From the NCBI GenBank assembly GCA_009839505.1, contig VXPO01000129.1, positions 1 to 47,931 of the forward strand: a stretch of DNA of 47,931 nt, given 5' to 3'. A program made the translations under genes and the position numbers. Below, piece by piece: positions 1 through 47,931 of the stretch; within the stretch, counting starts at the first letter, position 1; each line of letters starts with the position of its first letter. Origin of the DNA: Gammaproteobacteria bacterium. Its GTDB lineage: Bacteria > Pseudomonadota > Gammaproteobacteria > Pseudomonadales > Azotimanducaceae. The notes below the pieces were generated by a model. It saw only the letters and a program-made list of their open reading frames with translations. It was not told the origin of the DNA and did no database searches.

Positions 1-42
1 GCGACCACAACGCGCCCGTAGGGCGCGCGGTCGCCCCTACGG
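1..42. repeat. dispersed palindromic repeat, long form, copy 1
   Basis: This 42-bp unit is identical to 46418-46459 and matches 18888-18929 in inverted orientation with two differences. It folds on itself: an outer stem GCGACC/GGTCGC encloses an inner stem CGCGCCC/GGGCGCG with a 3-nt loop. It lies just past the 3' end of the HAD-like gene. It behaves like a REP or MITE-type intergenic element. Whether it acts as a terminator, an mRNA stabiliser or is merely parasitic cannot be told from sequence. Confidence 0.8.
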
Positions 43-98
43 TTCGGCCATCCATTCGACGGGTTGGGGATTTGTTCCGTGAAGCGTCGGCTGACCGG

Positions 99-800
99 CT
101 ACGCGTCACACAACTGGCGAGCCAACTCGCCGTAGTCCTCGGCGGTCACGTCGAACCCCTCGGTCGGTCCGTCGGCGCCGGGCTCCCACACCTTCGGCTT
201 CACGTAGCCCGTCTTGAGCCCCGCCCGTTTCGCGGCCAGGAGGTCTCCCGGGTGGACGGCGACCATCATCACCTCGTCCGGTTCGGCACCGAGCAAGCGT
301 GCCGCGGTTTGGTAGGACTCCGGCTCGGGCTTGTAGACCCCGAGGAACTCGCACGAGATGTACGCGTCCCAGTCGATTCCCGCGTGCTTCGAACTGTCCA
401 CCACGATGGAAAGGCTCAGCACCGTGAGAATCGACACGATGTAGCGTTCGCGGAGCTTCGCGAGTGCCTCGGGGACATCGTCCCAGACGCCCATGCGGTG
501 CCAGGCACGGTTCAGGTCGTCGCGGTCGGAGTCGGACAGTTCGAGTTGGGGATGGGCGTCGGCCAACTCGTCCAGCAAGGCCCGGTGAAGTTCATCGGCG
601 TTCTGCCAGGGCAGTTCGCCGCTGCGGACCTTGGCCAGTTCCTCGAACATGCGCCGCCGCCAGGTCATGGTGAAAGCACCGTCGTCCACGTCGACGCCGC
701 GTGCTCCGGCGAGCTTCCGAACCGCCTTGCGGGTGGCTGTTTGCCAATCGAAGATGCTGCCGCCGACGTCGAATGTCAGGGCTTTGATGCCGTTCATCAT
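99..800 (-). CDS. haloacid dehalogenase-like (HAD) hydrolase
   Basis: HAD-superfamily hydrolase of 233 residues, close to type II L-2-haloacid dehalogenases (about 220-240 residues). The N-terminal motif I reads LTFDVGGSIFDW and carries the expected nucleophile Asp. The YKPEPESY stretch supplies the motif III Lys, and MMVAVHPGDLLAAK resembles the C-terminal acidic motif of the type II dehalogenases. Such enzymes release halide from 2-haloacids; many relatives are phosphatases, so the substrate is open. The start was set at the first ATG of an ATGATGA string, where it overlaps the TGA of the upstream cytochrome gene. A longer reading frame exists upstream but lies inside the cytochrome and has no family similarity. 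The overlap suggests translational coupling as the last gene of a three-gene operon. Confidence 0.8.
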   Translation of the reverse strand: MMNGIKALTFDVGGSIFDWQTATRKAVRKLAGARGVDVDDGAFTMTWRRRMFEELAKVRSGELPWQNADELHRALLDELADAHPQLELSDSDRDDLNRAWHRMGVWDDVPEALAKLRERYIVSILTVLSLSIVVDSSKHAGIDWDAYISCEFLGVYKPEPESYQTAARLLGAEPDEVMMVAVHPGDLLAAKRAGLKTGYVKPKVWEPGADGPTEGFDVTAEDYGELARQLCDA

Positions 801-1942
801 GGTTTCCGCCTGCTCTTTGTGAAACTCCCGACCTTGCTGGTGACGGGCTTGTCCCGTGCCTCGTGACGGGGTTGGTTGAACCGAGCCTTGTAGGGATAGT
901 CTTCGCCCACGACGCGTCCTAGGCTGGCCCCGGTCGGAGGAACGACCCAATCGCATCCGGGCGTGTTCTCGGGGCGGTTCTCCCAACAGGTCTCAAGCGC
1001 GTCCCAATCCTCGGCCAGGCTGCCCGGATTCCTCGGCGGCATGTGCTCGTTGGGGTGCCAACCGTAGCGCATGAACAGCTTGGCCGTCCCCATGCCGATG
1101 CGATGGCAGTCCAGACACCCGTTGCCCTCGATGTGGATGGTGCGCATGTCCCAGTTCCCTCCGCCGAGAACGAAATAGGGCAGGTCGGTGGTCATTTCCC
1201 GATCCCTCGTCCGGATTCGGGGGACGACGACCTCGTCGGTGCCCGGAATCTTCGCGGCGTCGATGAACGAATTGTGGATGAAGGGGTCGTTCTGATGGCA
1301 CTGCACGCATTGCCCCTTGCCGGGGGTGCGGAAGGCGCGGTTGAATGCCGCGGGATCGTCGATCCATGGCATCACGCCGTGAAGACGATGTGTGTCGGGG
1401 TCGACGCTGGCCCAGGGCTGGATGGCGTCGCTGCTCTCGAAGAACCCGGTCGCACCGGTCCCATAGTGATAGCCGATCATCTGCACGGAACCCAGGACGT
1501 GCACCTTGCCCCGGTACTCGTAGCTGGAATTCCGGCCGAAACTGACCCACACCACGTCCGCCAGCGGCTCGCCGTTCCGTGTATGGCCTTGGTAGCGCTG
1601 TACCACGGATCCGGAGATGCATCCCTTGCCTAGGCGACTCGGGTTGTCGCACGACTTGAGGATCCCGCGCTGTTGGACGCCGTCGACGTAGAGCGGGATC
1701 TCCACTCCCTCGTCGAGGTCGATCCGCGGGGGAACACCGAGTATGGGCTCGACCATGGCGGCGTACTCGAAGGCGGTCTCGGGGAATAGGTCAGCCCTGT
1801 AGTGGACGTGCCTCGGAACGGCCGTCGCGGGGACCGGCGGCGGCTCTCCTTGCAGTTTGTCGTCGGCGCGGATTGGCTCCATCGTGCTGAACGCACCGAG
1901 CACAAGACCCAGCCCGACGGCCGCCGTCTGGGGCGCTTTCAT
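797..1942 (-). CDS. periplasmic diheme cytochrome c-like protein
   Basis: A 381-residue exported protein with two CxxCH c-type heme attachment motifs, CVQCH at 212-216 and CLDCH at 276-280. Residues 1-26 form a signal peptide with a likely cleavage site after RA. The rest matches no family I can name; it contains several tryptophan/histidine-rich stretches and extra cysteines at 98, 108, 319 and 330. Heme attachment would occur in the periplasm, so it is probably an electron carrier or a heme-containing oxidoreductase. It starts 8 bp after the arylsulfatase stop, with an AAGGAAG-type ribosome site a little far upstream, and its TGA overlaps the ATG of the HAD gene. The three genes should be one transcript. 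Confidence 0.75.
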   Translation of the reverse strand: MKAPQTAAVGLGLVLGAFSTMEPIRADDKLQGEPPPVPATAVPRHVHYRADLFPETAFEYAAMVEPILGVPPRIDLDEGVEIPLYVDGVQQRGILKSCDNPSRLGKGCISGSVVQRYQGHTRNGEPLADVVWVSFGRNSSYEYRGKVHVLGSVQMIGYHYGTGATGFFESSDAIQPWASVDPDTHRLHGVMPWIDDPAAFNRAFRTPGKGQCVQCHQNDPFIHNSFIDAAKIPGTDEVVVPRIRTRDREMTTDLPYFVLGGGNWDMRTIHIEGNGCLDCHRIGMGTAKLFMRYGWHPNEHMPPRNPGSLAEDWDALETCWENRPENTPGCDWVVPPTGASLGRVVGEDYPYKARFNQPRHEARDKPVTSKVGSFTKSRRKP

Positions 1943-1950
1943 GCGACCTG

Positions 1951-3579
1951 CTACTTCCTTGCGCTAGCGGCCGTCCCCCTGGCCGCTCTCAGGTTTTCGA
2001 GCATGTGCTCCCACGATTTCACGCCGCAACGCTCGGCCCAGGCGTCGTGGATGGCGCCGAGTTCCGCCACGACCTCCGGATGCTGCGCCGCTAGGTCGTC
2101 GGTTTCAGTGCGGTTCGCGACGATGTCGTAGAGCTCCCAGTCGCCCGGGTATTTGCAGACCAGTTTCCAGCGGCCTCGGCGTACGGCCTTGTTGCCCTCG
2201 TGCTCCCAGATCAGCGCTTCCTTGTGGTTGGGCTGATCGTCGAAGATCGGCGCCAGGCTGGTGCCCTCCAGCGGAATGATGTCGTTGCCCTGGTACCGCG
2301 TCGGGTAGTCCGCGCCAGCCACGTCGAGGCAGGTCGCCATGATGTCGGTGAGTTGGCCCGGCTCCTGCCGGAGCGCGCCCGCGTCGTTGATGACGGACGG
2401 CCAGTGGGCGATCAACGGCGTGGCGATGCCACCTTCGTGAACCCAGTGCTTGTACTCCCGAAACGGCGTGTTCGACAGGTTCGCCCAGGGGATCCCGTAG
2501 CTCTGGTAGGTGTTCTCGGGTCCCGGCATGACCGTCGGATCATTGCCCCGCATCACGGGTCTGCCATCCCGTGTCTGGGTCGTGCCCGCCGCGTAGGTGG
2601 GCGGCAGCGGACTTACCTCCTGCGCGAACTCCTCCGCGCAGGCGCCGTTGTCCGCGAGAAACAGAATCAGCGTGTTGTCGATCTGCTTGGTCTCGTCCAG
2701 CGCTGCAACGATTCGGCCGATGCCCTGATCCATACGATCGATCTGCGCCGCGTACACTTCCATGCGACGCTGCTCCCACTCCTTGTGCGCGGCCTCTTGC
2801 CATGGCGGCTGGGTGGGATCCCGGTCGGTGATCGGCCATGATGCATCGACGATGCCCATGGCGCGCATCCGTTGCAGACGCTCTTGCCGCAGCTGGTCCC
2901 AGCCGGCGGCGAAACGGCCGCGGTACCGTTCGATGTCCTCCGGGTGCGCATGCAGTGGCCAGTGCGGTGACGTGTACGCGGTGTAGAGGAAAAACGGTGC
3001 GTCGGTTCGGTTTTCGGCGTGTTCGCGGATGTAGACGGCCGCCTGATCGCTGATGGCGTCGGTGAGGAAGAAGCCCTCCGGCAGGCGTTCGACGTCGACG
3101 GGGTCGTTGTCCCGGGTCAATGTCCTTGGCTGCCAGTAGTTGGCCGCGCCGCCGAGAATGCCGAAGTAGTGGTCGAAGCCGCGCTGGCAGGGCCAGGCAT
3201 GCTTCGGGCCGTCGGGCGCGACGTGACGGCTGACGTGCCATTTGCCGCTCATGTAGGTGGCGTATCCCGCCGCGCCGAGCGCCTCGGCGATGGTTACGCA
3301 CTTGTCGTTCAGGCTGCCCCGGTAGCCGTCCTCGTCGAGATCCGTCGTCATCCAGCCGACGCCGGCCTGGTGGGGGTGGAGACCCGTGAGGATCGACGCC
3401 CGGGTGGGGCAACACCGGGCGGTGTTGTAGAACTGGGTGAAGCGGATGCCGTCGGCGGCGAGTCGATCGAGGTTCGGCGTTTGGATCTCGCCGCCGTAGC
3501 AGCCGATGTCGGAGAACCCCATGTCGTCGTTCATGACGAGCAGGATGTTTGGCGGACTTGTCTTCGCGCGTTCCGGCAC
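1951..3579 (-). CDS. arylsulfatase (type I, formylglycine-dependent)
   Basis: A 542-residue sulfatase of normal family length. The active-site signature CCPTRASILTG spans residues 56-66, with Cys56 the residue expected to be oxidised to formylglycine and Arg60 its partner. Metal ligands appear in the N-terminal NDDMG (Asp18, Asp19) and in the LADNGACAEEF block. The C-terminal part keeps EGTSLAP and WELYDIVAN, typical of alkyl/aryl sulfatases. It hydrolyses sulfate esters. No signal peptide is visible, so a cytoplasmic location is possible, and no formylglycine-generating enzyme is encoded in the window. The GTG start is fixed by a near-perfect Shine-Dalgarno sequence. It is the first gene of the operon with the diheme cytochrome and HAD hydrolase. 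Confidence 0.93.
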   Translation of the reverse strand: MPERAKTSPPNILLVMNDDMGFSDIGCYGGEIQTPNLDRLAADGIRFTQFYNTARCCPTRASILTGLHPHQAGVGWMTTDLDEDGYRGSLNDKCVTIAEALGAAGYATYMSGKWHVSRHVAPDGPKHAWPCQRGFDHYFGILGGAANYWQPRTLTRDNDPVDVERLPEGFFLTDAISDQAAVYIREHAENRTDAPFFLYTAYTSPHWPLHAHPEDIERYRGRFAAGWDQLRQERLQRMRAMGIVDASWPITDRDPTQPPWQEAAHKEWEQRRMEVYAAQIDRMDQGIGRIVAALDETKQIDNTLILFLADNGACAEEFAQEVSPLPPTYAAGTTQTRDGRPVMRGNDPTVMPGPENTYQSYGIPWANLSNTPFREYKHWVHEGGIATPLIAHWPSVINDAGALRQEPGQLTDIMATCLDVAGADYPTRYQGNDIIPLEGTSLAPIFDDQPNHKEALIWEHEGNKAVRRGRWKLVCKYPGDWELYDIVANRTETDDLAAQHPEVVAELGAIHDAWAERCGVKSWEHMLENLRAARGTAASARK

Positions 3580-3583
3580 AGAA

Positions 3584-3596
3584 CCTCACCTCCTTA
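3584..3596 (-). promoter_or_regulatory. strong ribosome binding site of the arylsulfatase gene
   Basis: On the minus strand this reads TAAGGAGGTGAGG, almost fully complementary to the 16S rRNA 3' end. The AAGGAGG core is at 3589-3595, 9 nt before a GTG codon. It decides the GTG start and suggests high translation of the operon's first gene. Confidence 0.85.
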
Positions 3597-3701
3597 GGCG
3601 ACCGTGGGGTCGCGTACCGTATCATGGTCGCATGGCAGAGCCCGGGTACACGCATCGGCTGCGGCGGTGCGGCCGGTGGTGCCCAGGCAACAAGGAAGCC
3701 G

Positions 3702-4376
3702 ATGCCTGTTTGGCTCTTCATGTTCGCTGTCGTCGCCGTGCTGGGTCTCACGGGGATCGTCGTTCGTTTCCTCGACTCCGGAGAACTCGATCCCTACCAC
3801 GTCCTGCTCTGCCTGTTCTTCTCGTTGAACTTCCTCGCGAGCTACTGGGAGATCTGTCTCTACTTTCGCCGGGACTACGTCGAACAACGGGTCGGCTTCT
3901 GGCGCGAGCGACAACAAGAGGAGCAAACGTCGCCGGCTTGGCTGTTCCTCATGCAACGCGTGACGCTCCGCCGCGTGTTCTCGCCGTCGTTCTGGGCGGA
4001 CGTCTGGGCGAGCTACTCGTTGTACGACGGTTCGTACGCCGATAGGCGGACGTTCGGCTTCACCTGCGACATCGCCAACGGCTTCATCACGCCGCTGCCT
4101 TCGTTGATCCTGTACGCGACCTTCACGACGCCGTTTCTCCCGGCGATCGTCGCCGGCGCCATCGGCGCGATGCTCTTCTGGCAGTGGCTCTATGTGACCT
4201 CCGGCTACTGGGCGAGTTTCTTCATCGCCAAGCGCCATCGAGAACTCGGCGCTTGGGAGGCGTTTGCCCACGTTCACCTGGCCAACTCCATGTGGATCCT
4301 GTTCCCCCTGCTGGGACTCTATGTATCCATCCGATTGATCCTCGACGGCAACTACAGCGTTCTCGGCGTTGGCTGA
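3702..4376 (+). CDS. polytopic membrane protein of unknown function
   Basis: A 224-residue integral membrane protein that I do not recognise. Hydrophobic segments lie at about residues 2-22, 32-58, 130-150 and 150-172, with a last one near 198-218, so four to five membrane passes. Between the second and third is a charged loop with YFRRDYVEQRVGFWRERQQEE, likely cytoplasmic. The ATG at 3702 follows AAGGAAG by a few bases and starts directly with a membrane segment; the longer frame upstream is arginine-rich and non-hydrophobic, so it was discarded. It is divergent from the sulfatase operon. The reverse strand has a long open frame over the same bases, which is best read as a GC shadow. Confidence 0.65.
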   Translation: MPVWLFMFAVVAVLGLTGIVVRFLDSGELDPYHVLLCLFFSLNFLASYWEICLYFRRDYVEQRVGFWRERQQEEQTSPAWLFLMQRVTLRRVFSPSFWADVWASYSLYDGSYADRRTFGFTCDIANGFITPLPSLILYATFTTPFLPAIVAGAIGAMLFWQWLYVTSGYWASFFIAKRHRELGAWEAFAHVHLANSMWILFPLLGLYVSIRLILDGNYSVLGVG

Positions 4377-4388
4377 ACACAATGATCG

Positions 4389-4412
4389 ACTCGTACTAGC
4401 ACACGTACGAGT
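4389..4412 (+). terminator. perfect hairpin downstream of the membrane protein
   Basis: ACTCGTAC at 4389-4396 pairs with GTACGAGT at 4405-4412 across an 8-nt loop. It lies 12 bp past the stop codon, where a terminator would be. No T tract follows, so factor-independent termination is doubtful; an operator is the alternative. The rest of 4377-4580 shows no gene. Confidence 0.4.
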
Positions 4413-4580
4413 TCGTCGGCCGTTCCCCGCGAGGCGAACAGAATGAAGGCTTGGCCTTGCCATCCGTCGCGTAGGACCGATGTGAGTCGGCCGGCTACTT
4501 CCCCGTAAGTGAGGATTCCTTGCTCTACGCGCCTTCCATCCGGCGGCAGCTTCTCGTATCGGCCTTAGGCTGCCGTCCGA

Positions 4581-5468
4581 TCAAGCGAACGGGTCCGTTC
4601 CCGCACGCATCATCGTGCCGACGCGGCTGTAGTCCGGTGCCTGCGGATCCTCGTAGGGATACAACGCCTTGCCGATCACCCGTTCAAGCTCCGGGTATTT
4701 CTGTAGCAGTTGTGGCGAGGTGGTCTCGTAGTTGTGCTGCACGCGCATGTACGGGCGCATGTAGTTCTGCACGAGGGTGACCCTCAGGCCCGGGTTCTTC
4801 CGTCCCGCCGACGCGTGCCAGGTCGCGCCGTTCCAGATGGCGAGCGAGCCAGCCTTGGCGATCAGCGGCACGAATTTGAAGGGCGTGTTCTCAAGATTCG
4901 CCTCGTGGGGCAAAGTCGCGCGGCCGTAGTGATGGCTGCCGGGGACGAACAGGGTCGGTCCGTCGTCCTGGCCGGCGTAGTCGGTACACACCCAGGACGC
5001 GTTGCACATGTGGGCGATCTGACCGGCGCCCGGCGGGACGCCATGCGAATCGCTGTGTAGCCCCAGTCCGGGGGCGCCCTCGCCCTTGATGATCCACGTC
5101 TGACCCGAGAACACGGCGCTCTGGCCAAGGAGCCAGCGCACCAGCGCCAGGACCACCGGGTTGATCGCCGCCTCGACGAACACCTCGTCCTCCTCGAGCA
5201 GATGCCAACTGCCCTTGCCGGTTTGGCGCATGTCCACGGACGCCGTCCGGTAGTCGCCGATCTCGACCCCGTTGCGCTTCTCGCAGGTGCGGACGATGGC
5301 GTCCCGGAGACGATCGACGAAGCCGTCCTGGGACTGCATCTTCTCGGGCGGCACGACCGTCATGCCGTAGGCTTCGAGTTCGACGACGTGCTGGTGGAGA
5401 TCGTACTTGTCGATCTCGGCCATGAGATTGTCGACGTGCGGATACGCCTCGTAGCTGGACAGACTCAT
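4581..5468 (-). CDS. phytanoyl-CoA dioxygenase (PhyH) family protein 1
   Basis: A 295-residue Fe(II)/2-oxoglutarate-dependent oxygenase of the PhyH family. The iron triad is visible as His138-x-Asp140 in LGLHSDSHG and a distal His at 218 in GATWHAS. The 2-oxoglutarate-binding Arg is probably Arg229. GPTLFVPGSHHYGR at 170-183 is the family's hallmark turn. Such enzymes hydroxylate or oxidatively cleave small organic acids, CoA esters, phosphonates or natural products with CO2 and succinate as coproducts; the substrate here is unknown. The ATG is preceded by GGGGGAG. It faces surE across an 87-bp divergent intergenic region. Confidence 0.9.
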   Translation of the reverse strand: MSLSSYEAYPHVDNLMAEIDKYDLHQHVVELEAYGMTVVPPEKMQSQDGFVDRLRDAIVRTCEKRNGVEIGDYRTASVDMRQTGKGSWHLLEEDEVFVEAAINPVVLALVRWLLGQSAVFSGQTWIIKGEGAPGLGLHSDSHGVPPGAGQIAHMCNASWVCTDYAGQDDGPTLFVPGSHHYGRATLPHEANLENTPFKFVPLIAKAGSLAIWNGATWHASAGRKNPGLRVTLVQNYMRPYMRVQHNYETTSPQLLQKYPELERVIGKALYPYEDPQAPDYSRVGTMMRAGTDPFA

Positions 5469-5555
5469 GCGGCTCCCCCGGGGTTCGCGTTCTGTGCGTC
5501 GTCACAAACGCACATCATATACTTGTCCGCTTTGTGTCGAACGGAGGAGGCGTCC
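5469..5555. promoter_or_regulatory. divergent promoter region between PhyH gene and surE
   Basis: Both flanking genes are read away from this segment, so it must hold two start signals. TATACT at 5518-5523 (plus) and TATGAT on the minus strand at 5514-5519 are -10-like and overlap each other. No convincing -35 hexamer stands at the right distance for either. Overlap would couple the two promoters. Confidence 0.35.
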
Positions 5556-6383
5556 GTGCGTATTCTGGTTACCAACGACGACGGCATCGACGCACCCGGC
5601 ATCCAGGAACTGGCACGGCGGATCGAACGTGCGGGCCACGAGGTCGTGATAGTCGCCCCGGACCACAACGCCTCGGGTACCGGAGCCTCATTGGGCGGCT
5701 TGTCTGCGAACGACCCGGTACGGGTGTCGGCACAGCGCATCGACGGGCTCAGGGGCGAGGCACACGCCTTGTCGGGACCGCCGGCGCTGTGCGTGATGGC
5801 GGGTAACCTCGAGGCGTTCGGTCCCCGTCCCGACGCGGTGGTCTCGGGTATCAATGCGGGACTCAACACTGGCCGGTCGGCGCTGCACAGCGGCACCGTG
5901 GGCGCCGCCCTTGCGGGGCAGAACTTCGGCTTCCGGTCGATGGCCGTGAGTCTCGACCGGGATGGCGACCGCTGGCACTGGGACGCCGCGGCCGAAATCG
6001 CCGTCGAAATGCTCCCGCACGTGCTCACCGGTCCGTCGAGGCTGGCGCTCAATCTCAACGTCCCTGGCGCGCCGCGTGATCGGATCCGGGGCGTTCGCTG
6101 GACTCGATTGGCCACGTTCGGTTCGGTACGCGCTGCGATCACGAAGGTCGAGCAGGGCCGGCTTCACTTCGAGTTGCAGCGAACCGGGTACGTCCCGGAG
6201 GAAGGTACCGATCTGGCGACGGTACGGGCTGGCTACGCGGCCATCACCTCGCTGCAGGGCGCCGTGGAGGTGTGGGGTGCTGGCGCGCGGGTGGGCGACG
6301 CCTTCCACGCGGCCAAGGGCATGCCCGGCGCTTCCGCCGGCCATGAGCTGCGCCCTGCGCAAGTCGTTTTGGACGGTGCTTGA
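5556..6383 (+). CDS. surE: 5'/3'-nucleotidase SurE
   Basis: A 275-residue SurE, slightly longer than the usual 250. The N-terminus MRILVTNDDGIDAPG contains the metal-binding Asp8-Asp9; Ser40 in the APDHNASGTG block and Asn100 in VVSGINAGLNTG complete the site, followed by HSGTVGAAL. SurE is a cytoplasmic metal-dependent phosphatase acting on nucleoside 5'- and 3'-monophosphates and is linked to stationary-phase survival. The start is the GTG at 5556, preceded by GGAGGAGG at 5543-5550. An in-frame extension upstream runs antisense into the PhyH gene and was rejected. Most proteobacteria place surE beside pcm, nlpD or rpoS; none is near here. Confidence 0.92.
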   Translation: MRILVTNDDGIDAPGIQELARRIERAGHEVVIVAPDHNASGTGASLGGLSANDPVRVSAQRIDGLRGEAHALSGPPALCVMAGNLEAFGPRPDAVVSGINAGLNTGRSALHSGTVGAALAGQNFGFRSMAVSLDRDGDRWHWDAAAEIAVEMLPHVLTGPSRLALNLNVPGAPRDRIRGVRWTRLATFGSVRAAITKVEQGRLHFELQRTGYVPEEGTDLATVRAGYAAITSLQGAVEVWGAGARVGDAFHAAKGMPGASAGHELRPAQVVLDGA

Positions 6384-6431
6384 ACGCGATTTGCCATACT
6401 TGGCTTGTCGACTTCGGGGAGGGGAGGATCC

Positions 6432-7415
6432 ATGCTGCGCGTCGCCATGCTGAGCCGATGGCACGTCCATGCCAGCCAGTACGCTGGCGAGACTCGCGCC
6501 AACCCGGATGCCGACGTTGTCGCCGTGTGGGATGAGGATCCCGAACGGGGTACCGCCTGGGCTGCGGAACTCCAAGTTCCCTTCGAGGGCAATCTGGACG
6601 CGCTGTTGGCCAGCGACGACATCGACGCCGTCTGCGTCGTAACCCCGACGAACCTGCATCGCGACGTGATGGTGCGGGCGGCCAACGCCGGCAAGCACAT
6701 CTTCACGGAGAAGGTGCTGGCGACCACCGTGTCCGATTGCCATGCCATCGCCGACGCCGTCAGGGACAACGACGTCAAGTTCTGCATCTCGTTTCCGCGG
6801 CGGACGATCCCGGAAATCCTGTACGCGAAGCAGGCGCTGGACGAGGGCCTGTTCGGTCGGGTGACGGCGCTCCGGGTACGGATCGCCCACGACGGCGCCG
6901 TCCGCGACTGGCTACCGGCTCACTTCTACGACCCCGAGGCCTGCGGCGGTGGCGCGATGATGGACCTCGGTGCCCACGGCATGTACCTCTGCCGCTGGCT
7001 CTTAGGTCCGCCGAAACGCATCGTCTCGGTGTTCAACTCGGTCACCGGTCGGGCCGTGGACGACAACACGGTGTCGGTGATCGAGTTCGACAACGGCGCG
7101 ATCGCGGTCAACGAGACCTCGTCCGCGGGATTCGGCGGCTGCTATTCCCTCGAAATCGACGGCACGGAAGGGGGCTACCGCATGCTGTCGCCGGGCGAGG
7201 GCGTTCAGGTTCGGTCGAAACACCTCGAGCCGCGCGGCTGGCGGAACCCTGGGAAACTGCCGGAAGCCCACCCGAAACCCATCGACCAATGGATCGCCGG
7301 CTGCGTACACGACACGCCCATCGAGTTCGGTCTCACCGAGGCAATTCAACTCACCGAACTCATGGAGGCTGCCTACGCGGCCGATGGCGAAGGCCGGAGC
7401 GTGAGCCTTGGCTGA
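6432..7415 (+). CDS. Gfo/Idh/MocA family NAD(P)-dependent oxidoreductase
   Basis: A 327-residue protein with a Rossmann N-terminus (LRVAMLSRWHVHASQYA), the VVTPTNLH strand-loop, and the family's GKHIFTEK motif with the EK pair at 93-94. The second domain carries GGGAMMDLGAHGMYLCRWLLG, whose His at about 182 is the usual catalytic residue. These enzymes oxidise or reduce sugars, inositols and related polyols. The ATG at 6432 follows GGGGAGG. Its stop overlaps the start of the next PhyH gene, so the two are coupled and probably act on the same metabolite. The opposite strand's long open frame has no family similarity. Confidence 0.9.
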   Translation: MLRVAMLSRWHVHASQYAGETRANPDADVVAVWDEDPERGTAWAAELQVPFEGNLDALLASDDIDAVCVVTPTNLHRDVMVRAANAGKHIFTEKVLATTVSDCHAIADAVRDNDVKFCISFPRRTIPEILYAKQALDEGLFGRVTALRVRIAHDGAVRDWLPAHFYDPEACGGGAMMDLGAHGMYLCRWLLGPPKRIVSVFNSVTGRAVDDNTVSVIEFDNGAIAVNETSSAGFGGCYSLEIDGTEGGYRMLSPGEGVQVRSKHLEPRGWRNPGKLPEAHPKPIDQWIAGCVHDTPIEFGLTEAIQLTELMEAAYAADGEGRSVSLG

Positions 7416-8298
7416 CGGCATCGTTCGCATCTCGCCGGACGACACCAAGGGTGCCGCGGAGGCGATCGACGAGCACGGCTGCGTGATTCTCGTGGGCGCG
7501 GTACCGACCAAACCCTTGGACGTGCTGCGGCGGCGAATGGACCGCGACACGCACACCCTGCTGCGCTACTGCGAAACCATCGGCGGCAATCCCCGCGAAA
7601 CCGGTCATCTGCAGCAGGGACCGCCGCCGTTCGCCGACTACGTATTCCCGGAAGTCGCCATGAACCCGGCGGTGAATGCGGTGTCTCGCGCCGTCTACGG
7701 GGAGCGCCCCCGTCTCACGTTCTACAACGGCAACACCAATTGCCCGGGCAGCGTGCGCCAGCGCCTGCACATGGATGGTCGGCATTCGACCCAACCCGGT
7801 GAACCGGTCAGCCCGACTTCGAGCATGGTCGTCAACATCCCGACCGGTCCCGCGCACGACGCCAATGGCGCCATCGAGCTCTGGCCCGGCAGTCACCGGG
7901 TGGCGGTGTTCGACAGCAACGGCGTTCCGGAGCGGATGGAGGAGGAGCGTCGTGTGGTTCGGGGACCCGTCAATCCGCATACAAAGCCGGGGGATGTCCT
8001 GCTCCGCGACGTCCGTCTCTGGCATCGGGGCGTCCCGAATCCCTCCGACTGTCCGCGCCACATGATCGCGTTGATCCTGACGAAACCTTGGAGTGAATCG
8101 CGTCATCGGCTGAAGTTCGGCATGGGCTGCGAGCGAGCTTTGGAAGGTCACGACGCGGACCCCAACGCCGAGTATGTCGACGGGCCCATCGACTACCTGT
8201 TCCATGAGACGCGGCGGATATTGGTCGGCCATGTGCGGGCTCGACGGCAGTCAGGTGAACAAGGGTCGAAGATCGGTGCGGAACGAAACCGGTGTTGA
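7408..8298 (+). CDS. phytanoyl-CoA dioxygenase (PhyH) family protein 2
   Basis: A 296-residue Fe(II)/2-oxoglutarate oxygenase. His121-x-Asp123 (RLHMDGRH) and His206 (RLWHRGVPN) form the iron triad, with Arg218 the probable 2-oxoglutarate anchor; GAIELWPGSHR at 154-164 is the family turn. The start is a TTG that overlaps the last codons of the oxidoreductase gene; an in-frame TGA six bases upstream rules out a longer N-terminus. A GGAG lies about 10 nt upstream. Substrate unknown. The two-gene unit with a Gfo/Idh/MocA protein suggests a short catabolic route. Confidence 0.87.
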   Translation: MADGIVRISPDDTKGAAEAIDEHGCVILVGAVPTKPLDVLRRRMDRDTHTLLRYCETIGGNPRETGHLQQGPPPFADYVFPEVAMNPAVNAVSRAVYGERPRLTFYNGNTNCPGSVRQRLHMDGRHSTQPGEPVSPTSSMVVNIPTGPAHDANGAIELWPGSHRVAVFDSNGVPERMEEERRVVRGPVNPHTKPGDVLLRDVRLWHRGVPNPSDCPRHMIALILTKPWSESRHRLKFGMGCERALEGHDADPNAEYVDGPIDYLFHETRRILVGHVRARRQSGEQGSKIGAERNRC

Positions 8299-8302
8299 TT
8301 TG

Positions 8303-8321
8303 GGTGTCAAACGTGTACACC
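8303..8321. promoter_or_regulatory. inverted repeat upstream of the Phd-like gene
   Basis: GGTGT at 8303-8307 and ACACC at 8317-8321 are inverted, and GTGTACAC at 8313-8320 is itself a perfect palindrome. It lies 32 bp before the antitoxin-like ATG, where an autoregulatory Phd-type operator is expected. No flanking promoter hexamers were clear. Confidence 0.3.
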
Positions 8322-8352
8322 TTGAGTAGCACCTAGACTTCAGGCACCCCGC

Positions 8353-8646
8353 ATGGACTCCATAAGTGTCCGTCAGCTACGTACCGAGTCCGCCGCGGTT
8401 TGGGACGCTTTGGCCGAGTCGAAGGATCTCGTGGTCACGTCCAACGGCAAGCCGATCGCCCTCTTGTCGGCGGTCTCGGCGACAACGCTGGAAGCGTCCC
8501 TCGCCGCGCTTAGGCAGGCTCGGGCTCAACTCGCGGTTGCGGCGATGCAGCAGTGTGCGAACGAGACAGGTGCCGACCGATTGACGCTTGTCGACCTAAA
8601 CGCGGAGATCGAAGCCGTTCGCCGTGAATTACCGCCTGAGCGATGA
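8353..8646 (+). CDS. Phd/YefM-type antitoxin-like protein
   Basis: A 97-residue protein whose N-terminal half fits the Phd/YefM DNA-binding fold: a start of the type MDSISVRQLR, then LVVTSNGKPIALLSAV, the conserved strand-turn of the family. The C-terminal half is Ala/Glu-rich and helical, as in antitoxins that fold onto a toxin. Phd proteins repress their own operon and neutralise the partner. The stop codon overlaps the ATG of the nucleotidyltransferase, so the two are translated together. No Doc, RelE or PIN toxin follows, which is unusual for the family. Confidence 0.7.
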   Translation: MDSISVRQLRTESAAVWDALAESKDLVVTSNGKPIALLSAVSATTLEASLAALRQARAQLAVAAMQQCANETGADRLTLVDLNAEIEAVRRELPPER

Positions 8647-9563
8647 CCACCGCCGCCCGTCAACGTTTCGAAGCCGCGCTCGAGTCCCTGGTCGACGAGA
8701 TCCGGGAGGACGACCACATCCTGGCGGCGATCCTTTGCGGCAGCCTCGCCCACGACGAAGTGTGGGACAAGTCGGACATCGATCTCGTGCTGGTCTGTAC
8801 GGACGACAGGAAGACCAAGACCCACGATGTGGCGCTCGTGGCCGACGACATCAATATCCACACCACCGTCCAGCCCAGGGCGGAGTTCCGCCGCCGGCTG
8901 GAGGCGTCGGTACGCAACATGTTCGGCCATTCGCTGTTCGCCAAGGCGCGCCTCCTCTACAGCCGCGATCCGTCGATCGATGCGATCTTCGCGGAACTCG
9001 GCAAGGTGGGTGCCCGCGACAGCCAAGTTCAGGCCATGCACGCGGCGCAGCACGCCCTGGCGTCGCTCTACAAGGCCCGCAAGTGGTACGAGATCAAGGA
9101 CGACGACGCGTACACGGCGCTTTGGATCCTCAACACCGCACGCGCCCTGGCCGATGTGGAAGTGGGATTGCACGGCGAGATCGTGGACCGCGAGGCGTTG
9201 ATCGACGCCCTGCGGCTGAATCCCGATCTGTTCAAGCTAATCTATGCGGACCTTCTGGAGCACGAGGTCACCCGGAAGTCGCTCACCGAAGCGCTTGAGG
9301 CCATCGACGCCTACCTGGAACCGCGCGCCGAAGAACTGTTCGCGCTCGTGCTGGAATACCTGGACGAGGCCGGTGGCGACCCGCGCGCCGCCCGCGACAT
9401 CGCGCACTATTTCCGCCGCCACTACGACATGGAGCACATCATCATCGCCTGCGAGTGGCTCTCGGACATCGGCGTCATCGAGAAGGCGTCCACACCCGTC
9501 AAGTTGACCACCCGCAGCCAGATCGATGTGGAGGAACTAGCGTTCTTCCGGGTGAAGTGGTGA
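8643..9563 (+). CDS. nucleotidyltransferase-domain protein coupled to Phd-like gene
   Basis: A 306-residue protein with a pol-beta-type nucleotidyltransferase domain: CGSLAHDEVWDKSDIDLVLV at about residues 32-51 has the GS then DxD pattern that binds Mg-NTP, and a third acidic residue may lie in ADDINIHTTV. After a helical middle region (110-230), the C-terminus from about 245 (AARDIAHYF, CEWLSDIGVIEKAS, KLTTRSQ) looks like a winged helix. Relatives include minimal nucleotidyltransferase toxins (MNT) and antibiotic nucleotidyltransferases. It is co-translated with the Phd-like gene by an ATGA overlap. The pairing suggests a toxin-antitoxin unit, but an enzyme with its own regulator is possible. 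Confidence 0.72.
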   Translation: MTTAARQRFEAALESLVDEIREDDHILAAILCGSLAHDEVWDKSDIDLVLVCTDDRKTKTHDVALVADDINIHTTVQPRAEFRRRLEASVRNMFGHSLFAKARLLYSRDPSIDAIFAELGKVGARDSQVQAMHAAQHALASLYKARKWYEIKDDDAYTALWILNTARALADVEVGLHGEIVDREALIDALRLNPDLFKLIYADLLEHEVTRKSLTEALEAIDAYLEPRAEELFALVLEYLDEAGGDPRAARDIAHYFRRHYDMEHIIIACEWLSDIGVIEKASTPVKLTTRSQIDVEELAFFRVKW

Positions 9564-9574
9564 CCGAGTAGACC

Positions 9575-12511
<2,937 letters not shown>

Positions 12512-12651
12512 CGCCCCGGCCGCGTCGGCAACGACGTGCCTTCGCTCCGCTGTACTCCGGGTCGCGCCGTTTGGGGAGCCGCCTCCGGCCCAGCGACACT
12601 ACCGCGCATTGTGGGGCATCAGTCGTCGTGCCCGAGTCCCCTTCGCGATCC

Positions 12652-13578
12652 TTAGCCCCCTGCGCCTCTGTCCTGCCGAGGGCGGCTCCCGCTTACCTTG
12701 AGTGGTGGTAGCGCCGAGTCCGGGATGGAAGCTCCGAGTCGGCGAGCAGCTTCGACAAGATCAGGCGCTTGTGTAGGGAGGTCAGCTAAGTGGTGTTGTG
12801 GTTGGTGGTCCGGAGGCATGGGTAACGCATCTATCCAATCCAACGCGCCCGTCGGAACGGAATCACACAAGTGGATACGCCAGAGTGTCTCGGCCGCCAA
12901 GCGGTTGTGCGATTCGGCGCGGCGATAGTATTCCTCCTGGCTCTTCGGACCGGCCAAGGTGATTTGTGCCGTCCCGGGGTCTAGGCTCAACCTCATCTCA
13001 AGTTTGGAGTCGAGTCGCCGTTCGGTCCAGTCTGGTCGAAGAGCGTCAACGCAGCTGTTCTGCAACACTGCGAGGCGGACGATTGACTCGGCGGAACACG
13101 CCTCGTAAAGCTCGGCGCGCAGGTGTGCGGGCGGCTCGAGGCACTCGGGTTTGTCGAACGCCGCAATCACTGTTTGCCGTGTTGCCAATGGGTCATGCAG
13201 CGCGAAAACCCAATCCGCAGGACGGAGACGTTCCATTGTCTCCACGCAACGCGAGTCGAGCGCTCGCCATGTGTCGACCCGGGGTGGCCACGGGCAATCC
13301 CGCTTGGCTTCCTCCCAATCCGAGGACGGCTTCGGGTCTGTTCCCGCATCGGCCGGGACTGCAGGGAGGGAGGCAACGCGCTGTGTGACCTGGCCGGTAC
13401 TAACGCGCGACGACACCTTCTGGGGCTGTTCTTCGGGGTTGGGGTACTTCTGTTCTTCCGCGTGGGAGTGCTTCTGTGAAGACACCGACCAAAGGTACGC
13501 TGCAACGCCGAACACGCCTAGTGCTACCCACGCCAAGGACCAACGAAAGAATCTGATTCTTCTCGCTAGAGGAAGCAT
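12652..13578 (-). CDS. hypothetical single-pass membrane protein
   Basis: About 308 residues, not recognised. The chosen ATG gives an N-terminal anchor: basic residues (LARRIRFFRW) then a membrane segment at about 13-30, followed by a large His/Pro/Gln-rich and then Cys-containing outer domain and a Pro/Arg-rich tail. A longer frame upstream overlaps the HExxH gene by more and adds only Arg-rich residues. It overlaps the 3' end of the upstream HExxH gene by 13 bp and is presumably in one operon with it. Base and codon use is more AT-rich than in uvrA, consistent with transferred cargo. The pair lies between uvrA and its partial duplicate. Confidence 0.55.
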   Translation of the reverse strand: MLPLARRIRFFRWSLAWVALGVFGVAAYLWSVSSQKHSHAEEQKYPNPEEQPQKVSSRVSTGQVTQRVASLPAVPADAGTDPKPSSDWEEAKRDCPWPPRVDTWRALDSRCVETMERLRPADWVFALHDPLATRQTVIAAFDKPECLEPPAHLRAELYEACSAESIVRLAVLQNSCVDALRPDWTERRLDSKLEMRLSLDPGTAQITLAGPKSQEEYYRRAESHNRLAAETLWRIHLCDSVPTGALDWIDALPMPPDHQPQHHLADLPTQAPDLVEAARRLGASIPDSALPPLKVSGSRPRQDRGAGG

Positions 13579-14337
13579 GGCGCGTCCGCATTGTTGTGGT
13601 CGAACAGTGTTACCGCTCGAGCTTCGGTAAAGTCTTCGTATCCGTTCCAAGTGTGGGGAAAGCCATACATATCCATTTGCTCTCTCAATATCTTACCCTC
13701 CTCCTTGGGCTCCCAGAGGCCATACCCATGGACTACGCCGTCGCCTACGTGAACCATCTCGTGGTGCAATACTCGATTTAGGATGTACCACCGGTTGCGT
13801 TCGGCTGTTGACCTGGTATGTATCAATTGCCGATTGATCTCCATGGTGATCGGTCCAGTCTCACCAGGATCGGGAAAGTGGACGGCGCCAAGAGCAGGTC
13901 TTCCCTCGTTGTCGACCAAGTCGTTGTTCCAAGCAAAGTGCGACACGCTGGTCCAGTAGTTGCGAATGAATGTGCGTTGGCCTTGGCAATTCATGATTCT
14001 TCGCATGGCGTCTTTGGGGTTCTCGTCGAAAGGAATTAGCTCACACGCCCATACGCTGAGGTCGAAGTTGAACTGTTGACCGAAGACCGGGCAGGCATCG
14101 GTCGGAGGCTCCGAGAAGCAATGGAAGGTGTTGTCGTCTTCGTCGAATGCCTTCACCTTGCCAGCGCCGCACGCGCAAACGGCGTCGACCGTGGATCCGC
14201 ACGGCGCCGCGCCGTCCACCGAGGACACCTGGTAGGTGCGCGAGTCGTAGGACAACGTCGTATGCGAGTTCCGCCAGAGAGAGTACCTGGGGCAGTGGGA
14301 TTTGCTTGCGGCACGTAGGCCGTTGGGACAGAGCACT

Positions 14338-14338
<1 letters not shown>
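13566..14338 (-). pseudogene. HExxH putative metallopeptidase, 5' end lost at the uvrA duplication
   Basis: The visible protein has HHEMVH at residues 213-218 of the open frame, an HExxH zinc motif (His214, Glu215, His218), in a Cys-rich context (about ten cysteines), which suggests an exported disulfide-bonded zinc peptidase. The frame stays open to 14402, but bases 14338-14402 are antisense to the duplicated uvrA fragment. The first about 21 residues are therefore not native, and no signal peptide is left. I read the gene as truncated at the junction; it could still be expressed from a fortuitous start in the uvrA fragment. Family not identified beyond the zinc motif. Confidence 0.6.
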
Positions 14339-14875
<537 letters not shown>

Positions 14876-14996
14876 CGCCTGGCCGTCCCCGGCGGCGGCC
14901 GAACTCATACTCCGGCGATCGCGGGCCTCGTTCGTCATACCAACGTCACATGGGTCGGCTAGGTTGCGCGCATCGGTCTGAACAGTGTGACTACAG

Positions 14997-17798
14997 ATGC
15001 GCTTCTCGACTCTTGTTGGTTCTGCTTTTTTGCTTTTTGGGTTGTCGGCGTGGGGCGATGGGCGCGTCGAAGGACAGGTCGCCGGGGACGGAGGCGGATA
15101 CCTCGAAGGGGCCATCGTTCGCCTACCCGAACTCAAGCTGGAGGCCGTTACAGCCGCGGATGGCGGCTATGCCATCGGCGGCATCCCGGCGGGTAGCCAC
15201 GAGGTGACGGTCAGCTATCTGGGCTATCCTCCTCGCAGCGCCGTGGTCGACGTTCGCGACGGCGAGACCAGCCTGCAGGAATTCGCCTTCTCGGAGTTGG
15301 TCGAGGAGGTCGTCGTCTACGGCGAACAGACCGCGAGCACTGCATCCGCCCTCAACCAGCAACGCGCGGCCGACGGGATCGTCTCCGTGGTCTCGGCCAC
15401 CGACATCGGCCAGTTCCCGGACCAGAACGTCTCCGAGGCCCTGCAGCGGGTCTCGGGCGTGTTTCTCGAGCGCGACCAGGGGGAGGGCCGGTTCGTCGGC
15501 ATCCGCGGCATCGACCCGAACCTGATCGTGACGACGATCAACGGGGTCAACGTCCCGGCGCCGGAGAACGACAAGCGCTCCGTTGCGCTGGACGTCATCC
15601 CGTCGGAGCTGCTGTCGGCACTCGAGGTGAGCAAGTCCATCACGCCCGACATGGATGCGGACGGCATCGGTGGAGCGGTGAACATCAAGAGCGCGTCGGC
15701 ATTCGACTCGCCGGGACGAAACATCACGGTGGCCGCGCAGACGAGCTTCAACGACCTGCAGGACGAGTCGAGCCCTAGGGCTTCCCTGATCTTTTCGGAC
15801 ACGTTCGACCTGGGCGACCACCCGGACAGCTTGGGCGTTGCAGCCGCGGTATCGTGGTTCGACCGCAACTTCGGCTCCGAGAACATCGAGACGGACGGTG
15901 GCTGGTTCGGCGACCTCGAACGTACCGACGATGTCGAGTTCAAGGGCGCCGAGGAGATCGAGCAACGCGACTACGTGATCAACCGGGAACGCCTCGGTTT
16001 GGCGGCGAACTTCGACTACCGGCCGGGCGGAAATGCAAGCTGGTATGTGAGAACCCTGTTCAGTTCCTTCTCGGACCAGGAATACCGAACCCGCAACGAG
16101 TTCAAGTTCGACAAGGGCGATGCCGTGGAAGGCGGCGACGGCTTCGCGACCTGGAGCGACGCCACGCTGGAGAAGGAACTGAAGGACCGCTACGAGGCGC
16201 AGCAGATCCTGTCGATCTCGGCCGGCGGGACACAGGCGTTCGACGCCTGGACGCTGAACTACCGCGTGGGCTATTCCAAGGCCGACGAATCCGAACCCAA
16301 CCGCCGCGACACGGAGTTCAAGATCAAGAAGGTGCGGATCGGCTATTCGAACCACGGCGAACGGCCGGCGTTGTTCGCGGATCCGGCCACGCTCGACCCC
16401 CAAGGCTACGAGTTGAGCGAAGTCGTCATCGAGGACAACGCAACGGAGGATGTCGAGCGAAGCTTCAAGATCGACTTGAGACGCGACTTCGACGCCGAGA
16501 AGCTGCACGGCTACCTGGAAGTGGGCACCAAGCTTCGTCGGCGCGAGAAGACCAACGATATCGGCATTCGCGTGTTCGACGGATTCCCCGGGGATCCGAC
16601 GCTCGCCGACTTCGCACTCGACGGCGTCGACTACGTCCAAGGCGCTTTCGGGCTCGGCGTGTCGGAGGACGCCATCGATCGCTTCATCGCCGCCAACCTC
16701 GGCGGGTTCGAACTCAACGACAAAGACACCCTGGCGGCGTCCACGGGTGGTGACTACGAGATGGACGAGAACGTCGATGCGCTGTTCGTCAAGAACAGGC
16801 TGGACTTCGACAAGCTGCGCGTTGTCTACGGCCTGCGCTACGAGCGGACGGCGTTCGACGCCTCGGGCTTGAGGGTGATCTACGACGATGTGGGTGCCGA
16901 CGGCGATCCGGCGCCAACGCCCGTGTCCTTCTCGGACAACTATGCGAGCGTGCTGCCGAGCGCGAACCTGCGCTATGCCGTGAACGACAACCTGCTGATC
17001 CGGGCAGCCTTCTACCAGACCATGGCGCGACCCAAGTTCGGCGATCTCGCACCGGGCGGTGAGGTGGAGTTCGAAGAGGACGACGGCGAGAACATCCTCA
17101 AGGCCCAGATCGGCAATCCCGGCCTCGATCCCCTGCAGGCGCGCAATTTCGACCTCAGCATCGAGTATTACCGGCAGGACGTCGGACTGCTGTCCGCGAG
17201 TTTCTACTACAAGACCCTCGAGGACTTCGTGGTACTGGCGGACACGGCGAAGATCACCGATTTCACCCAGTTCGTGGGCGGGAGCCGGGTGGACAAGGCC
17301 GAGGTCATCCAGCCCATCAACGGCGACAATGCCAATGTGCTTGGCGTCGAACTCGCCTGGGTGCAGCACCTGTCCGCCTTGCCGGGGCTACTGAGCAATC
17401 TGCTGGTCAGCGCCAACGCTACGTTTACCGACGGCGAGGCGACGTTGCCCTTCCGCGACGAAAAGATCGCCATGCCGCGCCAGGCCGACCGGGTTCTCAA
17501 CTTCGCCTTAGGCTACGAGACCGACCGGTTCAGCTCGCGCCTTGCGTTTGCCCACAAGAGCGAACGGCTGCTCGGCTTGGAGGAATTGGACGACCCGGCC
17601 TTCGACGTGTTCCAGGATGCCCACACTCAGATTGACCTCGGGTTGAAGTACTACGTCAACGGCAAGTGGGAGTTGACTGTCGATGCCAACAATCTAACGG
17701 ACGAACCCTACTACGCGTACTTCGGTGATCGACGCTACAACGCGCAGTACGAGATCTACGGCCGGACCATCGCCCTCGGCGTCCGTTACCAGCACTAG
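14997..17798 (+). CDS. TonB-dependent outer-membrane receptor
   Basis: A 933-residue receptor. Residues 1-20 are a signal peptide; 22-95 form a carboxypeptidase-regulatory-like domain ([29 protein letters not shown]); [10 protein letters not shown] at 102-111 is the likely TonB box. The plug ([20 protein letters not shown], then GGAVNIKSA) runs to about 250 and the rest is a 22-strand barrel ending in LGVRYQH. It takes up a large or scarce ligand using proton-motive force through TonB-ExbBD, none of which is in the window. The phytase directly downstream suggests inositol phosphates or their iron complexes as ligand. The ribosome site before the ATG is weak. An open frame on the other strand is a composition shadow. 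Confidence 0.93.
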
Positions 17799-17805
17799 GA
17801 TTTTG

Positions 17806-18882
17806 TTGGCCGACCGGAGTTTCGTAGCGGCGACCCTTGTGGTCGCCCCTACGCGATGTGCGGCTCTCGGGACGTGGTGTTGCGTCGCCTTTCTGTCCGG
17901 CCTTGGTGGTTGCGAGGGCGTCCGAGATGACTACCCCCTCGTGCTGCCGCGCGTCGAGACCGTGCCCGTGCCGAGTGCCGGCGATGCAGCCGACGACCCC
18001 GCCATCTGGATCCACCCCGAAGTTCCCGAACGGAGCCTCGTGCTCGGCACCGACAAGCGTTCCGGACTCGTGGTCTACGACTTGGCGGGCGAGCAGGTCC
18101 AGTATCTCGCCGCCGGCAATCTCAACAACGTGGATCTGCGCACCGGCGTCTGGGGACGGCGGGATCTGACCGTCGCCGTCGCCAGCGCCCGGGAGCCGGA
18201 CGAGCTGGTCGTTCTTGAACTCGATCACGAGACCGGCACCGTGCGGGTCGTCGGTCGTGGCGAACCCGTCGTCGATGAGCCCTACGGCATCTGCATGTAT
18301 CTCGACGAGCGTCGCCAGCCATGGGTGATCTTGAACGGCAAGGACGGACTCTTCGTGCAGTTCGAACTGCGCCAGGACTATTCCATCGCCGAGGCTCGGC
18401 GATGGCGAACCGAGACGCAGCCGGAAGGATGCGTGGCCGACGACGAAGCCGGTGTGCTCTACATCGGCGAGGAGAACTACGGGGTCTGGCGATTGCCGGC
18501 CGATCCGGGGGAACCGGCCGATCTGGTTTCTGTCGCTGCCATCGAGGACGGCGTCTTGGCGGCGGATGTCGAGGGGCTGGCGCTGTACCGCTCCAATGAG
18601 GCTACCTACCTGCTGGTCTCGAGCCAGGGCGACAACAGCTATGCCGTGTACGACACCGGGTCGGGTGCCCATCGCGGTTCGTTTCGGGTGGGCGATCACC
18701 CGCACATAGACGAAACTTCCGATACCGACGGCATTGCGGCTTCATCGGTCCCGTTGTCCGGGTTTCCCGACGGCTTGCTGGTCGTTCAGGACGGCGACAA
18801 CCCCGGTGGAAACCAGAACTTCAAGCTGGTGTCCTGGACGGACGTCCGTGACGCCCTGGCGCTGGATCCTCGACCCCTCTGA
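17806..18882 (+). CDS. beta-propeller phytase, predicted lipoprotein
   Basis: About 358 residues. DDPAIWIHPE at about 63-72, then SLVLGTDKRSGLVVYDLAG, GEPVVDEPYGICMY, YIGEENYGVW and DNPGGNQNFKLVSW are the blade signatures of beta-propeller (BPP) phytases, Ca-dependent enzymes that dephosphorylate phytate. A lipobox LGGC, Cys at about residue 36, implies a lipoprotein outside the cytoplasm. The start is uncertain: a TTG at 17806 has AGGA upstream, while a GTG at 17839 would leave a tighter signal peptide but lies inside a palindromic repeat with no ribosome site. It follows the TonB receptor by a few bases, so the two likely form a phytate-use operon. Confidence 0.85.
   Translation: MADRSFVAATLVVAPTRCAALGTWCCVAFLSGLGGCEGVRDDYPLVLPRVETVPVPSAGDAADDPAIWIHPEVPERSLVLGTDKRSGLVVYDLAGEQVQYLAAGNLNNVDLRTGVWGRRDLTVAVASAREPDELVVLELDHETGTVRVVGRGEPVVDEPYGICMYLDERRQPWVILNGKDGLFVQFELRQDYSIAEARRWRTETQPEGCVADDEAGVLYIGEENYGVWRLPADPGEPADLVSVAAIEDGVLAADVEGLALYRSNEATYLLVSSQGDNSYAVYDTGSGAHRGSFRVGDHPHIDETSDTDGIAASSVPLSGFPDGLLVVQDGDNPGGNQNFKLVSWTDVRDALALDPRPL
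17823..17853. repeat. dispersed palindromic repeat, short form
   Basis: GTAGCGGCGACC pairs with GGTCGCCCCTAC around a CTTGT loop with a single mismatch. The same short form occurs at 46343-46368. It shares GGCGACC/GGTCGCC arms with the 42-bp long form. It lies inside the predicted signal-peptide region of the phytase gene, so either the gene starts downstream of it or the repeat is translated. Confidence 0.8.
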
Positions 18883-18887
18883 ACGAG

Positions 18888-18929
18888 CCGTAGGGGCGAC
18901 CGCGCGCCCTGCGGGCGCGTCGTGGTCGC
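18888..18929. repeat. dispersed palindromic repeat, long form, inverted copy
   Basis: Reverse complement of the 42-bp unit at 1-42 with two substitutions. It sits 6 bp past the phytase stop, between two convergent genes, a typical place for a bidirectional terminator or REP element. Confidence 0.8.
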
Positions 18930-18943
18930 CCGTCTTGGCGGCG

Positions 18944-19480
18944 CTAGCGCGGAGGTTGACCGCGCGGCGCAGACGCTTCGAATATCCAAAGATTCCCTGA
19001 GCTGACCGCTTCCATCGGAACATTTCCGCCGATGTACTTCCGGCCCAACTCGGCAAGTATCGGTACGAGAATCTCTCCCTCCTGGATTCGATCCAGATGG
19101 CGTTCGTAGATTGTGCCGTCGACTCGCAGCAGAACACGTCCGTCCTTCTCGGCCTCGTACGGCCAGTGTTTCCAGATCTTCCCCAGGGTCGTGGTCATGT
19201 AACCGCTCGGGATGAAGATCCGGCCATCGACTTCAACGATCCAGGCAGTGCGGGAACGCTCCGGATTCAGCGATTGAAACTGCACCTCGCTGATGTCGCG
19301 GACGAAGGACCAGTCCGGCTCGTCCCCCGTGTGCGGGCTTCCCGTAGTGAAAGAACCGCCCGCCAAAGGCCCAACAGGCCCGTCGTGGAGACGAGCCGCG
19401 GTGAACACTCCTACGACCAGGACGATGATCGATACGAAAAGCCACGCAATGACCTTGAGGAGAATCTTGACAGCCTTCAC
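18944..19480 (-). CDS. membrane-anchored protein of unknown function
   Basis: A 178-residue protein with one N-terminal membrane segment at about 5-28 and a globular domain outside. The stretch RTAWIVEVDGRIFIPSGY, then LGKIWKHWPYEAEKDGRVLLRVDGTIYERHLDRI, looks like a flavin-reductase-type split barrel of the DUF2255 kind, but I cannot confirm that. The GTG start has AGGG upstream. It converges on the phytase gene, with a palindromic repeat between the two stops, and stands just before the accessory region. Confidence 0.6.
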   Translation of the reverse strand: MKAVKILLKVIAWLFVSIIVLVVGVFTAARLHDGPVGPLAGGSFTTGSPHTGDEPDWSFVRDISEVQFQSLNPERSRTAWIVEVDGRIFIPSGYMTTTLGKIWKHWPYEAEKDGRVLLRVDGTIYERHLDRIQEGEILVPILAELGRKYIGGNVPMEAVSSGNLWIFEASAPRGQPPR

Positions 19481-19514
19481 TTCTGAACCCTGCTACCGCC
19501 GACTTAAGCCGCGT

Positions 19515-19602
19515 CCTCCTCGTGCAGCGTCACCGAACCCGCGTCGCCGTCGATGGTGATGGACTGACCGTGCTTGATGCGCACGGTGCCGTTGCCCACG
19601 CC
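19515..19602 (-). repeat. copy C of the phosphotransferase gene 3' end
   Basis: These 88 bases match 32372-32459, the last coding part of the phosphotransferase-like gene, with two substitutions, in the same orientation. They would encode GVGNGTVRIKHGQSITI and on to TLHEE, followed by a different tail and a stop. Similarity breaks off abruptly at 19603. It marks the left border of the accessory region, 190 bp before the methyltransferase gene. Confidence 0.92.
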
Positions 19603-19718
19603 TAGGATCTGGAGATGCCGTACCCCGTCCCACGCCTGCAGGTTGCAGATGCGGTACCCCGCACTTTAACTGCCTGCTAGGCAGCAACAGAACTGATCCA
19701 GTGCCCTTTGGGTTCTCT

Positions 19719-19792
19719 GGACCGCCTCGATGTGTGTCGTCCGAACGGTCCGCTTTTACGTTCCCCGATGGCAGTCGGTATGATCCACGCCC
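19719..19792 (+). promoter_or_regulatory. promoter region of the defence operon, possibly leaderless
   Basis: TATGAT at 19779-19784 is a good -10 hexamer, but transcription would start within a few bases of the ATG at 19793, and no Shine-Dalgarno sequence precedes that ATG. Upstream, GGACCG at 19719-19724 and CGGTCC at 19746-19751 form an inverted pair that could be an operator. The -35 is not convincing. The rest of 19481-19792 holds only the repeat copy at 19515-19602. Confidence 0.35.
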
Positions 19793-21373
19793 ATGACTGA
19801 AGTGGGGATCGTCGACATCTTCTCGGGCCCAGGAGGTCTGGCGGAGGGTTTTCATCCGGTGTCGGCCGGTCCCGAGTGGCCCTTTAGGATCGCCATGTCG
19901 GTCGAAAAGGATCCTGCGGCGTACCAGACCTTGTTGCTTCGGAGCTTCCTGCGAAACTTCAATGGGACACTGCCTGCCGAGTATTACGATCTCCTAAGCG
20001 GTCGCATTGCTGCGCCCGATTGGAGTGCGAGCTATCCGGCCGAGTGGCATGCAGCAGAGAACGAAGCGAAGTACCTTGAACTCGGAAACCCCACAACGAG
20101 CAGGTTCTTGGCGCGTCGAGTTTCAGAGATTCACGATGCATATGGCGGCAACACGGTGTTGATTGGCGGCCCACCTTGCCAAGCCTACTCACTTGCTGGT
20201 CGTGTTCGGAATGCAGCGATTGCCGGCTACCTGCCCCACAGGGATGAACGCCACCTCCTGTACCGGGAGTACATCAAAGTTCTGGAGCTTTTGGAACCGG
20301 CATTCTTCATGATGGAGAACGTGAAGGGCATGTTGTCGGCGTCGCTGAAAGGGGAGCGCGTACTCGAGAGGGTGATGGCGGACCTTAGATCAGCGACTAG
20401 GTGGGGCTATCGGTTGCATGCCCTTGCACCACCGAGTGGGACGCGGCCTAGCGACGAGATCAGCCCAAGCGATTTCGTTGTCCGAGCCGAGGACTATGGC
20501 GTGCCGCAGTCTCGGCATCGTGTCTTCATTGTGGGCATTCGAGGCGACATTGCCGAACGCCTTCCCTTACGTGTGTGGCCTCGGCTCCGCCGGTCACAGT
20601 CGCCTACGGTCGGGGCTGTGATCGGAGACATGCCGCGCCTCCGTAGTGGCCTTAGTCGAGGAGATGCTTCTGAAGAGTGGCTCGTGCGCGTGAGGGATGC
20701 CACTCAGCTCCTTTGTCGAAATCCTCCCCTCGTGCCGAGGACGGAAGTCCAAGCCTACTGGGCTGAACTGAAGTCAACTGCCGTCGCGTTGCAGGACCGG
20801 CCACCTAGCTCCCGACATGGGAATCGACGATACTCATCACCAGATTGCCCGGTCCGGCTCCGGAAGTGGCTCTTGGACAAACGGGTCCGCAGCTTGCCTA
20901 ACAATGAGACCCGCGGGCACATGCCGAGTGACTTGGCGCGGTACCTGTTTGCGTCCGCGTTCGCGGCGGCTACCGGTCGATCACCCAAGGCATCAGAGTT
21001 CCCTGATGCCCTTTCCCCCAACCACCGCAATTGGCGGACGGGGAAATTCACGGACAGGTTCCGGGTGCAACTTAGAGACCGCCCCGCCACGACAGTCACC
21101 AGTCACATGTCGAAGGATGGGCACTATTACATCCATTACGATCCAACCCAATGTCGGAGTTTGACCGTCCGCGAGGCAGCGAGACTTCAGACGTTTCCGG
21201 ACAACTACATGTTTCAGGGCACTCGTACCGAACAATACGTGCAAGTCGGCAACGCCGTTCCGCCGTTCCTTGCGCACCAGATTGCAAAGTGCTTCGTTCG
21301 TGCGTTCTCCCACCTCGCCAGTCAGAATACTGCCGAGCCTCTGGCAGCTCGTAGGGCTGCGGCTGCCGGATGA
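19793..21373 (+). CDS. C5-cytosine DNA methyltransferase
   Basis: A 526-residue Dcm-type methyltransferase. Motif I DIFSGPGGLAEGF binds S-adenosylmethionine; motif IV GGPPCQAYS contains the catalytic Cys129; motif VI is ENVKG at 175-179; motif VIII is PQSRHRVFIVG near 239; motif X is QVGNAVPP near 484. The gap between motifs VIII and IX holds the target-recognition domain. It methylates cytosine in a sequence I cannot predict, and in this operon presumably marks self DNA. It overlaps the next gene by 4 bp (ATGA). Lower GC and mixed codon use set this gene and the next four apart from the surrounding genome. Confidence 0.94.
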   Translation: MTEVGIVDIFSGPGGLAEGFHPVSAGPEWPFRIAMSVEKDPAAYQTLLLRSFLRNFNGTLPAEYYDLLSGRIAAPDWSASYPAEWHAAENEAKYLELGNPTTSRFLARRVSEIHDAYGGNTVLIGGPPCQAYSLAGRVRNAAIAGYLPHRDERHLLYREYIKVLELLEPAFFMMENVKGMLSASLKGERVLERVMADLRSATRWGYRLHALAPPSGTRPSDEISPSDFVVRAEDYGVPQSRHRVFIVGIRGDIAERLPLRVWPRLRRSQSPTVGAVIGDMPRLRSGLSRGDASEEWLVRVRDATQLLCRNPPLVPRTEVQAYWAELKSTAVALQDRPPSSRHGNRRYSSPDCPVRLRKWLLDKRVRSLPNNETRGHMPSDLARYLFASAFAAATGRSPKASEFPDALSPNHRNWRTGKFTDRFRVQLRDRPATTVTSHMSKDGHYYIHYDPTQCRSLTVREAARLQTFPDNYMFQGTRTEQYVQVGNAVPPFLAHQIAKCFVRAFSHLASQNTAEPLAARRAAAAG

Positions 21374-22848
21374 CCGCAACTCGCCAAGTTCGGCGGAGGA
21401 CGATTCCGCCTAGAGCAGCCGTTCTTGTTGAGAGCTTGCGCGATGTTGGCTACTCGTTACAGACGGCCGTCGCGGATGTCATTGACAACTCGGTAGCTGC
21501 CAAAGCCAGCAATGTCCGGTTGTTTGCGGAGACGCACCCAGACTCGCCTGCGATTGCGATTCTGGACGACGGTTGCGGCATGTCCGAAGAAGAGCTATTG
21601 GAAGCCATGCGACCAGGGTCGAAGAGCCCGCTGGATCGTCGGCCGGTCCACGACTTAGGTCGCTTCGGACTGGGCTTGAAGACGGCCTCGTTCTCGCAAT
21701 GTCGCCAGGTGACCGTGATGACAAGACGGAACGGTAGAACGTCGTGTGCCGTCTGGGACCTAGACGAGGTGGCTTCCGCCGATGAATGGGTTGTTACGTT
21801 GCCGTCTGATTACGCGCAGATTCCTTGGAGTGGCGAACTCGGAGCCACGGGTACGCTGGTTGTCTGGCAGAAGCTCGACCGACTCTTGGTGGCGGTCGAT
21901 GCACCCACAGGTGGAGCGGAGTTGGTTAGGCAGCTGGATGACATGGCGAGACACTTGGAACTGGTGTTCCATCGTTACTTGGCCGGCGAGCGGGGACTCC
22001 GTAGAGTCGACATCTCCTTGAACGGGCAGCGTCTTGAGCCGTTCGACCCGTTTCACTTGCGGCATCCGGCAACGATTCGGGGTCCCGAGGAACGATTTCG
22101 CGTTGGCGGACATGTGCTCACGTTCCAGCCGATGACACTTCCACACCACAGCAAGGTCGCAACGAAGGAATGGGAAAGGTACGCAGGTCCGGAAGGCTAC
22201 ATCAAGAACCAAGGGTTCTATCTCTATCGCGAGCGGCGACTGATCATCTCCGGAACGTGGTTTGGGTTAGCTCGGCAGACAGAATTGACGAAGCTGGCGC
22301 GTGTCCGGATTGACATACCTAACGGACTCGACGCGGAGTGGAAAATCGACGTAAAGAAAGCGTCGGCGCAACCGCCGGCGTCAGTACGAGCCCGGTTGCG
22401 ACGTCTTGTCGAGGAGATCGGCAGTCGCTCAACACGAGTTTACACCGGACGGGGGAGTAGGCTGCAAAGTACGAATCGATTGCCAGTGTGGATCCGATCC
22501 CAGGATAAGAATCAGGTTCGATACGGAGTTGATCTAGAACATCCGGCTCTCGGCCATTTCGTGCGCCAGCTCTCACCGGAAGTGGCGAGTGAGTTCGGCA
22601 AGGTCCTAAGGCTCGTCAGCGCCTCACTACCGGTCGATGCCATCTTTGCTGATGTGGGTTCGGATCCTCGGGCAGTAGCCGGGGTGGCGCTAGAGAACGG
22701 CGAACTGCGTGATTTTGCCAAGAAGATCTACGACACCTTGGTGGCTGCTGGCAGTTCACGTGACGATGTGCTGCTGATGATGTCATCGGCCGAGCCCTTC
22801 AGGGCGAATTGGGATGCCCTCCAGACGCAACTCGACACGCGGGAATAG
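21370..22848 (+). CDS. MORC/MutL-like GHKL ATPase of the defence operon
   Basis: A 492-residue protein with a GHKL (Hsp90/MutL-type) ATPase domain: AVADVIDNSVAA at 34-44 with Asn40, DDGCGM at 66-71, GRFGLGLKTAS at 97-107. A second domain with GFYLYRERRLIISG and WKIDVKKASAQPP carries the Lys expected in the S5-like transducer fold. It belongs to the prokaryotic MORC-like ATPases that occur beside DNA methyltransferases and nucleases. It likely acts as an ATP-gated clamp or sensor on DNA. Start overlaps the methyltransferase stop; its stop is one base before the next ATG. Confidence 0.85.
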   Translation: MTATRQVRRRTIPPRAAVLVESLRDVGYSLQTAVADVIDNSVAAKASNVRLFAETHPDSPAIAILDDGCGMSEEELLEAMRPGSKSPLDRRPVHDLGRFGLGLKTASFSQCRQVTVMTRRNGRTSCAVWDLDEVASADEWVVTLPSDYAQIPWSGELGATGTLVVWQKLDRLLVAVDAPTGGAELVRQLDDMARHLELVFHRYLAGERGLRRVDISLNGQRLEPFDPFHLRHPATIRGPEERFRVGGHVLTFQPMTLPHHSKVATKEWERYAGPEGYIKNQGFYLYRERRLIISGTWFGLARQTELTKLARVRIDIPNGLDAEWKIDVKKASAQPPASVRARLRRLVEEIGSRSTRVYTGRGSRLQSTNRLPVWIRSQDKNQVRYGVDLEHPALGHFVRQLSPEVASEFGKVLRLVSASLPVDAIFADVGSDPRAVAGVALENGELRDFAKKIYDTLVAAGSSRDDVLLMMSSAEPFRANWDALQTQLDTRE

Positions 22849-22849
22849 G

Positions 22850-25555
22850 ATGGAGAACGTCAAGACCTTGAAGGAGATGGTTGGTGCCGTGCTAGCACAG
22901 CACCCCACGAGGCCGACGCCGGAAGATATCAGGGAACATATAGAGCGAGTGCGCCTAGCGTATCCCGTGTCGGATTCAGAGGCTGAACAGCTAGCACGGG
23001 AATTCGAGGCAATCCATGGCGTGACTATGGACCTTGGCTCTGTGTTGCAGGCCGAGGAGTTCGAGCCTTGGCTCGGTGACGCTAAGGCCTTGATCGATCC
23101 CTACTACTGGGAGCGCTATCGGCGGTTGCTTGCTGCGCAAGGATTCTCATCCCAGGTCTTGGGTGGCTTGGACGACGTCACGGACCGGGTTCTGGGGTTG
23201 ATGGGGAACCCGCTAGAGGAAGGGCGTTGGGACCGTCGAGGAATGGTTGTAGGTCATGTGCAATCTGGAAAGACAGCCAACTACACAGGCCTAGTCTGCA
23301 AAGCAGCGGATGCGGGCTACCGCGTGATCATCATCATCGCGGGCATACACAACAACCTTCGCAGCCAGACTCAAGCGAGAATTGACGAGGGTTTTGTTGG
23401 TTTCGACAGCGCGAAGTTGCTATCTAGCAAGCCTGGCCACGGCTGGGTTGGCGTAGGGCGCTTCGACTCGACTAGGAGACCTAGCGTATTCACGAACACG
23501 TTGAAGGACTTCCATCGCTCGACTGCCGTTAGCGTTGGAATACCCTTGGACAACCTGTCCGAGCCGGTGGTGTTCGTGATTAAGAAAAACACTCACACGT
23601 TGCGCAATCTGGTCGGTTGGCTAAAGGAGCACAACGCGCAAAGGGGGATGGCATCGATCACGCAACCAATGCTTCTCGTAGACGACGAGGCCGATAACGC
23701 TTCGATCAATATAAAGCGTGGCCGCGATGAGGTATCTCGTATTAACGGGCAGATCAGAGAGTTGCTTGAAGTGTTTGATCGAAGCGCGTATGTCGGATAC
23801 ACCGCTACACCTTTTGCCAACATATTTGTTGACCCCGACGACGCCGACGACATGTTCGGTCAAGATCTGTTTCCCCGAGACTTCATCGTTAGTTTGGACC
23901 CTCCAAGCAACTACTTTGGACCAGTTCGAGTTTTCGGGAACGAAGGTGATGACGGCGTTGTCCGTTACGTAGACGATAACGAAGATGTCCTACCTATCAG
24001 ACACTACATTGACCACATGGTCGTAGCGTTGCCGGACAGTCTGAAGCGCGCTGTACGGACATTTGTGCTGGCACGAGCCGTCAGATTGGTCCGTGGAGAG
24101 GATAACTCGCACAATTCAATGCTCGTCAATGTGTCTCGATTCAACAATGTGCAGAAGCAAGTTCGAAATGAGATCCAAGAGTTTCTCAACGGCATTGCGC
24201 GCAGTGTGCGCATTAATGGGGCGTTGACATCTGCCATTGCAACTGACCCCGAGCTGGCTAGCTTGGTGGCAGTGTTCGAAGAGGAATTCGCTGGAAACAT
24301 CCCGGAGTCGTGGGCTGAGCTCCAGGCTGTGCTGCGAGAAAGCGTTAGCCCCGTGAGCGTCGTAGAGATTAACAGCCAGTCTTCCGGATCATTGGACTAC
24401 GCGGATCATAGGAATGGACTGAACGTAATTGCAGTAGGCGGTTTCTCGTTGTCACGGGGCCTGACGCTTGAAGGTCTGATAGTGAGCTACTTCTTGCGGA
24501 ACTCGATGATGTACGACACGCTCATGCAAATGGGCCGGTGGTTCGGTTACAGGCAAGGATACGATGATTTGTGTCGTGTGTGGATGCCCGAAGAAGCGGT
24601 CGGTTGGTACTCACATATAACGGACTCGGTGGAAGAGTTGCGTGAAGAGCTGCGTCGAATGGAGGCCGCAAACGCCACGCCACAAGAGTTCGGGTTGAGG
24701 GTAAGGAGCCATCCAGACAACCTCATCGTGACCGCTAGGAACAAGATGGGGTCCGGGCAAAGGCACACAGTTTCGATCGGATTGGCGAACCAGTTCGTTG
24801 AGACTGCTGTGCTTCGAAGGGATGAAGAGAGTCGATCAGGAAACTACAGTGCGGCCATTGCGTTTGCCGAACGCTTGCGTGGTCAAGCACTGGCACCAGA
24901 ACAGGGGGAAGTGGTCCGCGGCGGTCGGCTTATTCGGAACGTACCGGCGAATGTCGTACTGGAGTTTATCGGTAGTTTTCGGAATCACGAGGGGTCGCAG
25001 TTGACGGACCCGGGACCGGTGGGCATGTATATCGAGAAACGCGCAGCAACTGAACTTTCGATGTGGGACGTGTACTTTGCCGGCGTGCAGAGTGCTTCGG
25101 CGTCGTCGCTGTTGGACCGAGGTCTAGGCTTCGATTTGGTGTGCCAACGCCGCGCTCCCGGCGTTCGCAGCGACGCGCAGACCTTATTGGTCACCGGCAA
25201 GCAGCGAGTCTCGTCACGTGGCATTGAACGAGTTGGTTTGAGCCCGGCCGAGGTGGGACGTGCCGAAGGTGCCTACCGTCGAGAGCCGGGACGAGTAGGG
25301 CAAACAGGACTACCCAACTATCCCGATCGGATATATCGAGCAGTTCGCGTCCGTCCCTTGCTAGTGGTCCATTTGCTCGCGATCGGCAAGCGCGACGATG
25401 ATTTGAGCGACGCTAAGCCTTTTGTTGCTTGGAGCATCAGCTTCCCCGCAACACAACACGAAGAAGTGAAGGTTGAGTATGTCGTGAATCAGACTTGGTT
25501 CAGTGAGCGCTACCCGGACGACTTGGATGAGGACGCAGCGGGGGACGATGACTGA
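22850..25555 (+). CDS. Z1-domain helicase-like protein
   Basis: A 901-residue protein of the Z1-domain family. Walker A GHVQSGKT lies at 135-142 and a literal DEAD Walker B at 279-282 (LLVDDEAD). Further motifs include YVGYTATPFANIF, and SRGLTLEGLIVSYF with LMQMGRWFGYR near 530-570, resembling SF2 helicase motifs V and VI. In these operons Z1 proteins are thought to be DNA translocases that feed a nuclease. The ATG follows the previous stop by one base; an extended frame upstream overlaps that gene and was not used. The last bases overlap the PD-(D/E)XK gene. Confidence 0.88.
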   Translation: MENVKTLKEMVGAVLAQHPTRPTPEDIREHIERVRLAYPVSDSEAEQLAREFEAIHGVTMDLGSVLQAEEFEPWLGDAKALIDPYYWERYRRLLAAQGFSSQVLGGLDDVTDRVLGLMGNPLEEGRWDRRGMVVGHVQSGKTANYTGLVCKAADAGYRVIIIIAGIHNNLRSQTQARIDEGFVGFDSAKLLSSKPGHGWVGVGRFDSTRRPSVFTNTLKDFHRSTAVSVGIPLDNLSEPVVFVIKKNTHTLRNLVGWLKEHNAQRGMASITQPMLLVDDEADNASINIKRGRDEVSRINGQIRELLEVFDRSAYVGYTATPFANIFVDPDDADDMFGQDLFPRDFIVSLDPPSNYFGPVRVFGNEGDDGVVRYVDDNEDVLPIRHYIDHMVVALPDSLKRAVRTFVLARAVRLVRGEDNSHNSMLVNVSRFNNVQKQVRNEIQEFLNGIARSVRINGALTSAIATDPELASLVAVFEEEFAGNIPESWAELQAVLRESVSPVSVVEINSQSSGSLDYADHRNGLNVIAVGGFSLSRGLTLEGLIVSYFLRNSMMYDTLMQMGRWFGYRQGYDDLCRVWMPEEAVGWYSHITDSVEELREELRRMEAANATPQEFGLRVRSHPDNLIVTARNKMGSGQRHTVSIGLANQFVETAVLRRDEESRSGNYSAAIAFAERLRGQALAPEQGEVVRGGRLIRNVPANVVLEFIGSFRNHEGSQLTDPGPVGMYIEKRAATELSMWDVYFAGVQSASASSLLDRGLGFDLVCQRRAPGVRSDAQTLLVTGKQRVSSRGIERVGLSPAEVGRAEGAYRREPGRVGQTGLPNYPDRIYRAVRVRPLLVVHLLAIGKRDDDLSDAKPFVAWSISFPATQHEEVKVEYVVNQTWFSERYPDDLDEDAAGDDD

Positions 25556-26549
25556 CCAAGACGATCCGTGGGCGATGATTGAGCCGCCAAGCCATACCGC
25601 CGTCGTGAGCGGTCAACGCGTGGACCCGGACTTGCCTTGGGGTATTTACTGGGCGGTGGACTTGGATAGGCGGTGTCTTCTCGTTCTCCGGCATGAGAGG
25701 GAGAGCAAGCCCGAAACCAAACTGCCTCGACTAAGGGGACTCGAGGTTGAATCGAGGAATCCGGCGAGCGTGCCGTACCATTTGCTTGTGCTCAGGCTAC
25801 TTGACGGAGAGCACCGAGAGATTTTCCATCGCCTGTGCATAGACATCGTCTCCGCGACACAAGATGCAGTATCCGAAAAGGAGGCGGTTGCGTTGTTCCT
25901 CGGGCGAACGTGGCGGTGGCACCGGCTGCTCCAAGGACGTCGCCCGGACCGTCTTTCTGACGAAGAGCAGAAAGGGCTGATTGGCGAGTTGTTGGTCCTG
26001 CGCGACATGCTGTTCCCGATCTCAGGTGTTGAGACGGCGCTGCGATCGTGGACTGGACCAACCGGAGCTCCTAAGGACTTCGAGCTCGGGACTGTATGCA
26101 TCGAGTCCAAGGCACGACGCGGTGCTGCGACTCCCCAAGTAGCCATTGCATCCGAGGTGCAACTAGACACGAGCGGTATAGACGCCTTGTATCTGCACGT
26201 GGCCGATATCACGGGTGCGCCTTCAGGCGTGGGTGGAGCGGTAACGATATCGGATGTCGTTGTGTCGGTCGTTAGTGAAGTGGCAGCAAAGGCACCAGCC
26301 TTGACCGATCTCCTTGATCAGCGCCTGCTGTCCGCGGGATTTGACGCGGAAGTCGACTACTCTGACTCTAAGTGGTTGGTGGGTACGGTTCATGTGTTCG
26401 AGGTCCGGGATGGCTTCCCTAGGATCTCGACAGTCGATGTTCCTGCGGGCGTGCGGGACTTGCGGTACTCAGTTTCTTTAGCCGACTGCGAGCCGTTTCG
26501 TCTTGAACTCGGCGACCTCAAAGTTCGGCTTAAGGAGGCCATCTCGTGA
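25548..26549 (+). CDS. PD-(D/E)XK motif protein (DUF4420-like nuclease)
   Basis: A 333-residue protein. GLIGELLVLRDM at about 143-154 supplies the helix Glu (Glu147), and GAPKDFELGTVCIESKA at 173-189 holds Asp177 and Glu186-x-Lys188, the classical restriction-nuclease core. It is the probable DNA-cutting subunit of the operon. The ATG at 25548 overlaps the Z1 stop by 8 bp and has GGGGGAC just upstream. Its own stop overlaps the GTG of the AIPR gene. No mutation of the catalytic residues is seen. Confidence 0.85.
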   Translation: MTDQDDPWAMIEPPSHTAVVSGQRVDPDLPWGIYWAVDLDRRCLLVLRHERESKPETKLPRLRGLEVESRNPASVPYHLLVLRLLDGEHREIFHRLCIDIVSATQDAVSEKEAVALFLGRTWRWHRLLQGRRPDRLSDEEQKGLIGELLVLRDMLFPISGVETALRSWTGPTGAPKDFELGTVCIESKARRGAATPQVAIASEVQLDTSGIDALYLHVADITGAPSGVGGAVTISDVVVSVVSEVAAKAPALTDLLDQRLLSAGFDAEVDYSDSKWLVGTVHVFEVRDGFPRISTVDVPAGVRDLRYSVSLADCEPFRLELGDLKVRLKEAIS

Positions 26550-28621
26550 GCAGTATTGATCTCCAAGAATTCGGCCGCCAGCTCTTTCAGGATGTCTTGG
26601 CGGAGGCGGATTCGGCTGGGCGATTCGTCGAGGATGTGTTTTTCGAGATGTTCTGTGCCTATCTAATCGAGGCAGGCGAGGTCGATACCGGCGATAGAGC
26701 CGACTACCGAGGACCTCGTGGCAGTGGAATCCGTGTTGATGGTTACGGTGGAGACCCATTGGAGGCTGAGGGAACGCTCAGTCTAATTGTGTTGGAATTC
26801 GATCAATCGGACGAACCGGGACGACTGACGAACACGGAGATGGAAGCTGCATTCCGCCGTGTCACGAACTTCGTCCACAAGGCACTCGACGCTGCTTGGC
26901 GCGACAGCCTAGAGGAGACCGACCCGGGCTTCGGACTGGCCGATCTGGTTGCGACACGATGGCCCGACATACGCCGCATTCGGATGTTCCTGCTCACGAA
27001 TCGAGTGCTCAGCGAACGGGTAGACGGTCGTCCAGCGGACCGTTTTGACGGAAAGGCAATCACCTACAGCGTATGGGATGTGGTCCGGCTGCACCGGTTT
27101 GCCGTGGCTGGAAGGGGGAAGGAGGACATTGAGATAGACCTTGAAGGTGAATTTGGCGCAGCGTTGCCCCTGCTGCCGGCTCATCTACCATCGGATGAGT
27201 ACGCCGCGTACTTGGCCGTAGTACCGGGTCCGCTGCTGGCAGAGATTTACGATCGTTGGGGGGCTCGTTTGCTCGAGCAAAACGTCCGCGTGTTCTTGCA
27301 GGCAAGAAGCAACGTAAACCGCGGGATACGTCGCACGTTGGAGCAGGATCCGAGTATGTTCCTTGCTTACAACAACGGGATTACGGGTACGGCTCAAGAA
27401 GTGACCACGAGGGCCGAGGATGGACAACTGTCGCTGACGAGGATGAAGAACTTCCAGATCGTTAATGGTGGCCAGACAACCGCTTCAATCCATGCGGCGC
27501 TCCGCAGCAAGGTCGACCTTTCACATGTCTTTGTGCAGATGAAGCTATCCATCGTCGACTCAGATCGAGCCGAGGAGATCGTACCGAAGATCTCCGAGTA
27601 CGCCAACAGCCAAAACCGGGTCAACGCGGCGGATTTCTTCGCCAATCATCCGTTTCATGTGCGAATGGAGGAGTTTTCGCGTCGGCTATATGCCCCTTCG
27701 CCTGATGGAGAGTTCCGGGAGACGAGGTGGTTTTACGAACGTGCGCGAGGCCAGTACCAAGACGCCCGCGGTTTGCTCACACCTTCGCAGCGACGTCGCT
27801 TTGATCTAGAGCACCCACGCTCGCAGCTCTTCACAAAGACAGATTTGGCGAAGTTCGACAATGTATGGCGAGGCCAACCACATGTCGTCAGTCTGGGTGC
27901 CCAGAAGAACTTTGCACAGTTTGCGGCATATATCGGGGGAGCTTGGGAACGAAACCAGAACGAGTTCAATGAAGGCTGGTTCAGGCATGCGGTGGCGAAG
28001 GCGATTGTGTTCAGATCGACGGAGAAGCTCGTGTCTGCGCAGTCCTGGTACGAAGGGGGCTACCGGGCAAACATCGTTGCGTATGCGATTGCGAAATTGG
28101 GCCACGACGTGGCTGCACTAGATAGAGTGGTGGACTTCGAGGTTATTTGGCGTCGGCAAGCCCTCAGTGACGTGATGGCGGAGGCGCTAACGGGCGTCGC
28201 AGAGGAAGTCCACGAGGTATTGGTCGATCCGCCTACGGGCATCAGCAACGTGACAGAGTGGGCCAAGAAGCAGGCGTGTTGGAGCCGAGTCCAATCGATT
28301 GAGTCGGACTGTGCCTCAATTCTACTTCCAGAGCTGATCACCAAGGCCGAAGATCGCGATGCTGCTCGTGGTGCCAGGCGCGATCAGAGGGTACTCAACG
28401 GGATCGCTGTACAGAAGGCGGTTGTGGAGGCGGGGCCGGCGTTCTGGAGGGAGCTACTCCAATGGGGCGAAGAAAACGGCTCCTTATCGCCCAAGGAAGC
28501 GGGCGTGCTGACGGTGGCAACCCGCATGCCGGCAAAGATCCCGACGGAAGGTCAGTCGAAAGTGGCGTTCGAAGTGGCTCAACGACTTTGGCAAGACGGT
28601 TTCCCGAAGGCGCTGGAATGA
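26546..28621 (+). CDS. AIPR family (abortive infection phage resistance) protein
   Basis: A 691-residue AIPR protein. Recognised by NVRVFLQARSNVNRGIRRTL followed by FLAYNNGITGTA near 265-285, then FQIVNGGQTTASIHAAL, and YANSQNRVNAADFFANH. AIPR proteins occur in abortive-infection systems and at the end of operons with Z1 and PD-(D/E)XK genes; their biochemical role is not settled. The GTG start overlaps the previous stop (GTGA). It is the last gene of the unit; a decayed copy of the phosphotransferase 3' end begins about 210 bp downstream. Confidence 0.88.
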   Translation: MSSIDLQEFGRQLFQDVLAEADSAGRFVEDVFFEMFCAYLIEAGEVDTGDRADYRGPRGSGIRVDGYGGDPLEAEGTLSLIVLEFDQSDEPGRLTNTEMEAAFRRVTNFVHKALDAAWRDSLEETDPGFGLADLVATRWPDIRRIRMFLLTNRVLSERVDGRPADRFDGKAITYSVWDVVRLHRFAVAGRGKEDIEIDLEGEFGAALPLLPAHLPSDEYAAYLAVVPGPLLAEIYDRWGARLLEQNVRVFLQARSNVNRGIRRTLEQDPSMFLAYNNGITGTAQEVTTRAEDGQLSLTRMKNFQIVNGGQTTASIHAALRSKVDLSHVFVQMKLSIVDSDRAEEIVPKISEYANSQNRVNAADFFANHPFHVRMEEFSRRLYAPSPDGEFRETRWFYERARGQYQDARGLLTPSQRRRFDLEHPRSQLFTKTDLAKFDNVWRGQPHVVSLGAQKNFAQFAAYIGGAWERNQNEFNEGWFRHAVAKAIVFRSTEKLVSAQSWYEGGYRANIVAYAIAKLGHDVAALDRVVDFEVIWRRQALSDVMAEALTGVAEEVHEVLVDPPTGISNVTEWAKKQACWSRVQSIESDCASILLPELITKAEDRDAARGARRDQRVLNGIAVQKAVVEAGPAFWRELLQWGEENGSLSPKEAGVLTVATRMPAKIPTEGQSKVAFEVAQRLWQDGFPKALE

Positions 28622-29365
28622 CCGTAGGGCTGTCGGTGGTCGGATCCTCGCACAAGCACATGCCGAGGGTTCGTGGGGGCATGGTGACGCGATTGTCGTC
28701 TCTCGTTTTCGTCCCACCGGTAGGGTGAGAACCGAATACGACGGCGGCTAGGCTTGGGCCAAAGGGCTCCTTCCCTATGTGAGCCACAAACGCCCGAGCG
28801 GGACCTGCTAGGCGCTTGCAGTCGACCGCTCCCGTGCAGCGTCACCGAGCCCGCGTCGCCGTCGATGGTGATGGACGGCCCTACTTGATGCACACGGGCG
28901 CCGTTGCCCACGCCGAGCCGCAGGAATCCCGTACTCTCGTGCCACGTTCTGCGAGGGCCGCGTAAGCCGAAGCGCCGACCGGGCCCGCCGACTGCGCCGT
29001 ACTTCCAGCGCCCGTGCCGACTTCGCGAAGTGCCGCATCGACCTCGTCGGCACTCGGCCGTTCCATTGCGCTCCCTCTGGGTAGACGGAGGCAGCGGGTT
29101 CGGCCGAGTTCGATACACGTGCCGAGCACGTCGGCGTCCGTGGACGCCCTGCCGCCCCGTCGGCTCCAGTGGAACGGCGTCGTCGATGCCACCACCGCTC
29201 CGCGAGAGCCGAGTTCAGGAGCCTCTACAACGGTCACCTCACGGTCGCGGGTGTCCCCCGCGGTCGCGCCAGGTGAGATTATCCGAAGGGTCGCTCGAAG
29301 TCGAAGAGGAATGGCTCGCATACAAGACCACGAACGCACCTTGTCGACGTGGACCGCCTGATCGC
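28622..29365. other. gene-poor decayed stretch after the defence operon
   Basis: Apart from the repeat copy at 28833-28946, I see no coding region that resembles a protein. Overlapping open frames on both strands are Arg/Pro/Ser-rich composition shadows. Most likely debris from insertion and deletion events. Confidence 0.5.
28833..28946 (-). repeat. copy B of the phosphotransferase gene 3' end, decayed
   Basis: Bases 28833-28876 are identical over 44 bp to the end of the phosphotransferase-like gene. Beyond that, recognisable similarity with small indels continues to about 28946, reaching the codons for AREYGIP. Same orientation as the intact gene and as copy C. It sits between the defence operon and the transposase remnant. 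Confidence 0.88.
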
Positions 29366-29740
29366 TCAGTGCCAAGGGTAGCGCAGCCGGTCGTAAGGGG
29401 TCATGAGGTCGGCGGCGAGGTACTTGGGCCGGATCCGGCCGTTTCCGTCGCGGTACTCGGTGGCGAACGGACAGGGACGGTGGAAGTTGAGGAACGGCGA
29501 GAGCGTGCCTGAGCAAGACGGTTGACCTCCGGTGCGAATTCGCTGCGGGATGTGGTCGTGCCGAACCACCTGCGAATGACGTTGGCGTTCTTGCCCTCGA
29601 CCAGCATGTTGTCGTTGGAGCGGCGGAAGCGGGACTTGGTGAAGCGCTCGACACGCAGCTTGTCGAGCAGCCGGGCGACGCGGTGGTTGATGTACTCGCT
29701 GCCGTTGTCGGTGTGGAAGCCGAGGATGGGAAGACTTCGT
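29366..29740 (-). pseudogene. DDE transposase remnant (integrase core, frameshifted)
   Basis: In one frame FHTDNGSEYINHRVARLL and TKSRFRRSNDNMLVEGKN (about 29718-29570) are the second and third catalytic blocks of an rve-type DDE transposase. The sequence continues in another frame with PFLNFHRPC, then KYLAADLMTPYDRLRYP (29490-29369), the usual C-terminus of the same family. The frameshift lies near 29500-29520. The N-terminal helix-turn-helix and the first catalytic Asp are missing. It cannot be active. No terminal inverted repeats were found. Confidence 0.82.
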
Positions 29741-30028
29741 CCCCTTGGCGGAGAAACGCTCACAAGGTCAATTGGGTGCCGACTTCGAGCGCGAGCGGGT
29801 TATCGTGGCGACAATCAATCTGGGCGAGGTGGGCTTCGGTATCCTCCTGCCCACCCGACGAAAGCGTGAGGCGACCTTGACAATACGTGCCTACGTTACG
29901 TGCCTACGTTCGGCCGGTGACGCACGGTTGGTACCACGTGAAGCGGCGCACTGAGCCGGGCTCGAGGATGTTAGTGAGGGACCCGGACAGATCATCAGCC
30001 ACCGAAGCGGATAGAACGTTCGAAGTTC
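29741..30028. other. non-coding stretch between transposase remnant and three-gene operon
   Basis: No gene, hairpin or repeat that I can support. It contains a short tandem repetition near 29886-29910 (tacgt motifs) that is too short to interpret. Confidence 0.4.
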
Positions 30029-30463
30029 TCATTCCAACGACTTCACGATGCGGCCTACTGCACGCGCAGCGCGATTCAAACGCTGCGGATCTGGCAACCA
30101 TTGGGCTTGTTGAAAACAACCCCCAGTCGCTGCGTCCCACAAAGAGAGCCGGTCCGATCGTGTGGCATCCCTCGCCCGCCGCACCCGACGAACCTGTTTG
30201 GCCAACACCACCAACTCAATGGAGATGGTCCTCTGAGCTGCAAGGAGTCGGGCTTCTTTGCGCAAGCGGGCCTCTCCGTCGACGCCACCCGACCAATAGT
30301 CCGCAACCAAGTCCAGATAGTCGTAGAACGCATGCCTTAGGGCACTTACCCGCTGTAGTCGGGCACCCAGTTTGTACTGGAGGTAGTGGCTACCGAACAA
30401 CCCAAAAGCCGCGCCCGATAGGGCGCCGAGAATGGCTGGGAGGGACTGTTCAACGAGGTTCAA
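30029..30463 (-). CDS. small membrane-anchored protein, third gene of the GHKL/STAS-like operon
   Basis: A 144-residue protein with one N-terminal membrane segment at about 9-27 (ILGALSGAAFGLFGSHYL) and a basic, helical cytoplasmic part (RRVRRARDATRSDR). Not recognised. A TTG start overlaps the stop of the STAS-like gene, giving the same tight coupling as the pair upstream. The position suggests it is an effector or membrane anchor for the ATPase/STAS-like pair, but nothing in its sequence shows an activity. Confidence 0.5.
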   Translation of the reverse strand: MNLVEQSLPAILGALSGAAFGLFGSHYLQYKLGARLQRVSALRHAFYDYLDLVADYWSGGVDGEARLRKEARLLAAQRTISIELVVLAKQVRRVRRARDATRSDRLSLWDAATGGCFQQAQWLPDPQRLNRAARAVGRIVKSLE

Positions 30464-30819
30464 CCCTCGGCCGCCCGTTGAATGTACCGAAGCGCCAGTT
30501 CAACGAAGTCGTCTAACTCGTGATCCGCCCCGGCGGATATCTCGAGACATTCGTCGAGACGCTCCTTGCTGTAGCCATCGACTCTCACTAGGCCGCCGAA
30601 CGCCTCGTCTAGGAAGGAGGAACCCAAACCAGCGACGCCTTCGAAGGTCACGATCAAGTGCCCCGCGGGCTCTAGGGCCTGCAACGCAGGCACGAGAAAG
30701 TCCTCGCGGAAGCGCGTGCCGTTGAATTCCCCGTCATCGTGAAAACGTCCGGCCGGGAAGGGCGAGAAGTCGTCTGCCACGGATAGCTGCTTGTCCTTGG
30801 GTTGCTGACTGTTCATCAT
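30460..30819 (-). CDS. STAS-like domain protein (DUF4325)
   Basis: A 119-residue protein that fits DUF4325: DDFSPFPAGRFHDDGEFNGTRFRE, then GVAGLGSSFLDEAFGGLVR at about 61-79, where the GSSF serine corresponds to the phosphorylatable position of STAS anti-anti-sigma factors. STAS domains bind GHKL kinases in partner-switching modules. The gene begins with ATGATGA and overlaps the stop of the GHKL ATPase gene, and ends overlapping the small membrane protein gene. The coupling supports a physical ATPase/STAS-like pair. Identification rests on pattern recall, without a profile search. Confidence 0.75.
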   Translation of the reverse strand: MMNSQQPKDKQLSVADDFSPFPAGRFHDDGEFNGTRFREDFLVPALQALEPAGHLIVTFEGVAGLGSSFLDEAFGGLVRVDGYSKERLDECLEISAGADHELDDFVELALRYIQRAAEG

Positions 30820-31886
30820 TGGGTGCTCACGTCCCAGACTATGAGTGTGCCATATAGGGATTTTTGATGCGTAGTCAAGCGTTGCGTGGTCTTGCCATCA
30901 GGTCCGACCTCGTAGATGTACTCGCCTTTCAGGCTGATCACGCGGTACCTCGCACCACCACGGATTCCGTTCAAGTAGCCTCGCACATCTCGTCGTAGGC
31001 CCTGTCCTCGGTATGGTTTGGCACTCGCGCTCCGGGAAAGTTCATGGGCCGCTTGGATCATCCTCGCGTGATCCCTACCGAACGTGGCGAGCAGCCTTTC
31101 GTCCAGTCTTGCAGGCAGTGTCTTCGGTATTCCCTGCCCTTGGTCGTAGATCATGATCGTGACCCGTTTCGCAGCGGCGTTGTACGATGCAGACAACCAC
31201 CAGTTGGGTTGGCGCACGGTGCCCGTGTAGGCGTGTTGCACGACGTTGGTCATTGCCTCCGTCACGGCACCGTAGAGTTGGCGTCTTCTGGGTACGGCAC
31301 CAACAACGGGTTCCAGGTCAACCTCACGTAACTGGTGGATTGCTTCGCCGTCGGCGAGGTTTCCTGTCCGGAACATGACGTAACGAGTGTCGGGGTCGAC
31401 GTCATCCCCGAACAGGTCTGACTGCGGAGTCGTGGCCAGCAGCTCGAAGAATCCCATGTCGCGGAGTTGGCACCGGACATTGGGGTCCCACGAGGGCAGA
31501 TCGACCGGCCTCAAACGACCTCCGACTCGTATATGATTCCACCGGTCCAGCTCTGCAGCGAGCACTAACGCGGCTGTTGGCGAGAGCCTTCGGATGTTGG
31601 CAAAGTCAATGTAGGTTCTCTCGTTACGCTGGCGTCGGCTAGCGGATCGGATCCCATGAAGGACTCCTACGACCTCGTCGAAGTTCGTCTCGAGCGAGAA
31701 GTCTGCGGGGCAAGCAATGGGCCTGTCGTACCGTTCGTCCCCGATGACCCTTACCTCCCGGGGCCGACGCCCGTGGAGGCTCCGTAGCAGAATCTTCTTC
31801 TTGCGCTTGGAAACCAATCGCCGCGCGTTCAACTTTGCGGCGTGGATCCTGTTCCGTCTGCGCGACTTCGTGCTCGGCTTCTTCAT
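30816..31886 (-). CDS. GHKL ATPase (anti-sigma kinase or signalling type)
   Basis: About 356 residues. An N-terminal basic patch (SKRKKKILLRSL) precedes a middle domain (FANIRRLSPTAALVLAAELDRWN) that looks STAS-like itself. The C-terminal GHKL ATPase shows YGAVTEAMTNVVQHAY (N box), IMIYDQGQGIP (G1 box) and YRGQGLRRDVRGYL (G2 box). This resembles RsbW-type serine kinases rather than histidine kinases, as there is no dimerisation His. Start at the ATG at 31886; an upstream GTG would add an odd Ser/Arg/Cys-rich tail, and no ribosome site supports either. First gene of a three-gene operon inside the accessory region. Confidence 0.75.
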   Translation of the reverse strand: MKKPSTKSRRRNRIHAAKLNARRLVSKRKKKILLRSLHGRRPREVRVIGDERYDRPIACPADFSLETNFDEVVGVLHGIRSASRRQRNERTYIDFANIRRLSPTAALVLAAELDRWNHIRVGGRLRPVDLPSWDPNVRCQLRDMGFFELLATTPQSDLFGDDVDPDTRYVMFRTGNLADGEAIHQLREVDLEPVVGAVPRRRQLYGAVTEAMTNVVQHAYTGTVRQPNWWLSASYNAAAKRVTIMIYDQGQGIPKTLPARLDERLLATFGRDHARMIQAAHELSRSASAKPYRGQGLRRDVRGYLNGIRGGARYRVISLKGEYIYEVGPDGKTTQRLTTHQKSLYGTLIVWDVSTQ

Positions 31887-32354
31887 GGCGCGGGGGAACA
31901 GTCCAAGTCCTTTGGAGCAAGCCGCGTAACATAGCAGCCGGGGTGCACGCCAGCATCTGCTTGACGTCGAAGAGGGCACAACCGTAACAAGGAGACTCGC
32001 GAGAACGCGCTGGCGTAACCACGTGGCAGGAGCCGCCTGCTGAACGTGCTCACCCGCTCTTCCGAGGTCTTCTGGGACAAATCCCGGCCATCGGAAGTTA
32101 AAGCAATGCTAACCGCATAGGTTCAGGAACCGCCGTTTGATCTGTTGGGCGTGGACTTTGGCCGCGAGCACGACCGCATCTGGTCGGGTTGGGATTCGAA
32201 GGGTCGCTTCGTCGAGGAAGGCGCGGAGTCGGGTCGGTGCGTGGACCGAAAACCCGCTCGAAATGCCAGAAAAACGCGAACCGACTAGGCGGAAGTGGGG
32301 CCGTCACCAGAATTGACAATCTCTTCTCATTGGCCGATACCGGTGGAAATGCAG
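31887..32354. other. intergenic stretch between the accessory region and its host gene
   Basis: The promoter for the GHKL operon must lie here, but no convincing hexamers were found. I see no protein-like open frame, RNA fold or repeat. Confidence 0.4.
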
Positions 32355-35156
32355 CTAAGGATGCGCCGTCCCCTCCTCGTGCAGCGTCACCGAGCCCGCG
32401 TCGCCGTCGATGGTGATGGACTGGCCGTGCTTGATGCGCACGGTGCCGTTGCCCACGCCGAGCACCGCGGGGATTCCGTACTCCCGTGCCACGATGGACC
32501 CGTGCGCCAGGATGCTGCCCATGTCGGTAACCAGACCCACGGCGTGGGCGAACAGTTGAGTCCACGCGGGGGTGGTGTTCGGGGCGACCAGGATCGAGCC
32601 GGGCTCCATCTTGTCGAAGTCGTTCTGCGACAGGATGACGCTTGCCGGGGCGGTCACCGTTCCGGAACTGACGGCGAAGCCGTTGAGCCCGTCGCTGGAT
32701 TCGTCGTTCCTGATCTGGGTTTCCTTGAACCGAACGGAAGGGATGTTGCTCGCCTCCTCGGGCATCGTCCCCGGCGGATGCAGGAGCTTGCGTGCTTCCC
32801 GGAGCTCGCGCCGCTCGGCCGCGAGTTCGCCCAGTTCAGGGAGGCCTGTGCCGGTCTTGCGGGCCTCGATGGCTCGCTTCAGTTCATCGGTCACCAGGAA
32901 GAAGGTGTCTTCCGGGTCGAGGAAGGTCCCCGCGTCGACCATGCGCCGACCCAGCTCGAATGCCATAGGCCGCAGCACGGACCAGGTGTAGCCGAAGTAG
33001 AAAGCTGTCTCTTCGCGGATGTGGTTGTATCGACGTCCGAACCACAGACGGTATCGGAACTGCCAGTAGGTGAGTCCCGATAGCTTCTGTGAGACTTCCT
33101 CGAATTTCTTGCCCCGAACCGCCGTGGCCCGAGCCTCCTGATCCTTCGGATCGTAGTTCGCGTTCTGCACCATCGACTTCAAGGTTGCGAACGTCGCCGA
33201 CGGGTCTTCGGCTTGCGTTGGCTCGACGAAATCGAGGCTGTACCCCTGGTGCCCGTAGACGTCGAAATAGTCGTCCAGCGCCTTGAGGATCGGGGCGCCC
33301 TCGGCATGTTCCTGCAACGCGCGCGACAGGAACTGCGCGGGCGTCACGATGACGAGGTAGGTCAGCGCCTCGCTGGCGCGGACGAGCTTCGCGATTTCGA
33401 ACAGGATGGCATTGGCCTGCAGTGTCTTGGACTCGAAGCCGGTGAGGAATTGGCCGCTGATGTATCGGTCGTCCGGCAGGTTCTCGTGAAGGAAGCATTG
33501 CAGCTGATCGTCGGTGGACTTGGCGATTCCGAAGGTGTGGCTGGTATTGCCGGTCCAGTAGGTTCCTTCCTCGATCGCCATCTCGCGGATACCGGCCAGC
33601 AGCTCTTCGTCGGTGGCGTTGTGTGGGTCCACCTTGCGCCATTTCTCGGCGGTGCCGACCAGGCGGGGCAAGGCTTCTTCTTGCCAGGTCTGCCAGCGAG
33701 CGTCGTTGTTCTGGGTCTTGTTGTTGGCGACGTATGTCGGGTTGTCCGATGGCGGCAAAGTCAGATCATGGGCCAGGTTGTCGCCTTCGTAGGTTGCGGC
33801 GACGGCATCGAACTCGGCTTGTTCTTCTGCCGTGAGCTCCGAACGAAACAGCGCCATGTCGTATTTTTCTTCCGCCGACTGATCCCCGTGACGTTCCCAG
33901 ATCTCGTCGATCGTCCGCTTGAAAGCTGCTTGCAGCTCTTCCTCGGACGCATTGGGATCGATTCGGTTGCTCGGGTGATCGGCCCGGCAATAGGCGTAAC
34001 CGTTGCAGGTCATGAAGGCTGGTCCGCCGCCGGGCATCATGCTGGGCCTGTGCTTGCGCGGCGCCTCCAGGCCCTCGGTCAGGTAGAGCTCCTCGAAAAG
34101 CGGACAGATCGGGTCCGGCATGTTCTCGACGATCTGGCGTCGGTAGAGGATTCTGGCCGGGGGCGGTGGTTCCCAGACCACCTCAATGGGTTGTACCGGC
34201 AGGTTGGTAATGGGGCGTGATTGGAGCAGGTAGAGATCGTCGCCGACGACCGCCCACTCGATGTCCTGCGGGACGCCGTCATAGAGCTTCTCGATGTCGA
34301 TGGCGGTTTTCGACAATTGCTGCAGCATGTCGTCGGTCAACGAGGACTTTCCTCGATTGGCTTCGTCAACATCGGCGAGACGGGTGCCCTGACTACCGTG
34401 GGCGACCACTTGCTGCTCCTTTGGACCGATGATGGTTTCCTTGGCGCGCAGGTTCTCCTTGTCGACGATGTAGGTGTCCGGCGTGACCTGCCCGCTGACC
34501 ACGGCTTCGCCGAGACCGAAGCTGGCGTTGACGATGATCTCCGAGCGCTCGCCCGTGGCGGGGTTGGCGGTGAACAGGATGCCGGAGACTTGGGAGGACA
34601 CCATGGCCTGGACCACTACGGCCATGGCCACCGAGCCCTGATCGATGCCGTTCTGGTGTCGATAGCTGATGGCTTGCGGTGTCCACAGGGAAGCCCAGCA
34701 GTTGCGCACGGCGGCGACGACCTCGTCCGTACCCGTGACGTTCAGGTAGGTCTCCTGCTGACCCGCGAAAGACAGCCCCGGCAGATCTTCGGCATTGGCG
34801 GAGGAGCGCACGGCGACGGGTGAGTCGTCGAGCGAGCCGTAGGCCTGGCTGATCTCAGCAGTGATCTCGGCGGATGGATCGTATTCGGCGAACAGTGCCT
34901 GTATCGCGGAGGACGCCTGCTCGAAGGACACTCGACCATCCACCACGGCGGGTCTAGCGAGCGCCACGATCTTCTCCTGGAGTTGATTGGTCGAAACGAA
35001 GGAGCGGTAGGCCGCCGCCGTAACAATGAAGCCACCGGGAACGTTGAAGCCCGCCTTTGCCATCCTGGCAAGGGATCTTCCTTTCCCTCCAACGACTTCG
35101 AGGCCATCGTCGGCGTCGGTATGGTGCGGCGTGGCCTCAAGGGGGGTGATGTACAT
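32355..35156 (-). CDS. rifampin phosphotransferase-like / PEP-synthase-related enzyme
   Basis: About 933 residues. The N-terminal third is a PPDK/PEP-synthase ATP-grasp domain: GGKGRSLARMAKAGFNVPGGF, AVRSSANAEDLPGLSFAGQQETYLNV, then EWAVVGDDLYLLQSRPIT. A long middle domain follows. The swivelling phosphohistidine domain is at the very C-terminus: GSILAHGSIVAREYGIPAVLG, with catalytic His near 885. There is no PEP/pyruvate barrel after it. This order (ATP-grasp, substrate domain, His domain) is that of rifampin phosphotransferases, not of PEP synthase. It probably phosphorylates a small molecule with ATP. The last 88 coding bases recur at 28833 and 19515. The start was set at the ATG; a TTG 18 bases upstream is possible. 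Confidence 0.82.
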   Translation of the reverse strand: MYITPLEATPHHTDADDGLEVVGGKGRSLARMAKAGFNVPGGFIVTAAAYRSFVSTNQLQEKIVALARPAVVDGRVSFEQASSAIQALFAEYDPSAEITAEISQAYGSLDDSPVAVRSSANAEDLPGLSFAGQQETYLNVTGTDEVVAAVRNCWASLWTPQAISYRHQNGIDQGSVAMAVVVQAMVSSQVSGILFTANPATGERSEIIVNASFGLGEAVVSGQVTPDTYIVDKENLRAKETIIGPKEQQVVAHGSQGTRLADVDEANRGKSSLTDDMLQQLSKTAIDIEKLYDGVPQDIEWAVVGDDLYLLQSRPITNLPVQPIEVVWEPPPPARILYRRQIVENMPDPICPLFEELYLTEGLEAPRKHRPSMMPGGGPAFMTCNGYAYCRADHPSNRIDPNASEEELQAAFKRTIDEIWERHGDQSAEEKYDMALFRSELTAEEQAEFDAVAATYEGDNLAHDLTLPPSDNPTYVANNKTQNNDARWQTWQEEALPRLVGTAEKWRKVDPHNATDEELLAGIREMAIEEGTYWTGNTSHTFGIAKSTDDQLQCFLHENLPDDRYISGQFLTGFESKTLQANAILFEIAKLVRASEALTYLVIVTPAQFLSRALQEHAEGAPILKALDDYFDVYGHQGYSLDFVEPTQAEDPSATFATLKSMVQNANYDPKDQEARATAVRGKKFEEVSQKLSGLTYWQFRYRLWFGRRYNHIREETAFYFGYTWSVLRPMAFELGRRMVDAGTFLDPEDTFFLVTDELKRAIEARKTGTGLPELGELAAERRELREARKLLHPPGTMPEEASNIPSVRFKETQIRNDESSDGLNGFAVSSGTVTAPASVILSQNDFDKMEPGSILVAPNTTPAWTQLFAHAVGLVTDMGSILAHGSIVAREYGIPAVLGVGNGTVRIKHGQSITIDGDAGSVTLHEEGTAHP
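32372..32459 (-). repeat. copy A: native 3' end of the phosphotransferase gene, repeated twice elsewhere
   Basis: The native copy of the 88-bp segment found at 19515-19602 (two differences) and, in decayed form, at 28833-28946. All three point the same way, as expected for attachment-site-like duplications at the 3' end of a target gene. Confidence 0.9.
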
Positions 35157-35280
35157 GGATCGCTCGACTCTCAATGGGATCCCCGATCTTAAGGGAACCC
35201 TTCGGCGACCGACCGACGACGTCCCGTGAATCCCGGAGGAAGATCACCCGAAAACGGGTTTTGCATGCGCGATCAGACGT

Positions 35281-36060
35281 TCAGACGACGGCCCTGTTGC
35301 GCGTGATCGGGATGTTGTCCGCCTTGAACGTGCTCCGTTGTTGGATGTCGATGCAGTCCACCGAGCGGTAGGCGTTGATCAGGCCGATCTTGCTCTCGTC
35401 GGTGTAGTTCGAGTTCGCCCGATGCATCACGCAGGGGTGGAAGATCAGCACGTCGCCGGGCTGGAACTCGGGCGTCACGATGCGCGGTTCGTACGGTTCG
35501 AAGCCCACGATGATGCGTTTCTTGACCGGCCAGTCCGGCATCTCGACGTAGCCGCGTTCGAATAGGCCGTCGCGGTGGCTGCCGGGCACGAGCGAGGTGC
35601 CGCCCGTGTCCGGGCCCATTTCGCAGAGGTAGGTCAGCGCCGACGACAGCTTGTAGTTCGACAGCGGGATGTAGTCGGGCGCGTCCTGGTGCCAGCCCTG
35701 GAAGTCGAAGTTCATCATGGCGGGTTTCACCACTGTCGCCGACTGGAAGGCGTCGATGTCGTTGTCGTAGAGCTCGCAGAACACCGTCGCCAGGCGCGGG
35801 TTGCGCATGTGGGCATCGAGGCGCGGGTGTTCAAGGAAGATGTCGTTGTAGTAGTAGACCCGGTTCGGGTTCAGCGCATCGCCGGGTTCGGTCGTCCACG
35901 GATCGAAACCGATGCCGCGGCTTCCCCGTTTCGCGTCGCGTAGGATCTCGGCGGTCGCGTCCCGCAGTTCGCCGACTTCGATGGCATCGAAGAAGCCCGA
36001 AAGGATCAGATAGCCGTCGCGCTCGAAACTCTCGATCTCGCGTTCGTCGAGCAGACCCAT
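35281..36060 (-). CDS. phytanoyl-CoA dioxygenase (PhyH) family protein 3
   Basis: A 259-residue Fe(II)/2-oxoglutarate oxygenase. His124-x-Asp126 (GWHQDAPDY) and His213 (CVMHRAN) bind iron; GGTSLVPGSHRDG at 153-165 is the family turn, and Arg232 may hold 2-oxoglutarate. The N-terminal EIESFERDGYLILSGFF is typical of the family. The ATG was chosen 13 bp after the stop of the next PhyH gene upstream, with which it is probably co-transcribed; the longer open frame upstream lies within that gene and is Arg-rich. Substrate unknown. Confidence 0.9.
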   Translation of the reverse strand: MGLLDEREIESFERDGYLILSGFFDAIEVGELRDATAEILRDAKRGSRGIGFDPWTTEPGDALNPNRVYYYNDIFLEHPRLDAHMRNPRLATVFCELYDNDIDAFQSATVVKPAMMNFDFQGWHQDAPDYIPLSNYKLSSALTYLCEMGPDTGGTSLVPGSHRDGLFERGYVEMPDWPVKKRIIVGFEPYEPRIVTPEFQPGDVLIFHPCVMHRANSNYTDESKIGLINAYRSVDCIDIQQRSTFKADNIPITRNRAVV

Positions 36061-36073
36061 GGTGAAAAGGCGT

Positions 36074-37306
36074 TTACCCGCCCGGGCTGCCGTGCCGCCG
36101 TTCTCCCGTGCCGCCCATGCGCTTGGCGGCGGCCCGACGCTCGCTGCCCAGCGGATGCATGACGCCGGCACCCGGCGGCCACACCCCGGGGTCGGCCTTG
36201 ATGTGCCGGCAGAGGTGCTTGCCGTGGGGCGTGAGCGTCTCCCAGATGTCGTGGGGCATCGTCTTCTTGTGCTGCGAGCCGAGCCACGGTGCCCCGTATT
36301 CAACGTTCGGCAGCGAGCGGATCTCGCGGCTCAGGTTCGGCGTGGCGCTGTGCCAGGCGCGGTTGTCGCGGATGACGCCGGCGCCGGCGGGCGCGCCGAC
36401 GAGGGTGGACAGCCGCATCCAGTCGGGCTCGTCCGCCGGTGGCGGTGGTCGCATCTGCCAGGTGTGGGAGCCGATGATCTGGCGGATCGGGCCGTTCTCC
36501 CAGGTGAGGTCGCACATGGCGAAGTTGATGGTCACCACGGCCGGGCAGAAGTCGATGATGCGGCGCCGGGTGGCGAGGTCGAGTTCGTCAGAGCCTTCCA
36601 CGGTGTTGATCTCGACGCCGATGTCCTTCGCCGTCTTCAGGCGCCCTTCGGAGATCTGGTTGGATTCGCCGACATCGACGTGCAGGTGCTGGTACTCGAC
36701 GGCGCCGGGCAGGCAGAGATCGCCGCCGGCGCCGAGCACCATGTAGTCCTTGGAGCCGAAGATCTCGGTCAGGATCGGCGTCGTGTTGGGCAGGTCGACC
36801 ATGGCCGCCCACTCCTCCTCGTGGAGCATCTGCCGGGAGGCGGACGCCGTGCCGTAGCTGTAGCGGTGGGGGAGGCGCCCGCTCTCGGTCACGTACTTGC
36901 GCTTGCCGGGTGCCGGGATTTCGAGGATCTGGCGCAGCGCCCGGGCACTGCCGCGGCGAAACAGCTCCAGGTGCTCGGCGTCGAGGAGGTCGCGCACGAC
37001 GACGAAGCCGTCCCGGCGGAAGATCCGGGCTGCCCGTTCCACTTCGTCCGGGTTGCAGATCTCGAGGCCCCGAATGCCGTTGGTGCGCTTGAGATGCCTG
37101 CGCAGCTTCTCCACGTCGGGGTGGTCGTACACGCGGGCGCCCGGCGCGCGTGGGTCGGCGATGCCGAAGCCCCGCCCGCCCGTTGACGGATTGCCCTCGT
37201 CGTCGAGGGTCTCGTTGATCGGGGTGTGCGCATCCCAGCCCACGTCGGTTTCCCCATGGACTTCGAGCGTCTCGAGTTCCTGCGGCAGCAAGGCTTGCTC
37301 GGCCAT
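36074..37306 (-). CDS. phytanoyl-CoA dioxygenase (PhyH) family protein 4
   Basis: A 410-residue, long member of the PhyH family. His209-x-Asp211 (QHLHVDVG) and His319 (RAWHSATPN) form the iron triad; NGPIRQIIGSHTWQ at 271-284 is the turn. An N-terminal extension of about 80 residues and a Gly/Arg-rich tail are unusual. The ATG has an AGGGGAAGG ribosome site. First gene of a two-gene unit with the third dioxygenase, divergent from otnK. Tandem dioxygenases suggest successive oxidations of one compound. Confidence 0.87.
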   Translation of the reverse strand: MAEQALLPQELETLEVHGETDVGWDAHTPINETLDDEGNPSTGGRGFGIADPRAPGARVYDHPDVEKLRRHLKRTNGIRGLEICNPDEVERAARIFRRDGFVVVRDLLDAEHLELFRRGSARALRQILEIPAPGKRKYVTESGRLPHRYSYGTASASRQMLHEEEWAAMVDLPNTTPILTEIFGSKDYMVLGAGGDLCLPGAVEYQHLHVDVGESNQISEGRLKTAKDIGVEINTVEGSDELDLATRRRIIDFCPAVVTINFAMCDLTWENGPIRQIIGSHTWQMRPPPPADEPDWMRLSTLVGAPAGAGVIRDNRAWHSATPNLSREIRSLPNVEYGAPWLGSQHKKTMPHDIWETLTPHGKHLCRHIKADPGVWPPGAGVMHPLGSERRAAAKRMGGTGERRHGSPGG

Positions 37307-37375
37307 GCCTTCCCCTCAGCCGTACGATGGCCGCCGATGATAACGCGAGCGCTTCACGGTATGTTTGCGCCCTTC

Positions 37376-37401
37376 TGCCTGTAGAGAGTGCCTGTAGAGA
37401 G
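37376..37401. repeat. 13-bp tandem duplication ahead of otnK
   Basis: TGCCTGTAGAGAG occurs twice in a row (37376-37388 and 37389-37401), just upstream of the AAGGAG ribosome site. A 13-bp slippage duplication in the 5' untranslated region could change promoter or leader spacing. Confidence 0.85.
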
Positions 37402-37419
37402 TGCCTCAAGGAGACCAGG

Positions 37420-38694
37420 ATGCTTGAGCTGGGCGTGATCGCCGACGACCTGACGGGTGGCGCCAAGGTGGCGAGCCTGTTGGAGAGCGAGGGCGTGCCT
37501 TGCCCGCTGGTGACATCCGTGGACGCGCTTGACCGACTCCCTGCCGATGCCGAAGCCGTCGTCGTCGGTCGCAAGATCCTGCTTCTGCCGCCCGACGAGG
37601 CGGCGGCAGACGCCAGGCGGTCCGCCGAGGGCCTGCTGGCGGTGGGCACTCGGCGTCTCTACTACAAGTACAGCGCGGTGTTCTCTTCGACCCAGGAGGG
37701 CAACATCGGCCCGGTGTCGGAGGCGTTGATGGAAGTGAGCGGCGCCGATCATCTGCTGTTCTGTCCGGCGTTTCCCTCCCGCGATGCGACCGTCTACCAA
37801 GGCCGGTTGTTCCTAGGCAGGAACATGCTGCACGAGAGCGCGAAGAGCCGGGATCCGGTCACCCCGATGACCAATTCCAACCTGGTGGAGTGGCTGCAGG
37901 CGCAGAGCCGCAAGACGGTGGGGCTACTGCCGTTCCGCCAGGTGCGGGCGAGCAAGGCCGAACGGGAGGCGTATCTGCGGGAACAGATCGATCAGGGGAT
38001 CCGTTTCTTCATCACCGATGCGCTGGAAAGCACGGATCTGGCCCGTATCGCCGAACTGGCGGTCGGCATGCCAGCGGTGACCGGCGCGGACGAACTACCG
38101 GTTTACCTGTCGCGCGCGTGGCGAACGCAGGAACGCCGCTGCCAACCGCCCAGGTTGCTGCCGCCAGCACCGGGACTCGAAGCCGTGATCGCCGGAAGCT
38201 GTTCACCGAAGACCAACCGCCAACTGGCGCGCTTCGAGCGGGAGCACCCGCTATTCAGGATCGATCTTGTCGAGGCCGCGCGCGAAGAGAACCTGCTCGA
38301 CCGGATTGTCGACTGGGCCTCCACCCGGTTGCCGCAAGGCCCGATCGGCGTCTCCACCACGGGAGACGAGGACCAGGTGAGGCGCGTCCAGCAGGAACTC
38401 GGTCGCGACGGGGCGTCCGCCCTCGCCGATGACCTGCTCGCCAGCGTGGCGCAGCGGCTGCACGAACTCGGGGTACGCAAGTTCGTGGTGGCCGGCGGCG
38501 AGACGTCCGGTGCGGTGGTGGATAGGCTGGGGATCGATCAGGTACGGGTGTCGGGGTACGACGAACTGTACGGCGGGTATTGCCACTGGGCCGTGGCCGA
38601 CCCCGTTTCGGTGGTGCTCAAGGCCGGAGGCGCGGGCGAAGAGGACTTTTTCGAAGCAGCTCTCGCGCGAATGCGGTTGGCAGACACCGCGTAG
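37420..38694 (+). CDS. otnK: 3-oxo-tetronate kinase (four-carbon acid sugar kinase, DUF1537)
   Basis: A 424-residue sugar-acid kinase. The N-terminal GVIADDLTGGAKVASLL binds the acid sugar; YYKYSAVFSSTQEGNIGP and FCPAFPSRDATVYQGRLFLG are close to OtnK; the C-terminal domain has FVVAGGETSGAVVDRLG, the ATP-binding loop. OtnK phosphorylates 3-oxo-tetronate at C4 in D-threonate/L-erythronate breakdown. The ATG at 37420 follows AAGGAG by 6 bases. The next gene is a class II aldolase, the usual OtnC partner. The dehydrogenase of the pathway is not adjacent, though the oxidoreductase at 6432 shows such enzymes exist in the genome. Confidence 0.85.
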   Translation: MLELGVIADDLTGGAKVASLLESEGVPCPLVTSVDALDRLPADAEAVVVGRKILLLPPDEAAADARRSAEGLLAVGTRRLYYKYSAVFSSTQEGNIGPVSEALMEVSGADHLLFCPAFPSRDATVYQGRLFLGRNMLHESAKSRDPVTPMTNSNLVEWLQAQSRKTVGLLPFRQVRASKAEREAYLREQIDQGIRFFITDALESTDLARIAELAVGMPAVTGADELPVYLSRAWRTQERRCQPPRLLPPAPGLEAVIAGSCSPKTNRQLARFEREHPLFRIDLVEAAREENLLDRIVDWASTRLPQGPIGVSTTGDEDQVRRVQQELGRDGASALADDLLASVAQRLHELGVRKFVVAGGETSGAVVDRLGIDQVRVSGYDELYGGYCHWAVADPVSVVLKAGGAGEEDFFEAALARMRLADTA

Positions 38695-38733
38695 AGATCC
38701 GGCTCAACTGTGAGAATGGACTAGGAGATGGCC

Positions 38734-39390
38734 ATGGCCAACGGAACGGACGAGACAATCCTGCGCGAACAACTGGTCGAGCAGTACAAGCACGTCGAGC
38801 GGATCGGCTTGAACGAGTTGTCGTCGGGCAACCTGAGTGTCCGTTTCGGCGACAACATGCTCATTTCGCCGAACGGCGCCAAGGCGGAGAACATCGCCGT
38901 CGACACCGTCGTCGAAGTCTCCTTGGACGGCGAGTGGCAGGGAGACCGTAAGCCCTCGTCGGAGTGGCGCATGCACGCCGCCATCTACCGGCGTCACGAG
39001 GAAGCGCAAGCCGTGGTTCACACCCACTCGGACCACTGCGTGGCCTTGGCGAGCAACCTGATGGCGCTGCCCGGGTTCCACTACCTGGTGGGCACGTTCG
39101 GCGGCAACGACGTTCCCTGCGTGCCGTACTCCACCTTCGGCACGCAACGACTGGCGGACGATGCCGCCGAGGCGCTGACCGACCGGACAGCCTGCCTCCT
39201 CGGCAACCACGGCATGATCGCCCGGGGACAAAACCTCAAGAACGCCGTCAACATGTCGCAACGCCTGGAGATCATGTGCCGCCAGTACCTCCTCGCTCGC
39301 CAGTTCGGAGAGCCGGCGCGTCTAACCGACGCCGAGTGGGACGAGTTCTTCGAACGGGCCAGGCGCAATCGCTATGGTCGGGAAATCTGA
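38734..39390 (+). CDS. otnC: class II aldolase/adducin family protein, probably 3-oxo-tetronate 4-phosphate decarboxylase
   Basis: A 218-residue class II aldolase fold. The N-terminal SSGNLSVRFGDNMLISPNGA binds phosphate; SSEW supplies the acidic residue; HTHSD and NHG supply the zinc-binding histidines. Fuculose- and ribulose-phosphate aldolases share these motifs, but the position right after otnK favours OtnC, which decarboxylates 3-oxo-tetronate 4-phosphate to dihydroxyacetone phosphate. The start was set at the second ATG because AGGAG at 38723-38727 is 6 bases before it and abuts the first. The symbol is inferred from context. Confidence 0.75.
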   Translation: MANGTDETILREQLVEQYKHVERIGLNELSSGNLSVRFGDNMLISPNGAKAENIAVDTVVEVSLDGEWQGDRKPSSEWRMHAAIYRRHEEAQAVVHTHSDHCVALASNLMALPGFHYLVGTFGGNDVPCVPYSTFGTQRLADDAAEALTDRTACLLGNHGMIARGQNLKNAVNMSQRLEIMCRQYLLARQFGEPARLTDAEWDEFFERARRNRYGREI

Positions 39391-39479
39391 TAGCGCATCG
39401 ACACGGAGTTTCGAGGGATGCGCATGGGGAGCAAGCCTTAGCGACCGTAGCCCCTCCCGAGTTTTGTACGTCTCGCTCG

Positions 39480-39508
39480 TTGAAATACCAACATTACGGT
39501 ATTAGGAT
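39480..39508 (+). promoter_or_regulatory. hipBA promoter candidate
   Basis: TTGAAA at 39480-39485 and TAGGAT at 39503-39508 are separated by 17 bp, five and four matches to the -35 and -10 consensus. The spacer contains the first HipB-type operator, so HipB binding would block RNA polymerase. Confidence 0.6.
39486..39501. promoter_or_regulatory. HipB-type operator 1
   Basis: TACC-N8-GGTA, widened by AAT/ATT flanks to AATACC...GGTATT. This has the geometry of the Escherichia coli HipB site TATCC-N8-GGATA. It lies in the promoter spacer. Confidence 0.7.
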
Positions 39509-39525
39509 GCGTTCCAACCTCTAAA

Positions 39526-39541
39526 TACCAATATATTGGTA
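39526..39541. promoter_or_regulatory. HipB-type operator 2
   Basis: TACCAATATATTGGTA is a perfect 16-bp palindrome with the same TACC-N8-GGTA pattern, exactly 40 bp from the first site. It ends four bases before the GTG of hipB. Confidence 0.75.
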
Positions 39542-39545
39542 AGTC

Positions 39546-39797
39546 GTGATTGCCGCTCTTCCTGAGCTCGGTGAGAGCCTGCGCGCCGCGCGCAAACGCC
39601 GCTTTCCCCGAGATGACTTGGCCGCGTTCGCGCTGCGCATCGGCGTCAGCCGATCCACGCTGCAGAAAATGGAGAAGGGCGACCTGTCGGTGACCATCGG
39701 CAAGTACTACCGCGCGGGGGAGATTCTCGGTCTGGCCGAGACGTTCGACGGGCTCTTGCGCCCGGTGGAGAGCCTGTTTGACGCTCGCGCGCTTTGA
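39546..39797 (+). CDS. hipB: HipB-like antitoxin, XRE-type repressor
   Basis: An 83-residue helix-turn-helix protein: LGESLRAARKRR at the N-terminus, then DLAAFALRIGVSRSTLQKMEKGD, the recognition helix of the XRE/HipB family. It represses its operon and binds the HipA kinase. Start is GTG, four bases after the second operator, so repression may also block the ribosome; no clear ribosome site is present. The last 20 bases overlap hipA. Confidence 0.85.
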   Translation: MIAALPELGESLRAARKRRFPRDDLAAFALRIGVSRSTLQKMEKGDLSVTIGKYYRAGEILGLAETFDGLLRPVESLFDARAL

Positions 39798-41013
39798 CAT
39801 CCACGTCGACACCCCCGCAACCGGGGCGTGCCACGCGGCAGAATGTGTCCTCGAGGAGGATTCGGGCGTACTTCGCCGCGTGGACTTCCGGTATACGCGA
39901 GATTTCCTAGAGCTTCCCGGCGCATTTCCGTTGGATCCCCGCCGCTTGCCACTCGAGTCTGGCGAGACGCGGTTCCTCTGCCAAGGCGGCATGCCGGGAT
40001 TCGTGGACGATCATCTCCCGGACGCGTGGGGACGCCGGGTGCTTGCCATCTTTGCCCTCGAACACCATGCGCGCCGGCTCAACGTCAACAGCGCCATCGA
40101 ACTTCTGACCCTGGAACCCGCTGTCAGCCGGATCGGAGCACTGTCGGTGACAGCCGTCGGGCGGGCGGCGACGTTCACGCACGGGGCTCCACTCGAGCGT
40201 CTAGTTGGTGTCGAGCAGGCGGCCGTTCGCGTCGATGCGTCCCGGCGGATGACCGCAGAGGAATTCGGACTGCGCCAGCTCGTGCAGGTGGGAAGCGGTA
40301 GCGGGGGAGCAAGACCGAAGGCCCTGCTCACGGATGGGGACACCCACTACCTGGCGAAGTTCAACCGCTTGTCCGGCGATACGTACAACCACGCCCGGGT
40401 CGAACTCGCCTGTCTTGAAATGGCACGGGCGGCGGGGCTGGATGCTGCGCGGGGAAAAATCGTCGAGGGAGACGACGGTCGCGACGTTCTGCTCTTGGAA
40501 CGTTTCGACGTCGCGCCGCTCGGCGGTCGGCATCACCTGGTGACCGTGAACGCGCTGCTCAAGGAGGAGGGGACCCAACGCGACTCGGGGTTGCTGTTCC
40601 GGTACGACGACATCGCCGACGTTCTTGCCCGCCATTCGGTCTCCATCCGGTCCGATGTCGAACAGCTCGCCCGGCTTGCGCTGTTCAATCGCGCGATCAA
40701 CAACACTGACGACCATGCCCGCAACTTCACCTTGGTACACCGGGGCGAGGGCTATCGGCTGTCGCCGGCATACGACCTCGTACCGAGCATGGCCATCGGC
40801 GAATACCACGCTGCGGGTTTTGGATTCGACCCGCGTCCCCCGAAACCGAGCGAAGTCGGTGGTGCCGGCCGAGTGTTCGGACTGAGCAGGCCACGGCTAC
40901 GCAGGTGTGCTGAAGAGGTTCTAAACGCCGTCAATGACTGGCGCGAGTTCGCGGAACGCGCGGGTGTGGAAGAGGCCGAATGCGAGATGCTCGCGGACCG
41001 GTTCAATCCCTGA
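39778..41013 (+). CDS. hipA: HipA-like serine/threonine kinase toxin
   Basis: A 411-residue HipA. Glycine-rich [14 protein letters not shown] at 171-184, lysine in YLAKFNR at 191-197, LLLERFD, then [12 protein letters not shown] with catalytic Asp311 and metal-binding Asn316, and [10 protein letters not shown] with Asp333 are all present, so it should be active. HipA phosphorylates a tRNA synthetase (GltX in E. coli) and stops translation. A TTG start inside hipB has GGAG 7 bases upstream. The lipA gene begins 43 bp later in the same direction. Confidence 0.9.
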
Positions 41014-41056
41014 GCACTTGACGGACGGTCCGCCAACCGTGGCGTACAATCGCGCC

Positions 41057-42004
41057 ATGCCCGCGAGCGGCGTGAAATACCGGACGGCGCAGGGATTCAG
41101 CGCCATCAAGGACGGCATCAAGGTGACCGAGGTGGACGCCGTCGGCGAGCCGTTGCGCAAGCCACCGTGGCTTCGCGTACGCATCGCCAACGATGGCAGG
41201 TACGCCGCCGTGCGCCGTACCGTCCACGAGCATCGGCTTGCCACGGTGTGCGAAGAGTCCCATTGTCCGAATATCGGCGAGTGCTGGAATGCCGGCACGG
41301 CGACCCTCATGCTCATGGGTTCCGTCTGCACCCGCGCGTGCCGGTTCTGCGCCGTGGACACCGGGAACCCGCGAGGTTGGCTCGACGCGGAGGAACCTCG
41401 CAACGCGGCGGAGTCGGTGGCGCTGATGGGCCTCGGCTACGTGGTGCTGACGTCCGTCGATCGGGACGACTTGCCGGACGGCGGCGCCGGCCACTACGCA
41501 GCGTGCATCCGTGCGATCAAGGCGAGATGCCCCGCGACCACTGTTGAGGCCCTGACGCCGGACTTTCAGGGAGACGTCGACGCCGTGGACACGGTGGTCG
41601 CGTCGGGAGTCGACGTGTTCGCGCAGAACATCGAGACCGTGCGACGGCTGACCCATGTCGCGCGCGACCCCCGCGCGGGCTACGAGCAGACGCTCGATGT
41701 CCTGGAACACGCGGCATCCCGGGACGTGGTGACCAAGACCAGCCTGATGCTGGGTTTGGGTGAGACCGACGCGGAGATCCGCGAGACCATGATCGATCTT
41801 CGCAATCGCGGGGTGCACCTGCTGACGCTCGGCCAGTACCTGCAGCCAACCCGTAATCATCTGCCCGTGGCGCACTGGGTTCGGCCCGACGAGTTCGACG
41901 AGTACCGAGAGTGGGCACTTGCCGAAGGTTTCCACGAGGTCGCTTCCGGGCCGCTGGTGCGGTCCAGCTATCGGGCCGATCAACTGGCGCAGGCTGTTGT
42001 TTGA
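41057..42004 (+). CDS. lipA: lipoyl synthase
   Basis: A 315-residue radical-SAM enzyme. The auxiliary Fe-S cluster cysteines are Cys65, Cys70 and Cys76 ([12 protein letters not shown]); the radical-SAM CxxxCxxC is Cys91, Cys95 and Cys98; RSSY near the C-terminus is the family's serine ligand motif. It inserts two sulfurs into octanoyl chains on lipoyl domains. The ATG at 41057 matches the family's usual N-terminus. LipB is not next to it, which is unusual for proteobacteria. Confidence 0.95.
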
Positions 42005-42005
42005 C

Positions 42006-42080
42006 ATGGTGCGCCTTGGGCGTATGATCCGCGCCGCCATGCAAGCCGCCACGCCGCCGCCGACTCGCTGTCGCCCTTAG
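42006..42080 (+). other. possible 24-codon leader ORF before cysS
   Basis: An ATG one base after the lipA stop opens a frame of 24 codons that ends in Arg-Cys-Arg-Pro-stop. A hairpin (GGCGG[TG]GAC with GTCCGCC, 42092-42115) follows, then cysS. A single Cys codon before a hairpin could in principle sense Cys-tRNA. The evidence is thin; chance is quite possible. Confidence 0.2.
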
Positions 42081-42145
42081 CTGAACACAAGGGCGGTGGA
42101 CACCCGTTGTCCGCCACAGCTTCAGCAAGGTAAGAGTTCGGCAGC

Positions 42146-43534
42146 ATGGAAATCACACTTCACAACACCCAAACCGGCCAGCGGGAACGCTTCGAACCCC
42201 TCGTTCCCGGCGAAGTCAGCATCTACGTCTGCGGTCCGACGGTGTACGACCTGCAGCACATCGGCAACGGCCGGCCGGCGGTGGTCTTCGACGTCCTTGT
42301 GCGATTGCTGCGGCTCGAATATGCCAAGGTGACGTACGTCCGCAACATCACCGACGTGGACGACAAGATCAATGCCGCGGCGCTCGAATCGGGGGAGTCG
42401 ATCGCCGAGCACGCCGAGCGCTACGCGGCGGAGTACCTGGAGGATGTCGCGGCTCTCGGCGTCATGCCGCCCGATGTCGAGCCCCGCGCCACCGGCCACA
42501 TCGAGCCGATCATCGCCATGATCGAGAAGCTGATCGGGATCGGTCATGCCTACGAAGCCGAAGGCCATGTGCTCTTCCACGTTCCGTCCGACCCGCAGTA
42601 CGGCACTTTGTCCAGACGCAGTCTCGAAGAGATGCGCGATGGCGCGCGGGTGGAGGTCGCGCCCTACAAGAAGGATCCCAAGGACTTCGTGCTGTGGAAG
42701 CCGTCAACGCCGGAACTGCCCGGGTGGGACAGTCCCTGGGGTCGCGGCCGGCCTGGCTGGCACATCGAGTGCTCGGCCATGATCCGCACCCATCTCGGTC
42801 CGGTGATCGACATCCACGGCGGCGGCAGCGATCTCGCCTTCCCCCATCACGAGAACGAAAGCGCCCAGAGCCGATGCGTCAACGGCGGCACCGCCAGCGT
42901 GCGCTATTGGCTGCACAACGGCATGCTCACCTTCGGCGGCGCCAAGATGGCGAAGAGCGTGGGCAACGTCGTGACGATCCGCGACCTGCTTGAACGCCAC
43001 GACGGCGAAGTGCTCCGCTACGCCCTCTTGTCCGGCCACTACCGGCAGGAACTACAGTGGGGGGAGAGTCTCGCGCACGCGCAGGGGAGCCTCGACTCGC
43101 TCTACGGGGCGCTTCGCGACGCCGACGACGGCGACAACGACACTGCGGCGAGTTATTCGAGCGCTGGCGTGGACGCGTTCCCCAAGGCCGTGCTGGACGC
43201 CCTGTGTGCGGATCTCAACACGCCCCGGGCGCTGGCCGCCATGCACGCGTTGGCCGCGGACATCCGCCGTGCCGATGACGCCGACACGGTAAGGTCGCTA
43301 CGCTCGTCGCTGCTGGCCGGTGGATGGCTCCTGGGGCTTCTCACCAAGTCGCCGAGCGAGCACTTCCAGGGCCTGTCCGATGACGCCACCGTCGAACACC
43401 GCATTGCGGAGCGCAACGCCGCCCGTGCCGCGAAGGACTTCGCACTCGCGGACGCCATCCGCGACGAGCTGGCAGCCGAGGGTGTTCAACTGGAGGACAC
43501 CGCGGGTGGCACGCGTTGGCGCAGGACGGGCTAG
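42146..43534 (+). CDS. cysS: cysteinyl-tRNA synthetase
   Basis: A 462-residue class I synthetase of normal length. Zinc ligands are Cys29 (CGPTVYD), Cys209 (WHIECS), His234 and nearby Glu; the HIGH motif is HIGNGR at 38-43, and KMSKS appears as KMAKS at 267-271. It charges tRNA-Cys in the cytoplasm. A GGTAAGAG-type sequence precedes the ATG. The M20 peptidase starts 2 bp after its stop, so they are probably co-transcribed. Confidence 0.96.
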
Positions 43535-43536
43535 CC

Positions 43537-44946
43537 GTGGATAGCGAGCAGCTTGGGGAGTTCGTCGACGAGGTCTGGGACGATAGCATCGTGCCGACCC
43601 TCGAGGAGTACATCCGCATTCCCAACAAATCGCCGGCGTTCGAGCCGGATTGGGAGCGGCTCGGCCATATGCGCGCGGCCGTCGAGCAACTCGAACGCTG
43701 GGTGGCAGGCTCCGGCGTTCGGGGTCTGACCCATCGGATCTTTACCCTGCCGGGTCGAACGCCGGTTCTGGTGTGCGAGATTGAGGGCGACGCGCCCGGC
43801 AACGCACTGCTCTACGGACACTACGACAAGCAGCCGGAGTTCGAAGGCTGGGCGGACGGGCTCGAACCGTGGAAACCGGTGATCCGGGACGGGCGCCTGT
43901 ACGGTCGGGGCGGCGCCGACGACGGCTACGCCGTGTTCGGCTCGCTGACGGCTATCGCGGCGTTGCAGCATCAGGGTATTCCCCATCCGCGCTGCTACGT
44001 TCTGATCGAGGGCTGCGAGGAAAGCGGCAGCTACGACCTGCCGTTCTACATGGACGCCTTGGCGGACGAGATCGGCACGCCGGACTTGGTGATCTGCCTC
44101 GACGCCGAGTGCGGCAACTACGACCAGCTCTGGCTGACCACATCCCTGCGTGGCATGTTGCCAGGGACGCTCACCGTGCAGGTGCTCACCGAAGGCGTTC
44201 ACTCGGGTGCTGCCGGGGGCATCGTGCCATCGAGCTTCCGCCTGCTCAGACGCTTGATCGAGCGGGTCGAGAACGCTGCCACGGGCGAGTTGGTCGACGT
44301 CCTCCACGTCCCGGTTCCGGCGGCGGCCCATCGTCAGGCGGAAGAGGTCGCCCAGACCCTGGGCGACCTTGGTACCGGCCGGTTTCCCTGGGCCGGTCGT
44401 ACGGGACCGGGCGAGGCTACTCCGGCGGAGTTGGTGCTCGCGAATACCTGGCAACCAAGTCTCGCCGTGGTGGGCTTCGGCGGTGCTCCAGGCATTGCGG
44501 ACGCCGGCAATACGCTGCGTCCCTACACGGCCGCCAAGCTCGTGTTCCGGCTACCGCCGACGCTTGACGCCGATGCCGCGGCCGACCGGATCAAGGACAT
44601 CCTCGTGTCCAACCCGCCCCACGGCGCCGATGTCACTTTCGAACTGGATCATCCCCTGACCGGGTGGTCGGCCCCGGACACGGACTCTTGGCTGGCGGAG
44701 GCTCTCGACCGTGGATCCCGCGCGCACTTCGGAGCGCCGTTCAAGAGCATGGGCACGGGTGGCACGATCCCGTTCATGAAGATGCTCGGTGATCGCTTTG
44801 CCGACGTGCAGTTCGCGGTGACCGGCGTACTCGGTCCGAAGTCGAACGCTCACGGGCCCAACGAATTCCTCGACATCGCCACCGGCAAGCGGGTCACCGC
44901 CTGCATGGCGCACGTGGTCGCCGCGCTCACCCACGCTGTTGATTGA
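43537..44946 (+). CDS. M20 family metallopeptidase
   Basis: A 469-residue M20 (ArgE/DapE/carnosinase-type) peptidase. Metal and catalytic residues: His95 and Asp97 in GHYDKQP, Asp128 in GRGGADDG, Glu161-Glu162 in EGCEESGS, Asp189 in CLDAECG, and His near the C-terminus in NAHGPNEFLD. A dimerisation domain with GVHSGAAGG lies between. It hydrolyses di- or short peptides or acylated amino acids with two zinc ions. The GTG two bases after cysS is the start chosen; a TTG inside cysS is the alternative. Confidence 0.9.
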   Translation: MDSEQLGEFVDEVWDDSIVPTLEEYIRIPNKSPAFEPDWERLGHMRAAVEQLERWVAGSGVRGLTHRIFTLPGRTPVLVCEIEGDAPGNALLYGHYDKQPEFEGWADGLEPWKPVIRDGRLYGRGGADDGYAVFGSLTAIAALQHQGIPHPRCYVLIEGCEESGSYDLPFYMDALADEIGTPDLVICLDAECGNYDQLWLTTSLRGMLPGTLTVQVLTEGVHSGAAGGIVPSSFRLLRRLIERVENAATGELVDVLHVPVPAAAHRQAEEVAQTLGDLGTGRFPWAGRTGPGEATPAELVLANTWQPSLAVVGFGGAPGIADAGNTLRPYTAAKLVFRLPPTLDADAAADRIKDILVSNPPHGADVTFELDHPLTGWSAPDTDSWLAEALDRGSRAHFGAPFKSMGTGGTIPFMKMLGDRFADVQFAVTGVLGPKSNAHGPNEFLDIATGKRVTACMAHVVAALTHAVD

Positions 44947-44973
44947 ACCGCAGCGCGGGCGCAGCGCCCACAG

Positions 44974-45576
44974 TCACTGCAGCAGGCTGTCGCGTTCCCG
45001 GCTCGCCCGTCCGAACTGACTGGCGAGAAAGTCCATCTGGTCGCCGAGAATCCGTCCCGAGTTGATCAGCGCCAGGTACTCGGCGATGTTCGGCACGTAG
45101 GGCAGCGCCAGGAGTTCCATGCCGCATTCGTGGGGCAGGCTGTTGCCCTTGCGATGGTTGCAACGCTTGCAGGCGGCTACGACGTTGTCCCAGTTGTCCG
45201 TACCGCCGCGGGATTTCGGCACGACGTGGTCCCGGGTCAATGCCAGATCGGCGAATACGCCACCGCAATACAGGCAGAGATTGCGGTCGCGGCCGAACAG
45301 GGCCGGGTTGGTCAACGGTGGCGTGGAGCGGGCGTGACGGCTGATGTGCCCGCCACAGGCGATGATGCTGTGCACGTCCACGGTGGTGCGGTTGCCGTCG
45401 ATCCGCGAGCGCCCGCCGCGCAGACGCAGAACGGCGTCGCCCCGCTTCCACACGACGAGGTCTCTGGCGTACAGGCATACGGCCTCCTGCCAGCTAGCCC
45501 ACTCCACGGGCTGGCCGGCGAGGTTGAGCCGCAAGATCCGCGGTACGCGGTCGTAGCTGTCGAGCGTCGCAAGCAC
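44974..45576 (-). CDS. HNH endonuclease
   Basis: About 200 residues. The C-terminal domain has CLYCGG, LTRDHVVPKSRGGTDNWDNVV and ACKRCNHRKGN: two CxxC zinc pairs around the DH...N...H nuclease core. The N-terminal ILRLNLAGQPVEWASWQEAVCLYAR is a conserved module of chromosomal HNH proteins in many proteobacteria, whose role is unknown. The start is uncertain: GTG at 45576 or TTG at 45612, neither with a good ribosome site. Confidence 0.88.
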   Translation of the reverse strand: MLATLDSYDRVPRILRLNLAGQPVEWASWQEAVCLYARDLVVWKRGDAVLRLRGGRSRIDGNRTTVDVHSIIACGGHISRHARSTPPLTNPALFGRDRNLCLYCGGVFADLALTRDHVVPKSRGGTDNWDNVVAACKRCNHRKGNSLPHECGMELLALPYVPNIAEYLALINSGRILGDQMDFLASQFGRASRERDSLLQ

Positions 45577-45714
45577 CTGAGCGTTCCCGAGCCGTGCCGT
45601 CAAAGCGCGCAATAATGACCAATGCGCTAGCTTGAATCAACGACGAGGAGCGTGTGGCGAGCGCCTGTCACGGTGCTTTGACATGGGCCGGACGAAGCCT
45701 CAAAGTCGCGCCCC

Positions 45715-46347
45715 ATGCAGGCATGCCGAGCAACCCGTTGGATATTCGCGCTGGCCGTGGTGGCCGGCTGCGCGAGTCCCGAACGTGCGGACTTCGTCGG
45801 CGGAGCCTCCGCAGCGGGCGCCAAGTGGTTCTGCGAGATGGCCAAAGACGGCGGCTGGCACTGCGTCCAGGATCCAAGCCTGGTAGCCAATCCCCGACCA
45901 AGTCGTTTTCCGCGGCCCACAATTGTCGAACAGCGCTCGTCGGGTGGGGCTCCCATTCCCGGGGCGCCGCTTGCGACTCAGACGGCGCAGGAACCCCTGC
46001 CGGCGCCTCTGTATCAGCAGCTTGCCTATCAGCCCGACGATCCCGTCGCCCTGATCGATCTGCCGGAGTCGTTCTACGTGATCCAGCTGGTGGCGCTCCG
46101 CAGTGAGGCCGAAGTGGACGCGTTCGTCACTGACCACGGCCTGCCGCTTCTGTCAGGTGCCCTGGTGGAGAAAGACGGTGATCTCTGGTTCGTGCTGTTG
46201 GCGGGGGTCTACGAGGATCTGGACACCGCGCAACGGGCGCTGGTCAGCCTGCCGGAGAATCTCATGGCGATGAGCCCTTGGCTGCGGCCCATGGCTTCGC
46301 TGCGCAAGGCGATGCATCGCGCCGAAGACCTTTTGACAACCCCGTAG
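45715..46347 (+). CDS. SPOR-domain lipoprotein
   Basis: A 210-residue protein with a short signal peptide and lipobox VVAGC (Cys19). A Pro/Ala/Gln-rich linker leads to a SPOR domain from about 116: SFYVIQLVALRSEAEVDAFV, then LWFVLLAGVYEDLDTAQRAL. SPOR domains bind denuded glycan strands in septal peptidoglycan, so it probably acts in cell division or wall maturation. Its stop codon lies inside a short palindromic repeat. Confidence 0.85.
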   Translation: MQACRATRWIFALAVVAGCASPERADFVGGASAAGAKWFCEMAKDGGWHCVQDPSLVANPRPSRFPRPTIVEQRSSGGAPIPGAPLATQTAQEPLPAPLYQQLAYQPDDPVALIDLPESFYVIQLVALRSEAEVDAFVTDHGLPLLSGALVEKDGDLWFVLLAGVYEDLDTAQRALVSLPENLMAMSPWLRPMASLRKAMHRAEDLLTTP

Positions 46348-46368
46348 CGGCGACCCTTGTGGTCGCCC
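46343..46368. repeat. dispersed palindromic repeat, short form, copy 2
   Basis: Same GTAGCGGCGACC-CTTGT-GGTCGCC core as 17823-17853, with the last arm eroded. It overlaps the stop codon of the SPOR lipoprotein gene and may end its transcript. Confidence 0.75.
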
Positions 46369-46417
46369 TTGGCTAAACCGAACGTGCGGTGACTGGCACG
46401 GGCGGCCGCGGGCACGG

Positions 46418-46459
46418 GCGACCACAACGCGCCCGTAGGGCGCGCGGTCGCCCCTACGG
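46418..46459. repeat. dispersed palindromic repeat, long form, copy 2
   Basis: Identical over all 42 bp to the first bases of the window, 46 kb away. It lies between convergent genes, 3 bp from the stop of the DUF3299-like gene. Confidence 0.85.
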
Positions 46460-46462
46460 CCG

Positions 46463-47008
46463 TCAGTAGTGGTACTTCTCGAGACTCCGGCCCTTCATCG
46501 AGTAGCTGGCCGTGGCCAGCGTACTGCTGTGAACGTCGAGACCCATGCGCCCCGTTATCCACACGGGGTCGTACATCGACCTGATCTCGACCGGGTCTTC
46601 GAACTCCACGTAGACGATTTGGTTGGACGGCGGAGGTGGTTGGTGGATGCAGGCGCCGAAGTACGGAACGAGCAGCAGACTCGCGACCTTGTTGCCGCTC
46701 ACGTCGAGGGGCACGACAAAGCCGGGCAGCTTGACGAGCTGGCCATTGAGCTCAGGAACGACGCCGCCGATGGTCGTCATCGGAAAGTCGTCGAACAGGA
46801 TGGGTTTGGAGTGATCGACAACCGGTGGCGGCAGGGCCTCGTCCTCCGGGAGCAGGTCCTCCCAGGTCAACTCCCGAACCGTCTCCTCGTCCTCGGCAGT
46901 CGCGCCGAAGGTGAGGGCGAGGGCAACGATGGCGGCAACGGGTCTCACGAACCGGCGACTCCATGCGTGACGCGGCCGAGTTTGTCCCATCCATACCCGT
47001 CGGGGCAA
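46463..47008 (-). CDS. DUF3299-like exported protein
   Basis: A 181-residue protein with an N-terminal export signal (basic region, then PVAAIVALALTFGATA). The body has ELNGQLVKLPGFVVPLD, SLLLVPYFGACIHQPPPPSNQIVYV and ITGRMG, the DUF3299 pattern, with a single Cys in an ACIHQPPPP motif. The start is a TTG because GGAGG (47015-47019, minus strand) lies 6 bases upstream; an ATG 18 bases further in has none. It follows the FtsX-type permease by 13 bp and is in its operon. DUF3299 proteins commonly accompany such transporters in metal-related loci (recalled, unverified). Confidence 0.78.
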   Translation of the reverse strand: MPRRVWMGQTRPRHAWSRRFVRPVAAIVALALTFGATAEDEETVRELTWEDLLPEDEALPPPVVDHSKPILFDDFPMTTIGGVVPELNGQLVKLPGFVVPLDVSGNKVASLLLVPYFGACIHQPPPPSNQIVYVEFEDPVEIRSMYDPVWITGRMGLDVHSSTLATASYSMKGRSLEKYHY

Positions 47009-47021
47009 GCTGCGCCTCCGC

Positions 47022-47931
47022 TCACGTACGCACCGTGAGTCCGTCCGCGAGCGAGAACCGGTAGGCCCGCCAGGCCGGCAACGTAGCGATCAAGCCTGCC
47101 GCGGCAGTGACCGCGAGAACGATGATCAGGTCGAAGGTTCCCGGCGGTCCGGCGGCCAGGTAGAAGCCGAGCCGCTCCAGCACGATTGGGCGTGCGGCCA
47201 GCATGCCGGCGTGCACCGCGACGGCGCCCAGGATGGCCGCCGCGCCGGCGAGAATCACCGCTTCCGCCAGCAGCAGACCGAAGACCCATCCGGGTCCTGC
47301 CCCCACGGAGCGCAGGATCGCCATCTCCCGCCGCCGCTCCGCTAGGCTCGTCAGCAAAGTCGTGAGCATGCCGACGAGGCCGGCGGCAATGACAAAGGCG
47401 CTGACGGCCAGCAGCGCCGCCTCGGCGGCGCCGAGCAGTTCCCACAGCTGCTGCAGCGTGACGCCGGGGACGATGGCCATCAGCGGCTCCGCCGGGTATT
47501 CGTTGATGAACCGTTGCAGGCCGAATAGCTGGGGTTTCGACTTCAGGCCGACGATGCAGGCGGTGATCGCGTCGGGTTGGAACCGTTCGTCCTCGTGGAG
47601 TTCGACTAAGGCTTCGTCGTCGCCTTCGGCATGGTCAGCGGCATGGTCAGCGGCATGGTCGTCGGCGTGTTCCGCGTGTTCGTCCGCGTGTTCGGCATGG
47701 TCGTCGGCGTGTTCCTCATCGTCGTCCCCGTGCTCGTGGTGCTGGTCGCCGTGTTCCTTGTCGTCCGCATGCTCGCCATGGTCGGTGTGGTGGTCTTCCC
47801 CGTGTTCGTCGTGGTCCCCGTGTTCGTCGTGGTCGTCGTGGTCGTCGTGGTCGTCGTGGTCGTATTCGTGGTGGTCGTGGTCGTGGTGGGCGTGCGGGTC
47901 GTGGGTGTGGTGGTGGGGGGGGTGGGGGTAG
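47022..47931 (-). CDS. FtsX/MacB-type ABC transporter permease with His-rich loop, 5' end beyond window
   Basis: At least 302 residues are visible. The C-terminal part is an FtsX-type permease with three membrane segments and the conserved RREMAILRSVGAGPG stretch. Upstream of it, the frame stays open to the window edge and encodes a run in which 35 of 112 residues are histidine, mostly in HDDH, HADDH and HAEH units, with the rest largely Asp and Glu. This would be an extracytoplasmic metal-binding loop, probably for zinc. A start inside the permease at 47480 would miss this part and is not supported. An ATPase partner is expected upstream, outside the window. The other strand also stays open here through low complexity. 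Confidence 0.8.
   Translation of the reverse strand, partial: YPHPPHHHTHDPHAHHDHDHHEYDHDDHDDHDDHDEHGDHDEHGEDHHTDHGEHADDKEHGDQHHEHGDDDEEHADDHAEHADEHAEHADDHAADHAADHAEGDDEALVELHEDERFQPDAITACIVGLKSKPQLFGLQRFINEYPAEPLMAIVPGVTLQQLWELLGAAEAALLAVSAFVIAAGLVGMLTTLLTSLAERRREMAILRSVGAGPGWVFGLLLAEAVILAGAAAILGAVAVHAGMLAARPIVLERLGFYLAAGPPGTFDLIIVLAVTAAAGLIATLPAWRAYRFSLADGLTVRT

Follow-up and report, generated by a model that had tools for sequence, protein, structure and literature searches.

We propose that two foreign modules integrated in tandem at the 3′ end of a PEP-synthase-like gene (P) of a gammaproteobacterium, each with a replacement for the gene end, and we give this reading a probability of roughly 0.6. 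The evidence comprises three direct copies of the gene end (A, B, and C), a gene-side boundary that B and C have in common, an uninterrupted junction in one relative, and a cargo that is poorer in G+C than its flanks. The window, meaning the whole stretch of DNA analyzed, covers 47,931 nucleotides of contig VXPO01000129.1. Its relevant features are listed below.

18944–19480, minus strand: open reading frame (ORF) adjoining C; in relative G006, a homologue at L053 10397–10924 comes immediately after the P 3′ end
19515–19634, minus strand: copy C, the displaced, probably native 3′ end
19793–21373, plus strand: C5-cytosine DNA methyltransferase (domain and defense-profile match)
21370–22848, plus strand: MzaB-like HATPase (homology)
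22814–25555, plus strand: MzaC-like Z1-domain protein (homology)
25503–26549, plus strand: MzaD-like PD-(D/E)XK protein, DUF4420 (homology)
26546–28621, plus strand: MzaE-like AIPR protein (homology)
28823–28946, minus strand: copy B, a decayed 3′-end copy with frameshifts, 44 bp of it identical to A
29404–29799, minus strand: IS3-type transposase remnant, rve core fragment (weak match, under the cut-offs)
30032–30499, minus strand: small open frame with no family match, possibly membrane as judged by eye
30463–30897, minus strand: STAS-like DUF4325 frame (Pfam)
30816–31979, minus strand: histidine-kinase-like ATPase, RsbW-like (under curated cut-offs, the HATPase match just below that of Pfam)
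32372–32493, minus strand: copy A, the functional P 3′ end, with the block common to B and C (sequence comparison)
32355–35174, minus strand: P, PEP-synthase-like, 939 amino acids, with PPDK_N and PEP-utilizers mobile domains (domain matches)

Copies of the gene end

The initial annotation had described three direct copies of one gene's 3′ end, all downstream of the host gene and in its orientation, and sequence comparison found the same three again. Its figures were also reproduced: 32372–32459 and 19515–19602 differ at 2 of 88 positions, and 28833–28876 in B is exactly identical to 32378–32421 in A over 44 bp. When positions 19001–32300 of the window were shuffled 200 times, the best match to the 88-bp block 32372–32459 was 44/88. 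The description of this block as the last 88 coding bases needs correction, as 14 coding bases and the stop codon of P lie past it. The repeat is likewise longer than 88 bp. The block common to all copies measures about 118 bp (P 32378–32493, C 19521–19634, and B 28833–28946 in the alignment) and the homology reaches 32493 in P, 19634 in C, and 28946 in B; the 88-bp stretch is its best-conserved part. A DNA search of the whole 4.70-Mb genome gave five matches; besides the three copies, they are gene ends, one at 77% and one at 75%. A tblastn comparison of P with the window found no further significant piece of the gene, only the 3′ end being repeated.

Copy C is in frame across its last codons (about the last 34) to its own stop (...GDAGSVTLHEEDAA), which fits the expectation for a recently displaced working end. 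Copy B is frameshifted and more decayed. The gene-side ends of the two agree at A 32493, give or take a base or two; in the 30 bp past this boundary, just 9 positions in B and 7 in C are the same as in the gene. An alignment of the copies with their flanks had been proposed as a check; it yielded this common boundary, and the flanking sequences showed no similarity above chance in four comparisons.

Divergence is unevenly distributed in C. Of 116 alignment columns, the first 34 hold nine of its 11 differences from A (permutation p 0.026), and over 83 bp the two copies differ at 3 sites, compared with 5 to 16 sites between A and eight sequences from relatives. The differences in B, also 11 in number, are not significantly clustered (p 0.29). 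The conserved part spans 44 bp in B and about 82 bp in C, so that its limits differ. Judged from these sequences, the uneven divergence of C, its in-frame state, the common boundary, and the lack of other P fragments fit recombination inside the gene end in which a replacement end is brought in. At least one variant, a CTG in ...ACGCTGCACG, is present in A, B, and C and absent from the eight relative sequences; the supposed replacement end is therefore not clearly foreign.

Cargo modules and recombinases

The contents that the initial annotation had assigned to the two modules were broadly borne out by profile matches. Between C and B, homologues of MzaB, MzaC, MzaD, and MzaE form one operon with the C5 methyltransferase, as expected of the MZA anti-phage system; they differ from it in that all four proteins score below the NCBIfam equivalog cut-offs. 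On this homology, cargo 1 resembles a divergent relative of the MZA system, with a putative role in defense. Among the papers listed in a literature search by MZA names, none concerned the system, as judged by titles. The operon genes are preceded by a spacer of 158 bp and followed by one of 201 bp. MzaC is present in 5 of 199 other genomes of the family, with a best identity of 61%. In one genome (G003, L141), the methyltransferase, MzaB, MzaC, and MzaE all have DNA matches that keep the order of the window, and MzaD was recognized by eye; in 20 kb of this locus, the one direct repeat found at 25 bp or more is a pair at 71%, and it leaves the operon unframed.

Between B and A, the ATPase, the DUF4325 frame, and the small frame (30032–31979) are possibly an uncharacterized accessory or defense module. 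PADLOC gave no match on the cargo 2 frames scanned, and the HATPase protein had one partial match among 57 other genomes. An IS3 element was considered as the mover of the modules and rejected because IS3 leaves short target duplications. The two cargo regions have a G+C content of 0.576 and 0.610; the flanks stand at 0.641 and 0.659, and P at 0.625.

The statement that no tyrosine or serine recombinase is left in the window was upheld by a profile search of its contig, which contains no PF00589 or PF00239 match. The genome as a whole has 13 PF00589 matches and one PF00239 match, the latter on contig C39. Three successive PF00589 tyrosine-recombinase matches occur at 845–3280 of contig C31 of the same genome. 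Pfam scans covered selected frames, 10 in one scan and 8 in another; the ORF at 18944–19480 had no Pfam match.

The locus in relatives

The five near relatives found are gammaproteobacterial metagenome-assembled genomes; from the isolate codes, we take them to come from sponges. An empty site with a single gene end had been suggested as a check, and one relative gave an uninterrupted junction: in G006 (L053), the P 3′ end runs straight into a homologue of the ORF that lies beside C. Window 18942–19634 aligns there as a single block to L053 10926–10196, and window 32365–32687 aligns to L053 10327–10019. Given this junction and the same ORF beside C, the native end is most plausibly C, and the cargo parts P from its former neighbor. 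The uninterrupted junction occurs in 1 of the 15 genus relatives examined, where P itself is decayed to about 309 bp. The ORF has matches at E ≤ 1e-8 in 5 of the 15 other genus genomes; its homologue adjoins the P end in G006, and the stretch examined of G015 contains no such end.

Gene order around P varies between relatives. At three loci (L037, L038, and L040), P adjoins homologues of a TonB receptor and a phytase, has a single 3′ end within the fetched stretch, and is followed by another gene, YihY-like by eye. In the window's own genome, the YihY block sits elsewhere, on contig C151, and the 16 kb examined there contain no P match, which indicates that the region was rearranged as well. 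The family of P-like genes is large in these genomes, with up to 15 matches per genome among the matches listed. Such genes are multiplied in G148, G160, G060, and G170, with at least 13 to 15 matches each.

Cargo-free relatives carrying several 3′-end copies had been named as evidence against integration. Orphan ends without cargo do occur in three relatives, G006 (L053 10019–10327), G160 (L112 9792–10091), and G148 (L113 8272–8111, minus strand), one per place; the count is at least three, since the protein matches listed across 200 genomes are incomplete. The orphans start near residues 830, 835, and 883, compared with about 895 for B and C. Ten places with short frames were inspected: L112 and L113 are orphan ends within a contig, L117 is a full gene, and the other seven are broken or run off contig ends.

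A DNA search of the genus (16 genomes including this one, up to 40 candidates scored in each) listed 34 places: the three window copies, the G006 orphan, 28 that overlap P protein matches, a broken gene at a contig end (L115), and one uninspected place (G015:C3). The corresponding search of the family (206 genomes including this one, no more than 4 candidates scored in each) listed 50 places, 44 of them in gene-length frames or matches; the other six are the three window copies, G006, L115, and G238, the last unchecked. No second framed cargo was present among the genus and family places checked. The proposed hotspot is thus unsupported: among the 50 family places listed, the extra end copies are just those of the window and G006, and different cargo between repeats was not seen in the family places checked. 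Searches for carriers of the P end gave 7 phage records, all below 60% identity, and 74 plasmid records, 71 below 60% and 3 at 60–80%; in viral contigs, one search pattern gave no exact match, and no relative of the end was confirmed.

Discussion

We suggest that the cargo modules integrated successively through recombination within the terminal ~120 bp of P and that each arriving DNA brought its own version of the P end. The incoming end would replace the old one, so that P stays intact and the previous end is pushed away. Copy C would then be the original end beside its old neighbor, B the end displaced at the other junction, and A the end now in use by P. The recombinase genes may have been lost or may act from elsewhere, and the remainder would accordingly be a tandem resembling cis-mobilizable elements. 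We infer site-specific recombination, the order of events, and the former mobility of the modules. Of the initial interpretation, the integration of elements that bring a replacement for a gene's 3′ end gives the best fit to the G006 junction, the common boundary of B and C, and the low G+C of the cargo; the hotspot part is unsupported by the places searched.

Several results count against this reading: no recombinase was found in the contig, the junction occurs in a single relative with a decayed P, another gene follows P at L037, L038, and L040, the flanks of the copies are not alike, no second example was seen in the places checked, A, B, and C have a variant in common that the eight relative sequences lack, and B has no significant mosaic. 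The limits of conservation also differ between B and C, where a single integrase would be expected to use the same crossover point. Together with the mosaic of C and a contig in which no recombinase was found, these limits would favor homology arms in place of att sites: a 3′ fragment of P traveling with a module would have recombined with P by RecA-type homologous recombination, and modules entering in this way would never have had a recombinase. We consider this unlikely. A common gene-side boundary is unexpected for random fragments, and the longest exact runs between the copies (27, 35, and 44 bp) are short for efficient RecA recombination. A portable form of such arms, in which the ~118-bp ends let recombinase-free defense modules swap at P through a recombinase acting in trans or through host recombination, appears improbable; it would make the metabolic gene a cassette-like exchange site that needs no recombinase of its own.

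The orphan ends and the lack of a second framed cargo among the places checked keep gene decay, as well as plain homologous recombination, among the rivals. B and C might descend from complete paralogues of P, in tandem or dispersed, of which decay spared the 3′ ends while cargo gathered between them. The size of the P-like family, the cargo-free orphans, and the dissimilar gene order near P among relatives agree with this idea. It is nevertheless doubtful, and somewhat less likely than homology arms, since the window holds no other significant P fragment, B and C have one boundary where the orphans start at three different residues, and C is near-identical to A over 83 bp yet diverged across the adjoining 34 columns. 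A draft genome in 181 contigs, with five near relatives assembled from metagenomes, also brings assembly error to mind. This is very improbable: the longest exact match between copies, 44 bp, is under the usual final assembly k-mers, and the junction of C with its ORF is seen independently in G006.

Integration in tandem at the end of P has counterparts in known systems. In E. coli K-12 (PMC11148124), the prophage e14 sits near the 3′ end of icd, a metabolic gene whose frame is kept intact upstream; on the far side of the insert, the displaced end, icdC, is a 165-bp copy of the gene end that differs by 12 exchanges. The P locus is similar in having gene-end direct repeats on both sides of the insert, an intact metabolic gene, and an uninterrupted site in a relative, although this is one relative with a decayed P, and L037, L038, and L040 differ downstream. 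Unlike e14, a cryptic prophage with a putative integrase gene, intE, the P locus consists of two tandem modules, and no site-specific recombinase gene was found in it. The ssrA islands of Dehalococcoides (PMC3146451) are likewise arranged in tandem between 3′-end repeats of one gene, and 15 of 31 have no integration module. They differ in that the target is an RNA gene, the repeat is 20 bp, and a serine recombinase is known from sister islands; at P, the target is a protein gene, the repeat is a ~118-bp block, and no recombinase was found. CIMEs (PMC5704250) are elements that keep their att sites, have lost integration and transfer genes, and accrete in tandem; the P locus may resemble them in its repeats with a common boundary, its tandem order, and the recombinases not found, any att role of the repeats and any mobilization being putative. 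The locus looks like a new, decayed example of this known kind of genomic island, its membership incomplete because no recombinase was found in the contig and the att function is putative.

In the papers listed by a narrow literature search, a PEP synthase gene was not named as an integration site. Our results suggest a PEP-synthase-like gene as an insertion target and show a defense-type operon parked at the gene end as a minimal unit. If further strains had other cargo within the same boundaries, P would be a defense-exchange site in this gammaproteobacterial group; the present data describe one decayed locus.

Two minor observations concern the surroundings of P. A short REP-like sequence with a core of about 30 bp lies at about 11044–11138 of L053 and has many matches in the genome of the window (among 40 matches listed). 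The TonB-receptor and phytase genes switch sides of P among relatives with their orientation kept (window 14997–18882 compared with L037, L038, L040, and L053), as if by duplication and differential loss.
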